This document shows, piece by piece, positions 1-48,389 of a DNA stretch of 48,389 nucleotides. Within the stretch, counting starts at the first letter, position 1, and every line of letters begins with the position of its first letter. The notes under the pieces were generated by a model. The model had not been told where the DNA came from, did no database searches, and saw only the letters and a list, made by a program, of their open reading frames with translations. The stretch is taken from NCBI GenBank assembly GCA_002716765.1, contig PBBY01000014.1:1-48389 (forward strand), in the 5' to 3' direction. The stretch is from Candidatus Magasanikiibacteriota bacterium. Lineage in GTDB: Bacteria; Patescibacteriota; Patescibacteriia; Magasanikbacterales; UBA922. The translations under genes were made by a program, and so were the position numbers.

Positions 1-125
1 ATACAATAATACAAAAAACACTCAATGACGAGTGTTTTTTGTCCTAAACCGTTTCTATGCAGAACATAAAAACGGTAATTGGTGGTCACGCAATACAGAA
101 AAGAATTTTCTTGTATGTTGTGACA
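1..125. repeat. Direct repeat copy 1, 3' flank of an accessory cassette
   Basis: This stretch recurs at 2359-2482. The first ~100 bases are essentially identical, and the last ~25 differ by small indels and substitutions. It begins at the window edge, so its left boundary is unknown. It contains a perfect terminator hairpin and lies just downstream of the minus-strand gene at 150-875. Copy 2 has the same relation to the HD-domain gene at 2520-3731. Short matching sequence (ACTAAACTAA) continues towards both stop codons. It reads as the shared 3' end of two gene cassettes. No ORF is seen in it. Confidence 0.9.
13..40 (-). terminator. Bidirectional intrinsic terminator in repeat copy 1
   Basis: A perfect 11-bp stem (AAAAAACACTC / GAGTGTTTTTT) closes a 6-nt loop AATGAC. 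A-run and T-run flanks allow termination in either direction. It sits about 110 bp past the stop of the minus-strand gene ending at 150. Confidence 0.85.
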
Positions 126-149
126 AATTGAAAGAACTAAACTAACTAA

Positions 150-875
150 TTAATCTGCGAGATGCCGCTTCACAACCCCTACAGCAGCTAGAAACTCTTG
201 ACGATCCCTACACTTAACAAACTGCCGCGACCCATGCACCGGTCCAGATAATGTCTCACCTTCACTATCAACCTCATCTGACCACTCGAAGTCCTCAAGT
301 CCTAGTGAAGGAAGGTAGGTGCCAATAAAATATAGCTGATACTTCTCCATATAAATTGTCCCAAACTGAAACCCAGCCAAATAGGCCCCCTGAATACAAC
401 CGTCGACAACCCCATGAGGAAAGCCATGAGTCTTGGTCTCAAAGGTGGATTGCATTACCTCAAGCTCATCTCGAGCTGCCCTTAGACGAGCCTCTGGGTC
501 TGAAGCAAGAAATCCAAAGCTATGTAACTGCCATAAAAACCCTTCCTGATCCACCGCCCCCTCCAAGCAAACACTAGACGCCGCAAGCCACCATACCGTC
601 TCAGAGTCAGGGTCCATATCTTCCGACTCTGTGCGCACCTGCTCAACTGCTCCAGCAGTATACGCAGCATGGAGAGTAGCGGACAGTTTCTGCTTATCAC
701 GCGGAATTAAATCCAGCGCGCAAGCGATACCAGCGTCAAAACCAGGACCCTCACTTCCTGAGCCAGGAACCCTCGAAACGAGTGACTCCGCCGGAATGTA
801 TGAAGGCCAGTTTCCCAATGCGGCAACCCGACCTGCGTTTTTACGAACAGTATTTTGAATTTTAGAAATGCTCAT
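150..875 (-). CDS. Unknown accessory protein, 241 aa
   Basis: I do not recognise this protein. The chosen ATG at 875 begins MSISKIQNTVRKNAG and is preceded by a strong SD (GGAGG, minus strand, 883-887). The frame stays open upstream to an ATG at 971 that sits 6 nt beyond the -10 box. That would add a hydrophobic ~34-residue segment resembling a membrane anchor, with leaderless initiation. The body looks soluble, acidic near the C-terminus and rich in Gly/Ala, with no familiar motif. The gene appears clearly GC-richer than the core genes. It lies in a module whose promoter-leader and 3' repeat match those of the HD-domain gene at 2520-3731, which suggests acquisition as a self-contained cassette. 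Function unknown; coding status is supported by the SD, promoter and terminator. Confidence 0.75.
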   Translation of the reverse strand: MSISKIQNTVRKNAGRVAALGNWPSYIPAESLVSRVPGSGSEGPGFDAGIACALDLIPRDKQKLSATLHAAYTAGAVEQVRTESEDMDPDSETVWWLAASSVCLEGAVDQEGFLWQLHSFGFLASDPEARLRAARDELEVMQSTFETKTHGFPHGVVDGCIQGAYLAGFQFGTIYMEKYQLYFIGTYLPSLGLEDFEWSDEVDSEGETLSGPVHGSRQFVKCRDRQEFLAAVGVVKRHLAD

Positions 876-977
876 AATTAACCTCCAATAAAGGGAGAAA
901 AAGTAAACCACAAACCCAGAGCAAATAAGGAAAGTGGCTAAGATTTTAAATGAAAGCCGAATGGCAATCATGAGCAC

Positions 978-1006
978 ACCTTACCACACTTCTGCACATT
1001 TGTCAA
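978..1006 (-). promoter_or_regulatory. Promoter of the 241-aa accessory gene
   Basis: Minus-strand -35 TTGACA (1006-1001) and -10 TAAGGT (983-978) are separated by 17 nt. The spacer, both boxes and the first ~30 bases of leader closely match the promoter at 3822-3850. Predicted transcription would start at or very near the ATG at 971, so a leaderless start is possible besides the SD-led start at 875. Confidence 0.8.
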
Positions 1007-1375
1007 GTGTTGAGTGTTATGAAAATGTGTAAATTAACTAAATTAAACAAAATCTACATTTTATAGCAAACCATATCTCCTGCCATTTCGAACTGGATGT
1101 CAGAAATCTGTAATGAAATAACATGTGTGTGAAAACTTCAAGCATTTGGCGAATGAAGAAAGAATCTGGAGGCAAGGTAAAGCGGTGCCAAAGGCACATA
1201 AGCCACCTGTTTGAGGAGTAAAGTGACGAGTTTTGGCTTATGAGTTTTACCGAGTCCCGAATTCTCTGAATGAGTCATCCGCTCAGTACTTTTTGCGCAA
1301 CTTTTTGGTGCCAAAAAGTGAATGAAAAAATATTCAATGTATTGAAAAGTATTACCATTTCAATCACCAAAACCC
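1007..1375. other. Intergenic spacer with inverted repeats and a 46-codon ORF
   Basis: This 370-bp gap separates two divergent promoters. The part from ~1130 to 1320 is GC-richer than its flanks and dense in dyads: GTGCC-AAA-GGCAC (1185-1197), CATAAGCCA / TGGCTTATG (1197-1205 with 1234-1242), and ACTTTTTGG-TG-CCAAAAAGT (1300-1319). The minus strand holds a 46-codon ORF from ATG 1278 to TGA 1138. It has no convincing ribosome-binding site, and its arginine/leucine/proline-rich peptide resembles no family I know. I regard it as an unproven ORF in a structured spacer. Confidence 0.5.
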
Positions 1376-1404
1376 TTGACAAAACAGTATTTCCATGGTA
1401 TGGT
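1376..1404 (+). promoter_or_regulatory. Promoter of the glycosyltransferase-like gene
   Basis: -35 TTGACA (1376-1381), 17-nt spacer, -10 TATGGT (1399-1404). Predicted start near 1411 gives a ~36-nt leader with a GAGGAG SD at 1435-1440 before the ATG at 1447. Confidence 0.75.
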
Positions 1405-1446
1405 TAACACAAGCCATATGGGCGAATATTACAGAGGAGTCTCAAC

Positions 1447-2304
1447 ATGAGACACGCTACTGACAAAAAAAAGAATACATTTGGTTTACTTCTTCGGGTG
1501 TATTCCCAAAATGTGGATGATATACCTAAAAGAATAAAAATGGTAGAAAACGCCATAAGCGCAGCTGGACCTTTTGTTTCTCGAATTGACGTCCTTGTTT
1601 GGGCGGACAAAGAGTATATCGACAGTGATTGCGGATCAACAACCAGCGTACTAAGAGCACGCTTTAGAGGAAATAAGTTGGTACACATTTCTGAAGTAAA
1701 GAATGGTGATCTTTTTTGCAGCGTATTAAATTACGGCATTGCTTTACAAACAAAAAATGCTGTTGATTACACTATCGTTGCATCACCAGAGGCGTTCAGT
1801 TATATGACGCCGTCTACCATGAATAATATTACTCAGGCAGCAAAAGATGGGGCACTAGCAATTGGTGTAGCAATAAACGAACTAACAAATTCCATTTTGG
1901 AAGGAAGAATTGCAAATACCTTTGCCGCATGGCACAATCTCTCATTGCTCACAGTTGGTGGATTTGACCTTTTGGCTGCAAAACCCAAAGTACCAGAAAT
2001 GGGAGAACATGTAATGGGGTGGAGCAAAGAAAATGACAAAAAAGTCTTTTACCCGCTTGCCGGCGTAGAAGAAGTTATTCCTTTAGCACGATTAGTGGAA
2101 ACATTTGGAAAATGTATTGCCACCATTCTTCCATCTGGAGATGGTGTGCAGAAATACGAAACACCAGAAGTAAGTACAGAAGCGTACGAAAGACATGTTA
2201 GAAAAATTGCAACAAAATTTAGAAGACAAATAATACATTTGTCAAAAATAAATACCAACCCTGAATTATTGACTGGTGGCATCTTACCAGGATACCCTAA
2301 GTAA
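1447..2304 (+). CDS. Glycosyltransferase-like protein (GT-A type suspected), 285 aa
   Basis: The ATG at 1447 follows a good SD (GAGGAG). The protein opens with a strand-like segment FGLLLRVYSQNVDDIPKRI and a second at about residues 49-53 (RIDVLVWAD). Near residue 100 it has LNYGIALQTKNAVDYTIVAS, then a segment ending in NTFAAWHNLSLLTVGGFD around residues 158-175. That order (nucleotide-binding strands, a central hydrophobic segment before an acceptor region, a GGFD-like element) resembles family-2 glycosyltransferases with a GT-A fold. No clean DxD metal motif is evident, so the assignment is tentative. No signal peptide or membrane helix is seen. It has its own promoter and terminator and is the only plus-strand gene in the accessory block. 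Confidence 0.6.
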   Translation: MRHATDKKKNTFGLLLRVYSQNVDDIPKRIKMVENAISAAGPFVSRIDVLVWADKEYIDSDCGSTTSVLRARFRGNKLVHISEVKNGDLFCSVLNYGIALQTKNAVDYTIVASPEAFSYMTPSTMNNITQAAKDGALAIGVAINELTNSILEGRIANTFAAWHNLSLLTVGGFDLLAAKPKVPEMGEHVMGWSKENDKKVFYPLAGVEEVIPLARLVETFGKCIATILPSGDGVQKYETPEVSTEAYERHVRKIATKFRRQIIHLSKINTNPELLTGGILPGYPK

Positions 2305-2322
2305 TACAGAGTTTGGCCTCAA

Positions 2323-2358
2323 TCCTTAGAAGTTCTTACATTACCTAGGGATTTTTTT
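2323..2358 (+). terminator. Terminator of the glycosyltransferase-like gene
   Basis: Seven-bp stem TCCTTAG / CTAGGGA (2323-2329 with 2345-2351, one G-U pair when transcribed), followed directly by seven T. It lies 19 nt past the stop and abuts repeat copy 2. Confidence 0.7.
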
Positions 2359-2482
2359 ATACAATAATACAAAAAACACTCAATGACGAGTGTTTTTTGT
2401 CCTAAACCGTTTCTATGCAGAACATAAAAACGGTAATTGGTGGTCACGCAATACAGAGAAAGAATTCTTGTATTTTGTGACA
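2359..2482. repeat. Direct repeat copy 2, 3' flank of the HD-domain gene
   Basis: Second copy of the 1-125 sequence, offset by 2358 bp. Identity is near complete to about 2458, then several small differences occur up to a shared TGTGACA. It lies between converging genes and supplies the terminator for the minus-strand HD-domain gene. Confidence 0.9.
2371..2398 (-). terminator. Bidirectional intrinsic terminator in repeat copy 2
   Basis: Same 11-bp stem and AATGAC loop as at 13-40. It sits ~120 bp beyond the stop of the HD-domain gene and would also back up the terminator of the converging plus-strand gene. Confidence 0.85.
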
Positions 2483-2519
2483 GTTATAAGGAGCTCTACT
2501 ACTAAACTAATAATGACTA

Positions 2520-3731
2520 CTATTTAAGCTTTTTAAGCGCTTTACGAACGTCTTTATTGTAACGCCCAAGCCCTCTACCGGTCTCTTGAGAAAGGATACC
2601 TAGGTTTCCCATATCCTCAACTACCATCATCAGAACCTCTTCGGGAAGAGCGATACCACTAAGTACAGCACAGACGTCTTCTTTAGAACGGAGCTGAAGT
2701 TGGCATGCTTTTATGATACGGTCACACGCCTCCTGGACTGTTTCTTCACGAAACGCATCTTTAGCGTTTTTTAGACTACGCACCATATCTGCCAATTTAA
2801 GCTCATCAAGATGATTAGGCAAATCAAGGCGCTGACTAAACGGTGTAAGACCGTCATATACAGAATTTCTGGTTCGAGAACCATACGTTGTATACGGCCC
2901 TCTCTTTTTCATCTCTTTTTCGTGAACACTTAAAAAAAGCTCATGCTTTCCTAGTTGACCACAAAGTAATTCGAATTTTCTTAAGGCCAAAAACGAAAAG
3001 GAGAAGTTAATGAAGTTAGTCAGATCAGGCTCTCCATTCTCTCTTAACGAAGCCATCTGATCAGCATAATTACACACCAGAATCAAGCCGGCAACAAGGT
3101 CGTCGCAATTAAAGAGTTTGAATGCTCTACCAATATCAACACTAGAATAATCTTTCGAATTTTCGTGTGTTGCAACTATGTACTTAAGTACTTCACTAAT
3201 ATCCTCCCGATCTTTAAACCTCTCAGCGGTGCAAGCACCATGTTTTCCAGGGAGATCATCAGTTGGATTTTGGTGATAATACGAGATTTGAATAATCCCA
3301 TTTTCTTTGCAAAACCTATCCAATTCCTCTCCAGCTGTTCCCGTAAACATAGTGACCCACTCATCCCAACTCACCTGAAGCATGGTCCCCTTCTTACCTT
3401 CTACGGTACGAAGTGGACTACATGAAGAAAGCTTAAGACTGAGACGACTCCCTTTGTCGAAGTCATGAAGAAGCACATATTTTTGGCAAAATTCTATACC
3501 TACACAGTTTACCGCCTCAACCATAATCTCTTTAACAGCTTTCGGTATACGAGCATCTATTACACCTTCTCCCACATCCTCAATCGTTTTCATAGCAAGC
3601 TCAAGATGGTTCCAAAGGAAAGACCCTTCTTTGTGATACGGTCCAAATTGTGGAACCATGAGAGTTTTGATCACCCAAGATCTAAGATCTTCTGGGATTA
3701 AGACCATAATAAGTCGGACTAATGCGTCCAT
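2520..3731 (-). CDS. HD-domain-like protein, possible metal-dependent phosphohydrolase, 403 aa
   Basis: The chosen ATG at 3731 (MDALVRLIMVLIPEDL) has a strong GGAGG SD on the minus strand (3738-3742). The frame is open to an ATG at 3815 that would sit 6 nt from the -10 box. The N-terminal third carries histidines in YHKEGSFLWNHLELA (residues ~32-46), then LLHDFDKG (His89-Asp90), resembling the paired His and HD doublet of HD-superfamily hydrolases. A later THEN and YADQM segment could supply the remaining ligands. The C-terminal half has no recognised domain. HD proteins commonly cleave phosphomonoesters, phosphodiesters or nucleotides; the substrate here is unknown. It shares its promoter-leader and 3' repeat with the unrelated 150-875 gene. 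A defence role is possible but unsupported by neighbours. Confidence 0.7.
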   Translation of the reverse strand: MDALVRLIMVLIPEDLRSWVIKTLMVPQFGPYHKEGSFLWNHLELAMKTIEDVGEGVIDARIPKAVKEIMVEAVNCVGIEFCQKYVLLHDFDKGSRLSLKLSSCSPLRTVEGKKGTMLQVSWDEWVTMFTGTAGEELDRFCKENGIIQISYYHQNPTDDLPGKHGACTAERFKDREDISEVLKYIVATHENSKDYSSVDIGRAFKLFNCDDLVAGLILVCNYADQMASLRENGEPDLTNFINFSFSFLALRKFELLCGQLGKHELFLSVHEKEMKKRGPYTTYGSRTRNSVYDGLTPFSQRLDLPNHLDELKLADMVRSLKNAKDAFREETVQEACDRIIKACQLQLRSKEDVCAVLSGIALPEEVLMMVVEDMGNLGILSQETGRGLGRYNKDVRKALKKLK

Positions 3732-3821
3732 AAAGCACCTCCATGATGCAAAGTAGAACCCAACACATTGTATTGTGAAGGGGTATTGTAAAGAAGAACG
3801 CCCAATGGCATTCATGCAGAA

Positions 3822-3850
3822 ACCTTACCAAACTTTTGCACATTTGTCAA
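3822..3850 (-). promoter_or_regulatory. Promoter of the HD-domain gene
   Basis: Minus-strand -35 TTGACA (3850-3845), 17-nt spacer, -10 TAAGGT (3827-3822). The 29-bp block matches the promoter at 978-1006 at almost every position, and the similarity continues into the leader (ATG, then TGCCATT, then GGC). Confidence 0.8.
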
Positions 3851-3877
3851 GTGTTAATTTTTCAAAATATACACAAT

Positions 3878-4834
3878 TTACTTAACAGCACCAATGAGCG
3901 CGTTATACACATCGTCAACATATGAAGACGATAGACGGTCTAGTGTGTCAGCACTTGATTGATATACCTGCATCAAATTGTCAAAATCACCCATCAAAAA
4001 AGCTGTTTTTTGAAGATATTTATCCATAGACCTAATAGGAAAACCAAGTTTCAAGAGTCTTGGATCATCATGAATAGTTGTTTTTGTATTGCCTACAGAA
4101 TCAACAATAAGCATGCGTTTCGCTTTTTCAAGCAACTCCCCGTACTCTTCTTCAAATGCTCGATACCCTCGTCCCCAGTATACCGGATAATCATAGGAAA
4201 GTTCCTCATTTCCACCAATAACATAAAGTGTGTTACTTAGTGTCTCCCGAGCATCAACACAAGCACGAACCACAGTGTATGTACCCGAAGCATTGTCGAT
4301 AGCGCCAGGACCAATTGAATCATAATGAGTAAACACAATGTATTCAGGATCGATAGTGTTGCCAACTAAAATATTTGCCGAAACATGGTCTACGGGCACC
4401 ACCTCAACAATTCCATTAACTTCCTTTGCCTGGACAAGAGTTGGAATGTCTAAAGCATCAACAGCAACAGAGGGGGCAAAATAAAAATTTGCCTGAGAAA
4501 TAGCACCAGGACAGCGCGGGTTAAAATTAATGTTTGTGTCATCAATATTTTTTTGTGAACTAATCAAAGAACTTAATAAGTGATACTGATTTGGTATTTC
4601 TCCGCTTCGCAATCCTGTTGGTAAACACGGAACTACCGCACCGTCGGCGACCAGAGAAACATGATCATACCGTGGCAATCGTGTATTAAATTCTTGCACC
4701 AAAAAATCAACACCGGAACGTAAAAGAAATGATTCAATCATCTTTCTACCTTGCACCTCAACACCCCCCTGCCTGTGCCCCAAAGCAACAAAATCAGCAA
4801 GCCAAGATGCATATGGAATAGATAATAAAGACAT
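3878..4834 (-). CDS. M28-type zinc peptidase-like protein, 318 aa
   Basis: Signature segments of the M28 aminopeptidase fold occur in order: FTHYDSIGPGAIDNASG (~164-180; first His, bridging Asp in DNASG), GGNEELSYD (~207-215; Glu-Glu pair) and IVDSVGN (~242-248; Asp). The last zinc ligand, normally a His shortly before a DT pair, is not evident: the equivalent stretch reads VYQSSADTLDRL. Catalysis may therefore be altered or lost. No signal peptide is seen, so the protein is probably cytoplasmic. It lies 75 nt downstream of an unknown 267-aa gene and probably shares its mRNA and its structured leader. There is no SD before the ATG. The family assignment is good; activity is uncertain. Confidence 0.8.
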   Translation of the reverse strand: MSLLSIPYASWLADFVALGHRQGGVEVQGRKMIESFLLRSGVDFLVQEFNTRLPRYDHVSLVADGAVVPCLPTGLRSGEIPNQYHLLSSLISSQKNIDDTNINFNPRCPGAISQANFYFAPSVAVDALDIPTLVQAKEVNGIVEVVPVDHVSANILVGNTIDPEYIVFTHYDSIGPGAIDNASGTYTVVRACVDARETLSNTLYVIGGNEELSYDYPVYWGRGYRAFEEEYGELLEKAKRMLIVDSVGNTKTTIHDDPRLLKLGFPIRSMDKYLQKTAFLMGDFDNLMQVYQSSADTLDRLSSSYVDDVYNALIGAVK

Positions 4835-4909
4835 AAAATGTATTAAAATAAATTAGAGGGGCCCTGTAAAAAGACCCCCACACACACCCAACCTCAAAAG
4901 CTTTACATG

Positions 4910-5713
4910 CTACAAAATCATCGAGCGATCTTGATCGTGCATTACCGCAGGAACAGCGTCATACCAGTTAAAACCTTCGGCAGGATAAAACCCTTGCCAA
5001 CGGTGCCAACGCGGCATTGGAACAATCAACGGTGTTAAACCAAATAATGACTGCACTTCCTTAAAGCTAGGTTCAAACACCTCGGCCGTAAATCGATCCA
5101 ACACCTCTCCAGACTCACCACCATGATAATCTTCGAACAATACCCCGTGGGCCACAAACATTGCAAGGTACGCCGTATAATAATCTTTTGCCCGACCAAA
5201 ATCGCCAAACCACTCAGAATAGTCAGCAAAAAAAGCTGCATGACCAGACAAGTGCTGATTTCGCTCGTGCTCATGAAAACGAACCAAAGGTCGACTTCTG
5301 TCTTGACACATAATACTTCCAAGCTGCTGCCCCTGACAACGGGGCATGGTCTGCAGAACACGCTTTTCTGTTTTTGGACCACCCGAACGACCGATACCAC
5401 AAAACACATGATGTTTAATAAGTGATCGCTTATACGAACTAAGAGATACAAATGTATCGTCAATATACGACCCAAAATACGGGACCAGACCACTCGCCTC
5501 AGCCAATCGATAAAAAACTGCATCTTCCATCCGAAACGCAGGAGCGTGACGAAAAAATACACCAAAAGGTTTATTGAACCGAGCAATATCAGGAAGATTT
5601 TTTCCACCAACAGAGAGAAAATAATCGGTCAGAAGGGGTTTTACCTCTTCACGTTGCCTTAGTATTGTAGCCGCCTCATGCGCGCCAATATAAAATGATT
5701 GTGTTTCAAGCAC
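4910..5713 (-). CDS. Unknown protein, 267 aa, partner of the M28-like gene
   Basis: Starts with GTG at 5713; an in-frame TGA lies just upstream, so no longer start is possible. A weak purine-rich SD (AAAGGGA) precedes it. The protein is rich in His, Phe, Tyr and Trp, with clusters such as RFHEHERNQHLSGHAAFF (~145-162) and PMPRWHRWQGFYPAEGF near the C-terminus. It resembles no family I can name. The His-rich centre might bind metal or be catalytic, but this is speculation. No membrane helix or signal peptide is seen. It is the first gene of a two-gene unit preceded by a leader with an attenuator-like structure (5714-5957). Confidence 0.7.
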   Translation of the reverse strand: MLETQSFYIGAHEAATILRQREEVKPLLTDYFLSVGGKNLPDIARFNKPFGVFFRHAPAFRMEDAVFYRLAEASGLVPYFGSYIDDTFVSLSSYKRSLIKHHVFCGIGRSGGPKTEKRVLQTMPRCQGQQLGSIMCQDRSRPLVRFHEHERNQHLSGHAAFFADYSEWFGDFGRAKDYYTAYLAMFVAHGVLFEDYHGGESGEVLDRFTAEVFEPSFKEVQSLFGLTPLIVPMPRWHRWQGFYPAEGFNWYDAVPAVMHDQDRSMIL

Positions 5714-5957
5714 AAGCTTTCCCTTTCACGAACAAAGAATATAAAAGAACAAGATATACCTCCGATTTATTTGGAGGTTTTTACAAACAAAGATATTTGC
5801 AAAAACCTACAAACAAAAACAGTCGAATGTCTCGACTGTTTTGGAAGATACGTAAAGGGGAATCACTCACCAAACACACAACCAAAACAGTTCGTCTTCT
5901 TAATTGAGACGATATTCTTGGTACAAATAATTCGTGATGGTGTTTTATGATTCATAT
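5714..5957 (-). promoter_or_regulatory. Structured mRNA leader with riboswitch- or attenuator-like fold
   Basis: Read on the minus strand from the predicted start (~5957). A two-part closing stem begins within a few bases: GAATCA and CACC (5953-5948, 5942-5939) pair with GGTG and TGATTC (5871-5868, 5865-5860). Nested inside is ACCAA / TTGGT (5922-5918 with 5885-5881), enclosing TCGTCT / AGACGA (5912-5907 with 5897-5892). The strand ACTGTTTTGG (5891-5882), partly held in that arm, is also perfectly complementary to CCAAAACAGT (5844-5835), the left side of an intrinsic terminator. This gives mutually exclusive antiterminator and terminator folds. Downstream are AGGTTTTT / AAAAACCT and ACCTCC / GGAGGT (5778-5758) hairpins before the GTG start. 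All pairings are read directly; ligand and regulation are unknown. I see no known riboswitch class. Confidence 0.65.
5816..5842 (-). terminator. Intrinsic terminator inside the leader
   Basis: Perfect 11-bp stem AAAACAGTCGA / TCGACTGTTTT with loop GACAT on the minus strand, followed by T-rich sequence (TTTTTGTTT counting the end of the stem). It lies between promoter and first gene, so it would abort transcription unless the alternative 10-bp pairing with 5891-5882 forms. Confidence 0.75.
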
Positions 5958-5963
5958 ATAGTT

Positions 5964-5991
5964 ATATTATCACACCAGAACATGTCGTCAA
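5964..5991 (-). promoter_or_regulatory. Promoter of the 267-aa / M28-like unit
   Basis: Minus-strand -35 TTGACG (5991-5986), 16-nt spacer, -10 TAATAT (5969-5964). The predicted start near 5957 falls a few bases before the 5' arm of the leader's closing stem. Confidence 0.65.
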
Positions 5992-6029
5992 GCAATTTTA
6001 TCCACAACAATATAAAATACTACCAAGCA

Positions 6030-6056
6030 AAAACACTCAATATATATGAGTGTTTT
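6030..6056 (-). terminator. Terminator of tRNA-Arg
   Basis: Ten-bp stem AAAACACTCA / TGAGTGTTTT around an AT-alternating loop, beginning 1 nt past the tRNA 3' end. The stem sequence matches the hairpin at 6204-6234 and resembles those at 13-40 and 2371-2398. Confidence 0.8.
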
Positions 6057-6057
6057 G

Positions 6058-6129
6058 TGCTCTCGCCAGGAATCGAACCTAGACCGGTGGCTCCGCAAGC
6101 CACTGTTCTATCCATTAAACTACAAGAGC
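6058..6129 (-). tRNA. tRNA-Arg, anticodon GCG
   Basis: Cloverleaf on the minus strand. The acceptor stem is GCTCTTG / CGAGAGC with one G-U pair. The anticodon stem GTGGC / GCCAC closes a loop TTGCGGA, giving anticodon GCG. The T-arm contains GGTTCGATTCC. No CCA is encoded. GCG reads CGC (and CGU by wobble); most bacteria instead read these with an A34-containing tRNA whose adenosine is converted to inosine. Confidence 0.92.
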
Positions 6130-6147
6130 ATGAATTCTTTCGTCCAT

Positions 6148-6176
6148 AGTATACGTAAAATATCTTTTTTGGTCAA
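6148..6176 (-). promoter_or_regulatory. Promoter of tRNA-Arg
   Basis: Minus-strand -35 TTGACC (6176-6171), 17-nt spacer, -10 TATACT (6153-6148), placing the start ~12 nt before the mature tRNA. Confidence 0.8.
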
Positions 6177-6203
6177 TATTTTTGGTATAAAACACATACA
6201 AAC

Positions 6204-6234
6204 AAAAAACACTCAATATATATGAGTGTTTTTT
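6204..6234 (-). terminator. Terminator of the 321-aa membrane protein gene
   Basis: Twelve-bp stem AAAAAACACTCA / TGAGTGTTTTTT with an AT-alternating loop. It separates the membrane-protein gene from the tRNA-Arg promoter. The spacer 6235-6356 holds no gene; it ends with a tandem AGCGCCT pair at the gene's 3' edge. Confidence 0.8.
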
Positions 6235-6356
6235 GATTCACTTATAGCATCCTTTTTTAAGAATAATATAAGAAAAAGGTAAAAAGAGCGATAGATTAAA
6301 GTAATAGAGCAGTAATATTCATGTTTCAAGGAAAAAGGAGGAGTAGCGCCTAGCGC

Positions 6357-7322
6357 CTAACTTATGGTATTACGCCATTTGGCTAGCTCCTTTGATTTTT
6401 GGACTATACTACCATCAGAAATGTTGATAAATTTTTTTCTGATAACAAAGAGACCATTTTCTGGAAATCCTTCCAGACCCGCAATGGGCCTAAGAAGAGA
6501 GAAAATCTTACCGATCTCACTTAAGTGAGACCTGAACCCAACGAACTCTCCGTCCTGAAAGACTGGAGGAGGTTGCATACACAACCGTACGTCATCCTCA
6601 GTTCTAACAATCAGTAACTTTAATTCATGTCCACCTCTTGTTTTTGGGTTTGGATGTGACGCAAACGCGCATCCATGCGCGATAGGTCTTTCTGAAGAAA
6701 CTATACCAACCCCACCTCCTAACCATTTCACCTCCGCCAAGAGTTTCTCTCTCTCCTTTTGCAACTCCGTTAATATCTCCGCGTCCTCTTTTGTTGCAAG
6801 TAATCTAGTAAACCTACTATCTCCATCACCACTGTCCCCCGCCAAAACATCCAGAAGGAGTAGTGTTCCATTACTTACTCCTTTAATCATTGGCGCAAGC
6901 CCTGACCTATATCCACCCTTTGGGTTTTCCCTTGTCCCTAAGGCGTCCTCTATCAACCCATGAGAGACGCCTCCTGTGAAGTAGTCGTTTATATCTGTGA
7001 TTTGTTTTTTTGTTGCATTTTTAAGACACATTTCTGAAAACCTTAGTCTTCTTTGGAACTCTGTCTCCACTTTACAAGACCTCACAAGCCATCTGGTTAA
7101 TAAAAGAACGGCCACCAATGTGGTCCCAATGTCCTTCAAAACATCGAATCCGAAGGATCCGATCAAGAAGGTGATCAAAAGCGCGAGGGTAAGCTTTCCA
7201 AGTTCATAGAAAAATTCTCCTATGCGGCCGGGAACTCTGTTCCAGGTTTTAACAAAAAAACATAGAACGATTGGGGAAAAAAGAATAGCTACACACAGTA
7301 AAAAGATATACAAAATATCCAT
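6357..7322 (-). CDS. Unknown membrane protein, 321 aa
   Basis: Starts at ATG 7322 with an AAGGA SD. The N-terminus is strongly hydrophobic: helix 1 ~residues 3-24, then ~41-78 with one or two helices. A charged segment and a soluble C-terminal domain of ~240 residues follow. The middle contains a possible coiled coil (ILTELQKEREKLLAEVKWL, ~180-198). The remainder (for example AHGCAFASHPNP) matches no family I recognise. Topology suggests an anchored protein with its bulk in the cytoplasm. It is monocistronic, with its own consensus promoter, a ~260-nt structured leader and a terminator. Function unknown. Confidence 0.75.
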   Translation of the reverse strand: MDILYIFLLCVAILFSPIVLCFFVKTWNRVPGRIGEFFYELGKLTLALLITFLIGSFGFDVLKDIGTTLVAVLLLTRWLVRSCKVETEFQRRLRFSEMCLKNATKKQITDINDYFTGGVSHGLIEDALGTRENPKGGYRSGLAPMIKGVSNGTLLLLDVLAGDSGDGDSRFTRLLATKEDAEILTELQKEREKLLAEVKWLGGGVGIVSSERPIAHGCAFASHPNPKTRGGHELKLLIVRTEDDVRLCMQPPPVFQDGEFVGFRSHLSEIGKIFSLLRPIAGLEGFPENGLFVIRKKFINISDGSIVQKSKELAKWRNTIS

Positions 7323-7582
7323 TTCTAATCCTTATAAGGGTGAAAAAATATGACAACACAAGACCGAGTGGCCCTGCCTGGGTTTTTTGACTGCATTACA
7401 GCCTCCCAGTCCATAAAGATGTGCAAGACCTCTTTACAAATTGAAAGGCGTAAACGGTGTTTGTAATAAACGTTTGTGGAAATCTCCACACAACAGATGA
7501 GTACTGATCTGGGTGATACTTAGAGTTTAGCCCTTCTGGTACTAAGCATCTGTTGTGTAATGACTTCACTGTTTTATGTTAA
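7323..7582 (-). promoter_or_regulatory. Long structured 5' leader of the membrane-protein gene
   Basis: About 260 nt lie between the promoter and the ATG. Near the 5' end a 12-bp perfect stem (ACACAACAGATG / CATCTGTTGTGT, 7488-7499 with 7547-7558) extends into AGTAC / GTACT (7500-7504 with 7539-7543), separated by an AAG bulge, around a 34-nt apical loop containing GGG and CCC. GTGGA / TCCAC and AAACG / CGTTT hairpins follow. The SD sits in the palindrome CCTTATAAGG. No terminator is seen in the leader. A 29-codon ORF overlaps its end. It could be a cis-regulatory element or a processed small RNA. Confidence 0.55.
7325..7414 (-). CDS. Possible 29-aa leader ORF
   Basis: ATG at 7414 to TAG at 7325-7327. 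The stop ends 2 nt before the ATG of the membrane-protein gene, and the last codons (AAG GAT TAG) include that gene's SD. This layout would allow translational coupling. The SD-like AGAGGT is ~14 nt from the ATG, which is far. The peptide shows no recognisable features, so coding is unproven. Confidence 0.3.
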   Translation of the reverse strand: MDWEAVMQSKNPGRATRSCVVIFFHPYKD

Positions 7583-7588
7583 CAATGC

Positions 7589-7617
7589 ATTATACCATAC
7601 TTTTAATCTTTTGTCAA
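7589..7617 (-). promoter_or_regulatory. Consensus promoter of the structured leader and membrane gene
   Basis: Minus-strand -35 TTGACA (7617-7612), exactly 17 nt, -10 TATAAT (7594-7589): a full match to the primary sigma-factor consensus. Start expected near 7582. Confidence 0.9.
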
Positions 7618-7692
7618 GTGTTTTATGTGTATATTTTTTATATATATCTATTTTTTAGCTTAATTTAGGTAAAATTTATGTTATTTATACAA

Positions 7693-7718
7693 AAAAAGAG
7701 CGTTTTATCGCTCTTTTT
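7693..7718 (-). terminator. Terminator of the 167-aa membrane protein gene
   Basis: Stem GAGCG / CGCTC extended by A:T pairs (AAAAAGAGCG ... CGCTCTTTTT), lying 17 nt beyond the stop of the gene at 7735-8238. Confidence 0.75.
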
Positions 7719-7734
7719 ATATTATGTTTTGTGC

Positions 7735-8238
7735 TTAATGCATCCTCCAGTTTCTGGCAAATGTTTTACTAAGCGGCTCTTTTTCTTTTTCTAAATCCTC
7801 TGTTAAAAACTCTAATAGTGTTTCTCGTATTTCTACCGGATCATAATTAAGGAGTGGAATGTCTATATTTGGTCGTAATCCAGAAGATGTTTCAAAAAAG
7901 AGTGTTTTTACTTCTGGTGGGGCATAAACAATATAAAATACATCTAATTCTGCATAAGGATAGAATTTTGACCCAATAATAACACCTGTGTCGGTAATTT
8001 TAAAATCCAAAGACAGTGGTTTTTGATGATGTTGTAAATAGAAAATAATAGCCACAAGCGCTATAATTAACGAAAACATGAAATTGTTTGTTGCAATACC
8101 ATACAAAAAACACCCTATTGCAAGAACACTCATAAGTAAATACCACCACCCACTTCTGTCGTGTTGTTCGTATTCTTCTATGTGCCAATGATGAATTGGA
8201 TCTCCAACATGCATATCTGGAGTAATTTGTTTCGGCAT
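7735..8238 (-). CDS. Conserved-looking two-helix membrane protein, 167 aa
   Basis: The ATG at 8238 (MPKQITPDMHVGDPIHHWHIEEYEQ) is preferred over a longer open frame to 8364, because that region contains the divergent promoter. A His-rich cytoplasmic start is followed by two close hydrophobic helices (~31-48 and ~51-68). A ~95-residue soluble domain follows, with beta-rich segments such as LDFKITDTGVIIGSKFYPY. This is reminiscent of small membrane proteins with a PH-like C-terminal domain, but I cannot name a family. A minus-strand TATAAT at 8271-8266 is the likely -10. It is divergent from the LCP operon. Confidence 0.75.
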   Translation of the reverse strand: MPKQITPDMHVGDPIHHWHIEEYEQHDRSGWWYLLMSVLAIGCFLYGIATNNFMFSLIIALVAIIFYLQHHQKPLSLDFKITDTGVIIGSKFYPYAELDVFYIVYAPPEVKTLFFETSSGLRPNIDIPLLNYDPVEIRETLLEFLTEDLEKEKEPLSKTFARNWRMH

Positions 8239-8311
8239 ATCAAAAATTAGAGAGTAATTATAGTAATTATACCACATATTATGAAAGGATAAAACACTGG
8301 TTATTCCCATA

Positions 8312-8340
8312 TTGCAAAAAGCCAGATTTTGACGTATACT
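8312..8340 (+). promoter_or_regulatory. Promoter of the LCP-der-pth-dprA operon
   Basis: -35 TTGCAA (8312-8317), 17 nt, -10 TATACT (8335-8340). The ATG is at 8349, 8 nt past the -10 box, which predicts a leaderless mRNA. Confidence 0.7.
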
Positions 8341-8348
8341 AGCCAGGT

Positions 8349-9806
8349 ATGAACAAAGAGCCAATTTCCTTTATTCACCACCAAACAACACACGAAAAAG
8401 CCAAAAAGAATAAGGTTCTTTTTTTTATTGCACTCATTCTTTTACTTTATGGTGTTGGCTGTGCCGGAAATGCCTTATTTGGAAAAAAGGCGCCGCAAGA
8501 TCCACTGGCATATGATCCGGTTACTCTTGAACCAAAAAAACCAAAAGGGTTTATTCAAAAAATTACGCATTTTGTATTTCATGATGAATTAGTATTAGAA
8601 GGACAAAAAAAAGATAGAATAAATATTCTTCTTCTTGGTCAAGGTGGGGTTGGTCACGATGGACCATTTCTTACCGACACTATTATTCTTGGCAGCATAA
8701 AACCATCCACAAAACAAATTGCAATAGTTGCTATTCCACGCGATTTGGAAGTAGACATAAAAGGTCACGGCAAAAAAAAGGTAAATCATGCCAATGCATT
8801 TGGCGAAGCAGAAGAATATAATAGTGGTATATATTTAGCAAAAAAAACCATAGAAGAAACGTTTAACATAGATATTAATTATGTTATTCGTGCAGACTTT
8901 AAAGCATTTAAAGATATTATAGATAATGTAAATGGCGTAACAGTAAATGTAACAAAAGGATTTGTAGACACACAATATCCGGCAGAAAATTATGAATACC
9001 AAACCATTTCTTTTGCAAAAGGACCGCAAACCATGGATGGCGAAACCGCATTAAAATATGTTCGATCACGACACGGTACTGGTGGCGAAGGATCGGACTT
9101 TGCCAGATCCAGAAGACAAAGACAGGTTATTTTAGCACTTAAAGAAAAAATGTTGTCATTTAATACATTGGCCAACCCTATTAAAATTAACGATATTCTT
9201 GAATCGCTCAAAAAGCACGTCTTGACGAATATGACATTTTCTGACATTATTACTATGCTAAAACTAGGAAAAGACCTAGATACGTCAAATATTACGGTTA
9301 TAACACTCGACAGCAGCGAAGATGGATTCCTTGAAAATGGCTATACTGAACTTGGTGAATTTGTATTACAACCAAAAAGTGGCAATTACAAACAAATTAC
9401 CGATATTATTACCAACATCTTTAGTCCCAAAATGGATAATAATCCAGAAGAATATTTACCAGTAAAACATATTGTTACTGCTGTACCAAAACAAATTGCA
9501 CCAAAAATATCTTTTTCTGATGCAACCATAGAAATACAAAATGGTACGTGGAATGTGGGACTTGCCGCACGAATGCAAAAACGACTAAAAACAAAATCAT
9601 TTTCTGTCACAAAAATTGGTAATTCCCAAGAAAGACCATTAGCAAAAACTGTTATTTATACCGCTCGCGAAGACATACCGCTCCATATTACCGAACAATT
9701 AAAAAAAGAATTACAGGTTAAAACGCTTTTCCTTCTTCCACCAGCACAAAGCGCATCAAGTACCACAGATATTTTAATAACCATAGGAGAAGACTTTGTA
9801 GAATAA
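8349..9806 (+). CDS. LytR-CpsA-Psr (LCP) family cell-envelope protein, 485 aa
   Basis: One N-terminal membrane helix (~22-42) anchors a long extracytoplasmic part. The LCP catalytic domain spans ~90-262. It includes INILLLGQGG, a TDTIILGS strand, VAIPRDLEV with the conserved Arg-Asp, and YVRSRHG ... SDFARSRRQRQ with the conserved arginines that bind the polyprenyl pyrophosphate head. A C-terminal LytR_C-type domain begins near residue 390 (ATIEIQNGTWNVGLA). LCP enzymes transfer undecaprenyl-linked polysaccharide to peptidoglycan or protein in Gram-positive-type envelopes. It is the first gene of a tight operon (4-nt gap to der), with a predicted leaderless start and no SD. Confidence 0.92.
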   Translation: MNKEPISFIHHQTTHEKAKKNKVLFFIALILLLYGVGCAGNALFGKKAPQDPLAYDPVTLEPKKPKGFIQKITHFVFHDELVLEGQKKDRINILLLGQGGVGHDGPFLTDTIILGSIKPSTKQIAIVAIPRDLEVDIKGHGKKKVNHANAFGEAEEYNSGIYLAKKTIEETFNIDINYVIRADFKAFKDIIDNVNGVTVNVTKGFVDTQYPAENYEYQTISFAKGPQTMDGETALKYVRSRHGTGGEGSDFARSRRQRQVILALKEKMLSFNTLANPIKINDILESLKKHVLTNMTFSDIITMLKLGKDLDTSNITVITLDSSEDGFLENGYTELGEFVLQPKSGNYKQITDIITNIFSPKMDNNPEEYLPVKHIVTAVPKQIAPKISFSDATIEIQNGTWNVGLAARMQKRLKTKSFSVTKIGNSQERPLAKTVIYTAREDIPLHITEQLKKELQVKTLFLLPPAQSASSTTDILITIGEDFVE

Positions 9807-9810
9807 TTAT

Positions 9811-11202
9811 ATGAAAGATGTAAAAAAACAACAATCAAACATACCAACTATTGCGCTTGTTGGTCGAGTAAATGTAGGAAAGTCTACATTGTTTAACACA
9901 CTTATAGAAAAACAGCGAGCCATTGTGTCGCCCATTCCCGGAACCACCAGAACCAGCAATGAAGGGCTTATTATTTGGCGTGGAAAAACAATTCGTGTTA
10001 TAGATACCGGTGGTCTCACATTTGAAGATGGTGTACCATTAGAAGAAGACATTCTAAAACAATCCAAAAAAGCCATGAAAGAGGCCGATATGATTTTGTT
10101 TGTTACCGATGCAAAGGTTGGGGTTTTGCCGCAAGAAAAAATGTTAGCAAAAAAATTACGAAGAATAATAATTAAACCCGTATTACTTATTGCAAACAAG
10201 GTGGATAATTCCCGCACAGAAAAACAGATCACCGAACCAGAGTGGTACAAACTTGGCCTGGGAGAACCATTTCCTATTTCTGCAACCAGCGGAAGAAATG
10301 TAGGAGATTTACTCGATATTATCTATGAAAAACTAGAACACATAGAAATTGCCCCACAAAATATTCCAGAAGAAAAAGAACGGATCATTATTAGTTTAAT
10401 CGGAAAACCAAATGCAGGAAAATCTTCTTTGTTTAACAAACTTATTGGTGAAGATCGTGTAATTGTTAGTGACATGGCACACACCACTCGTGAACCATAC
10501 GACACAGAAGTTGTATACACACATAAAGTTGGTGACGAAGAAAAAAAAGAACATATTACATTTGTAGATACAGCCGGAATACGAAGAAAAGCAAAAGTAA
10601 AAGGCACACTCGAACGAGCCGGTATTGGAAAAAGCATACACTCTTTAGAAGATTCCGATATTATATTATTTGTACTCGATGGATCAGAACCAATTTCTTC
10701 CCAAGACATGCAACTTGGCGGTCTTATAGAAAGACGATCAAAAAGTGTTATTATTTTAATAAACAAATGGGATTTGTCGGAAGAACGCAGTGACACAAAA
10801 AGAAATGCTGTGAAAAAAATGGTGTACAATCACTTTCCTCACCTAAACTTTGCTGAAATACTTTTTGTGAGTGGAAAAACTGGTCAAGATGTACACAAAA
10901 TTTTTCCGAATATTGTAAAAGTATGGCAAGCGCGTCACACAAAAATTCCTGTAAAAGCATTAGAGTATTTTCTTAAAAATGCAACAAAAAAACACCGTCC
11001 TTCCAGAGGAAAAGGAACCAGACACCCAAAACTTCTTGGTATGCGACAAGTAAACACCGCACCACCAATTTTTGAACTCTTTATAAAATACCGCACATCT
11101 TTGCATCGATCGTACGTAAACTACCTAGAAAACAAACTTCGCGAGCAATATGATTTCTTTGGCACGCCAATTGTGATACAATTAACTAAGAAGAAGATCT
11201 AA
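9811..11202 (+). CDS. der: Ribosome assembly GTPase Der (EngA), 463 aa
   Basis: Two tandem GTPase domains plus a C-terminal KH-like domain, the architecture unique to Der. Domain 1 has P-loop GRVNVGKST (~18-26), DTGG, NKVD and SAT. Domain 2 has GKPNAGKSS (~197-205), DTAG, NKWD and SGK. The KH-like domain (~375-463) contains HRPSRGKGTRHPKLLGMRQ. Der acts in maturation of the large ribosomal subunit. It starts 4 nt after the upstream stop without an SD, consistent with translational coupling. Length is typical of the family. Confidence 0.97.
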   Translation: MKDVKKQQSNIPTIALVGRVNVGKSTLFNTLIEKQRAIVSPIPGTTRTSNEGLIIWRGKTIRVIDTGGLTFEDGVPLEEDILKQSKKAMKEADMILFVTDAKVGVLPQEKMLAKKLRRIIIKPVLLIANKVDNSRTEKQITEPEWYKLGLGEPFPISATSGRNVGDLLDIIYEKLEHIEIAPQNIPEEKERIIISLIGKPNAGKSSLFNKLIGEDRVIVSDMAHTTREPYDTEVVYTHKVGDEEKKEHITFVDTAGIRRKAKVKGTLERAGIGKSIHSLEDSDIILFVLDGSEPISSQDMQLGGLIERRSKSVIILINKWDLSEERSDTKRNAVKKMVYNHFPHLNFAEILFVSGKTGQDVHKIFPNIVKVWQARHTKIPVKALEYFLKNATKKHRPSRGKGTRHPKLLGMRQVNTAPPIFELFIKYRTSLHRSYVNYLENKLREQYDFFGTPIVIQLTKKKI

Positions 11203-11206
11203 TACT

Positions 11207-11755
11207 ATGCATCTTATTGTGGGACTTGGAAATCCCGGAAAACGGTATGAAAAAACCCGACATAATATTGGGTTTCTTGTGCTAGACGCATTGGTAAAAA
11301 AAGAAGCGGTTAATAACCCATCCATTTCCTGGAAGCTTAGTAAAAAGCATAATGCAGAGATTGCAGAAATACCATACAAAAATAACAAAGTACTCCTAGC
11401 AAAGCCAATGACCTACATGAACGATTCTGGTCAATCGGTACATTTATTACTGCAATATTTTAAAATTCCCAAAAAAAATCTATTAATTGTTCATGACGAA
11501 AAAGATTTACCACTTGGTACAAGCAAAGTACAAACCGATCGTGGTGCGGCAGGACACAATGGTATTACTTCTATTATACAACACATTGGTACACAAAAAT
11601 TTACCCGCATTCGTATTGGTATTGCCAGTAAAAATGAAAAGAAAATGACAAACACCGCGCAATTTGTTTTGGGAAAATTTGGCCTCTTCGAAAAAAAGCT
11701 AGTACAAGAAAGCATAGAAAATAGTATACAAAAAATATATAATTTCTTATCATAA
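11207..11755 (+). CDS. pth: Peptidyl-tRNA hydrolase, 182 aa
   Basis: Family signatures are complete. IVGLGNPGKRYEKTRHNIGF carries Asn9 and the catalytic His19. KPMTYMNDSG is followed by the HDEKDLPLG segment (Asp97), GAAGHNGI with its Asn, and FTRIRIGI. The enzyme releases tRNA from peptidyl-tRNAs that drop off the ribosome. Its 4-nt separation from der and 3-nt gap to dprA show co-translation in one operon. No SD precedes the ATG. Confidence 0.96.
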   Translation: MHLIVGLGNPGKRYEKTRHNIGFLVLDALVKKEAVNNPSISWKLSKKHNAEIAEIPYKNNKVLLAKPMTYMNDSGQSVHLLLQYFKIPKKNLLIVHDEKDLPLGTSKVQTDRGAAGHNGITSIIQHIGTQKFTRIRIGIASKNEKKMTNTAQFVLGKFGLFEKKLVQESIENSIQKIYNFLS

Positions 11756-11758
11756 TAT

Positions 11759-12841
11759 ATGTTACCAAAGGAGGTGTTGTTTTCTTTTTTTCCAAAAAGT
11801 ACCAACAAAAGGTATGCTGAATTACTCAACACTTTTTCATCATTAGAGTATGCGTGGCACGCAACCAGGGCAGAACTAAAACAAACCAAATGGAAGCAGG
11901 AACTCATAAACGAGTTCTTTTTTTGGAAAAAAGATTTTAATGAAGAAAAAACACAGACCATGTTAGCGCAACAAGAGATTTCATATATATTACGTAATAA
12001 TCCAGATTATCCAGAATTACTGCAAAATATTTATGATCCGCCATTTTGTTTATTTATCCGTGGATCATTGCGAAAGTGCACCATTCCTTTGGCTGTTGTT
12101 GGTCCAAGAAAAAATACCCAATATGGAAAATACATTACCACAGAATTAGTAAAACCACTCGTAGAGGCTGGCGTAAGTATTGTAAGCGGCTTGGCATATG
12201 GCATAGATGCGATTGCGCATTCTGCCGCGCTTGCGGCAAATGGAAACACTATTGCGGTGCTTGGTGGCGGCATAGATAAATACCACATAACCCCAGCCTC
12301 GCACACAGGCCTTGCCGAAAGAATAGTAGAACATGGCGGTGCCATTATATCTGAATTCCCGCCCGGAACCATTCCATCCAAATTTACTTTTCCCAGAAGA
12401 AACCGCATAGTTGCTGGCATGTCTTTTGCCACACTTGTTATTGAGGCCGCAGAAAAGTCTGGTGCATTAATTACAGCACAATGTGCTATTGATGCACACC
12501 GCGATGTATTTGCCGTACCACAAAATATTAATTCTCCCAATTCGATTGGTGTTCACAAACTCATTCAATCTGGTGCACACTTGGTAACCCAAGCAACTGA
12601 TATTTTAGAAATACTCGAAGTTGAGACGCGCACACAGCACAAAGAAACTAAGACCATAATTCCAGAATCACCCGCCGAAGCAACTATCTTACAATATATT
12701 ACTCATGAACCAATACACATAGACATGCTTACAAAACAAGCTAATATGCCAAGCGCAGAAATAACTGGCACATTGACCATAATGGAAATGAAAGGTGTGG
12801 TAAAAAATATTGGAAATATGATGTATATTGTGTGCAAATGA
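11759..12841 (+). CDS. dprA: DNA-processing protein DprA, 360 aa
   Basis: The Rossmann-like DprA/Smf domain occupies ~110-285: PLAVVGPRKNTQYGKY, VSGLAYGIDAIAH, TIAVLGGGID, EFPPGT, FPRRNRIVAG and SGALITAQ are all diagnostic. A C-terminal winged-helix-like segment follows (~300-360). DprA loads RecA onto incoming single-stranded DNA in natural transformation. No SD precedes the ATG, and the start is 3 nt after the pth stop. Curiously, an AAAGGAGG lies inside codons 3-6, in front of GTG and TTG codons, but too close to serve them. An 8-bp inverted repeat (12841-12848 with 12866-12873) follows the gene; a terminator is not convincing. Confidence 0.95.
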   Translation: MLPKEVLFSFFPKSTNKRYAELLNTFSSLEYAWHATRAELKQTKWKQELINEFFFWKKDFNEEKTQTMLAQQEISYILRNNPDYPELLQNIYDPPFCLFIRGSLRKCTIPLAVVGPRKNTQYGKYITTELVKPLVEAGVSIVSGLAYGIDAIAHSAALAANGNTIAVLGGGIDKYHITPASHTGLAERIVEHGGAIISEFPPGTIPSKFTFPRRNRIVAGMSFATLVIEAAEKSGALITAQCAIDAHRDVFAVPQNINSPNSIGVHKLIQSGAHLVTQATDILEILEVETRTQHKETKTIIPESPAEATILQYITHEPIHIDMLTKQANMPSAEITGTLTIMEMKGVVKNIGNMMYIVCK

Positions 12842-12887
12842 ACATAAACTGTAAATTCCATCCTTTTTATGTTATAGTGTATAACAC

Positions 12888-12917
12888 TTGACAAAAAGCA
12901 ATATTTTCGTTTACTAT
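12888..12917 (+). promoter_or_regulatory. Promoter of topA
   Basis: -35 TTGACA (12888-12893), 18-nt spacer, -10 TACTAT (12912-12917). A start near 12924 gives a ~22-nt leader without SD before the ATG at 12946. Confidence 0.65.
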
Positions 12918-12945
12918 AAAGTTTATCAGGTTATTAACACACTTT

Positions 12946-15291
12946 ATGCCAAAAACACTCGTTATCGTAGAGTCCCCCACAAAAGCAAAAACTATATCTA
13001 AATTCCTTGGACCAGAATACATCGTTACATCATCTTTTGGTCATGTACGAGATTTACCAAAAAGTAAAATGGGGGTAGATACCGAAAATGGTACTTTTAC
13101 CCCACAATATAGAATTTCCCCAGATAAAACACAACAGGTAAAAAAATTAAAAGAACTCGCAAAAACATGTGAAAATAATATTATATTTGCGACTGATGAA
13201 GACCGTGAAGGAGAGGCTATTTCCTGGCATTTAGCTTATATTTTTGGCATCAAACCAGAAGTGGCAAAACGAATTGCATTTCATGAAATTACAAAACACG
13301 CAATTGAAGAGGCCTTAAAGAACCCGCGAACCATAAACCAAGAGTTAGTCGACGCACAACAGGCTCGGCGAGTACTTGATAGATTGGTTGGTTATGAACT
13401 TTCTCCATTTTTGTGGAAAAAAGTATCACCCGGATTATCTGCCGGCCGGGTACAATCTGTTGCTGTGCGATTAGTTGTAGATCGAGAAAAAGAACGGGAT
13501 GCCTTTATAAGTGAAGAATACTGGTCTCTGGAAGGTGTGTTTGCAAAAACAAAGGATACCGAAAAAACATTTACCGCAAAACTCCATGGGATTGATGGAA
13601 AAAAATTAGCAAAACTTGCTATTGCCAATAAACCTGCAATGGACAACATTATAACAGATCTCAAGGCTGCTGATTTTTCTGTTACCAAGATAGAAAAAAA
13701 AGAAACAAAAAGAACTCCCCCACCACCATACAGAACATCAACACTTCAACAACAAGCCAACCAAAAACTTGGGTACTCTTCAAAACAAACCATGCGACTA
13801 GCCCAGCAACTCTATGAAGGAATAGAAACTGGTTCAGATAGCGCAGGTCTGATTACCTATATGCGAACCGACTCGACCAACTTATCGAATAAATTTCTTT
13901 CTGAAACAAAAGGATATATTATAAAAACATTTGGCGAAAAACTTGCTGCAGAAAAACCAAGACGCTACGCTTCAAAAACAAAAGGTGCACAAGAAGCACA
14001 CGAAGCAATTAGACCAACTGACCCAGCAAAGACACCAGAACTATTGGAAAAGTACCTTACTCCACAACAGCACAAACTCTATTCGCTTATTTGGAAAAGG
14101 GCGGTGGCAACACAAATGAGTGTGGCAAAACTAGATAAAACGACCGTTGATGTAGAAAGTGCCGGCGCACAAAAAACATATCAATTTCGCGCTTCAGGAC
14201 AAACCCTTGTGTTTCCTGGATGGCTCACGCTTTACCCAAAGGCGGTTACAGAAGAAATGCTTCCAGAAATGGCGGTAAAAGATGCGCTTACCTGTTCTGA
14301 TTTTACCCCAGAACAACATTTTACACAGCCGCCAGCACGGTATTCCGATGCCACACTTATTAAAAAGCTAGAAGAATTAGGCATTGGTCGGCCTTCTACT
14401 TATTCCCCAACCATTGCCACAATAGAAGCAAGAAAATATGTAGACAGGGACGACAATAAAAAGTTTAAACCACTCGACGTAGCATACATTGTAAATGAGG
14501 TGTTAGTAGAACACTTTAGTGCTATTGTGGATTACAACTTTACTGCACAAATGGAAGAAGACTTAGACGCAATAGCCGAAGGAAAAAAAGAATGGAAACC
14601 CATAATTAAAGGTTTTTATATCCCATTTCACGAAACAGTAGAACAAAAAACACAAGATGTTTCCCGAGACGATATTTCTCATGCAAGAGAACTTGGTGTA
14701 GACCCAAAAACAAAAAAACCAATTATTGCAAAAATTGGAAGATACGGACCATTTGTTCAACTTGGCTCAAAAGACGACGAGGAAAAACCTCGCTTTGCCT
14801 CGCTTCAAGAAGGGCAAATGATTCAAACCATTACATTAGAAGAAGCACTTGTTTTACTTAGCCTCCCAAGAACACTCGGGCAAGATGAAAACAACGAAGA
14901 CATAAAAGCAAACATTGGTCGATTTGGTCCATATGTACAAATTGGTAAAGAATACTATTCCCTTAAAAAAGCAGAAAAAGATCCGTATATTATTACACTT
15001 GCAGAAGCAAAAGAAGTTATTGCACTCGGCAGAGAAGAAAAGGCCAAAAAAGTAATCAATGTATTTGAAGCAGAAAATATTCAGGTATTGCGTGGTCCAT
15101 ATGGTCCATATGTAACAGACGGCAAAAAAAATGCACGTGTACCAAAAGACAATGAAAAACCTGAAGAACTTACATTGGAGCAGTGTCAGGAATTACTAAA
15201 AAATGCCAAACCTTCCAGAAGAGGAAAAAAAGCAACTACAAAAACAAAAAGTACGGCAAAAAAAGCAAAGAAAACAAAAAAGAAAACCTAA
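12946..15291 (+). CDS. topA: DNA topoisomerase I (type IA), 781 aa
   Basis: The N-terminal TOPRIM domain opens with TLVIVESPTKAKTISKFLG and includes ATDEDREGE (metal-binding acidic motif, ~81-89). The core carries LSAGRVQSVA (~164-173) and the active-site tyrosine in ITYMRTDSTNLS (Tyr305). LGIGRPSTY is also present. Instead of C4 zinc fingers, the C-terminus has three repeats of a Gly-rich kind: KIGRYGPFVQLG, NIGRFGPYVQIG and VLRGPYGPYVTDG. A Lys/Ala/Thr-rich basic tail of ~30 residues ends the protein. The enzyme relaxes negative supercoils. It has its own promoter and a perfect 14-bp terminator. Confidence 0.97.
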   Translation: MPKTLVIVESPTKAKTISKFLGPEYIVTSSFGHVRDLPKSKMGVDTENGTFTPQYRISPDKTQQVKKLKELAKTCENNIIFATDEDREGEAISWHLAYIFGIKPEVAKRIAFHEITKHAIEEALKNPRTINQELVDAQQARRVLDRLVGYELSPFLWKKVSPGLSAGRVQSVAVRLVVDREKERDAFISEEYWSLEGVFAKTKDTEKTFTAKLHGIDGKKLAKLAIANKPAMDNIITDLKAADFSVTKIEKKETKRTPPPPYRTSTLQQQANQKLGYSSKQTMRLAQQLYEGIETGSDSAGLITYMRTDSTNLSNKFLSETKGYIIKTFGEKLAAEKPRRYASKTKGAQEAHEAIRPTDPAKTPELLEKYLTPQQHKLYSLIWKRAVATQMSVAKLDKTTVDVESAGAQKTYQFRASGQTLVFPGWLTLYPKAVTEEMLPEMAVKDALTCSDFTPEQHFTQPPARYSDATLIKKLEELGIGRPSTYSPTIATIEARKYVDRDDNKKFKPLDVAYIVNEVLVEHFSAIVDYNFTAQMEEDLDAIAEGKKEWKPIIKGFYIPFHETVEQKTQDVSRDDISHARELGVDPKTKKPIIAKIGRYGPFVQLGSKDDEEKPRFASLQEGQMIQTITLEEALVLLSLPRTLGQDENNEDIKANIGRFGPYVQIGKEYYSLKKAEKDPYIITLAEAKEVIALGREEKAKKVINVFEAENIQVLRGPYGPYVTDGKKNARVPKDNEKPEELTLEQCQELLKNAKPSRRGKKATTKTKSTAKKAKKTKKKT

Positions 15292-15323
15292 GAAAAACAC
15301 TCGCCAAAAGCGAGTGTTTTTCT
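15291..15323. terminator. Bidirectional terminator between topA and a minus-strand small RNA
   Basis: Perfect 14-bp stem (AGAAAAACACTCGC / GCGAGTGTTTTTCT) with loop CAAAA. It begins at the last base of the topA stop. A- and T-tracts on both sides let it also end the minus-strand transcript starting near 15424. Confidence 0.9.
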
Positions 15324-15424
15324 GTATTATTACACAAGGTAATAACAGTAGTACCATTACAGAATATTATTGCTTAAAAAGCAGTACTATTCTGTAATAA
15401 TAAGGGTGATTTTCTAAGCATCAC
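15293..15424 (-). ncRNA. Candidate small RNA A (~130 nt), antisense side of the topA terminator
   Basis: A minus-strand promoter with TTGACA-17-TATTAT predicts a start near 15424. The bidirectional terminator ends the transcript near 15291. The RNA would hold three hairpins: GTGAT / ATCAC at the 5' end (15424-15420 with 15410-15406); an 11-bp stem ATTACAGAATA / TATTCTGTAAT (15398-15388 with 15366-15356), enclosing GCTT / AAGC; and TTATTAC / GTAATAA before the terminator. The only ORF from near the start is a 15-codon reading from ATG 15421, which could be leaderless but shows no features. I do not recognise the RNA. Confidence 0.6.
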
Positions 15425-15430
15425 AGGTAG

Positions 15431-15459
15431 ATAATAGCATAAAAAAGCACTTTTGTCAA
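15431..15459 (-). promoter_or_regulatory. Promoter of candidate small RNA A
   Basis: Minus-strand -35 TTGACA (15459-15454), 17 nt, -10 TATTAT (15436-15431). It points away from the tandem-hairpin RNA promoter. Confidence 0.8.
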
Positions 15460-15461
15460 GT

Positions 15462-15473
15462 TTAACTAGTTAA
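15462..15473. promoter_or_regulatory. 12-bp palindrome between divergent RNA promoters
   Basis: TTAACTAGTTAA is a perfect palindrome starting 3 bp from the -35 box of small RNA A. It is a plausible operator for a dimeric regulator, but no protein is implicated. AT-rich sequence gives such palindromes by chance fairly often. Confidence 0.3.
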
Positions 15474-15545
15474 TATATACTTTATGAAAAACTGGTGATT
15501 CTTGCATGTTTTAGAAAAAAGATATAGACTATATAGATATACCAC

Positions 15546-15574
15546 TTGACAAAAGTTTAATTCTGTGATATAAT
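15546..15574 (+). promoter_or_regulatory. Consensus promoter of the tandem-hairpin RNA
   Basis: -35 TTGACA (15546-15551), exactly 17 nt, -10 TATAAT (15569-15574): a perfect consensus promoter. Start expected near 15581, eight bases before the first hairpin. Confidence 0.92.
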
Positions 15575-15598
15575 ACTGCATTAGTAAAGTTCATTAGT

Positions 15599-15655
15599 GT
15601 GTTCGGTGCTTGAGCCGCGAGGTACCCCTCCTTAACCTCAACGTTCGTGTCGAAC
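15599..15655 (+). repeat. 57-bp identical core, copy 1
   Basis: Identical to 15694-15750 (95-bp offset). It comprises GTGTTCG, the 45-nt apical segment and CGAAC. Identity stops abruptly on both sides. Confidence 0.95.
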
Positions 15656-15693
15656 GCACTGATGAACTGAAAAATAATTAAAAGACCTGCACC

Positions 15694-15750
15694 GTGTTCG
15701 GTGCTTGAGCCGCGAGGTACCCCTCCTTAACCTCAACGTTCGTGTCGAAC
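15694..15750 (+). repeat. 57-bp identical core, copy 2
   Basis: Second copy of the core at 15599-15655, embedded in the longer terminator-like stem. Confidence 0.95.
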
Positions 15751-15817
15751 ACGGTGTAGGTCTTTTTTTATTATTTTATACCTATTTCCCTACTATCCAC
15801 AGATAAAAAACGAAGAG

Positions 15818-15846
15818 TTGACAGCAAGGTAAAAATACGGTAAAAT
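15818..15846 (+). promoter_or_regulatory. Promoter of the 48-aa basic protein gene
   Basis: -35 TTGACA (15818-15823), 17 nt, -10 TAAAAT (15841-15846). Start near 15853, giving a ~58-nt leader without SD. Confidence 0.8.
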
Positions 15847-15910
15847 ATGTACATTGTTGTATGTATACCTACTTGCATCATAACACATATTCATTCTCTT
15901 AATATGCCCT

Positions 15911-16057
15911 ATGGGAAGAAGAAAAAAGAACAATCAAATAGAGAAGCAACGTAGATTTGCGGCAAAAATACGCAGAAATACCAAACGCCTAAAGCGTATT
16001 GCGAAGGATAAAACTCCTGGGCAATTGCTTCATGAAATAATGTACGGATCACTGTAA
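15911..16057 (+). CDS. Small highly basic protein, 48 aa
   Basis: The ATG at 15911 ([20 protein letters not shown]) reads 48 codons to TAA at 16055-16057. About 15 residues are Lys or Arg, spread along a probably helical N-terminal two-thirds. An ordinary-looking end follows, [14 protein letters not shown]. The composition suggests RNA or ribosome binding; the family is unknown to me. An ATG 7 nt upstream is in another frame and stops early. Its own near-consensus promoter supports a real gene. An 11-bp inverted repeat TGTACGGATCA / TGATCCGTACA (from 16041 to 16076) spans the stop codon and the tRNA-Asp -35 box; it lacks a T-run. Confidence 0.65.
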
Positions 16058-16064
16058 AAAATAC

Positions 16065-16093
16065 TTGATCCGTACATTGTGTTGTGATATACT
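16065..16093 (+). promoter_or_regulatory. Promoter of tRNA-Asp
   Basis: -35 TTGATC (16065-16070), 17 nt, -10 TATACT (16088-16093), 13 nt before the tRNA. The -35 lies in the right arm of an 11-bp inverted repeat. Confidence 0.75.
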
Positions 16094-16106
16094 CTACAAC
16101 ATAAAT

Positions 16107-16180
16107 GGACCGGTAGTTCAATTGGTTAGAGCACCGCCCTGTCACGGCGGAAGTTGCGGGTTCGAGTCCCGTCCGGTTCG
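16107..16180 (+). tRNA. tRNA-Asp, anticodon GTC
   Basis: Acceptor stem GGACCGG / CCGGTTC (one G-U) with discriminator G. Anticodon stem CCGCC / GGCGG closes a loop CTGTCAC giving GTC. T-arm GCGGGTTCGAGTCCCGT. CCA is not encoded. Confidence 0.96.
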
Positions 16181-16185
16181 CAAAT

Positions 16186-16215
16186 AAAAACAACCCATTT
16201 TACTGGGTTGTTTTT
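16186..16215. terminator. Bidirectional terminator, tRNA-Asp and ppsA
   Basis: Twelve-bp stem AAAAACAACCCA / TGGGTTGTTTTT with loop TTTTAC lies between the converging tRNA and the PEP synthase gene. Confidence 0.88.
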
Positions 16216-16232
16216 ATTATTATTTACAACAT

Positions 16233-19200
16233 TTATAAACCTTCCTTTTCTTGAGTAGAATCTTTTGGTTGTTTGACCAGATTTAACTCATTTTGATCTT
16301 GCTTTTCCTCTTTTGGATTATGTTTAGTAAACGTTACCGAGTCTATAATTTCGGTAAAAGACGTATTTGAAGTTTTTTGCATAACCCCTTCTATAAATAC
16401 CGGATTCTTTTTTGGTACAAATATTTGCACAAACATATGAGAAACACCATCAATATCACTCTCTCTTTCAAACATTCTTGCAATATAACCAGAAACCACT
16501 AGTGGTTTTGGTTTTTTCTCAAAAAGCGAAGGGGAAATATCTCGCGTATACACATGGATATACTCAACTGACTGTGGGTCAGAAAAGCGTATTTCATTTT
16601 CGAGATTTTCTACTACCCAACCATCTGGATAATCTATGGTAAACGGTGGAAGTCTTTTTTCTTCTTTTTCAAACACATCCTTTTCTTGCTCCAAAGAAAA
16701 CTCTTCACGAACTTTTTTTTCTACTTGCTCCCGAATCATTGCTGGACTTACATAATTAGATATATCTAGACTATTTTCTCCATCTTCTTGCCCACCAATA
16801 CATCCAGCGCCAATCCCCATAAGCATAGCAGAAATACAGCCGACTAACACAACCAAACTCATATAAGCTTTGCTTGTTTTTTTACTATTTCTTCCAAGTT
16901 TTTTTTCTACTCTTGCAATTCGCTGTCTGGCTTGCACTACAGTGTCTGGATTAAGTGAGATACTATCTATTCCTTCTTTTACTAAAAATTCTGCAAATTT
17001 TGGATAATCGCTTGGTGCCTGACCACAAATCCCAATAGGTTTTTTGTGTTTTTTTGCTACTTTTATAACATCTGTAATAAGTCGCTTTACGGAAGGATTA
17101 TTTACATTGGCAATGTGCGTAAGTGTGCTCGTGTCTCGATCTAACCCAAGAGTAAGTTGTGTTAAATCATTTGACCCAATACTAAATCCATCGAATAATT
17201 TAGCAAAATCAGTTGCCAACACCACATTTGAAGGAATTTCACACATAACATAGACTTTCAGCCCACTTTCCCCTTTTACTAGCCCAAACTCTTTCATAGT
17301 CTCTAACACTTTTTGCCCCTCTTCTGGTGTTCTGCAAAATGGAATCATTACTATAACATTAGTAAGTCCCCACTCTTCTCGTACTTTTTTTATTGCCTTA
17401 CATTCCAAAGCAAAACCTTTTTTATACTCTTTCGAGTAGTACCTGCTGGCACCACGCCACCCAAGCATAGGATTTTCTTCCTGTGGTTCAAATTCTTTTC
17501 CTCCTATAAGTTTTGCGTATTCATTTGTTTTAAAGTCACTCATCCGTACCACAACTGGTTTTGGGTAGCTTGCTACAGCTATCCTTCCTATACCTTCTGC
17601 TAACTTATCTATACCATATTGTGTTTTTCTGGTATAGCCTTTAGTTAATTCTTTAATCTGTTTTTTTGCTTTTTTGTCCTTGAGTGTGGCGTAATTCACC
17701 AATGCAAGCGGATGAGTACGGACAAAGCTAGAAAAAATAAATTCGAGTCGTGCTAACCCAATACCGTCGTGTGGCAAAAAAGATAACCCAAAAGCATGTT
17801 CCGGGTCTCCAACATTCATGAGTATGCTTGTTTTGGTTTTTTCTATTTTTTTAATAACGGTTCTTTTTACCTCAAAAGGTAAAATACCACCATAAATAAC
17901 CCCAGCATCACCATTAGCACAACTGACGGTCACTTTTTGTCCTTTTTTTAACAATTTTCGCGCTTTTTTCACCCCAACAATACACGGTAACCCAAGTTCG
18001 CGCGAGACAATAGCCGCGTGACTAGTTTTTCCCCCCTGCTCGGTAACAATAGCACTTGCTTTTCGCATAATTGGTTCCCAGTCAGGGTCGGTAATACGTG
18101 TTACCAACACCTCGCCCGTTTTAAACTCGCGCATGTTTTTTGGAGATTCTATTACCCGAACTTTTCCTGCGCCAATTTTTTGACCAACCGCAATTCCCTC
18201 TGCCAATATTTTACCTGTTTTATTTAACTGATACCGTTCTATTACAGAACCGGTATTTTGTGCTTTTACGGTCTCTGGTCTGGCTTGAACAATATATAAC
18301 TTGCCAGTTTTTCCATCTTTTGCCCACTCTATATCTTGAGGTGTTTTGTAGTGTGCTTCTATAACATTCCCCCACTTTGCCAGAGTAATAACATCGCTAT
18401 CAGAAAGCGCAAACCTATTACGATCTTTTTGTGATACTGGCATTTGTTTTGTTCCTTTTACTCTACCATATACCAGTTGAACATCTTTGTCTCCGAGTTT
18501 TTTACTAATAATAGCCTTCTTGCCTTTTTCTATGCCTTTTTTGAATACATAGTACTGGTCTGGAATAATACGCCCTTTTACCACATATTCTCCTAATCCA
18601 TAAGAAGCAGTAATCAGCGAGACCCCTGTAAAACCAGATTCGGTATCGAGTGTAAATAATACACCGCTCACACCTTTGTCACTGCGAACCATAGTCTGAA
18701 CAGTTACAGAAAGTGCTACACTCATGTGGTCATAACCTCGACCTTCTCGATATGAAATAGCACGATCGGTAAAAAGCGATGCGATACATTTTTTTACTGC
18801 AATAAGCAAGTCTTTTTCTCCTTGGATATTTAAAAATGTTTCCTGCTGCCCAGCAAAACTGGCGTCTGGCAAATCTTCTGCCGTTGCGCTTGATCGAATT
18901 GCTACCGCAAGTTTTTTATTTTTTTCTTGTTTTGCAAGCTGTGCATATGCTTTACAAATCTCTTCTTCTGTATTTTTTGGTATTTTTCCTTGTAAAACAA
19001 GAGTGCGGATTTGTTTTCCGATTTGGTGTAACTGCTTTACATTATGTACATCTAGCTGTTTTACTATTTCTTTTATTTTTTTATGGAGATTGTTTTTTTC
19101 TAAAAAATCCCAATAAGCACTTGCTGTTACCGCAAAACCATTTGGTACAGCAATCCCCTTTTTTTGTAATTTTTGATACATTTCCCCTAAAGAAGCATTT

Positions 19201-19289
19201 TTTCCACCAACAAGACCAACATCTTGTATGGAGATATCTTCAAACCACAAAACATGTTTGTTGTGCTTACTTCCTTTTTGTTTTTTCAT
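16233..19289 (-). CDS. ppsA: Phosphoenolpyruvate synthase with C-terminal membrane and extracytoplasmic tail, 1018 aa
   Basis: Residues 1-~805 form a full PEP synthase. The ATP-grasp domain opens with VGGKNASLGEMYQ. The phospho-His domain carries GGKTSHAAIVSRELGLP (~415-431). The PEP/pyruvate barrel has NDLTQLTLGLDRDT (~705-718) and GICGQAPSDYP, with the catalytic Cys near 758. The enzyme converts pyruvate, ATP and water to PEP, AMP and phosphate. After a basic linker, residues ~808-835 form a hydrophobic segment ending in Gly and Cys (MGIGAGCIGG). About 180 more residues include a YPDGWVVENLENEIRFSD domain and a charged tail. Typical PEP synthases end near 800 residues. The reading frame is uninterrupted, so this is a fusion or overprinted lipoprotein-like gene. 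Downstream of pyk in the same direction. Confidence 0.92.
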   Translation of the reverse strand: MKKQKGSKHNKHVLWFEDISIQDVGLVGGKNASLGEMYQKLQKKGIAVPNGFAVTASAYWDFLEKNNLHKKIKEIVKQLDVHNVKQLHQIGKQIRTLVLQGKIPKNTEEEICKAYAQLAKQEKNKKLAVAIRSSATAEDLPDASFAGQQETFLNIQGEKDLLIAVKKCIASLFTDRAISYREGRGYDHMSVALSVTVQTMVRSDKGVSGVLFTLDTESGFTGVSLITASYGLGEYVVKGRIIPDQYYVFKKGIEKGKKAIISKKLGDKDVQLVYGRVKGTKQMPVSQKDRNRFALSDSDVITLAKWGNVIEAHYKTPQDIEWAKDGKTGKLYIVQARPETVKAQNTGSVIERYQLNKTGKILAEGIAVGQKIGAGKVRVIESPKNMREFKTGEVLVTRITDPDWEPIMRKASAIVTEQGGKTSHAAIVSRELGLPCIVGVKKARKLLKKGQKVTVSCANGDAGVIYGGILPFEVKRTVIKKIEKTKTSILMNVGDPEHAFGLSFLPHDGIGLARLEFIFSSFVRTHPLALVNYATLKDKKAKKQIKELTKGYTRKTQYGIDKLAEGIGRIAVASYPKPVVVRMSDFKTNEYAKLIGGKEFEPQEENPMLGWRGASRYYSKEYKKGFALECKAIKKVREEWGLTNVIVMIPFCRTPEEGQKVLETMKEFGLVKGESGLKVYVMCEIPSNVVLATDFAKLFDGFSIGSNDLTQLTLGLDRDTSTLTHIANVNNPSVKRLITDVIKVAKKHKKPIGICGQAPSDYPKFAEFLVKEGIDSISLNPDTVVQARQRIARVEKKLGRNSKKTSKAYMSLVVLVGCISAMLMGIGAGCIGGQEDGENSLDISNYVSPAMIREQVEKKVREEFSLEQEKDVFEKEEKRLPPFTIDYPDGWVVENLENEIRFSDPQSVEYIHVYTRDISPSLFEKKPKPLVVSGYIARMFERESDIDGVSHMFVQIFVPKKNPVFIEGVMQKTSNTSFTEIIDSVTFTKHNPKEEKQDQNELNLVKQPKDSTQEKEGL

Positions 19290-19308
19290 AAAAAACAGTA
19301 TGGATTAT

Positions 19309-19337
19309 AGTATAGCAAAAATAGTGATTTTCGTCTA
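19309..19337 (-). promoter_or_regulatory. Possible promoter of ppsA
   Basis: Minus-strand -35 TAGACG (19337-19332), 17 nt, -10 TATACT (19314-19309), in the 57-bp gap after pyk. The -35 is weak, so read-through from pyk may also contribute. Confidence 0.45.
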
Positions 19338-19346
19338 AAGCGCTTT

Positions 19347-20789
19347 TTAGTTAATGTCACGAACCTCTAATACATTCACATTTCCAGCCTGTCCAACTGG
19401 TTCTCCGGCAACAACTATTATTTTGTCTCCGGTTTTTACTATTTCTTTTTCCTTTAGATATATTATTGAACGCTCTACCAATTCTTCTATACTTCGTGAA
19501 AGTGGTAATACAAATCCGTGAACCCCCCAAGAAAGGTGTATTTGCCTTTTTGTTCGCTCTAAACTAGTAGCAACCACAATAGGAAATTCTGGTCGGTTTC
19601 TACTAATAAGACGCGCAGTGTCTCCAGAAATTGATGCCGCAATAATAGCTTTCACGTTTACTCTTTCTGCAAGTTCTTTTGATAAACCGCTTATTACCTC
19701 ATCGACTTTTTGTGTTTTTTGAAATGCGTGTCGATGAAGAGATAAATCGTCGTATACTGACTTTTCTGCCTCGATAATAATATCCGACATGGTTTGTACG
19801 GTTTGCACCGGATATTTACCCACCGCTGTTTCATTTGACAACATAACAGCGTCCGTGTGATCTATAACCGCATTTGAAACGTCGGACACTTCTGCACGTG
19901 TTGGTCTTGGATTTTCTTGCATAGAATCAAGCATTTGTGTGGCAACGATAACTGGTTTTGCATAGGCAAGTGCAGTGTCAATAAGTTTTTTTTGCACTAA
20001 CGGCACTTCTTGTGCAGGAATTTCTATACCTAAATCGCCGCGAGCCACCATAATACCATCTACCACACCCATAATTGCATCAATGTTTTTAACAGCCTCA
20101 TTTCTCTCTATTTTTGCAATAATACCAATAGGCTGTTCTGGTGTAACACCAATCTCTTTTTCGTACTCTTTTATAAGATAGCGTAAATCCACAATATCTT
20201 CTGCTTTCATTACAAAAGACAACGCGATAAGATCTACATTATTTTCTACACCAAACCGCGCATCTTTTTTATCTTTTTCTGTCATGACACGAATATCGAG
20301 TCTGGAATCTGGTACATTTATTCCTTTATGCGAAGTAATAGTTCCCCCAACTACAACCGTGGTTACAATTTGTGTTCCTTCTACGCGCAACACTTTTACT
20401 TCGGCACGCCCATCGTTTAATAATAGTCGTTCTTCTGGTTGTACAAACCGATGGAGTTCTGTGTAATCTACTGGAATATGTTCGTTTACGTATTCGGATA
20501 ATGCTGTATCGAAAACAACCTCACTTCCTTCTTCTAAGGTAACACCTTTTTCTGGCATGGTACCGACTCGTATTTTTGGCCCTTGTAAGTCTTGTAAAAT
20601 AGTAATTGTTTTTCCTGTTTTTTCTGAAACATTCCGAATATTTTTTATCAGTGTTGCATGATTTTCGTATGTGCCGTGCGAAAAGTTTAACCTTGCCACA
20701 TTCATTCCTGCATGAACCATTTGTTCTAACGTTTCTTCAGTTTCTGTTGCTGGCCCAAGAGTGCAAACAATCTTTGTTCTTTTTTTCAT
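19347..20789 (-). CDS. pyk: Pyruvate kinase, 480 aa
   Basis: Pyruvate kinase signatures run in order: RTKIVCTLGPAT at the N-terminus, NVARLNFSHG, LQDLQGPKIRVG, the active-site stretch IAKIERNEAVKNID, MVARGDLGIEIP and ATQMLDSM. A C-terminal allosteric-type domain ends at 480, the usual length. It makes pyruvate and ATP from PEP and ADP, opposite to the neighbouring PEP synthase. The pair thus controls flux at this node. It sits 16 nt after the coiled-coil membrane protein gene and likely shares its mRNA. No SD. Confidence 0.97.
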   Translation of the reverse strand: MKKRTKIVCTLGPATETEETLEQMVHAGMNVARLNFSHGTYENHATLIKNIRNVSEKTGKTITILQDLQGPKIRVGTMPEKGVTLEEGSEVVFDTALSEYVNEHIPVDYTELHRFVQPEERLLLNDGRAEVKVLRVEGTQIVTTVVVGGTITSHKGINVPDSRLDIRVMTEKDKKDARFGVENNVDLIALSFVMKAEDIVDLRYLIKEYEKEIGVTPEQPIGIIAKIERNEAVKNIDAIMGVVDGIMVARGDLGIEIPAQEVPLVQKKLIDTALAYAKPVIVATQMLDSMQENPRPTRAEVSDVSNAVIDHTDAVMLSNETAVGKYPVQTVQTMSDIIIEAEKSVYDDLSLHRHAFQKTQKVDEVISGLSKELAERVNVKAIIAASISGDTARLISRNRPEFPIVVATSLERTKRQIHLSWGVHGFVLPLSRSIEELVERSIIYLKEKEIVKTGDKIIVVAGEPVGQAGNVNVLEVRDIN

Positions 20790-20805
20790 ATACTGAAAAT
20801 AAAAA

Positions 20806-21300
20806 TTAATTACTAAACACCTCTAAAATGTTTTCTGTCTTTCCTTCGGAAATATTTAATAATAGTGTGCGTATATCGTCTCGGGAGAGATTAGAAAACA
20901 TGTCATTGATTTGATCATTTGTAATATTTGATAATACATCCTGCACTTGTGTCCCACCTGGAATTGCTCCACCGCCAAAAGCACCAAGCGCTCCGATTGA
21001 GCGGAACTTTTCTACCACCGGCAGGTATGTTTGCCAAACCTCTTCTACATATGGTGGAATAACAATAATAGCAATTATTATTGGAATAAGAATAATACAC
21101 ATTTTTACATACCCAAAAAATACCATAACTTTTAGGCTGTGGGCTATTTTTTTATTTTCTTTTTGAACCTCTTCTGTAATTTTTTGTGTTTTCTTTAGTA
21201 AAGCACGAACATCTTTTAATTCCTTTTGTATGTTTTCATGTGCTTCTTTTGACAATGAACCGGCTGTGGCAAGCTGTTTTTTCTTTTGCTTTTCAGGCAT
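20806..21300 (-). CDS. Coiled-coil single-pass membrane protein, 164 aa, unknown
   Basis: A charged N-terminal helix (~18-55, Lys/Glu-rich with KELKDVRALLKKTQKITEE) is predicted to be a coiled coil. It is followed by a hydrophobic span at ~60-85 (FFGYVKMCIILIPIIIAIIV). A Gly-rich linker and an acidic C-terminal helix with repeated Asn/Asp and Leu (DQINDMFSNLSRDDIRTLLL) follow. No family recognised. It lies 9 nt after nrdR and 16 nt before pyk, so it is in the same operon. The layout suggests a small scaffold or oligomer at the membrane, but no role can be assigned. Confidence 0.8.
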   Translation of the reverse strand: MPEKQKKKQLATAGSLSKEAHENIQKELKDVRALLKKTQKITEEVQKENKKIAHSLKVMVFFGYVKMCIILIPIIIAIIVIPPYVEEVWQTYLPVVEKFRSIGALGAFGGGAIPGGTQVQDVLSNITNDQINDMFSNLSRDDIRTLLLNISEGKTENILEVFSN

Positions 21301-21309
21301 AAAAATAAA

Positions 21310-21780
21310 TTATGTATTACCTTTTTTTCTTTTTTTATCAAGTGTTGAAAGTTCATTCCTAAATGTATTCACATCTTCAAACGAACGATAGATTGATGCA
21401 AACCGAATATAGGCAATTTTATCGAATTTCTTTAATTGCTTCATAACAATTTCCCCCAATTCCTTTGCGGTAACTTCTCGTCGCCTCTTTTTTTGAATAT
21501 CTCTTTCGATAGTATGAATAAGTCGGTTAAACTGTTCTTGGGTGTATGGTCGTTTTGCAAGAGATCGTAAAATGCCACCCATGATTTTTTCTCGTGAATA
21601 AGATTCCCTATTTCCGTTGGTTTTTATAACCATAATATCTAACAACTCCATTTCTTCTACAGTGGAAAACCTATACTGACAAGCAAGACACTCTCTTCTT
21701 CTTCTTACAGAAAGACCATCCTTTGGCACACGAGAATCTACAACCTTTGTATCCTTTGATCGACAAACTGGACAATGCAT
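21310..21780 (-). CDS. nrdR: Transcriptional repressor NrdR, 156 aa
   Basis: An N-terminal zinc ribbon uses Cys3, Cys6, Cys31 and Cys34 (MHCPVCRSKD ... RRRRECLAC), followed by an ATP-cone domain (~49-139). Length and order are standard. NrdR senses ATP/dATP and represses ribonucleotide reductase genes through NrdR boxes. No nrd gene is in this window, so its targets lie elsewhere. First gene of the nrdR / membrane protein / pyk unit; no SD precedes the ATG. Confidence 0.96.
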   Translation of the reverse strand: MHCPVCRSKDTKVVDSRVPKDGLSVRRRRECLACQYRFSTVEEMELLDIMVIKTNGNRESYSREKIMGGILRSLAKRPYTQEQFNRLIHTIERDIQKKRRREVTAKELGEIVMKQLKKFDKIAYIRFASIYRSFEDVNTFRNELSTLDKKRKKGNT

Positions 21781-21857
21781 GTAATTAACAATAGCTAAGA
21801 GTAAAATATCTATGAGAGTCTAATATAGTATACCAATAAATATAAAAAAAGGAAACA

Positions 21858-21880
21858 AAAAAACCCGCGAAGGGTTTTTT
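21858..21880 (-). terminator. Terminator of ftsZ
   Basis: Nine-bp stem AAAAAACCC / GGGTTTTTT with loop GCGAA, about 35 nt beyond the ftsZ stop. Confidence 0.82.
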
Positions 21881-21913
21881 ATGCTGCATATAAACTGATT
21901 GAGTACAAATAGG

Positions 21914-23227
21914 TTACATACCCATTTTTTTTCTAATAAATGCGGGAATCTCTAGATCATCTTCACCGTCTTCTTCCGAAACATCTTCTGTTTGTGTTGG
22001 TCTTTGTGGTTTTGTTGCAGTGTTTGATTCTGGACGAGAAGACACCTGTTTTGTGGCAAAAGTACGCCCAAAAACATCGTCGTCATCTTCCTCATCCTCA
22101 ATTTCAATGTCTAACTCCTTTTCTTCTTCTACTACTCTTTTTTTAGTAAACGGACCCGAAGAATAATATGATTTTGGTCGAGTAAACACAGGCTCTTCTT
22201 GCTCCTCTGGTTCACTATCATCTGATTCTTTATGACTTATTTCGCTAGTATGTTTTTTTCTTTCTTGTGAAAAACTATCGCTAAATCCAGTTGCGACCAC
22301 TGTTACTCGCACATCTTCTCCCATTGACTCATCTATTACTGCACCAAAAATAACTTTTACACCATCGTCTGCAGAATCTGTTATAATCTGTGCAGCTTCT
22401 GATACTTCTTGCATTCCAAGTGTTGAGCCACCAGTAATAGTAAATAAAATACCTCTTGCTCCTTCTATAGAAAGTTCTAGTAGTGGGCTTGAAATTGCTG
22501 TTTTTGCCGCCTCAATAGCCCTATTTTCTCCGGCAGCAATACCGATACCCATAAGTGCAGAGCCCTGATTTTTCATTATTGTTTTTACATCAGCAAAGTC
22601 TACATTAATAAGACCCGGAACAGTAATAAGTTCGGAAATCCCCTGAACACCTTGCCGTAATACATCATCCAGAATCTGAAAGGCTTCCAGCATAGGTGTT
22701 TTTTTGTCAATGATCTGCAATACTCTATCGTTTGGAATAGTAATAATAGTATCGACATACTGAGAAAGCTCGTTGTAGGCTTCTGCTGCTATATTTTTTC
22801 TTTGTGGCCCTTCAAAAGTAAATGGTTTTGTTACTACCCCAACAGTTAACGCCCCTAATTCACGAGCAATTTCTGCAATTACTGGCGCTGCACCTGAACC
22901 AGTTCCGCCACCTAAACCACAAGTAATAAATACCATATCAGTATCTTTGAGGATTTCTCGAATTTCGTTTTGTGCCTCTTCTGCGCTTCTTTTTCCAAGT
23001 TCTGGATCCATGCCAGCACCAAGTCCTCTGGTAACGGTTTTTCCAATATGTAGTTTTTGTGAAACACTACTATGATGAATTGCCTGAACATCGGTATTCA
23101 TTATACAAAAATCAACACCACGAATACCGGCATCTACCATACGATCTACGGCCGACCCTCCTCCTCCACCAACTCCAATAACTTTAATTTTTGCAAATGT
23201 CTCTATTTCTGGTTTAACTTGCGGCAT
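21914..23227 (-). CDS. ftsZ: Cell division protein FtsZ, 437 aa
   Basis: The chosen ATG at 23227 gives MPQVKPEIETFAKIKVIGVG. The frame is open further upstream but would run through the promoter. The tubulin-type GTP-binding loop GLGGGTGSGAAP lies at ~104-115. The T7/synergy loop segment contains NVDFADVKTIM. A long acidic low-complexity linker (~320-420, with EIEDEEDDDD) leads to the conserved C-terminal peptide IPAFIRKKMGM, which docks FtsA or other tethers. FtsZ polymerises into the division ring. ftsA lies just upstream but has its own terminator, and ftsZ has its own promoter. Confidence 0.97.
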   Translation of the reverse strand: MPQVKPEIETFAKIKVIGVGGGGGSAVDRMVDAGIRGVDFCIMNTDVQAIHHSSVSQKLHIGKTVTRGLGAGMDPELGKRSAEEAQNEIREILKDTDMVFITCGLGGGTGSGAAPVIAEIARELGALTVGVVTKPFTFEGPQRKNIAAEAYNELSQYVDTIITIPNDRVLQIIDKKTPMLEAFQILDDVLRQGVQGISELITVPGLINVDFADVKTIMKNQGSALMGIGIAAGENRAIEAAKTAISSPLLELSIEGARGILFTITGGSTLGMQEVSEAAQIITDSADDGVKVIFGAVIDESMGEDVRVTVVATGFSDSFSQERKKHTSEISHKESDDSEPEEQEEPVFTRPKSYYSSGPFTKKRVVEEEKELDIEIEDEEDDDDVFGRTFATKQVSSRPESNTATKPQRPTQTEDVSEEDGEDDLEIPAFIRKKMGM

Positions 23228-23297
23228 AAAAATAGATAGAAATAATAAATGAATCGTAAAAAGTAATAATAGTAGAACCTGCACCAGTATATATACT

Positions 23298-23326
23298 AGT
23301 ATAATACAAAACGTATACAAATCCAA
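23298..23326 (-). promoter_or_regulatory. Promoter of ftsZ
   Basis: Minus-strand -35 TTGGAT (23326-23321), 17 nt, -10 TATACT (23303-23298); leader of ~64 nt without SD. Confidence 0.7.
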
Positions 23327-23481
23327 CCATCCACAATGGTTATGTATACATCTTGAATACAAAAATTATTCGTTTTTTGCTAATTCTTGCTATTTTTTAT
23401 ATATATAGTGTAACTGTTTTGACACAAATCGTCAAGAAATATTATACACAATTTAACACAGCAAAAAAATATTTGTGTATT

Positions 23482-23507
23482 AAAAAAAAGGCGCACTCGC
23501 CCTTTTT
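23482..23507 (-). terminator. Terminator of ftsA
   Basis: On the minus strand a GGCG / CGCC hairpin with loop AGTG is followed by a run of T (complement of the A-run at 23482-23489). It lies 12 nt beyond the ftsA stop, uncoupling ftsA from ftsZ. Confidence 0.65.
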
Positions 23508-23518
23508 ATTATCCTTTT

Positions 23519-24778
23519 TTATGGCACTAAGAATCGAAAGAGTTTTTTCATGTGTGCTGCTGCCTTTTTTCCACCAGGAATTAAAAACCCTGGCTGTGAT
23601 AATGCTTTTTCTTGAACATATGCTCCCCATCGAACTAATCCAACTGCTGTTATATATGATAAGTCATTTATAATATCGGTCGCACTGTTTACTCCTTTTG
23701 CAAAGCCATAACTTGCATTCATATGTAATACATTTTTTGCCAATTCTACCAACCCTCGTATTCGTGAACCACCGCCAATAAACACTACTCCAGCTGGAAG
23801 CATGGCTTGGCGATCTGCTTTTACCAGCTCTTCTTCTAGTTTTTCTAAAATCTCTACCACACGTGCGGCAACAATCTCTACAACAAACCTTTGGGAGACC
23901 ACCTGATCTGGTTCACCAAATTCAGATAAGTTAATAGTGTCTCTTCTTGTTATACCTTTAATAACACAACTTCCGTATGCCACCTTTATTTTTTCAGCAA
24001 CATCAATAGAAGTTTGTAGCCCTAAGGCAATGTCGTTGGTAATATGGTTTGATCCAATCGGGACAATAGCTGTGTATAGCAAATTCCCTTCTTCATACAC
24101 AGAAAGTGTAGTTGTAGAACCACCAATGTCTACCAATGCAACACCTAAATCTTTTTGTTTTTGCGTTAAAACGACGTCTGCCGCAGCAACAACCGATAAT
24201 ACCAAATCATCGATTTCTATTCCTGTTCTATAAATAGCTTTTGTAATATTTTTAATATGTGGTGTAGAGCCATAAATCATTTGTGCATCTGCTTCTAAAC
24301 GAACACCTGTCATACCAACCGGATCTTTAATTCCAGTTTGCCCATCTACAGAAAAATATTTTGGTAATACATGTAACACTTCGTAATTAAGTGGCGCTGC
24401 AATAGTTTGTGTAGAATCAATAACACGCAGAACATCTTCTTGGGAAATTTCTCCGTCTGTTTTTGCTACCGCAACTACTCCACGGTTTTCTTGTGATTTA
24501 ATTTGTGTTCCAGAAATACCAACCCACGCATTATCTATTGGCACGCCAACCAACCTATCGACCTCTTCCAAAACATGTGCAATAGATGAAACAGCTTCTT
24601 CTATACTAGTGATAGTACCTTTGTGTATTCCTTCGGAAGCCACTTCTGCTGTGGCAATAATTTGTAACTCACTCCCTAAATCATTACCCGAAATATACTG
24701 TCCAACGGCAGCACGAATACCGGTTGAGCCAATATCTAAACCGGTTATAAGTTCTGGTTTTTGTATACGTCGTACCAT
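23519..24778 (-). CDS. ftsA: Cell division protein FtsA, 419 aa
   Basis: Actin-like ATPase fold: phosphate-1 loop ITGLDIGSTGIRAAVG (~11-26), a 1C-type subdomain, phosphate-2 VALVDIGGSTTTLSVY (~205-220) and adenosine motif VVFIGGGSRIRGL (~335-347). The end is KKAAAHMKKLFRFLVP, an amphipathic basic helix that would anchor FtsA to the membrane. FtsA tethers FtsZ filaments to the inner membrane. It starts at ATG 24778, without SD. A TATACT element near 24840-24845 could be its -10 box. Confidence 0.96.
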   Translation of the reverse strand: MVRRIQKPELITGLDIGSTGIRAAVGQYISGNDLGSELQIIATAEVASEGIHKGTITSIEEAVSSIAHVLEEVDRLVGVPIDNAWVGISGTQIKSQENRGVVAVAKTDGEISQEDVLRVIDSTQTIAAPLNYEVLHVLPKYFSVDGQTGIKDPVGMTGVRLEADAQMIYGSTPHIKNITKAIYRTGIEIDDLVLSVVAAADVVLTQKQKDLGVALVDIGGSTTTLSVYEEGNLLYTAIVPIGSNHITNDIALGLQTSIDVAEKIKVAYGSCVIKGITRRDTINLSEFGEPDQVVSQRFVVEIVAARVVEILEKLEEELVKADRQAMLPAGVVFIGGGSRIRGLVELAKNVLHMNASYGFAKGVNSATDIINDLSYITAVGLVRWGAYVQEKALSQPGFLIPGGKKAAAHMKKLFRFLVP

Positions 24779-24849
24779 AATGAAAAAATGAATTATTCTT
24801 CCCTACCACAAAGACATAAGGCGATTGCCTTGCAAAAGTCAGTATACCA

Positions 24850-25224
24850 TTATTTGACAACTATCTCAAATATATAAGGAAGTAGTATAATACTACCGGT
24901 AACAAGAGCACCAAAAGACGCAACAAGTACCATTGCCGCCATCATATCTTTTACGACCGCCACATGGTATGCCAAGCGAGGTTTTATAATATCTACGAAC
25001 GTTTCTAATACGGTATTTAAAATCTCGAGCACTAATACTAAAATAGAAACAAGAAATAACACTATTACTTCATACACTCGCATTGGAAAAATCACAATAC
25101 ACACACAGACCAACATAAAGGCAAACACCTGGATACGAAAATTCTGTTCATGAACAAAAATATAACGCAACCCTTTTACTGCCGTTTTCAAACTACGAAA
25201 AAAACGAAAGATGTTCATATACAT
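24850..25224 (-). CDS. dgkA: DgkA-family lipid kinase (undecaprenol or diacylglycerol kinase), 124 aa
   Basis: Small three-helix membrane protein typical of prokaryotic DgkA. The diagnostic segment is LEILNTVLETFVDII (~65-79), with the two catalytic or metal-binding acidic residues. VVKDMMAAMVLVAS follows, where the family usually has a KD-AAGAVL motif. Members phosphorylate undecaprenol or diacylglycerol, recycling lipid carrier for wall polymers, which would fit the LCP enzyme in this window. It overlaps the ybeY 3' end by 10 bp; a second Met two codons in is an alternative start. The symbol is by family; substrate not determinable. Confidence 0.88.
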   Translation of the reverse strand: MYMNIFRFFRSLKTAVKGLRYIFVHEQNFRIQVFAFMLVCVCIVIFPMRVYEVIVLFLVSILVLVLEILNTVLETFVDIIKPRLAYHVAVVKDMMAAMVLVASFGALVTGSIILLPYIFEIVVK

Positions 25225-25646
25225 TTTTTAACTAATTTTTCTTGTAAGGGTAACATAATGTTAGCATCCTTTTTCTTTATGTGATCATACCCCACAAGGT
25301 GCAGAATACCATGAACAAGCATGCGAATTAATTCTTCTTTGTACGAAATCCCCTGCTTACGCGCTTGTCTATTAATTTGATGAATTGCAATAAAAATATC
25401 TCCCAAATCCTGTGTATTATGCACTCCAGGAAAAACTGTTTCCCTAATGGCAAAAGAAATCACATCTGTTGTGTAATCTTTTTTGCGATATACCCTATTT
25501 AGTGTTCGCATTCTTTTGTCTCCTATAAAATGTATACTTATATCACCATTAATACGAAGGTATTGTAAAACAAAAAAACTAATATCTCGTATTGTTTTCT
25601 TTGGCAACCCAATATGCTTTACTGTTGTATATATTTCACATGACAT
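25215..25646 (-). CDS. ybeY: Endoribonuclease YbeY, 143 aa
   Basis: The zinc motif HGILHLVGYDH (His112, His116, His122) is complete and follows the usual SFAIRE-like strand (VISFAIRE) and GDIFIA segment. YbeY acts in 16S rRNA 3'-end maturation and ribosome quality control. It overlaps the DgkA-family gene by 10 bp, a common ybeY-dgkA pairing. No SD. Confidence 0.96.
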   Translation of the reverse strand: MSCEIYTTVKHIGLPKKTIRDISFFVLQYLRINGDISIHFIGDKRMRTLNRVYRKKDYTTDVISFAIRETVFPGVHNTQDLGDIFIAIHQINRQARKQGISYKEELIRMLVHGILHLVGYDHIKKKDANIMLPLQEKLVKKCI

Positions 25647-25668
25647 GTTTTTGTTGTTTTATTACTAC

Positions 25669-25697
25669 ACTGTATCAACCACAAAACAATATGTCAA
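25669..25697 (-). promoter_or_regulatory. Promoter of ybeY-dgkA
   Basis: Minus-strand -35 TTGACA (25697-25692), 17 nt, -10 TACAGT (25674-25669), about 23 nt before the ybeY ATG. Confidence 0.75.
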
Positions 25698-25714
25698 GGA
25701 TGAAACATACCGCA

Positions 25715-27061
25715 TTATTCATTTACCTCACTGTCCAGTAAAGACACTTCTCCTTGAACACTTTCTTGACCACCCTCTTCTTCATCTTCTTCAATTGATT
25801 CTGTAATATTTTCTGAAGGCGTGGTAGTAGTAGTAACCACCTCTTCTTGATTTTCTTGTATATTTTGCCCAATGGTGCTGGTAGTATTTTGTGTATTAGT
25901 CGGTAAAGACTGTTCTGTGACCTGCGGTAAAATGGTTTGGTCTGGGATTTCTACCTGTGTTTTTGTAGTACGAAAACTCTGAATAATCATATTCATAAGG
26001 TTTGGATACAGTACCATCTGCTCTGAACCTGGATTATAGAGTAATACAAACACAAACTGATCGGTTGGAACATAGGCAACCAAACCATCACGGCGAACAA
26101 ATACCTGCTCTTTAAATCTATTTGTTTTTTCGGTAATTTCTGCAAAACGCTGTCCTTTTGCCATAGCAGCAAACCATGATAAAAATGTTTGGGTGTTTTC
26201 TTTTTGAAATACACGCACTTGCACATAGTCGCCTGTAATCGCACTTATAACTACATCTCTTCCTTGTTCATCCACACTATCCAATTGCCATGAAAGTGGA
26301 TAATATAATCTATATTTCCACAATGGACTAACATATTCACGAACAATGCCAGAATCTACAATTCTTCTTGGCGCAAGGCCTGTTGGATTATATAAATTTG
26401 CCACCTCAAGCCCGTCGTAATAACCATCTTGGTCGGTATCTTGTGTACCACTATCAGTATTTAACACCTCTTCTTCTGCATCAGTAAGCGCATCTTTGTC
26501 TACGTCTGGGCTTTTAATAAAAATATTTTTAGGAAAATCTAATTTTTCTGGCGTTTCGTTTACTTCTTCAACCTCCTCTTCTTTTTCTTCTACCACCTCT
26601 TCTTTTATCTCCTCTTCTACCGCTTCTGGTTCTTTTTCTTCAGTGACTATTTTTGGTGGTGTTGGTGATACTTTTACTATTTTTGGTTTTGGTTGGACAT
26701 AATACCACACCCCCATTCCACCAGCAACAAGTAGTACAATAATTCCACCAATAACAAGAATAAGCCTCTTTTTCCCTCTTTGTGGTGGTTTTTGTATGTG
26801 TGATTCCTGTTTTTTTAGAGTTTGTTTCGTGTTGGTATAATCTTCTATCATTATTGGTCGATACTTTTGTGTACGAGCTTTTGGCACTGGTTCTTTTACG
26901 TTTTCTTTTTCTTTTATTGGTAAAATTTTTGGTGCTTTTTTTTGCTTTTGTTTTTTATGATAGACCTCTGGATCTTTGCCACCATAAAAAATATCCGGAA
27001 TCGTGTTCACCGAAGGTGTTTTGGATTCATCTTGTAGTTTTTTCTTTTTTTTTCCAAACAT
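25715..27061 (-). CDS. Membrane-anchored surface protein with calcium-binding repeats, 448 aa
   Basis: A Lys-rich cytoplasmic N-terminus (~1-94) is followed by one membrane helix (~95-119; LILVIGGIIVLLVAGGMGVW). A Glu/Val-rich spacer of negative charge comes next. Two calcium-loop motifs follow: DVDKDALTDAEEE and DTDQDGYYDGLEV (~190-222), of thrombospondin-3/EF-hand type. The C-terminal domain (~240-370) resembles small secreted domains with a YPLSWQLDS start, similar in pattern to the tail of the PEP synthase (YPDGWVVEN). A Thr/Glu-rich acidic end completes it. Function is unknown; likely adhesion or envelope structure. Third gene of a three-gene unit whose members share these repeats. Confidence 0.8.
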   Translation of the reverse strand: MFGKKKKKLQDESKTPSVNTIPDIFYGGKDPEVYHKKQKQKKAPKILPIKEKENVKEPVPKARTQKYRPIMIEDYTNTKQTLKKQESHIQKPPQRGKKRLILVIGGIIVLLVAGGMGVWYYVQPKPKIVKVSPTPPKIVTEEKEPEAVEEEIKEEVVEEKEEEVEEVNETPEKLDFPKNIFIKSPDVDKDALTDAEEEVLNTDSGTQDTDQDGYYDGLEVANLYNPTGLAPRRIVDSGIVREYVSPLWKYRLYYPLSWQLDSVDEQGRDVVISAITGDYVQVRVFQKENTQTFLSWFAAMAKGQRFAEITEKTNRFKEQVFVRRDGLVAYVPTDQFVFVLLYNPGSEQMVLYPNLMNMIIQSFRTTKTQVEIPDQTILPQVTEQSLPTNTQNTTSTIGQNIQENQEEVVTTTTTPSENITESIEEDEEEGGQESVQGEVSLLDSEVNE

Positions 27062-27093
27062 AATAAAAAGTACACAACAAACTGTTACGCTAT

Positions 27094-28533
27094 TTACTGC
27101 ACTATGATTATACCAGTCATACTTGGATGAACGCTACAATAGTAGGTGTACGTTCCTGGAGTAGTAAATGTCTGAGAAAAAGAGTCACCGCTTCGTAAAA
27201 TTTGGCTTTCGAAGTTTCCGTCGGACACCACGGTATGTGGCGCAGCATCATTGTGTTGCCACACAACAGTATCCCCTACATTAAGTGTAAGTGAACCCGG
27301 AGAAAATGCCATATTTGCAATAACCACTGTTTGTGTTATTGGCGCGGCTGCGGCTGATGCTGGTGGAGTAGTTACCACTTCTGGCTCTTGCGGAGGTAGC
27401 GCAACCGGTTCTGACACAGGAAGAGTTTCAGTTGGTTCTGAGGTTGGTTCTGGGACTGGAGTTGGTTCTTGTTCTGGGACTGGAGTTGGTTCTGGTTCTG
27501 GGGTTGGTTCTGGGGTTGGCTCCACAGTAACGTCCTCAGTAGTTTTTTCTGGAAGTGTTGGTTGTAATAATTTTCCTGGTCCAGCCGGACTATATCCTGC
27601 TAACACTTCTTTCCCGTCTAAAAATGAGTCCCCGTCTGTGTCTGGGTTGTTTGGGTCGGTGTTCCAAATAAGCACCTCATCACCATCGCTTAATTCGTCT
27701 GAGTCGCTATCTGGATTGCTCGGGTCGGTACCCAAATCTTCTTCTAGTAAATCGTCGAGCCCATCATTATCGCTGTCTACTGGTTCACCAAAAAGTAACT
27801 GCTCATCTATTTGTTCTGGTGTTCTTTGTGTTGCTTCTAACCCTTGTTGTAGCCCTGTGTCAGGATCTGTGTCTACCGCCTGATCCGCCTCATTAAATGC
27901 ATCAGGAACTTGCACCGTATTTTCTGCGCTTGGTGTACCAGTATCAACACCACCACCCGAAGAAGGGCGGATTAATGAGTAATATACCCACGATCCACCA
28001 CCAACAAGAACAATAAGCGCAACCACCACAATTATAATAGTCATAATACCACGACTAAGCGTTGGTCCTTTGATTGCATATTGCTGATCTTGAGGAATTT
28101 CTGGTGGCGTAGTAATTTGTTCTGGAGTAGCGCCAAATGAGGTTTCGGTAGATCGCGGCGGTTGCATTGCCGGAGCGTCTAACGGTGCATTTGAAAAAAC
28201 TGGTGCTGGAGGCGGTGCTGGCACATCTGACACAGGTGCGGATGGCTCTGCAGGAGTTGAAGCAGCAAAAATATCTTCTGGTTCTGGTGCAGAAGGTGGA
28301 GCAGGTGGTGCCGGCGGAGTTGGTGTGGAAGGAGGAGTTGGCGGCGCCGAACCAGCAGGTCGTAAAACCCCTGCATCAAGTGCGCTTGGTGCAGCTGGTG
28401 GTTCTGGAATTGCTCCGGATGGCGCAGAAGATGTTGGTTCGGTAGCACCAAACATGTCTTCTGGTTCACCAATTGGTAAATTAGATGGAGGTTGTTGGCC
28501 TTTTGGCGGTGTTGTTTGTGGATCATCAAACAT
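27094..28533 (-). CDS. Membrane-anchored calcium-repeat protein ending in a blue-copper (cupredoxin) domain, 479 aa
   Basis: Four parts: a Pro/Ala/Ser-rich cytoplasmic N-terminus (~1-155); one membrane helix (~157-183, IMTIIIVVVALIVLVGGG); thrombospondin-3-type calcium loops (~250-310, DSDNDGLDDL, DSDSDELSDGDE, DTDGDSFLDGKE), closed by YSPAGPGKL; and a Pro/Glu/Thr-rich stalk to ~390. The last ~85 residues are a cupredoxin with all type-1 copper ligands: His433, Cys466, His469 and Met472. The Cys-x2-His-x2-Met spacing is like amicyanin. Such domains carry single electrons or store copper outside the cell. No partner oxidase or dehydrogenase is present in the window. Confidence 0.88.
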   Translation of the reverse strand: MFDDPQTTPPKGQQPPSNLPIGEPEDMFGATEPTSSAPSGAIPEPPAAPSALDAGVLRPAGSAPPTPPSTPTPPAPPAPPSAPEPEDIFAASTPAEPSAPVSDVPAPPPAPVFSNAPLDAPAMQPPRSTETSFGATPEQITTPPEIPQDQQYAIKGPTLSRGIMTIIIVVVALIVLVGGGSWVYYSLIRPSSGGGVDTGTPSAENTVQVPDAFNEADQAVDTDPDTGLQQGLEATQRTPEQIDEQLLFGEPVDSDNDGLDDLLEEDLGTDPSNPDSDSDELSDGDEVLIWNTDPNNPDTDGDSFLDGKEVLAGYSPAGPGKLLQPTLPEKTTEDVTVEPTPEPTPEPEPTPVPEQEPTPVPEPTSEPTETLPVSEPVALPPQEPEVVTTPPASAAAAPITQTVVIANMAFSPGSLTLNVGDTVVWQHNDAAPHTVVSDGNFESQILRSGDSFSQTFTTPGTYTYYCSVHPSMTGIIIVQ

Positions 28534-28566
28534 AAAAATACATTATTAATTTACATTATGTCACTA

Positions 28567-29040
28567 TTATTCTAATTTCCCAGGTCCAGCTGGATTATAT
28601 CCGCGAAACACTTCGTATCCATCATTATACCCATCGCCATCGGAATCTGTTTTGGTTGGATCAGTCTTCCAAAATTCTATTTCCATTTTATCACTAAGCG
28701 CGTCTCCGTCGGTATCTATTTCAAAATCACTTGTACCATATTTTTCTTCTTCTTCATCTAATATGCCGTCTCTATCCTTGTCGCTTTCAGGAGATTCTAT
28801 AAGTTTTCCTCTAGCTTCTTGTACAACAGGTTCTTGTGTAATTTGTGTTTCTGTCTGTTCTTGGGCCTGAGGTAGTTTTTCTTGTGTCTTTTTCATAAGA
28901 CTACGAATAACAAAAACTATACCGATTACTACAATAACACCAACCACTACAAAAATAATATTTCTCTTTTTGTGCGAAGGGTCTTCTTGATACGGTGCCG
29001 AAGGTGTATACATTGAATTGTTTTCCAGTTCTTCTGACAT
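28567..29040 (-). CDS. Short membrane-anchored calcium-repeat protein, 157 aa
   Basis: Cytoplasmic ~25 residues, one membrane helix (~26-46, IIFVVVGVIVVIGIVFVIRS), a Gln/Glu-rich spacer, then three calcium loops (DKDRDGILDEEE, DTDGDALSDKME, DSDGDGYNDGYE) at ~88-147. It ends in YNPAGPGKLE, the same closing motif as the upstream-related 479-aa protein. First gene of the unit; a minus-strand TATAAT lies 8 nt before the ATG, predicting a leaderless mRNA. The role is probably structural or adhesive at the cell surface; not determined. Confidence 0.82.
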   Translation of the reverse strand: MSEELENNSMYTPSAPYQEDPSHKKRNIIFVVVGVIVVIGIVFVIRSLMKKTQEKLPQAQEQTETQITQEPVVQEARGKLIESPESDKDRDGILDEEEEKYGTSDFEIDTDGDALSDKMEIEFWKTDPTKTDSDGDGYNDGYEVFRGYNPAGPGKLE

Positions 29041-29048
29041 ATGTATAT

Positions 29049-29054
29049 ATTATA
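29049..29054 (-). promoter_or_regulatory. -10 box of the calcium-repeat operon
   Basis: TATAAT on the minus strand, 8 nt before the ATG at 29040. No strong -35 at 17 nt (CGTTAC). Predicts a leaderless transcript. Confidence 0.5.
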
Positions 29055-29111
29055 CCATGTTTTACCAAAGAGTAACGAATAGTTTATTTACCACTACATT
29101 AAATTACATGT

Positions 29112-29240
29112 TTAGTTTGGCGGACTACAGGTCAAATATAGATTAGTCTGCCCATTTGCCACAAATATGTTACCCGCATCATCAATATGGTCTCTAAAAA
29201 ATTTGAAAGGGTAGGTATTACTAACGCCCCACACAAGGTA
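29112..29240 (-). pseudogene. Possible decayed C-terminal extension of the giant protein
   Basis: Downstream of the giant gene's TAA (29262-29264) the same frame holds a second TAA (29241-29243). It is then open for 42 codons to a third TAA at 29112. The translation contains NTYPFKFFRDHIDDAGNIF and NLYLTCSPPN, which looks protein-like rather than random. It may be a remnant left by a nonsense change, or chance. No independent start or SD is seen. Confidence 0.3.
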
Positions 29241-29261
29241 TTACCAAAGACCCTGGTGTGG

Positions 29262-32200
29262 TTACTCTACCTCTTGATCACCATCACAGGCAAGAGGTAG
29301 TTCATCAACATATTCTGCTGAATCTAGCCCTAAATATGAACTAAAGAGATTGTCTTCTTCTTTTAGTAATCGTAAAGGGGAAAGATTTCTTTGATTATTA
29401 TAGTGTGTTTTATTAGGTGGAAACAATTTATCACAATCAGTTTCAGTCACCTGTTTCTTTGTAAAGGTTATGATACCATCTTCGCCAACAGAATCGAAGC
29501 TATAATCATACCCCCCTTCTTGTTCATTGAAAAATTTGATTTCATGAGCATGTCTAAACTTATCCAACGAATCGATATTTTCACCAAAAGCCCTTTCAAA
29601 ACCTTCCATCAAAGCACCACCACAAGCAGTAACCTTGAAAGAAAAGGAGTCGTCTAGAGGAGAAATTACATAATATGGAAGTCCGAGTTCTCTTATAACT
29701 GTTCTTATATTAGTGTTCTCAAAAACATAAGAAGGACCTAAACCTTCACCACCACAATGATTTCTATTAGTAACGCTCACACCAGCACTGAGTAACATTT
29801 CTTGAAAAACCATATCTGGTTGTCCAGGCCTTGGCGGCAAGATTCTTGGCTGCTCAAGCTGACTCTGCCCTGCTGATTCTACTCTATCTAAGAAACCTTG
29901 ACACTGATTCTCATTAATATCACAAGTTCTATTTGGCAAACTTTGCCCGAACCCACCTTGAATATCTTGTAAGTTTGTTCGAATTACACCATGATTTTGT
30001 ATATTACCTGGATTAACAATGTTCTCGTCATTTGCACAATAATTTTCTTGACCAACCTCAACAATATCATATTCACAGGTATCTGGGTTAAATACTATAT
30101 TAAACGGATGCCAGTATCTTGCTCCAGGATTAGCTGACTCCACCGCCTCACTCAACCTAAACACATAATCTGGTGTATACAAAGAGTATTTTGGATTTTG
30201 GCCTTCATGATATTTATAAACCTCTACCACAACATCTTCTCGTGAAACAAGCTCTTGGATGGATGTCTGGTTTTGTCCTGATACGCCAACATAAAACGCA
30301 AGCGGATACGCATCATTTAGTAAACTTGTTCGCTCTGACAAAAGGAAATCTGTATTTACTGTTGATGCTTGTGTAATAGTACTACCATTTTTTACACCAA
30401 AAACCTTACTCATTGCCACCGGCCTTCGGACAACTCTTGTTTTATCTGCCCATTGCTGCTCCATTATACAGTCTCCAGCACTCTCTACCGAGTAAGGAAT
30501 CCAGTAATTACTCCAATAATTGCTTGTTCCCAACCTTTGTTGTTCACAAGCATTTCCACCATAGTCTAAATAACTAAGTATTGTCTTTCCAGAATCCTCT
30601 GAAGCCTCTGGCACATACGCACCAACAGTGCTATTAATATTACCTTCCGCAGGTTTTGCACTATAAAAATTTCCATAAAACATTGGATCATTTTCTAAAT
30701 CCTCTTTCCATTTTATCACTACTCTAAATGTCCCTTCTGGTACGGCCGGAGAAAGTGTTACCTCATTTTGCATGGTCCTCGACTCACCGTTTACAGGATA
30801 CGGGAAAACACTTAAATTATTGTTAGCAAGTAAATCATCATTAATTGTTGTTTTTTGTTGATCCTGCCATGACTGATCAGACATTAATTGTTTTGGATTA
30901 AAAATAATTCCATACTCTTCACTACACAACTCTGATGTTTCCAATCTTTTATTCAACACTTCTCGCTGATTTCTTGTTAGAAGTTGTAAAGTGTTGGAAT
31001 AATTACTACGCTCAGCTATCCAAGAAAACCTTGTTACCACCCTCTGTTGTGAGTTAAACCTACCAAAATAAGTTAGTAAACCCCCACCCCATTCTGAGTT
31101 TCCAGCAAAGTCTGGGTCTTCTAAAACGTTGAGTATTTTTAATTGCGGCACCGCATCCCTTCGATCTACGACAAGTCCACAGTTAACACAATTATTAATA
31201 AGTTCCCTACAGTCAGATGAACATTGGTACACTCCTTTGTCTGGACAAATTTTATCTTCACTGTCTAGTGACGGTGAATCATTACTCAAAACGCCGATCC
31301 GTGCTAAGACTCCCAAAACCACATCACCTAAAGAGTCAGGATCCAAAGGATCGGTAAATGGAGAACTTACCACCCGCCTTGTAATTGGATCAACCTCACA
31401 TTTTTCATAATCTGCAAGTTGTTGGTTATTTATTATTTGTGTTTCTGGTAGTTTATCTACCACCCCATTACCGCAGTATGCAATTGGACTTACTGTTAAA
31501 ACCTCTCCACAATCCTCCGAACAATATGAACACGCTTCTGAGTATTCTGGTTCACATGGAATTCCATTTTGTGGACCTAAATCACAAACCTCAACATTCC
31601 CTTCCGCATTTGGTGATTCCACAACTCCATCACCACAAGCACCAGGAGGGGCGGCAACTTCGACTATTTCATCCATTTGACATAACCTGTTACACCCATC
31701 CCCATCAACCTCATTTCCATCATCACACTGTTCTCCTGAAATTCCTTGAACAATCCCATCACCACAATACGTGCCATAATTTTGACAATCTAAAGAACAA
31801 GAGAAGTCTTTATTTATGGAGTATGGTGTTCCAAAATTTCCAACCCGATCAATACAAGGACCAAGATCTTCGTAACTACGAGCTTCACCCTCATCTTCTA
31901 TGTTGATAATATGGAAGTCCTCGGCACCACCTATTCTGTTAAGGTGTGTAGTAAATTCACCTCTTGGCACATACTTACAGTCCGAATCTTGTAAACAACT
32001 TACCGTTTTATCAAACTGACAATGTTTTCCAAGAATTTCTTCGGCATTGTTAAATAAGCTGTTAAACACCCCATGGCCCACAAATAACGCAAAGGCAAAT
32101 GGATTATCACAAAGAGAGTCTGATTCACCATAAAATTCCCTAACACGACCAATGTGTGGTCTTGCCTCAGCACCTACTGGAACCCCTTCTGTAATGAGCT

Positions 32201-35200
32201 CCCAGTTTGGTTTATTACCCGCCACTCTACATACATATTCCTCACCATCATCAAAGTTTTGATAAGGCCTCCAGGTTATATTTTGATTAGTCTCTGGAAG
32301 GGTTGTAGTAAATACAGTGGAAGAATTTATTTTCATCCCTATATAAGAAGCACAACTTAACTCCACTTCGTCATCTGGGCTTATTCCACGAATAGCACAT
32401 TGTGAATCAGGGCAACAAATACCTGATTCCTGGTTTGGTAATTTTGCACAATTGGGCTTACCTAATGCTGAATAGCACTGGTAGTCGTTGGTACATTCTG
32501 CTCTAAGACTTGTGTCTGGCTCTCCATCTAGTTCTATATCCCATACCCACTGTGCATTACCAACAGGTACTTCAAGATTTGAGTATCGTTGGTGACAAGA
32601 AAAGTTAGGAGTTGGATCAGTCTCAGGATACAATCCAAACAAGACATTCGAATACTGCCCACCTTCTATCCGTTCACCAGGCGGAGTGGTACTAAACTGA
32701 GATTTCCAATAATTGTTAGCCGCAACACAAGAAGCACTTTCTGGGTACATTCCACATTGATTTGATTCACAGCACACACCTTCGTCTTGGTCTGGCAGTT
32801 TTGAGCAGTTACCACTTTGACAATCTGTATTTTTTGTACAGATGGCTGCGTTATTTACTAACTCAGGCACAGAACATGTCGATTTCCACCTACCCTGAAC
32901 ACATTTCTTATCTCCTACACCTAATCCGTAGAGAGATTCTTCATAAATAAAACCTTCACCAACACACCCATCGTCTTCTGGCCAAAAACTGCAACCCTCT
33001 ATACAACACATTCCATGAATACCGTTTAAAGAACTACAGATACCAAGATCTTCAATAACCTGACCACCATCTCTCAGATTACACCAGTCATCATTTTCAC
33101 ATGCCGTCATAGGTGTATTTCTTATTCTTGGGTCTATTGTATAGTTTACGTCTTCTTCAAAAACAAATGGATCAGGACTAGCATAAAAACAACCATCAAC
33201 TAACTCTGCGTTAGGTTTTCCCTGACCAGCTACCGCACGCCACGTTCCATTATTACACTGCATTTCCGTACCAGCACTTAACATACGACTCTCTTTACAG
33301 TCTGGTGGGTTACCTCCATTAAGTAAGTCACCATCAACAGACGTTACCTCGCCGTCACAGTTAAGGTCTATTAAGAAAAGTGATGAATTATTTACACAAG
33401 TTTTATCGACGTTCAGTGAGGCATAACAATCTGTGTCAAAATTATCCAAGAGTCCATTTCCAGTAATATCTCCAAATAATTGATAATTTGATCCATCTAT
33501 AATCTCACCACTTTCTACACACCGGTGTTCAAATGGATACATGCCACAAGAACCAACATTACAACACAATCCATAGTCATCGGTAAACTTTTTACAACTA
33601 CTTCTTGCACATTGTTCTGAGTTTGAACATAATGCATTCTCATGTTCGGCTGTTCCACAATATTGTCCTAATGTTTCTACAAGCCCAGCAATAATCACGT
33701 CCTTTCTTTCTGGGTATAAAATTGATTCATACAGCGCAGAACCTAACCCTTCGATGGAATAGCGTGTTCTATATCTATATCTATAACTAACACCCTCCCC
33801 CTCTTCATCGTCTTCTTCACTATCCCAAACATCCACAAAATCAATATGAGTAATTTGTTCACACAATTCTTCTGGCTGTACTGTTAGGTCTCCACAAAAA
33901 CCAGCTGCGCTTATACCACTACACTCACTATTACACTGTCCATACTGACCATTTAGCCTTCCATCATCACAATCTTCGTCCCCTTCAATAATTCCGTTTC
34001 CACACACCGCTACAAGCCCTCTACACACTGGCTCTGTGTAAGTACAGTCTGGTTGACATACTTTTACCGCAGCCTCAAGATTGTTGTTTGAGCAAGATAC
34101 CGAATTATTTTGTGGTTGGACACAGTCTCCACCCCCATTACACTCATCATTATCGCTACAATATTCTGTAATATTATTTTCACAAAAACCAAGACAGGTG
34201 TTACCTTCTCCACAATCACCATCATCAAAACACGTATCAGCATTATTTTCACTACATCTTCCCTCTATTTTTCCTTCTCCACCATTATTATGTACACTTC
34301 CTGGTGGATCACATTCTTCACTTTGATTTATTACACCATCACCACACTGCCCGCCAAGTGCGCTATATACTTGCTCTGCCGCACACCATCTTTGTGTGGT
34401 GACATCTTCTTGTGGTGTTTGTGTTATAAAGTCATCTATAAATGTTGTGCCAGCACTATTTATTACAGAAGAATTATCTATGTTAAAGAATTCAAACGGT
34501 ATATGAAGGGTATATTTTGTAGTATTTTCAACTTCATACTCATTTACACTCATTGACCGTGGGCAAATAAATTCTGTTTCAATTGGATTCCAACATGTTT
34601 GCCCATCTACTAATTCACATGTATTTCCTTCTCCAACACATTCTTCGTCTTTGTAACAGGCGGCAGAAATCATTGTGCTTTCTGTATTACAAATAGTATC
34701 AACCTGAGTAAAATGTTCTACAAAATTTTGATTTGTTTTAATTTCTGCATTATTTTCCAAATATTCAACCAGTGTGGCTTGAATAGTTGGGTTTACAAGC
34801 TGATTTGGTGTATTTATCCAGGACCCATCTTGATATGAGGAGACAAAAACGGAGCCACCAATAGTTGCAGAAACCACTTTAGACTCATGACAATCAATAA
34901 TCTCATTCTTGTTACTATCTATATCTTCAGGGTATGCTTGATTATTATCTAAAATAACCAAAACAAGTTCTGCATCTTTTTCTGTAAACTTTCCGTCACA
35001 ATCCACATCAATATCAGCGACTTCGTTATGGTTTGGGCATTTCACACAAAAAGGAATATCTGGTTCATCTATACAAACTTCCGCAAGATCACCATCACTA
35101 CCACCAGCTCCTATAAATTCCTCAAAACATGCAATATCGTCAACCTTTAACATACCATCACCACTAATATCCCCGTATACCACTTCTGGATTATCTTGTT

Positions 35201-38200
35201 GTATTTTAAGCCCAACAGAACTAACATCAAAACACTCACTATATTGTCTTTCACTACACTTCCCACAAGTTGTCCATCTACTAATTGGATCAAATGGTAG
35301 TGGTGCACCAATAATTTGAGAAAGTCTTCCCCAAGATGGCCATTGTGTATTTGTATATTGTGGAATATAAGTTCCACCAAGAAGTGGTGGATACACACCT
35401 TCTCTGTCGTGGTACGCGCCAAGCGCTTGCTGCGTTTCTTTTACCGCTTGCAACCGACCTAAATCACGGAAAAACTTTGTTTTTGCATTGGAACAGACCC
35501 CGTTTGTACCTTCGATTGGATACCCAGACCCATCTTTACAATCAAAGTCTGTGTTACAAACTATATCTACTGTTTGTGCCAATACATGAGAAGGGTTATC
35601 ATCTTGATCATAAATTGGATCATATTTTTCCAATGCTTCTACTTGAGTATCGTCAGCAAAATCACCATTCGAGCCAGCACCTTCAACCAAACATCGGCCA
35701 GCTTCGGAAAAATTAGTATTAAACTCAAGCGAACTCATAAGTTGGTTGAAGACATTTTTGGTATTTTCTTGTGCGCCAACATTTATGGTAAAAAGATAAA
35801 TATTATTATAAATCTTGTATCGGCCACCTTCTTTTACTATATTCATGGCATTTATATAATAGGAATTTCCGTCTGTTACCGCGTCGTATCCAGCAATATT
35901 TGCCTGGGATAAATTTGAAGATGGAAATTTTTCTGCAACCCAACCTTGCGCGGTTAGGGCGTTTGGATTTGGGAATATTTGTATACCAATAGCATCATCA
36001 TTTTTTTGTGTATCGGTAAAGAGTTTTCTTTGCAGTGTGTCTTGGTGGGTCAAAAGTTGTGTCGTTTGTTGCTCATTCACATCACCACTGTATTGTAATT
36101 GACCATCTAAAAGCAGAGAACCCAACTCTAGCTCACCTAAAAACGGTAAATCATCATCTTTATCTCCTTGAAGTCCGGCATCGGCACAATATGACATACT
36201 CAAATTGTGATAAGAATCCTTATAACTTGCATCACCATTTCCTGGCCACGGGTTTTCACAAAAGAGTGATTCTAGTTTTGTTATTGCAGCAAAAGTCTTT
36301 CCTTCGTCAGAGGGTTCTGAAATGTCTGCTGTAACCGTTGCTATTACACTTGCATCATCTTTTCCTTCTACGGCGGTGGAGCTAATATCTTTTACCAACA
36401 GGTTAGGCGGTTCTTCGGTATCGGAAATAGTAAAGAATGCCCGGTTTGAGCTCCAACTTACTTCCCAACTGTATGCAGGAGTTGTTTGGATTGATTCGTT
36501 ATCTTTAGTAAAGACTGAAGCAACAAATCTGTGTGATTCATTTGGACTGGTAAATAAATATGCATCTGGGTCTACTGTGAGATGATCTATTTTACATATT
36601 TCGTCTTTTGTTTCAAAAACAAAGACATCATTTGGCCCATACCCAGCCGTTCCTTGAAGAATTTGAGCACCTCGGATACCCACCCCTTTTGTGTCTGTTA
36701 TTCCGTCTATTCCACCTTTAAGAATTACAGCATACTTCGTCTGTGTTTTTAGTACATCTTCTAAAATAATATTAATGGTGCTAGTTGTATGCGGCCCACC
36801 TTCTTCGTTACCTGAAATAACATTTCGTACTTCTGGTGTTATTCCTATTTCACTTACACACCATTTTTTATTAGGATCCAATGACGATGGATTATCTGCA
36901 TGAGTTGGTGTTGCAAATAATCGTGCAAAAAATGTTTTAATACCATTCCATATTTTTCTAAAAAATCCTTCTGAACTTATTAAATCGTCTGGAGGCGCTT
37001 GTCCGTTTGCAAGAAATACAAGATCAGTAACCTCTTCTTTTTCATTTGCACAAACATCTTTTTCTTCGGCAAGGATAACATTTCCTTCTAATGAAAACTT
37101 ATCAATAAATCCTTGATCAATAAATTCCACGTATATTGCTGAATTTGGACAAGCGTCTATTTTATTATTTTGTGGATTTTCTTGTGTTCTGTGCATCCTA
37201 TCATAACAGCAAGAATTTGCACCAACACCTTTTTGATTTACCGGATTATTTATACAGGTATTTTCTTCGGCTGTTTCGGTATGGCCACAAAGTAGACTAT
37301 ACTCACCAGTTCCCTCAACCTGTTCTGTGAGATTATTATAGTTATTATTTTCTCCTTTTATACTAACTGCTGTAGCAATAATCCTTGCTTCTTGTGCTAA
37401 ATTAATCGGATTAAGCACTCCTTCTCCAACTGCAGTTACAAGTTGCACAGGATTTTCTACAGATCTTTGTTGTTGCGGATTACCTATTTCACATGCAAGA
37501 AATTCTCCAGGACCAGTTTCCCCATCTCCACAAATTGATCTTTCGCTATATAACACAGATGATCCGACTATTCTGCAACTTCCAGCGACACACGCATCGC
37601 TATCATCTGGATTACACCCAACTCCACCATTTTCTACTGCTGGTATATCCGCAAGCAAAGCCCCGTCTTCATTACAAAGACTGTGCAATAAACATCTATT
37701 ATTACAATGACGTGCTGCGTCTAAATTGTTAATAACAGTTGACCCGTTAATTCCTCCAACACTTATAAGTTTTCCGTTTTCGTTAAACTCACACTCTTCT
37801 CCATCTTCTAGTTCTCCGTTTCCGCAGATTGTTTTTCCACTAATATCAGTATCATCACCTACTGTTGAATTACACGCGTCTATTCCATTTTCTAGATCAT
37901 TTGCAGCACACCAAACACCAGAAAGTGGAGATCCTATGTTTAGACATTGATTAGAACAACCTGAACCAAGAGAAGGTTCACACTCTTCTCCTGAAGTAAC
38001 TTCACCACTTCCACACCATGGATCTTGTCCCACTCCACTGTCTGTAAATTCAGCCCCTTCATTGGTACATGTTGCAGAACATCCATCACCGCTATCACTA
38101 TTTCCATCATCACATTCTTCTCCGACTACTTGTTCAACAATGCCGTTGCCGCACTGAGAATCTTGTTCTCCACTGACTTCATTCCCCGGTCGTAAACAAT

Positions 38201-41200
38201 CGTAACCACAACTTACTCCTGGCACTTCTTCTTGAATTGCTATATCACAATCCTCTCCGGCGTCTACTGTACCATTTCCACAAAGCGCCCCGGACAAAGA
38301 ATGATAAGTACTTGATGTTACTTCACTTCCTTTTAATGTACACGTTTCGTCACAATATGGTGAAACAGCAGAAAGATCACCTTTTAAATTAGTTATTTCT
38401 GCGACATCACCAGCTAAAAAACCTTCTGATGTTTGAAGAATGTCATTTTCTGTACGCCATTCCCAACCATATTTCCATGGATCTAATTCTTGACCAGCCA
38501 AATTACAGGCATCTGGCTCTGAAACCGGAATAGAAGAGTATCCTGTTATTTGACCTATATCTCCTGCAGTAAACGGGGTTGGAATAATTCTTACAGAATC
38601 AATAACACATCGGGCTGCTTCGCCTTCCCCTGATTTTGTTCTAAATCTCCAAGAAAACTCCTCTTTCATTAAGACACCTGGAATCTCAGAACCATCATCT
38701 GTATACCCACCAATCGCCCGAATAGTGGTTGGAACGGTGACTTTGTACCAGGTATTTGATTCTAATTCATTCGTCGGATTAAATCTATATTCTACTTTTG
38801 AATTATTTAAGTTTTGAAAATTAAGAACAAGATCTTCATTTGTTTGTGCACACGTTTCCGAAGTACATTTTTGCAATCTAATACCATTTTGCACTGTATC
38901 ACTCATCATTTCTTGATTAAACTCTATACCAAGTGACACATTCACACAAGCATAAGAACAATCTGGCCAAAAATTAATTACTTTTGGATCACTTAAATCA
39001 ATAGTTAATTCACTTTCCGCGACTATATCCCGGCTAGGTGTTGATGTGGTTGCTGTAATTGACACAGTTCCCGGGCTTGGAACAGTATTCTTTTTAGCTT
39101 GGACTATTACACGAGAATCGGTGTATTGTCCCGCTACCGCAGAAATCTGCACTTTAGCGTAGTTGCTACCCCCCTGTTCCGGAGCCCACTGCCAATCAAA
39201 GCCATCTACACCAATAACGGTACATGCTTGATCTGCCAAACCAAAGACAAAATAATATAATGGATTTGATGGTATTACTCCAAAAGCTACCTCCTGTCTT
39301 GGGTATCTAGGATCTTGTAAATAGCCCAAAAATGTTGTTGTTTTTTCTGGCGGATTAATTCCAGCTGCAGCAATTTCACAAGAACTACCTTCGGGACCTG
39401 TTTTGAAATCAAAGCAATATGCAGTATCCCCACCACAACCTCTGGTTTTCTGTAAAGGAAGATTTTTTAGTTGGAGCTCACCACCACTTCTAATAAATTG
39501 TTCTGATTGAATATTTTCTGATAACTCTACATGGTACCATGTTTCTGGAGCCAACCCATCTTCCCAAATAGTTAGTGTTTTATTTTCTAAAGATGGCTGA
39601 AATGCATCTTCGACACTGTTTATACGCACTTTCCTTGAACAATCTGGCTGACCCTGATCATCTTCACATGTATATAACCGGACATTTTCTTTAGTAACAG
39701 TTCCTGGATTCATTTCTGTATTAAAAGCAACCTGCACTTCTGCATTTAGGCAGGTATTATTACGGTCAACTGTTTGCCAACTTCTCCATGGTGTTGGGGA
39801 TGGTTGAGAAATAATTTCATCTTGTTCGCAACTACCACTATTCCACGAACATTTTGGAGTTTCGTTGCAATCATCTTCTCTGTCTATAGTTACACAAGCA
39901 ATATCGCATTGCTCTAACACTCTTGGTAATTCTGGAATCCAGCCGGTGCTAAATCGCCACACATAGCCTGCTTCTCTGGTTTCTCCGGCACAAAGATTTT
40001 GTCCAGAAAGCCAGACACCAGCATCTGAACCATCTTCACAACATCGATAATTAACTCCTGGAGCACTAACATTTTCTTCTCGACAATCTTCTACGGTATA
40101 TGTTACACCATTGCTTACTAATTCATTTTCTGGTTCACCTGTTGCAACTTTAATAAACCCTGTTTGCATAGAGTATCCATCTTTTTCTGGGAGAAGTGTT
40201 ACGATTTCTGTATTATTTGCTTCTTGAATAACAGGATCTTGTATATCACCAGGAAGCGGGTCGACAGAAGAAAGCCAAGTACTAAAATCATTACTATCTG
40301 AACCTTTTGTCCAAAAGTATACCGTTGGTTCAGCACCAAAGTTTACTCCTTCTATGGTAATTCCATCGTTATCATTAGGAAGTGGTGCCGGACCTTTGTT
40401 AGGTGTAATACTACAAATTCCCGGCATTGGTTGACCTTCTTTTACTTCAAAAGTAATATCTGCATTTGAAACTTGTGCATTTGATTGTACGGCAATATGA
40501 TAAATATTAGCTGCAATGTCCAACCCATTAAGATCTGTGACTTGCATGATAATTTCTGTGTCATTCCATAAATCACCACTACAATTTTCTAAAGGCGGTG
40601 GTGTTAAGATAAAACATTCATCTCCAGGGTTAGGGTCATTTGCACATTCTATTGCTCCAGCTTGAGTTGTATGGATTGCAACCACACCAACCCTATTGCC
40701 AAAGTTTTCTCCGGTAATTGTTATAAGACTACCGTCTGTAACAGACTGCGGATCAACGGAAGTAACAATTGGTGTTATTTGTGCCAAATCTCCAGCAAGT
40801 TCTAAAAAGTAGGCATTACTTCTTTTTACATCACCACCGATCTGATTATCCAAAAAAACAGGAATTCTGGAAGGCTGTATGGTTGGAATACCAGTTTCTA
40901 GCAGACTGTCTGTCCAAGTGGACACGCTTCCAATAATATCATTATTACCAAAATATAAATTATCTCCTTCTTCTTGGTTGTTGCCAAAATTTACTCCACT
41001 CACAACAACATCCTGTCCTAAAAACGCATTTTGTATTGGTATTTGTTGATTATTTTGTGCTGCGACAAAACAAATTCCAGGCCGAGAAACATTGTTTATA
41101 GCAAAATATGAATTTCTTCCTCTATCGTCTATGCTTGTTTCTTCAATTATTTCCCCACCATCATCTTCATTTGTAATTTGTAAATAAACTGAACCATTGT

Positions 41201-42956
41201 CAGGTAGACCCGCAGGAACCGCTGCTATAATTTGATGGTCTTGCCACGCTCCAGAAGGATCTCCACAAAGAGTAAAATCAGCATCATATACTGTTTCTAC
41301 TTCATTCTCGCCAATATGAACAAATTCTAAATTTCTATCTCCTTTTTGATCTCCAAAATATCTTCCCCAGACCGTAATAATATCTCCAACCGCCCCATCC
41401 CAAGATGGTAGTACATCTAAAATAATTGGTTTTGCTACACATTGACTATTTTCACACAAACCAGAAGCGCATTCGGCATTATTATTACAAGCATCATCCG
41501 CGTCTGCCAAGCACGGACCACCCACATCTATTCCGGTTTCTCCTGGATCTTGAATGTTATTGTTACAATCTTCTCCGACTAGTGTAAAAGACGATGTTTT
41601 TTCTGCGCTATTTCCATCCACGTCAAAAGTAGTAACTGTAACGGTGTACACTGCTGGAGTTTGCATACCAAGCCCTGGCGTAAAACTAAAATCCATTTCG
41701 TATGGCCCATGAGATCCTTGTAAATAATCAAGTTCAACAGGATCTTGTGGCGGATCGGCGACATCTGGATGGTTAACCAACAGACCATCATAATAGTTAT
41801 ATTCAACATTTCCAGCTATATTAAGATGAACATACCCAATTCCACCTTGATCAAAATTACCAACATTTTTTCTATCTTGAATACTGGTACTAATGGGGTA
41901 TTCTACACCAAGTGGTAAAATAATTCCTATATCACCAGCATTATCCTCGGTATTTCCACCTATTTGTATGTCTGCTATTTCTGGTGGAGTTTGGTCTATT
42001 GCAGCTTGTCCAACTTTAAAATCTGTTGTTAACGGGAAAGTAAAGTTAGGACAACCAACAGGAAGATCCCCATCCTCATTTTCTAAATCTTGCACCAAAC
42101 CAGCGCCGTTCTCATCTTTTATAGCTTCAGAAATTTGTATTATGTATTTTTCATTATTAGAAGTATTAAGACATGAATCTTGCTGATTAGCTTCATCTCC
42201 TGGCAAACATGTTTGACTTCCTTCGTTAAATGTAAACTCAACTACCTGCCTATTACTATCCTCTACAAAACGAGCCTCTCTTGGTGCGATACCCCCATCT
42301 TCACCTTCCCGATTTAGGGCTAACACTTGTTCTACATTAACTTCTTGACTGATTGGATTACTAAATACAGCACGAACAGTTATGTTTTGCAATCCTGTTT
42401 CTTTGTCTATTTCGTGTTCTGTACTTGGAGAAATGCTTTTTACTACAAAAAGGTCGCCAATACATCTGTCTACAGCTCCTCCGGCAGGTATATTACCACA
42501 ATCAAACCCTTCACACCCTTGAACCACTCTTTCTTGGGCGGCTTGATCTATTATGGCTGATTTAAGTTTATTTAACACAAAAGACGCAATTGCAAAGGCA
42601 GACATAACAACAACAAGACCAATGGTTGCGTTTATTAAAATCTTTTTTGATTGTGTAATTTTGTCATCATTGCCACCAGCGGTCATCCAGTTAAATCCGG
42701 CGTATAAAATAAATCCAACAGCAATAATACCCAAAAGTCCCAAAAATACATTTATTATTCTGGTAATAATAACGCGAACATCTGTATTTGCTAGCGCAAT
42801 TCCTGATTCATCTAAATCTGTGACACCGAAAACGTCTGGAGGTGCTTGTTGGGCGTGAACCGGAAACGATACAAAAAATAACGAGCACAAAACTATGGCA
42901 CCAGCAATACAAAGTAAAAGTATTTGTGAAATAGTGATAGCTTTTTTCGTGTGCAT
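29262..42956 (-). CDS. Giant cysteine-rich surface protein with pilin-like N-terminus, 4564 aa
   Basis: Signal peptide with likely cleavage after VHA (residue 35). A segment PDVFGVTDLDESG follows, then two helices (~62-91, ~103-131) resembling TrbC/VirB2-type pilins. Three IPT/TIG-like Ig domains start near 509, 729 and 842. Ig-like Big_5-type domains lie near 1065, 1334 and 1935. Eleven Cys-rich elements of the CGNG ... GEECDDGN type cluster at ~1555-1800, ~2868-3020 and ~3728-3800. Dockerin/EF-hand-like loops lie near 2592, 2640 and 3159 (GDISGDGMLKVDDI, DIDVDCDGKFTEKDA). A segment near 2495-2540 recalls type II secretion pseudopilin C-termini. Probably a calcium-stabilised, disulphide-rich surface adhesin. 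No SD. Downstream of, and probably co-transcribed with, its 739-aa paralogue. Confidence 0.88.
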   Translation of the reverse strand: MHTKKAITISQILLLCIAGAIVLCSLFFVSFPVHAQQAPPDVFGVTDLDESGIALANTDVRVIITRIINVFLGLLGIIAVGFILYAGFNWMTAGGNDDKITQSKKILINATIGLVVVMSAFAIASFVLNKLKSAIIDQAAQERVVQGCEGFDCGNIPAGGAVDRCIGDLFVVKSISPSTEHEIDKETGLQNITVRAVFSNPISQEVNVEQVLALNREGEDGGIAPREARFVEDSNRQVVEFTFNEGSQTCLPGDEANQQDSCLNTSNNEKYIIQISEAIKDENGAGLVQDLENEDGDLPVGCPNFTFPLTTDFKVGQAAIDQTPPEIADIQIGGNTEDNAGDIGIILPLGVEYPISTSIQDRKNVGNFDQGGIGYVHLNIAGNVEYNYYDGLLVNHPDVADPPQDPVELDYLQGSHGPYEMDFSFTPGLGMQTPAVYTVTVTTFDVDGNSAEKTSSFTLVGEDCNNNIQDPGETGIDVGGPCLADADDACNNNAECASGLCENSQCVAKPIILDVLPSWDGAVGDIITVWGRYFGDQKGDRNLEFVHIGENEVETVYDADFTLCGDPSGAWQDHQIIAAVPAGLPDNGSVYLQITNEDDGGEIIEETSIDDRGRNSYFAINNVSRPGICFVAAQNNQQIPIQNAFLGQDVVVSGVNFGNNQEEGDNLYFGNNDIIGSVSTWTDSLLETGIPTIQPSRIPVFLDNQIGGDVKRSNAYFLELAGDLAQITPIVTSVDPQSVTDGSLITITGENFGNRVGVVAIHTTQAGAIECANDPNPGDECFILTPPPLENCSGDLWNDTEIIMQVTDLNGLDIAANIYHIAVQSNAQVSNADITFEVKEGQPMPGICSITPNKGPAPLPNDNDGITIEGVNFGAEPTVYFWTKGSDSNDFSTWLSSVDPLPGDIQDPVIQEANNTEIVTLLPEKDGYSMQTGFIKVATGEPENELVSNGVTYTVEDCREENVSAPGVNYRCCEDGSDAGVWLSGQNLCAGETREAGYVWRFSTGWIPELPRVLEQCDIACVTIDREDDCNETPKCSWNSGSCEQDEIISQPSPTPWRSWQTVDRNNTCLNAEVQVAFNTEMNPGTVTKENVRLYTCEDDQGQPDCSRKVRINSVEDAFQPSLENKTLTIWEDGLAPETWYHVELSENIQSEQFIRSGGELQLKNLPLQKTRGCGGDTAYCFDFKTGPEGSSCEIAAAGINPPEKTTTFLGYLQDPRYPRQEVAFGVIPSNPLYYFVFGLADQACTVIGVDGFDWQWAPEQGGSNYAKVQISAVAGQYTDSRVIVQAKKNTVPSPGTVSITATTSTPSRDIVAESELTIDLSDPKVINFWPDCSYACVNVSLGIEFNQEMMSDTVQNGIRLQKCTSETCAQTNEDLVLNFQNLNNSKVEYRFNPTNELESNTWYKVTVPTTIRAIGGYTDDGSEIPGVLMKEEFSWRFRTKSGEGEAARCVIDSVRIIPTPFTAGDIGQITGYSSIPVSEPDACNLAGQELDPWKYGWEWRTENDILQTSEGFLAGDVAEITNLKGDLSAVSPYCDETCTLKGSEVTSSTYHSLSGALCGNGTVDAGEDCDIAIQEEVPGVSCGYDCLRPGNEVSGEQDSQCGNGIVEQVVGEECDDGNSDSGDGCSATCTNEGAEFTDSGVGQDPWCGSGEVTSGEECEPSLGSGCSNQCLNIGSPLSGVWCAANDLENGIDACNSTVGDDTDISGKTICGNGELEDGEECEFNENGKLISVGGINGSTVINNLDAARHCNNRCLLHSLCNEDGALLADIPAVENGGVGCNPDDSDACVAGSCRIVGSSVLYSERSICGDGETGPGEFLACEIGNPQQQRSVENPVQLVTAVGEGVLNPINLAQEARIIATAVSIKGENNNYNNLTEQVEGTGEYSLLCGHTETAEENTCINNPVNQKGVGANSCCYDRMHRTQENPQNNKIDACPNSAIYVEFIDQGFIDKFSLEGNVILAEEKDVCANEKEEVTDLVFLANGQAPPDDLISSEGFFRKIWNGIKTFFARLFATPTHADNPSSLDPNKKWCVSEIGITPEVRNVISGNEEGGPHTTSTINIILEDVLKTQTKYAVILKGGIDGITDTKGVGIRGAQILQGTAGYGPNDVFVFETKDEICKIDHLTVDPDAYLFTSPNESHRFVASVFTKDNESIQTTPAYSWEVSWSSNRAFFTISDTEEPPNLLVKDISSTAVEGKDDASVIATVTADISEPSDEGKTFAAITKLESLFCENPWPGNGDASYKDSYHNLSMSYCADAGLQGDKDDDLPFLGELELGSLLLDGQLQYSGDVNEQQTTQLLTHQDTLQRKLFTDTQKNDDAIGIQIFPNPNALTAQGWVAEKFPSSNLSQANIAGYDAVTDGNSYYINAMNIVKEGGRYKIYNNIYLFTINVGAQENTKNVFNQLMSSLEFNTNFSEAGRCLVEGAGSNGDFADDTQVEALEKYDPIYDQDDNPSHVLAQTVDIVCNTDFDCKDGSGYPIEGTNGVCSNAKTKFFRDLGRLQAVKETQQALGAYHDREGVYPPLLGGTYIPQYTNTQWPSWGRLSQIIGAPLPFDPISRWTTCGKCSERQYSECFDVSSVGLKIQQDNPEVVYGDISGDGMLKVDDIACFEEFIGAGGSDGDLAEVCIDEPDIPFCVKCPNHNEVADIDVDCDGKFTEKDAELVLVILDNNQAYPEDIDSNKNEIIDCHESKVVSATIGGSVFVSSYQDGSWINTPNQLVNPTIQATLVEYLENNAEIKTNQNFVEHFTQVDTICNTESTMISAACYKDEECVGEGNTCELVDGQTCWNPIETEFICPRSMSVNEYEVENTTKYTLHIPFEFFNIDNSSVINSAGTTFIDDFITQTPQEDVTTQRWCAAEQVYSALGGQCGDGVINQSEECDPPGSVHNNGGEGKIEGRCSENNADTCFDDGDCGEGNTCLGFCENNITEYCSDNDECNGGGDCVQPQNNSVSCSNNNLEAAVKVCQPDCTYTEPVCRGLVAVCGNGIIEGDEDCDDGRLNGQYGQCNSECSGISAAGFCGDLTVQPEELCEQITHIDFVDVWDSEEDDEEGEGVSYRYRYRTRYSIEGLGSALYESILYPERKDVIIAGLVETLGQYCGTAEHENALCSNSEQCARSSCKKFTDDYGLCCNVGSCGMYPFEHRCVESGEIIDGSNYQLFGDITGNGLLDNFDTDCYASLNVDKTCVNNSSLFLIDLNCDGEVTSVDGDLLNGGNPPDCKESRMLSAGTEMQCNNGTWRAVAGQGKPNAELVDGCFYASPDPFVFEEDVNYTIDPRIRNTPMTACENDDWCNLRDGGQVIEDLGICSSLNGIHGMCCIEGCSFWPEDDGCVGEGFIYEESLYGLGVGDKKCVQGRWKSTCSVPELVNNAAICTKNTDCQSGNCSKLPDQDEGVCCESNQCGMYPESASCVAANNYWKSQFSTTPPGERIEGGQYSNVLFGLYPETDPTPNFSCHQRYSNLEVPVGNAQWVWDIELDGEPDTSLRAECTNDYQCYSALGKPNCAKLPNQESGICCPDSQCAIRGISPDDEVELSCASYIGMKINSSTVFTTTLPETNQNITWRPYQNFDDGEEYVCRVAGNKPNWELITEGVPVGAEARPHIGRVREFYGESDSLCDNPFAFALFVGHGVFNSLFNNAEEILGKHCQFDKTVSCLQDSDCKYVPRGEFTTHLNRIGGAEDFHIINIEDEGEARSYEDLGPCIDRVGNFGTPYSINKDFSCSLDCQNYGTYCGDGIVQGISGEQCDDGNEVDGDGCNRLCQMDEIVEVAAPPGACGDGVVESPNAEGNVEVCDLGPQNGIPCEPEYSEACSYCSEDCGEVLTVSPIAYCGNGVVDKLPETQIINNQQLADYEKCEVDPITRRVVSSPFTDPLDPDSLGDVVLGVLARIGVLSNDSPSLDSEDKICPDKGVYQCSSDCRELINNCVNCGLVVDRRDAVPQLKILNVLEDPDFAGNSEWGGGLLTYFGRFNSQQRVVTRFSWIAERSNYSNTLQLLTRNQREVLNKRLETSELCSEEYGIIFNPKQLMSDQSWQDQQKTTINDDLLANNNLSVFPYPVNGESRTMQNEVTLSPAVPEGTFRVVIKWKEDLENDPMFYGNFYSAKPAEGNINSTVGAYVPEASEDSGKTILSYLDYGGNACEQQRLGTSNYWSNYWIPYSVESAGDCIMEQQWADKTRVVRRPVAMSKVFGVKNGSTITQASTVNTDFLLSERTSLLNDAYPLAFYVGVSGQNQTSIQELVSREDVVVEVYKYHEGQNPKYSLYTPDYVFRLSEAVESANPGARYWHPFNIVFNPDTCEYDIVEVGQENYCANDENIVNPGNIQNHGVIRTNLQDIQGGFGQSLPNRTCDINENQCQGFLDRVESAGQSQLEQPRILPPRPGQPDMVFQEMLLSAGVSVTNRNHCGGEGLGPSYVFENTNIRTVIRELGLPYYVISPLDDSFSFKVTACGGALMEGFERAFGENIDSLDKFRHAHEIKFFNEQEGGYDYSFDSVGEDGIITFTKKQVTETDCDKLFPPNKTHYNNQRNLSPLRLLKEEDNLFSSYLGLDSAEYVDELPLACDGDQEVE

Positions 42957-43018
42957 ACGTTTTTCGTAAAGTAAATGTATAAAAATCGGTAATTTAGGTG
43001 TAAAAGATAGTTTTTAGG

Positions 43019-45238
43019 TTATTGACCCGGTTGGCCTGAAGGTGGACTAATGCCCGGATCCTGCAAATGTTCAACACACGTGTCTCGGTCTGGTTGCATG
43101 TTTTCATTGTTTTGCAAGTTTATTGTATATGCACATCCGGTATCGTTATTGGCCGAATTAGGGGCATTAATTGCAACAGCCTCCTCTGTAGGAATACAGT
43201 CAGTTACTGACTCTACCAAATAAGGGAATTCTTGACTATATGTAACTGCGCAATCTGAGTTTTGGTTTTCTGGCCCAAAACCAGGATAAAAGCAGTTTCC
43301 TGTACTACTTTTCATAGTACTAGTAGTGGTAATCGCATAATACAAATCTTTTCCTTGTGGACCAAACACTCTGTGTTGTACCGTCATTTCTGTATGACAG
43401 TTTGAAGGATTATTTTGATCACAAGACCTCTCAAAAGTAGGACGCTTCCAAATACTTGCTAAATTTACTTCTGCTCCCCCGTATTCTTCTATACCCACAT
43501 CATATAATGTTTGTAATTGCATTACTTTGCTAAATGTTACTTTTAGCGCTGCTCGCTCCCCTACATCTTGCGCGTCTACAAGCGGTGTTACTGTTTTTAT
43601 ATATGGTGGTTGTAAATCAATTTCATTTCTTACTTCAAACTCCCAGTGGTAATTATCTGGATCTCTCTCATTTTCTCCCACCACCTTTTTGTCTCCAACC
43701 ACTGGTTTCCCATCATTTACTCCATCATCACCCCCATCTAACATATTTCCAGCCATATCCATAACACCCGGTGAGATTCCGGCAAACGCGGCGGCGTTTT
43801 GTTGTGGTGTTGCAGTTCGTACAAGGATTTCATAATCCTCATATTCTGCAGCAATATCTGCAACAGGTAAACAGTACACCGTATCACCACACGTGTTTTT
43901 TCCACACGCCTGATCCGAGTAAAATTCTACAGTTTTATAGCCATTTGAAATTTTCCATTCACCACTTACATCCGCATTACCAAATATCATATTATGAAAC
44001 GAAGAGTCCTGGGATAGTGTACCCTGCACTTCCATTGGATCCACAGGTTCGCTAAAGGTAATACTTACCGTGTCATTACGTGGAATTGACCTACCTACCG
44101 CTGGATACACACTTACGACAGTTGGGGGTGTCGTGTCTATATTGGTGCCAGTTTCAAATTCCCACATATAGTGATTGTCTGGATCCGCACCAAAAGCATT
44201 GGTGTCTCGTGCTGTTTTTACTCCAAATTCTACTCCATCTTCTGTACCGGTTCCCCACACTTCTACCTTATGCCACACATGTTCTTCTGGGCTTCCTAAA
44301 TTCTCTATTGGTTTTATACGAAATGTTTTTACTTCACGATTAGCACCCTCGTAAGATGCATAGACAATGGCTGGTAAACGAGGATTCTCTATTAAGTCTC
44401 CTGCCTCATTAAATTGTGGACCTTCTTCATCGTCTGCTTTTTGAATACGAATTGTTGCGGTATTTACCGTGTCGCAAACCGCTTCTGCGCCATTACCTAA
44501 ACACCCACCATAAAACGGTTTGTCTTTTTGTATATTTTCACCATCTTCTACAACCACAATCTTTTTACACCCATTATTTGGCACATTAAGGTCTTGTGGA
44601 ATAAAATCTTCGCCATCCAAACCTTCTTCGCCATTATCTTTTTCACAAGAATTATTTGTATTTAGTATAATACTTGCCGGATCTACAGCTTCTGTAAAGG
44701 TGATAGAAATACTGGTATTTCTGGCAACGTCGGTTTGCCCTCTGTTTGGGTAATGATCTTTGATTACTCTTCCCAAAGCACCACTTGCGGTAAACGTTAA
44801 TTCTTCTGGTGGTGTTGGACCCCGAAGTCCAGTTTGGGTACGACCCGTTCCAGTTGCGGCACTGAGCTTATTTAATACAAACTGGGCAATGGTAAAAGCT
44901 GAAAGTGTAATAGCCAAACCAATAACACCGTTTACTATAATCTTTTTTCCATTTACTATTTTATCTTCGGCTCCACCAGAAAACATGATTTGTGCCCCGC
45001 CATAAATAACAATACCAAGCATAGCTATCCCAAGAAGTCCGAGTAATACATTTATAATTCTCATTATAATAACTCGAATATCTGTGGACACCAAAACAGT
45101 ACCACTTTCATCAAAATCTGTTACTCCAAACACATCTGGTGCAGGATCATTTTGTGCAAAAGTAGGCGATGGCGTAAATACAAATAAAAAAACCACCGCA
45201 ATACTAAACATGACTATCGCAATAGTTTTTTTATTCAT
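43019..45238 (-). CDS. Secreted paralogue with pilin-like N-terminus and Ig-like domains, 739 aa
   Basis: The ATG at 45238 (MNKKTIAIVMF) is preferred over a start 10 codons upstream because it places the signal peptide correctly (cleavage after FA near ~27). PDVFGVTDFDESGTVLVSTD and the two helices that follow match the giant protein's N-terminus almost segment by segment. Three Ig-like, Big_5-type domains then follow near 170, 370 and 560 (ARNTSISITFTEAVDP, IPRNDTVSITFSEPVDP, GERAALKVTFSKVMQ). The short Pro/Gly-rich end lacks a sorting motif I can identify. Likely a surface structural protein working with the giant. Gap to the giant gene is 62 nt without terminator. Confidence 0.85.
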   Translation of the reverse strand: MNKKTIAIVMFSIAVVFLFVFTPSPTFAQNDPAPDVFGVTDFDESGTVLVSTDIRVIIMRIINVLLGLLGIAMLGIVIYGGAQIMFSGGAEDKIVNGKKIIVNGVIGLAITLSAFTIAQFVLNKLSAATGTGRTQTGLRGPTPPEELTFTASGALGRVIKDHYPNRGQTDVARNTSISITFTEAVDPASIILNTNNSCEKDNGEEGLDGEDFIPQDLNVPNNGCKKIVVVEDGENIQKDKPFYGGCLGNGAEAVCDTVNTATIRIQKADDEEGPQFNEAGDLIENPRLPAIVYASYEGANREVKTFRIKPIENLGSPEEHVWHKVEVWGTGTEDGVEFGVKTARDTNAFGADPDNHYMWEFETGTNIDTTPPTVVSVYPAVGRSIPRNDTVSITFSEPVDPMEVQGTLSQDSSFHNMIFGNADVSGEWKISNGYKTVEFYSDQACGKNTCGDTVYCLPVADIAAEYEDYEILVRTATPQQNAAAFAGISPGVMDMAGNMLDGGDDGVNDGKPVVGDKKVVGENERDPDNYHWEFEVRNEIDLQPPYIKTVTPLVDAQDVGERAALKVTFSKVMQLQTLYDVGIEEYGGAEVNLASIWKRPTFERSCDQNNPSNCHTEMTVQHRVFGPQGKDLYYAITTTSTMKSSTGNCFYPGFGPENQNSDCAVTYSQEFPYLVESVTDCIPTEEAVAINAPNSANNDTGCAYTINLQNNENMQPDRDTCVEHLQDPGISPPSGQPGQ

Positions 45239-45301
45239 ATACATATATTGTTGAATCCAAGGGAGCATGGGACCTGGGACTCTTAAAAATAAATAACACT
45301 G

Positions 45302-45742
45302 TTACACTGAAATTGTTTTTTCTACACAATCGCGAACTCTTGAGCCGTCTGCTTTTCCTTTTACTTGTTGCATCACCGCACCCATTACCTTTCCTATATT
45401 TGTTTCGCTTGGCATTGACTTTACCACACTTTGAACAATTTGTTGCAGTTGTTCATCGGACATTTCTTCTGGAAGGAATGGGGAAATAACATCGATTTCT
45501 GATTTTGTTTTTTCTACTAAATCTGGTCGGTTACCCTTGGTAAAATCATTTACCGCTTCTCGTAGCTGCTTTACTTGCCTTTTTATAATTAATCCAGTTT
45601 CTTCGTCGTTTAATTCGTGGCCTGCGTCTATTTCTGCATTTTTAATTGCCGAATACAAGATCCGCAGAACATTCAGCGCTGCGGTATCTTTTTGCTTCAT
45701 TGCGGTATTTCTAGCATTTATTATGTCTTGTCGGACAGGCAT
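45302..45742 (-). CDS. yqeY: GatB/YqeY-domain protein, 146 aa
   Basis: Full-length YqeY. It has the helical domain with ALNVLRILYSAIKNAEIDAG, then LNDEETGLIIKRQVKQLREA, and a C-terminal tRNA-binding-like domain FLPEEMSDEQLQQIV ... IGKVMGAVMQQVKGKADG. It is related to the tail of GatB, and its biochemical role is uncertain. It lies 34 nt downstream of rpsU, a widely conserved pairing. No SD. Confidence 0.93.
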   Translation of the reverse strand: MPVRQDIINARNTAMKQKDTAALNVLRILYSAIKNAEIDAGHELNDEETGLIIKRQVKQLREAVNDFTKGNRPDLVEKTKSEIDVISPFLPEEMSDEQLQQIVQSVVKSMPSETNIGKVMGAVMQQVKGKADGSRVRDCVEKTISV

Positions 45743-45776
45743 AAAGTTTAGGATATTATGACAAGAGTATTACCAA

Positions 45777-46016
45777 TTAGAACTTTCTTTTTCTGTCGTC
45801 TGGTGGTAATTTACCAATTTTTTGCAAGTATTTTGTTTTTGAAACCATTTTTGAGTGTTCTACCATCTTCTTTCGTTGTTCGCCTTTACTTTTTTTAGGA
45901 GTAAAAAACTGTACTTTTTTTGCCTGAAGTATGGTTCCAGACTTTAACCATTGCTGTTTTACACGACGGAAAAATGCTTCAAATGATTCATTCTTTTTTC
46001 TTTTGATTTCTGACAC
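45777..46016 (-). CDS. rpsU: Small-subunit ribosomal protein bS21, 79 aa
   Basis: Begins MSEIKRKKNESFEAFFRRVK, the S21 signature, and continues with a basic helical tail longer than the usual ~60-70 residues. The start chosen is GTG at 46016 because an AGAGAGGTG SD lies ~6 nt upstream. A GTG three codons earlier is possible but would lie inside that SD. bS21 sits beside the anti-SD end of 16S rRNA and helps initiation on SD-led mRNAs. First gene of the rpsU-yqeY unit. Confidence 0.9.
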   Translation of the reverse strand: MSEIKRKKNESFEAFFRRVKQQWLKSGTILQAKKVQFFTPKKSKGEQRKKMVEHSKMVSKTKYLQKIGKLPPDDRKRKF

Positions 46017-46061
46017 ACAATTCACCTCTCTTTCTGGGGAGAATTAATAAATAATATATAT

Positions 46062-46090
46062 ATAATACACAAAAAAAACTAAAAAGTCAA
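46062..46090 (-). promoter_or_regulatory. Promoter of rpsU-yqeY
   Basis: Minus-strand -35 TTGACT (46090-46085), 17 nt, -10 TATTAT (46067-46062), ~40 nt leader. An 8-bp inverted repeat (46138-46145 with 46170-46177) spans the hisS stop just upstream but has no T-run. Confidence 0.75.
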
Positions 46091-46155
46091 ATGAACACTA
46101 TTGTTATACACAGGCCCATCTTACACGCTATTTTTTACAGTCTTAAAGTTAAATG

Positions 46156-47550
46156 TTAGGTATTTTTTATAAGACTGCGCAAATATGATTCAAGCTTTTT
46201 TTGATCTATTATTTCTTGAATACCAGAATCCATGTCTCGGACTACTACCGTATTATCCTGTGCTTCTTTTTGTCCCAAAATAACACTATGGCTGCAGTTT
46301 TCTTTATCGGCAATTTCTAACTGAGCACGTAGTGATCCTTTTGAAATACTCGAATGGACGAATATGCCATTCCTTCGTAAATCCTCTATTATTCTTAATG
46401 ACTTTCTCCTTGCTTGCTCACCAAGTTGTGCAAAAAATATTCCTGACCGTTCTTTTTTTTCTGTGCTATCTTGTTTTTTTTCGTTGCGCTCTATTTCTCT
46501 GAGCGCTAAAATAACTCTCTCTAAACCAATAGCAAAACCACTTGCTGGTGTTTGTTCTTTACCACCCAAAAGTTCTACCAATCCATCGTATCGACCTCCC
46601 CCACCTAATGCACTTTGAGAACCGTGATCACTAGATTCGGTGTATAATTCAAAAACTGTATCGGTATAGTAATCTAACCCACGAACGAGTGTTGGTTGTA
46701 ATACATATGGAATCTGTAATTCGTCTAAATATTCCAAGACCTTCATAAAAAACTGTTTTGATTCCTGAGAAAGCCAATCTATAATTTGCGGTCCTTCTTG
46801 AATAACTTCTTGATCTTTTTCGTCTTTTGAATCTAAAATACGTAATGGATTTTTTGTAATTCTTTTACGAGACTCTTCGGACAAGTAACTTCTTTTACTT
46901 CGTAAGTAACCGACTAGTTCAATAGTGTAATTTTGCCTGTCTTCTGGGGTACCGATACTATTAATATACACTTCTGCACTAATACCCAAATCACGCAAAA
47001 AATTATATGAAATAGCAATAAGTTCTGCATCTATAACAGGGTCACGCTCTCCTATTACCTCGCAATCAAATTGATGAAATTGTCTATATCTTCCGGCCTG
47101 TGGTCTATCGTAGCGAAATAACGGACCTTGTGTCCACATACGAACTGGTTGTGGTAAACTAAATAATCCGTGATTTACAAAACTTCTAGCAAAACCAGCG
47201 GTAAATTCTGGTCGCATTGCCACTTTGTTTCCATCTCTATCTTCAAAAGAATACATTTCTTTGTCTACCACATCGGTTCCTTTTCCAATAGATTTTACAA
47301 ACAGCTGCGCCGCTTCTAATACCGGTGTTTCTGCATATGAATAGCCATATGCTTTGCAAATATTTTGCATAGCATGAAACATCCTTACCCAATAATGACC
47401 ATCTAATGGTTTAATATCTTTCATTCCTCGTACTGTTTCATATACTTTTACTCGTTTTTTTGCATCTGAGGTCGTAGTTTTTTTTGCAGCGCTCTTTTTT
47501 GCTGCAGGTTTTTTAGTTGCGGTCTTTTTTGCTGCTTTTTTTGGTGGCAT
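46156..47550 (-). CDS. hisS: Histidyl-tRNA synthetase with basic N-terminal extension, 464 aa
   Basis: Class II synthetase. Recognisable segments are VRGMKDIKPLDG, motif 1 PVLEAAQLF, PEFTAGFAR, motif 2 RYDRPQAGRYRQFHQFDCEVIG, the His-specific RGLDYYTDTVFELY, GGGGRYDGLV and motif 3 GFAIGLERVIL. The anticodon-binding domain follows (~370-464). The start at 47550 (MPPKKAAKK) adds ~35 residues of Lys/Ala/Thr repeats, histone H1-like, before the catalytic core. Such tails bind nucleic acid; here it might aid tRNA binding. A Met four codons upstream is an alternative. No SD. It lies 18 nt after the lepB stop. Confidence 0.95.
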   Translation of the reverse strand: MPPKKAAKKTATKKPAAKKSAAKKTTTSDAKKRVKVYETVRGMKDIKPLDGHYWVRMFHAMQNICKAYGYSYAETPVLEAAQLFVKSIGKGTDVVDKEMYSFEDRDGNKVAMRPEFTAGFARSFVNHGLFSLPQPVRMWTQGPLFRYDRPQAGRYRQFHQFDCEVIGERDPVIDAELIAISYNFLRDLGISAEVYINSIGTPEDRQNYTIELVGYLRSKRSYLSEESRKRITKNPLRILDSKDEKDQEVIQEGPQIIDWLSQESKQFFMKVLEYLDELQIPYVLQPTLVRGLDYYTDTVFELYTESSDHGSQSALGGGGRYDGLVELLGGKEQTPASGFAIGLERVILALREIERNEKKQDSTEKKERSGIFFAQLGEQARRKSLRIIEDLRRNGIFVHSSISKGSLRAQLEIADKENCSHSVILGQKEAQDNTVVVRDMDSGIQEIIDQKKLESYLRSLIKNT

Positions 47551-47568
47551 AAAGTAAAACAATTATGG

Positions 47569-48195
47569 TTATAAATTATATTCTGGAACTTCAAAAACAT
47601 CTAATCTGTTGAGTGGCCAGCCACGAACCCAAGTTCTTCCGACAATGGCGTCTCTGCCAATTGGACCAAATCTTCTGGAGTCAAAACTGGCATCTCGGTT
47701 ATCTCCTAAAACAAAATATTGGTTTGGTCCAAGAGTGTAACTAACGGCCCCAGGAGTATCTTCTACCAAATACTCCTCTTTTACCACCATCCCTTTTGGG
47801 TGAACATCGTTGTACACAATGACTCTGTTATTCTCTATATGGACCCTTTCTCCTGGCAAAGCAATGAGTCGTTTTAAGTAATAATCTTTTTGCAAGTCTA
47901 ACGGTGCACGAAATACTACCGGCTCTCCTCTGACTGGCTCACGAAAACGATAACTGAGCTCATCTATAATAAGGTAATCATTTGGATGAAAGTTTGGTAC
48001 CATGGATTCCCCTTTGACAATAAATGGTTTAAATAAAAAATACCGAACAAAACAAATAGTAATGCCGGCAAGCACAAGCACTTTTATTGCCTCCAAGAAA
48101 AATAATCCCGCCTTGCCGACACGAGAACTGTGCGGTTCTTCTTCGTTTAGCATAGCGGCCACATTGGATTCATACCTTTTCTCTTGTTCTGGCAA
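47569..48195 (-). CDS. lepB: Signal peptidase I, 208 aa
   Basis: Starts at TTG 48195. A cytoplasmic ~30-residue lead and one membrane helix (~31-53) come first. Box B follows with the nucleophile, VKGESMVPN (Ser64). The lysine box is YYLKRLIALPGE (Lys108). The final box is FVLGDNRDASFDSRRFGPI. The Ser/Lys enzyme cleaves signal peptides outside the membrane and would process the giant surface proteins in this window. It is upstream of hisS in the same direction. Confidence 0.96.
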   Translation of the reverse strand: MPEQEKRYESNVAAMLNEEEPHSSRVGKAGLFFLEAIKVLVLAGITICFVRYFLFKPFIVKGESMVPNFHPNDYLIIDELSYRFREPVRGEPVVFRAPLDLQKDYYLKRLIALPGERVHIENNRVIVYNDVHPKGMVVKEEYLVEDTPGAVSYTLGPNQYFVLGDNRDASFDSRRFGPIGRDAIVGRTWVRGWPLNRLDVFEVPEYNL

Positions 48196-48242
48196 CGATG
48201 TATTGTCAATATTATTGTCTAAATCGATAGTATTTTTGCCCT

Positions 48243-48271
48243 ATTATATACTAAAATACAAAAAAAAGCAA
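48243..48271 (-). promoter_or_regulatory. Promoter of lepB-hisS
   Basis: Minus-strand -35 TTGCTT (48271-48266), 17 nt, -10 TATAAT (48248-48243), ~40 nt leader without SD. Confidence 0.7.
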
Positions 48272-48273
48272 AT

Positions 48274-48306
48274 AAAAAACACATATTACTTGTTATGTGT
48301 TTTTTT
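48274..48306 (-). terminator. Terminator of tRNA-Ile
   Basis: Twelve-bp stem AAAAAACACATA / TATGTGTTTTTT just 3' of the tRNA on the minus strand. Confidence 0.82.
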
Positions 48307-48308
48307 AG

Positions 48309-48382
48309 TGGGCATGCCAGGAATCGAACCTGGGACCTCAACATTATCAGTGTTGCGCTCTAACCGACTGAGCTACATGCCC
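48309..48382 (-). tRNA. tRNA-Ile, anticodon GAT
   Basis: Acceptor GGGCATG / CATGCCC with discriminator A, anticodon loop CTGATAA giving GAT, and T-arm CCAGGTTCGATTCCTGG. CCA is not encoded. Confidence 0.95.
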
Positions 48383-48389
48383 GCAATAG

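Follow-up and report, generated by a model that had tools for sequence, protein, structure and literature searches.

Two genes that encode dissimilar proteins but share nearly the same promoter, leader and 3' element were found together in a Candidatus Magasanikbacteria-type genome, a draft of 0.89 Mb (G000), and we consider them to be members of an order-wide family of exchangeable single-gene cassettes, a reading to which we give a probability of about 0.6. Each cassette would start with a strong promoter close to consensus, followed by a structured leader and a single ORF, as a rule foreign and GC-rich in composition, and would end with a 3' element in which a hairpin specific to the lineage (P1) precedes a conserved RNA hairpin (P2) and then a terminator (P3). 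Such shared ends, around a content that changes at fixed chromosomal sites, suggest that acquired genes are carried and expressed in a manner not described before, and no description of the element or of the cassette system was found in the open-licence literature searched.

The window, i.e. the whole stretch of 48,389 nucleotides that was analysed, contains core genes near the site (ftsZ, dprA and the hisS region, from a Pfam scan of the neighbours). Gene B (150-875, 241 aa, no family match) and gene A (2520-3731, 403 aa, with an HD-like motif recognised by eye) lie on the minus strand, at the coordinates given by an earlier, sequence-only reading of this DNA. Direct reading and a promoter scan located their minus-strand promoters at 3822-3850 for A (TTGACA at 3845-3850, a 17-nt spacer, TAAGGT at 3822-3827) and at 978-1006 for B (TTGACA at 1001-1006, a 17-nt spacer, TAAGGT at 978-983); the spacers are identical at 15 of 17 positions, which confirms the near-identical promoters noticed in that reading. 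The leader of A (3732-3815, minus strand) exhibits a hairpin at the predicted transcript start, a second weaker hairpin and a GGAGG Shine-Dalgarno sequence, and that of B (876-971, minus strand) a hairpin at the predicted transcript start and the same GGAGG before the ATG. The similarity claimed for these leaders was found as a 90-nt direct repeat (952-1041 and 3796-3885) with 74% identity. Downstream, also on the minus strand, the 3' element of A covers 2366-2482 (P1 2442-2481, P2 2406-2434, P3 terminator 2369-2400) and that of B covers 1-125 (P1 85-124, P2 48-76, P3 terminator 11-42). The two are 99% identical over 1-102 versus 2359-2460 and 97% over 1-125 versus 2359-2482, with an E-value of 4e-53 in their own genome, far beyond chance, so that the common repeat of about 125 bp with its terminator is well founded. 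Contig C14 ends at base 1 of the window, inside or at the edge of the 3' element of B, so that the sequence beyond B is unseen.

Between the two genes lies a plus-strand unit (1376-2356) with a CDS at 1447-2304, its own TTGACA-17-TATGGT promoter and a terminator-like end, as had been described; its GC3 of 29.5% is ordinary for G000, it is missing in the sister species, and its standing as a cassette is not shown. An interspersed intergenic repeat at 1081-1346 is 87% identical to positions 3020-3285 of contig C36 of the sister species G001, where it lies on the opposite side of gene B, and fragments of it occur elsewhere in G000 (C4:6789-6823 and C2:12165-12204). Farther along the window, one ORF of about 4,565 aa at 29262-42956, which probably encodes a giant surface protein, adjoins a gene (43019-45268) with Ig-like and weak T4SS-pilin matches.

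A model of the 3' element built from four near-identical copies (R2) led to weak relatives with a conserved core, mixed with generic terminators, and was replaced by a covariance model of 15 copies (R3) comprising the P2 hairpin, the linker and the terminator. R3 detected the element in 36 of 40 genomes of the family at E ≤ 0.02 and in 25 of 40 at E ≤ 1e-4, about 15 of these outside the training set. Among 285 genomes drawn from the class, 12 reached E ≤ 5e-4, of which 11 belong to the same order, and a second family of the order contributed three genomes (L169-L171) that contain the element with the same GC-rich-island picture. Weak R3 matches in other families (L172-L174) correspond to ordinary genes, and matches beyond E of about 1e-4 in other families were not counted as cassettes. 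An exact consensus pattern, searched in 84,980 genomes, was found in six contigs, all from Candidatus Magasanikbacteria or Uhrbacteria. The sequence-only reading had held that repeats occurring only here would speak against a modular system: in its exact form the 125-bp repeat was indeed seen at the window locus and its sister-species counterpart alone, whereas a wider family of elements extends beyond the locus and appears only with the structure-aware model. No Rfam 15 family matched at E ≤ 1 in window positions 1-5000, nor at gathering scores in 11 relatives.

P2 is a structured 3' UTR RNA element with compensatory changes. In a plain MAFFT alignment 97% of its cells are paired, four of the ten pairs show changes on both sides, and the covariation score was reached by 0 of 500 shuffles. 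An alignment of 48 copies (47 distinct), fitted to the model, gave 95% pairing and a compensatory change in 10 of 10 pairs. At one pair U-G wobble is the commonest state (33 of 47 copies), and the retention of G-U wobbles suits RNA better than folded DNA. The sequence of P1 is unconserved and the hairpin is absent from some copies; the idea that P1 is gene-specific was dropped, the tandem copies in G000, G001 and G003 having a common P1. Contig C2 of G000 (L132 1-69) starts inside a 3' element, with P2 truncated, followed by a TTGACA promoter and a gene. Since contigs break at 3' elements, cassettes may be under-represented in MAGs.

The coding composition of the cassettes is foreign to the host genome. 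ORFs directly upstream of the element (n = 38, at least 100 aa) had a GC3 that was on average 31 points above that of the remaining ORFs at their loci (Wilcoxon p = 1e-10), with a positive difference in 22 of 23 genomes, and 30 of the 38 lay at or above the 95th percentile. A and B are among these, with a mild shift only (36 and 44% versus 28%; 97th and 100th percentile). GC1, GC2 and amino-acid usage are shifted likewise, G- and C-ending codons both being increased, and the ribosomal-protein genes rplJ and rplL of G000 have a GC3 of 16-23%, so that a codon effect of high expression is not the cause. Along the cassettes, GC content steps up at the start codon from 33% upstream to 59% and stays at 59-60% in the CDS, is 54% just before P2, and drops to 23% exactly at P2. 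A perfect TTGACA was present within 300 nt upstream in 24 of 43 cassettes versus 36 of 256 other ORFs (p = 1e-8), and TTGACA together with an extended -10 in 16 of 43 versus 12 of 256 (p about 1e-8). The genes upstream of the element are mutually unrelated; their products include an asparaginase, a radical SAM/B12 protein, a GDSL lipase, an M20 peptidase, an acetyl-CoA hydrolase, a dioxygenase-like protein, lipoproteins and many unknowns. Strong matches with no clear GC-rich ORF were found in G047, L158 and L138. The units at L138 and L158 (G052:C69, G023:C33) exhibit a promoter, long GC-rich hairpins and the 3' element with no evident long ORF, and are possibly noncoding RNAs or decayed genes.

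The content of the cassettes differs at corresponding sites. One pair of flanking genes in genus g23 encloses two cassettes in G023 and a single one in G052; in G054 it encloses a single cassette whose ORF differs, together with a relic 3' element that is fused to the gene before it. One unit among the three genomes lacks an evident long ORF. Three genera, represented by G042, G022 and G045, carry asparaginase cassettes that have the gene in common and not the flanks. Copies are mostly single and scattered among core genes, the site in G008 being atp-tatD. Unlike genes in tandem with P2 cores 97-100% identical were found in G000, G001, G008 and G003, compared with a between-genome mean of 60%, and the pairs of G008 and G003 mean that the picture first seen in the window recurs in two further genera. 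The A-B pair itself is conserved between the two congeners G000 and G001. The genomes being species representatives, the exchange observed is one among species and not among strains. The search among relatives for the repeats, for the genes that they accompany and for variable content was thus positive, and the earlier suggestion of a modular system for exchangeable genes gains support from the element following unrelated GC-rich genes across the order, from the tandem pairs and from the three congeners whose site content differs. A further locus, common to G058 and G010, was dropped as a clean gene swap because the C-termini look alike; its two lipoprotein-like genes may be diverged, fast-evolving orthologues.

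The leader was found at a third gene of G000, methyltransferase-like by eye (C3:31628-31744; L036 3129-3245). Its DNA match has an E-value of 1e-6, and the E-value of 2.5e-16 with the leader covariance model (R1) follows by construction, R1 having been built with this sequence; the predicted transcript-start hairpin is kept through one compensatory change from C-G to U-A. This gene is not GC-rich and the 3' element is absent from it, which indicates that leader and 3' element are separable. The leader fold has weak statistical support from its five sequences, the covariation score being reached by 47 of 500 shuffles, and weak R1 matches consist mostly of promoter and Shine-Dalgarno alone, with the leader fold missing. 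By folding and by eye, with no control, the predicted transcripts of many cassettes start with a stem-loop, of unlike sequence from one to another. In the leaders of L169, L171, L152 and L151 we observed GTTCTTTA, which resembles the boxA antitermination motif of rRNA leaders; it occurs upstream of 5 of 43 cassettes versus 1 of 256 other ORFs. In G001, the leader of A (L024 566-663) has an open frame that ends in TGATG and overlaps the start of A, and the matching frame of G000 runs in phase into A and into B; a leader peptide or translational coupling is possible.

These shared ends could belong to a post-transcriptional regulon with no exchange of genes, and this is the main rival of the cassette reading, although we regard it as improbable. 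The genes would then be old residents with common UTRs, co-regulated by one RNA-binding protein or RNase, and their GC-richness would be selected because it gives structured and stable mRNAs. P2 behaves as RNA, through its U-G wobble in 33 of 47 copies and its compensatory changes, one leader is common to three genes of G000, and in G058 and G010 the UTRs are conserved around diverged coding sequences, all of which would fit a regulon. Against it, the shift extends to GC1, GC2 and amino-acid composition, the site content differs in the three congeners, and the asparaginase cassettes of three genera are without common flanks. In addition, a homologue of gene B in G007, 53% identical, is without the cassette ends.

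We find it quite unlikely that the 3' element is an attC-like folded-strand site at which a tyrosine recombinase inserts ORFs serially, as in integrons. An imperfect palindrome 3' of each ORF, 3' repeats more alike within a genome, co-oriented tandem copies and a composition boundary exactly at P2 are observations that fit such a site. However, near-consensus promoters of their own are frequent among the cassettes, most copies stand singly among core genes, the helix has G-U wobbles that suit RNA, and no recombinase was found among the Pfam-scanned neighbours in the window and in the arrays of G003 and G008.

A tandem duplication, after which A and B diverged beyond recognition while gene conversion kept their UTRs alike, is very improbable. 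The best BLASTP E-value between the two proteins is 2.6, in agreement with the claim that they are unrelated in sequence, and their lengths differ (403 versus 241 aa). Comparison of A, B and the plus-strand gene with Pfam, NCBIfam, PHROGs and PADLOC gave no significant match, a sequence search of the PDB gave one weak, uninformative match, and the AlphaFold models of A and B, with mean pLDDT of 42 and 46, were too poor for fold comparison. A and B have separate homologues in other genera. The homologue of A in G045 (L026 6541-7656; G045:C1:16540-17655) has a GC3 of 96% in a genome of mixed composition, with a strong promoter and a long leader hairpin upstream of it, and comes directly after the 3' element of another cassette. 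In G001, the only congener compared (contig C36, JABJHO010000004.1, Candidatus Magasanikbacteria bacterium SI074_bin22), A and B are adjacent in the same order, with leader and 3' element as in G000 and with the plus-strand gene absent; the gene upstream of A differs, being a thioredoxin in G001 and an M28-like peptidase in G000. Each protein is well conserved between the two species (50% identity for A over the whole alignment, 73% for B), which also speaks against divergence beyond recognition. In either species, the 3' elements of A and B resemble each other in their core more closely than they resemble their counterparts in the other species. This is a mark of local duplication or gene conversion and, read as concerted evolution or recent duplication, is the observation that favours a tandem origin.

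Least probable of all are phage morons or prophage remnants, the link suggested in the sequence-only reading. Single accessory genes, each with a predicted promoter and terminator of its own, would fit them, but the element pattern had 0 matches in 2.9 million viral contigs, A, B and the plus-strand gene had no significant PHROG match, gene A had no match in phage records, and the sites lie among core genes.

Under the preferred reading, that of exchangeable single-gene cassettes, the ends would act at the RNA level, where the transcript would be protected or processed, and a newly acquired ORF could in this way be expressed strongly and independently of its surroundings. New cassettes might arise when copies of the chassis are duplicated side by side, and ORFs might be swapped between chassis by homologous recombination in the shared ends, with DNA that plausibly comes from transformation, the transformation gene dprA being present in the window. 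Patescibacteria, whose genomes are tiny and which depend on others, still acquire genes. We propose, tentatively and as a possibility that we ourselves rather doubt, that an order of these ultra-small, uncultured bacteria (Ca. Magasanikbacteria and relatives) possesses a dedicated RNA-based chassis by which foreign genes are taken up, expressed and exchanged singly, the ORF being interchangeable while promoter, leader and folded 3' end stay constant. This would set it apart from integrons, transposons and phage morons. The question bears on how acquired genes are expressed in AT-rich, streamlined cells. With the signature of P2 hairpin, GC step and promoter, acquired genes can be listed genome by genome and their exchange tested in population metagenomes, and the survey yields a new structured RNA family together with genes for lipoproteins and hydrolases, missed by family searches, as candidates for interaction with the host.

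Compared with known systems, the cassettes resemble phage morons in being single, mutually unrelated accessory genes that lie between conserved genes and each have a promoter and a terminator. They differ in that their element pattern is absent from the 2.9 million viral contigs searched, and in that a covarying RNA element at the 3' end and a strong type of promoter are common to them across the order. Like the cassettes of integron attC arrays, they are unrelated ORFs of foreign composition, each with a folded repeat at the 3' side; the repeats resemble one another more closely within a genome, and some copies stand in tandem. Integron ORFs, however, are mostly promoterless and depend on a common Pc promoter, whereas these cassettes have promoters of their own, are mostly scattered, show no IntI-type recombinase among the scanned neighbours, and possess an RNA-like helix whose core adjoins a terminator. 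As in Rfam families, the 3' UTR element is structured with compensatory changes, although it has no match in Rfam 15 in the stretches scanned. Bacterial mRNAs are known to be stabilised by 5' stem-loops, e.g. in the ompA leader, and by REP-type hairpins at the 3' end, and the cassettes likewise have a predicted 5' end with a hairpin on or close to it and, directly before the terminator, one or more further hairpins. In contrast to those mRNAs, the cassettes combine both ends, the 3' one being conserved throughout the order, on genes that are exchangeable and foreign in composition.

Follow-up and report, generated by a model that had tools for sequence, protein, structure and literature searches.

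We analyzed the RNA leader that precedes a pair of genes on the minus strand of the window (the whole 48,389-nt stretch of contig PBBY01000014.1) and conclude from its sequence and from energy modeling that it is probably a ribosome-mediated (leader-peptide) transcription attenuator, likely sensing a shortage of charged tRNA. Its competing RNA strands, a short ORF, a promoter-like site, and a conserved gene pair behind it are present in the DNA. From this arrangement we infer that the leader ORF is translated and that ribosome stalling is the signal.

All of the hairpins described in the initial annotation were present in the predicted MFE fold, namely, the two-part closing stem at 5953-5860, the nested ACCAAGA/UUUUGGU and UCGUCU/AGACGA arms, and the 11-bp intrinsic terminator at 5842-5816 (Table 1). 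The RNA folding that it had suggested as a check gave −75.7 kcal/mol for 5963-5714 (z = −6.6), with none of 200 shuffled sequences equally stable; the first 155 nt of the leader RNA gave −40.8 kcal/mol (z = −3.4). The 10-nt strand at 5891-5882 (strand 2) was, as claimed, exactly complementary to the left side of the terminator at 5844-5835 (strand 3, comprising the terminator left arm and two bases upstream of the terminator). The computed pairings 1:2, 2:3, and 3:4 are mutually exclusive, and the proposed antiterminator/terminator competition is supported by the 10-nt complement and by energies of −15.4 for 2:3 versus −12.8 for 3:4. What had been overlooked was a leader ORF of 30 codons, which is spanned by the rod-like closing hairpin and lies between the promoter (5991-5964) and the terminator, upstream of p1, the first gene behind the attenuator. 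Past the terminator, the read-through 5′ UTR (5815-5752) contains two further hairpins, one long and A/T-rich and the other formed by CCTCC/GGAGG, possibly a second layer of control or an mRNA stabilizer.

Table 1. Elements of the leader and the genes behind it, in window coordinates
Feature	Position	Strand	Basis or remark
Sigma-70-like promoter	5964..5991	minus	TTGACG-16-TAATAT, TG before −10, 9/12 match
Leader ORF, 30 codons, near-leaderless, MNHKTPSRIICTKNIVSIKKTNCFGCVFGE	5863..5955	minus	ATG 5955 to TGA 5863
Rod-like hairpin (1:2)	5860..5953	minus	Folding; start codon to just beyond stop codon
Strand 1 (ACCAAGA) of inner arm, pairs with strand 2	5916..5922	minus	Folding
Strand 2 (ACTGTTTTGG), antiterminator strand, leader ORF codons 22-25	5882..5891	minus	Complement search, folding
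Strand 3 (CCAAAACAGT), partner of strand 2 or strand 4	5835..5844	minus	Complement search, folding
Intrinsic terminator (3:4), 11-bp stem, −12.8 kcal/mol	5816..5842	minus	23 nt beyond leader stop codon
p1, 267-aa protein, first gene behind attenuator	4910..5713	minus	ORF
Intergenic terminator-like hairpin (p1/M28) with weak T tail	4857..4879	minus	Hairpin search
M28-family peptidase-like protein, conserved partner of p1	3878..4834	minus	Pfam match, pair loci

RNA polymerase would start at about 5957 and then transcribe the near-leaderless 30-codon ORF, whose ATG lies 8 nt past the −10 box TAATAT of the promoter-like site; chance alone would give 11.5 such matches in this region, and 10 were found. 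Two long genes of the window (431 and 273 aa; starts at 3815 and 971, minus strand) have their ATG 6 nt past a sequence resembling a −10 box, which suggests that near-leaderless starts are usual in this genome. With this spacing both genes are leaderless, and their nearly identical promoters (27 of 29 bases) mean that they are probably under common control. With its promoter, ORF, and terminator, 5957-5816 is complete as a transcription unit and could also be read as an independent small-RNA or small-peptide gene, with p1 transcribed from elsewhere, and attenuators can release such RNAs in any case. However, no promoter-like site was listed on the minus strand from 5963 to the start of p1, the 2:3 strand would be purposeless in a free-standing gene, and the layout recurs before p1 at other loci, making this reading very improbable.

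The effect of a translating ribosome was modeled by excluding from folding all RNA up to 17 nt beyond the P-site, at the point when transcription has just completed strand 3. In the absence of a ribosome, strand 2 was held in the rod and the probability of the 2:3 pairing was 0.03. With the A-site at codons 2 to 17 this probability was 0.98 to 1.00, and from codon 18 on strand 2 was masked by the ribosome; footprints of 11 to 20 nt left the picture unchanged, the masking point shifting by one or two codons. For the full leader, the terminator was favored by 14.2 kcal/mol without a ribosome, and the antiterminator was favored by 0.4 to 0.5 kcal/mol with the ribosome stalled at I9, I10, V16, or S17, the Ile-Ile codons 9 and 10 being among the positions where the full-length balance reached −0.5 kcal/mol. 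It is within the energy model only that ribosome position decides the fold, leaving 2:3 free after an early stall and strand 2 masked after a late one.

On this model, a ribosome that quickly reached the end of the ORF would cover strand 2 while strands 3 and 4 emerged, the terminator would form, and transcription would stop. With no ribosome loaded, the rod would keep strand 2 and the terminator would form as well. A stall within the first 17 codons would block the rod, and strand 2 would then pair with strand 3 over 10 bp, preventing the terminator and allowing p1, and probably also the M28 peptidase, to be made. Read-through would thus occur only if a ribosome loaded and then stalled, which is the logic of ribosome-mediated attenuation. 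The likely signal would be that one or more charged tRNAs are in short supply, and an amino-acid scavenger would thus make a peptidase upon starvation.

The length of the 2:3 complement was compared with that found at other hairpins of the genome. In the window and 12 further stretches (284 kb, both strands) there were 335 terminator-like hairpins, and when a complement was sought in the 125 bases before each, the 10-nt match of the window was the longest. Relative to 500 shuffles, it had a p value of 0.002 for length and 0.002 for energy. A 9-nt candidate in the same genome (L039, 776-748) was rejected as a perfect palindrome rather than a terminator switch.

The p1 and M28 genes were found as a pair at nine Patescibacteria loci in several genome draws: the window, L017 (genome G080), L016 (G564, labelled Candidatus Uhrbacteria), L028 (G593), L029 (G615), L032 (G688), L051 (G219), L052 (G312), and L080 (G978). 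Matches were rare, counting the own genome where it was sampled: p1 was matched in 3 of 86 genomes of the order and 5 of 379 of the phylum, M28 in 2 of 86 of the order and 7 of 380 of the class, and the M28 profile in 3 of 379 genomes of the phylum and 3 of 269 of the class of G312. A search for closer relatives in the orders of G593 and G564 recovered only those two genomes themselves, and no relative close enough to gauge selection on the window ORF was found. The leaders were scored with an automated test that called for a terminator of −10 kcal/mol or lower with a T tail, a 2:3 energy of −9 or lower at p ≤ 0.1, and an ATG ORF of 12 to 45 codons that overlaps strand 2 and has its stop 12 to 45 nt before the terminator. 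Six of the nine pair loci passed, with unrelated leader sequences and a like layout. The failures were L016 (p = 0.14), L052 (no hairpin), and L017, which had no ORF-linked strand 2 at its sole counted terminator; by eye, the tail of a 25-codon ORF in L017 holds interlocked terminators (ATGGTGAGT with ACTCACCAT), which were excluded from the count. None of nine single-gene control loci passed (0/4 with M28 only, among them L030, where only a short stretch was available before the gene, and 0/5 with p1 only, where no counted terminator-like hairpin lay ahead of p1). The distance from leader stop codon to terminator was 23 nt in the window and 25 to 30 nt in seven other ORF-bearing leaders. The initial annotation had made its idea depend on conservation of the leader upstream of homologues, and this held for the layout and failed for the sequence: the window leader had no detectable sequence in common with the eight others (p ≥ 0.06 for all window pairs), and a search for similar leader DNA in 86 genomes returned, apart from the window, five short stray matches. 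On its reverse strand, L029 has three successive leader-peptide-like units before p1 (about 890-1110, 1650-1830, and 2010-2170), the first of which is rich in Ile, Leu, and Val and precedes two small ORFs.

Specificity was assessed on stretches of G000, G615, and G219 (615 kb, 403 terminators). Three terminators passed at p ≤ 0.02 and an identical four at p ≤ 0.05 and p ≤ 0.1, and all four precede the p1 and M28 genes (the window, L029 units B and C, and L051); because the criteria were set after several of these loci had been seen, the scan speaks to specificity and does not count as an independent discovery. The 2:3 pairing was significant at p ≤ 0.02 for 10 of the 403 hairpins, seven of which were dropped for want of a suitable ORF. 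As a positive control, the 2:3 test alone recovered three of six Escherichia coli attenuators at p ≤ 0.05 (thrL, pheL, and ilvL, with hisL, leuL, and trpL not significant) and is therefore conservative. An ordinary terminator that by chance follows a random hairpin and ORF would fit the frequency of promoter-like sites in the region, and the window ORF by itself does not stand out from shuffles (p = 0.167). Such a coincidence is scarcely credible in view of the fold z score, a 10-nt complement unique among 335 hairpins, and the position of every passing terminator ahead of a p1 and M28 operon.

In the nine leaders that were modeled with ribosomes, the antiterminator formed even without a ribosome in six (L029 A, B, and C; L016; L032; and L017), so in these termination would need a ribosome at the ORF end. 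Stalls at codons 9 to 13 lowered the antiterminator in L016. In L051, L029 A, L029 B, and L016, no stall position brought the full-length balance over to the antiterminator, and the model therefore needs co-transcriptional kinetics.

The leader had initially been put forward as a candidate riboswitch or attenuator, and it is the second of these that our results favor. As a metabolite or ion riboswitch, the rod would be an aptamer whose ligand-bound form keeps strand 2, so that the terminator forms, and the ORF would be accidental. The rod is strongly stable, the 2:3/3:4 competition is of the classic kind, and the window ORF has neither significance by itself nor an amino-acid bias, all of which would suit a riboswitch. 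Yet Rfam at the gathering threshold found only three tRNAs in the whole window, the leader had no match at permissive thresholds, and neither the T-box covariance model nor the amino-acid leader families matched it. Moreover, an aptamer class should retain a core, whereas the window leader and the eight others share no sequence, and an ORF with its stop 23 to 30 nt before the terminator recurs among them. We consequently rejected an aptamer as first choice and regard it as unlikely. Outside the leader, Phe_leader was matched weakly at 6292-6201 (24.7 bits versus a cutoff of 55), upstream of the tRNA and over the terminator there. A terminator hairpin of nearly identical sequence (AAAACACTCATATATATTGAGTGTTTT) lies on either side of this tRNA-Arg(GCG) (6235-6203 and 6056-6030).

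The leader peptides were examined for regulatory codons. The ORFs of the nine leaders, which were picked by eye, had a joint p value of 0.002 and single values of 0.07 to 0.19. The window peptide showed no amino-acid bias (Ile/Leu/Val 6/29 versus 6.6 expected, Phe/Trp/Tyr 2/29, and Thr 3/29, p = 0.12). Its sole regulatory-type pair, Ile-Ile at codons 9 and 10, is only a candidate signal, and with no significant codon excess we did not assign the leader to an amino-acid-specific type (thr, his, trp, phe, or ilv). Its signal is thus uncertain. Among the relatives, a regulatory-codon excess was seen in the peptides of L028 (MQIYTSTCTTSTTRSRSR; Thr 6/17, p = 4e-5), L029 unit A (MKPTVRTIVIKLNSTINMVLGIILLQLNLGRLK; Ile/Leu/Val 15/32, p = 0.002), L029 unit C (MQDSILKLNSNINKNSYFYFWFFYGNRLL; Phe/Trp/Tyr 8/28, p = 0.01), and L051. 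The peptide in tandem with that of unit C (MIKTIRTNYFYFWFSPMKRSVVRGVLTKIS) had Phe/Trp/Tyr 6/29 (p = 0.098), and a YFYFWF run is present in two tandem L029 leaders.

An attenuator of identical anatomy could instead sense a stalling antibiotic or a general slowdown of translation rather than one amino acid. In favor of this, a run of regulatory codons is absent from the window peptide, the function of M28 and p1 is unproven, and a paper on HflXr reportedly deals with ribosome-mediated attenuation and an antibiotic-resistance gene (PMC6310831). However, the Thr, aromatic, or branched-chain runs in some relatives' peptides point to tRNA charging, and no resistance or defense family was matched in PADLOC or NCBIfam. 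We consider this kind of sensor quite improbable, and a charged-tRNA shortage remains our preferred signal.

As to the controlled genes, p1 had no convincing family match, Pfam and NCBIfam included, and its profile matched no PDB sequence. Relatives of p1 and M28 were absent from the viral contigs searched, those of p1 from the phages searched, and those of M28 from the plasmids searched. The predicted p1 model (pLDDT 81.6) had a best Foldseek match with an E value of 0.006 and a TM score of 0.30. In VIA, class I LysRS was matched at a Z score of 9.1 (198 residues, 4.2 Å) and BshC at 8.5, barely exceeding the level that this tool rates as common. A HUP or class I synthetase-like fold is possible on the basis of this model, and p1 is possibly an ATP-using amino-acid enzyme, but the Z scores are too modest to build on, and we assign it no function.

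The downstream gene matches Pfam PF04389 (Peptidase_M28; 23.8 bits versus a cutoff of 21.3). All nine aligned homologues match at E ≤ 0.01, and the M28 profile search recovered the aminopeptidase YwaD (E = 1e-10). The earlier remark that this protein lacks an obvious last zinc ligand agrees with the alignment, in which the window protein and that of L017 (3770-4723) have Gln at what we take to be the last M28 metal ligand and the other seven have His; activity may be altered in these two. The M28 homologue of L079 (G997) reads through three TGA codons, and this genome therefore probably reads TGA as sense. M28 is probably included in the p1 transcript, although this is not certain because a terminator-like hairpin (4879-4857) stands between the genes.

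The window leader resembles E. coli thrL, leuL, and ilvL in having a short leader ORF whose tail contains strand 2 and in its 1:2, 2:3, and 3:4 strands. Its distance of 23 nt from stop codon to terminator equals theirs (23 nt each), compared with 45, 49, and 63 nt in trpL, pheL, and hisL. It differs from the thr, leu, and ilv leaders in controlling an unnamed protein and an M28 peptidase rather than biosynthesis, in having no regulatory codon run, and in matching no Rfam leader family. The leaderless trpL of Sinorhizobium meliloti likewise has an ORF that begins at the transcript 5′ end or directly beside it and shows ribosome-dependent attenuation, but it has Trp codons, precedes trpE(G), and belongs to a different phylum with a different target (PMC7298713). 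Attenuators of the classical type, some with missing parts, were predicted by sequence analysis in Actinobacteria, another phylum, where they precede amino-acid biosynthesis genes and tRNA synthetases (PMC1262725). The ilv operon of Staphylococcus aureus has a cis-acting attenuator peptide responsive to branched-chain amino-acid supply, but there the peptide is leucine rich and the operon biosynthetic (PMC5794164).

In open-licence PMC texts, no report of attenuation or a leader peptide in Patescibacteria or the Candidate Phyla Radiation (CPR) was found, which is not proof of absence; with Saccharibacteria as search term, "leader peptide" led to a CPR genome paper where, in the excerpt retrieved, the term means bacteriocin processing. 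A review of Patescibacteria, likewise in excerpt, describes amino-acid synthesis as missing and proteases as many, and mentions riboswitches only as tools (PMC11665869). This suggests that, although the type of switch is known, ribosome-mediated attenuation before p1 and M28 is unreported in Patescibacteria within these texts.

The source is a tiny, probably host-dependent bacterium, and a switch made of RNA, ribosome, and polymerase alone would suit a reduced genome. To our knowledge, gene regulation in ultrasmall bacteria is largely uncharted. We tentatively propose, at somewhat less than an even chance, that Patescibacteria, being without most pathways of amino-acid synthesis, place ribosome-mediated attenuation before a dedicated scavenging operon (p1 and M28), with the layout kept across distant lineages while the leader sequence and sensor codons (Thr-, aromatic-, or branched-chain-rich, or mixed) are swapped freely, sometimes in tandem, so that the peptidase would be tuned in each lineage to whichever amino acid is limiting there. 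If true, such leaders would give a direct readout of the limiting amino acid in an uncultured organism and would give the unnamed p1 family, the partner of a peptidase, a function in the starvation response.

What the first reader, a model, noticed from the sequence alone, without database searches (positions are those of the whole stretch)
15581..15770. Tandem-hairpin RNA with identical apical domains and different but fully paired outer stems
A perfect TTGACA-17-TATAAT promoter feeds a ~190-nt transcript with two hairpins. The 45-nt apical segments are identical. The stem portions outside the 57-bp core have different sequences yet pair over 17 and 20 bp. This compensatory pattern argues that RNA structure, not DNA repetition alone, is maintained. 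The second hairpin also forms the terminator. No ORF explains it. It could be tandem aptamers, a regulatory sRNA or a new structured RNA class.
Basis: partly seen in the sequence, partly recalled or inferred. Interest (0 to 1): 0.87.

Follow-up and report, generated by a model that had tools for sequence, protein, structure and literature searches.

The report
Small RNA carrying ribosome's anti-Shine-Dalgarno loop
This is the gene of a previously undescribed small RNA, kept across a whole group of tiny uncultured bacteria, whose hairpin displays a copy of the seven letters the ribosome uses to find genes, and so probably acts as an off-switch for the few genes in these cells that still carry a classical ribosome-binding site.

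Summary
Two stable hairpins (15588-15668, 15680-15766) share an identical 57-nt core, have different but paired outer stems, sit behind a perfect TTGACA-17-TATAAT promoter and end in a U-tract. Rfam has no match. A covariance model found the RNA in about 71 of 86 genomes of the same order (named records: Candidatus Magasanikbacteria). Stems covary at 31 of 32 pairs. All 83 hairpins examined carry CCUCCUU in the apical loop, identical to the anti-Shine-Dalgarno of this genome's 16S rRNA, and the loop is unpaired. The gene usually lies just 3' of infC-rpmI-rplT with its own promoter; in the window's genus it has moved behind topA and doubled. Most genes here lack Shine-Dalgarno sequences, but rpsU, dprA, pilins and toxin/mobile genes have them. 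Best explanation: a trans-acting sRNA that masks Shine-Dalgarno sites through its loop, working like alphaproteobacterial anti-SD sRNAs (NfeR1/ar14) but not homologous to them. The conserved RNA gene is shown as far as sequence can; expression, targets and repression are inferred. 'Tandem aptamers' is not supported; 'regulatory sRNA / new RNA class' is.

The parts
15546..15551 (+). -35 element TTGACA
   Evidence: the same promoter stands before the hairpin in 57 of 65 loci, 54 with exact TTGACA
15569..15574 (+). -10 element TATAAT (17-nt spacer)
15581..15770 (+). predicted ~190-nt sRNA transcript (start inferred ~7 nt after -10; end at U-tract)
   Evidence: inference from promoter and terminator; folds z -11.1; not shown to be transcribed
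15588..15668 (+). hairpin 1
   Evidence: covariance model R2 52.0 bits
15599..15655 (+). 57-nt repeat, copy 1
15624..15634 (+). apical loop 1 ACCCCUCCUUA; anti-SD core CCUCCUU at 15627-15633
   Evidence: CCUCCUU unpaired probability 0.997 mean over 74 hairpins
15680..15766 (+). hairpin 2, also the intrinsic terminator stem
   Evidence: R2 61.9 bits
15694..15750 (+). 57-nt repeat, copy 2
15719..15729 (+). apical loop 2 ACCCCUCCUUA; anti-SD core CCUCCUU at 15722-15728
15763..15769 (+). U-tract of the terminator
   Evidence: strong U-tract (>=6 T in 8) in 62 of 74 loci
12946..15291 (+). topA, upstream neighbour in this genus only
   Evidence: Pfam Topoisom_bac, Toprim; same neighbour in the congener G001
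11767..11776 (+). Shine-Dalgarno AAAGGAGGTG of dprA (start TTG 11777): candidate target
   Evidence: loop-SD duplex -12.1 kcal/mol against -2.5 for topA; target role inferred

Best explanation
The element is a stand-alone gene for a structured small RNA of Candidatus Magasanikbacteria (Patescibacteria). A strong sigma-70 promoter makes a short transcript of one to three long hairpins, the last of which is its own terminator. Each hairpin holds an about 10-nt loop, NNCCCUCCUU, open and ready to pair; its CCUCCUU core repeats the anti-Shine-Dalgarno tail of 16S rRNA. The RNA most likely acts in trans: the loop pairs with AAGGAGG-type Shine-Dalgarno sequences and blocks 30S binding, lowering translation of the minority of genes led by such a site (candidates: rpsU, type IV pilin, T4SS-type pilin, dprA, DUF378, toxin and mobile genes), while the bulk of genes, which lack an SD, are spared. 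SHOWN from sequence: conserved structure, strand, promoter, loop identity, relocation. INFERRED: expression, pairing with mRNA, repression, target set.
For: Covariance model hits in 65 of 86 genomes of the order, plus 6 more with the better model. Covariation: 31 of 32 pairs with changes on both sides, 473 compensatory cells against 138 +/- 11 shuffled, score 0.664 against 0.12-0.15 for slid pairings; the inner stem, absent from model R1, covaries too, 6 of 6 pairs. Strand: 231 G-U against 47 A-C cells; sense scores far above antisense. All 83 hairpins hold CCUCCUU, as does this genome's 16S end GATCACCTCCTTTCT. The loop is open (0.997). Own promoter in 57 of 65 loci, -10 ending a median of 16 nt before the hairpin, against 4% of background windows. 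In G000 and G001 rplT ends in an ordinary terminator and the RNA sits behind topA, so function does not depend on the infC operon. Precedent: sRNAs with several anti-SD loops and variable stems silence mRNAs at the initiation region without Hfq (PMC10746234; PMC3927594). SD-led genes exist: 426 AAGGAGGNG-N2-6-ATG against 184 reversed control (summed); 7 of 7 rpsU genes found carry GAGGTG; pilin families, DUF378, dprA.
Against: No expression data. No loop-specific target enrichment: among the matches listed, AAGGAGGTG, the full 16S complement, is the commonest form, and AAGGAGGGG, the full loop complement, is not visibly favoured over other letters at that position. The operon the gene usually sits beside has no SD, so it is not its own target. 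Genes tested in the order's loci show no SD above background, so the pool of targets is small. rpsU sites such as GAGGTG pair with the loop less well than with 16S. In outliers G348, G291 and G247 the hairpin is not followed by a U-tract and could be a 5' leader.
Confidence: 0.55

Rival explanations
1. The hairpin is a mimic of the 16S rRNA 3' tail read by a protein (for example bS21, bS18/bS6, IF3 or a C-rich-binding KH or cold-shock protein) and reports or titrates that protein, coupling it to ribosome synthesis.
For: The invariant core equals the 16S anti-SD; the gene lies next to infC-rpmI-rplT in 58 of 74 loci; SD-poor genes with SD-led rpsU resemble Bacteroidia, where bS21/bS18/bS6 hold the 16S tail (PMC9976891).
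Against: Only the 7-nt core is fixed while loop flanks and closing pairs vary freely, which suits base-pairing better than shape recognition (inference); relocation in genus g1 breaks the link to the operon.
Confidence: 0.17
2. Cis element only: a specialised terminator or 3'-end stabiliser of the infC-rpmI-rplT mRNA.
For: Most copies lie within 260 nt of rplT and end in a U-tract; a few lie 5-9 nt from the stop codon without a clear promoter of their own.
Against: A terminator does not need an invariant anti-SD loop; most copies have their own promoter between rplT and the hairpin; stand-alone copies exist behind topA and before aspS; the first hairpin of tandem pairs is not a terminator.
Confidence: 0.08
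3. Partner or sponge of another RNA that exposes an AAGGAGGG stretch, rather than a regulator of mRNAs.
For: Precedent of the G-rich sponge RosA for the C-rich sRNAs RoxS/FsrA in Bacillus (PMC8216469).
Against: No conserved G-rich partner RNA was found; no AAGGAGG in the sense strand of the 16S and downstream rRNA-operon DNA examined.
Confidence: 0.08
4. Tandem riboswitch or aptamer.
For: Two identical apical domains in tandem in the window.
Against: Single hairpin in 57 of 65 loci; the invariant part is an unpaired loop; no conserved downstream gene.
Confidence: 0.03

Closest known systems
Alphaproteobacterial anti-SD sRNAs: ar14/NfeR1, SmelA075/SmelA099, Rhodobacter RS0680a (PMC10746234, PMC3927594)
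   Same: Repeated hairpins whose loops carry an anti-SD motif while stems vary; one to several modules in tandem; short transcripts; NfeR1 is Hfq-independent.
   Different: Motif is NNCCCUCCUU, not CCUCCUCCC; usually one long hairpin; different phylum and gene neighbours; no Rfam match; host genes mostly lack SDs.
C-rich-region sRNAs of Bacillota (RoxS/RsaE, FsrA, CsfG; PMC8216469)
   Same: C-rich unpaired regions that target ribosome binding sites, no Hfq needed (partly own knowledge).
   Different: Different structure and motif; no Rfam match; Bacillota.
L20 leader (Rfam RF00558, from own knowledge)
   Same: Belongs to the infC-rpmI-rplT operon region.
   Different: The L20 leader is a 5' leader mimicking 23S rRNA; this RNA is 3' of the operon, independently promoted, and mimics the 16S tail; no Rfam match.
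SD-led rpsU with SD-less bulk genes in Bacteroidia (PMC9976891)
   Same: 16S keeps the anti-SD although most genes lack SDs; rpsU carries an SD.
   Different: No anti-SD sRNA is part of the Bacteroidia description read here; in Magasanikbacteria the state of the 16S tail is unknown.

Membership tests
anti-SD-loop sRNAs of Alphaproteobacteria (ar14 / SmelA075 type) | Loop motif CCUCCUCCC | tested here: not met
   Loop is NNCCCUCCUU in 74 of 74 R1 hits; two outliers have CUCCUCCUU
anti-SD-loop sRNAs of Alphaproteobacteria (ar14 / SmelA075 type) | Two to four tandem hairpins each with the motif | tested here: not met
   One hairpin in 57 of 65 loci; two in 7, three in 1
anti-SD-loop sRNAs of Alphaproteobacteria (ar14 / SmelA075 type) | Match to an Rfam family | tested here: not met
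   No Rfam match of the hairpin in the window or in 16 homologous loci
anti-SD-loop sRNAs of Alphaproteobacteria (ar14 / SmelA075 type) | Base-pairs with mRNA initiation regions and represses | not testable with these tools
   Pairing energies are favourable; no experiment
L20 leader (RF00558) | Covariance model match upstream of infC/rpmI/rplT | tested here: not met
   No match; the element is downstream of rplT
Tandem riboswitches | 5' leader of a conserved regulated gene with a conserved binding core | tested here: not met
   No conserved downstream gene; usually the end of a transcript
Conserved structured RNA (new family) | Covarying helices, conserved promoter and terminator, fixed strand | tested here: met

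The most novel reading that the evidence does not exclude
In a lineage that has given up Shine-Dalgarno sequences for most genes, an abundant RNA copy of the ribosome's own anti-SD, made next to the IF3/L20 operon, gates the remaining SD-led mRNAs as a class (bS21, pili, competence, toxins, mobile genes), so that carrying an SD becomes a regulatory tag and no longer the general start signal.
Probability: 0.25. Interest if true: 0.87.

Novelty: new variant of a known kind. Interest (0 to 1): 0.7.

Why it matters
The literature library searched held no paper pairing anti-SD or sRNA work with Patescibacteria beyond incidental mentions, so an order-wide sRNA with about 70 covarying homologues, an invariant loop and a concrete pairing hypothesis would be a first handle on RNA regulation in a very large uncultured radiation. 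It also raises a general question: what Shine-Dalgarno sites do in lineages that mostly abandoned them. The RNA offers a direct test, because loop and SD sequences are both known and can be swapped in reporters.

Tried and rejected
Rfam, gathering and permissive on the window, gathering on 16 homologous loci: nothing for the hairpin. Self-targeting of the infC operon: rejected, no SD before infC, rpmI or rplT. Loop-specific targets through AAGGAGGGG: about 40 plausible ORFs, mostly accessory, only DUF559 endonucleases and one secreted family recur, and the 16S-complementary form is commoner, so not supported as a specific signal. Pairing with rRNA: no AAGGAGG in the sense strand. Phage spread: 15 viral contigs fit the loose pattern, none fits the model. 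Distribution beyond the class: 0 hits outside the order in an even draw of 380 phylum genomes, although only 11 candidates per genome were scored. Antisense reading (loop AAGGAGGGG as an SD decoy): rejected by G-U bias and by promoter and terminator direction. In the named-genome scan the many matches outside Magasanikbacteria/Patescibacteria are chance: none of those examined fits R2. The first MAFFT alignment misplaced the loop in some rows; replaced by the model-based alignment A3.

Full report
THE OBSERVATION. The window holds a 57-nt perfect direct repeat at 15599-15655 and 15694-15750, each copy the inner part of a long hairpin (15588-15668 and 15680-15766). The transcript folds at -88.1 kcal/mol against -45.1 +/- 3.9 for shuffles. 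A perfect TTGACA-17-TATAAT promoter lies at 15546-15574 and a U-tract follows the second hairpin. Rfam has nothing here.

HOMOLOGUES AND STRUCTURE. A plain DNA search of relatives already gave real matches in the congener and three other genera. A covariance model from eight hairpins (R1) hit 41 of 46 genomes of the family and 65 of 86 of the order. A second model with the inner stem (R2) adds G041 and G050, G038, G043, G040, G047. Of the 15 remaining genomes, 8 have no rplT in the assembly and in 2 more rplT runs into a contig end, so most absences look like missing sequence. Outside the order, three genomes of the same class score (G348, G291, G247); an even draw of 380 genomes of the phylum gave none outside the order. 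Named genomes that fit R2 are Candidatus Magasanikbacteria or unnamed Patescibacteria.

On 66 aligned hairpins 93.4% of cells pair, 31 of 32 pairs show changes on both sides, and the covariation score is 0.664 against 0.278 shuffled and at most 0.149 for slid pairings. G-U pairs outnumber A-C cells 231 to 47, which fixes the strand.

THE LOOP. All 74 R1 hairpins hold CCCUCCUU in the apical loop, 68 CCCCUCCUU and 53 CCCCCUCCUU; with nine more distant ones, 83 of 83 hold CCUCCUU. Closing pairs and stems change freely around it. The 16S rRNA of this genome ends GGATCACCTCCTTTCT: the invariant core is the anti-Shine-Dalgarno. Partition functions give an unpaired probability of 0.997 for these seven letters. 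The letters before the core (mostly CCC or CC) differ from 16S (CA).

GENE ARRANGEMENT. In 58 of 74 loci the hairpin lies within about 260 nt downstream of infC-rpmI-rplT (Pfam identities). In 57 of 65 loci a TTGACA-16..18-TANNNT promoter ends a median of 16 nt before the hairpin, against 4% of background windows, so even there it is an independently promoted gene; a few copies 5-9 nt from rplT have no clear promoter and may be released from the mRNA. In the window's genus (G000, G001) rplT has an ordinary terminator and the RNA, doubled, lies behind topA. G020 has one copy behind rplT and another with its own promoter before an aspS-like gene (the name aspS rests on reading the sequence). Relocation with conservation argues for action in trans.

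TARGETS. None of the roughly 100 starts of infC, rpmI and rplT inspected shows an SD, and of 124 genes (>=120 aa) in the order's loci few have an SD-like match, no more than control positions (18 of 124 against 25 of 124 at 4 letters or more; 4 against 1 at 6 or more). Yet AAGGAGGNG-N2-6-ATG is found 426 times against 184 for the reversed pattern in 86 genomes (summed; this includes antisense 16S tails). SD-led genes include rpsU (GAGGTG or longer in all seven found, two of them in the outlying class genomes), type IV pilins, T4SS-type pilins, DUF378, dprA (in the window itself, AAAGGAGGTG before TTG 11777, and in G026), HicA-like, PIN, BRO-N, IS200-like and DUF559 genes. Loop-SD duplexes reach -10 to -21 kcal/mol for these and -1.5 to -3.2 for SD-less starts. 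There is no sign that SDs are tuned to the loop in preference to 16S.

MECHANISM. The best-supported reading is a trans-acting anti-SD sRNA. The precedent is close: ar14/NfeR1 and relatives have several hairpins with identical anti-SD loops and variable stems, and NfeR1 silences mRNAs at the initiation region, redundantly through its loops and without Hfq (PMC10746234; PMC3927594). The Magasanikbacteria RNA works like these but is not a member: motif, module number, phylum and neighbours differ. The unusual setting is that most host genes have no SD, as in Bacteroidia, where the 16S tail is held by bS21/bS18/bS6 and rpsU keeps an SD (PMC9976891). A protein-mimic role is the main rival.

LIMITS. 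No transcript data; targets are candidates; SD counts rest on pattern searches and on loci at hand, not on whole genomes; promoter and terminator calls are consensus matches; class and phylum searches scored few candidates per genome, so distant copies may be missed; in three outliers the hairpin may be a 5' leader.

Noticed in passing
window 29262-42956 (-): Giant 4564-aa ORF with T4SS-pilin-like N-terminal region, bacterial Ig-like (Big_5), TIG and DUF4215 matches; a 749-aa neighbour at 43019-45268 has the same T4SS_pilin/Big_5 make-up. Probably a very large surface protein.
   Followed up: partly
window 11767-11779 (+): dprA probably starts at TTG 11777 behind a strong SD (AAAGGAGGTG) instead of at the ATG 11759 of the longest ORF; one of few SD-led genes in the window.
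   Followed up: partly
L377, L379-L384 (rpsU loci): All seven rpsU (bS21) genes found carry GAGGTG or longer before the start, while most other genes lack SDs: a Bacteroidia-like pattern in these Patescibacteria that may deserve its own study.
   Followed up: partly
window 15914-16060 (+): Possible 48-aa very basic ORF ([34 protein letters not shown]...) between the sRNA and a tRNA gene; no Pfam match.
   Followed up: partly
L182, L183, L184, L185: In G348, G291, G247 and G041 the hairpin has its own promoter and precedes a secreted-protein gene with an SD; in three of them a chain-length-determinant-like gene lies upstream and no U-tract follows the hairpin, so it may act there as a 5' leader.
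   Followed up: partly
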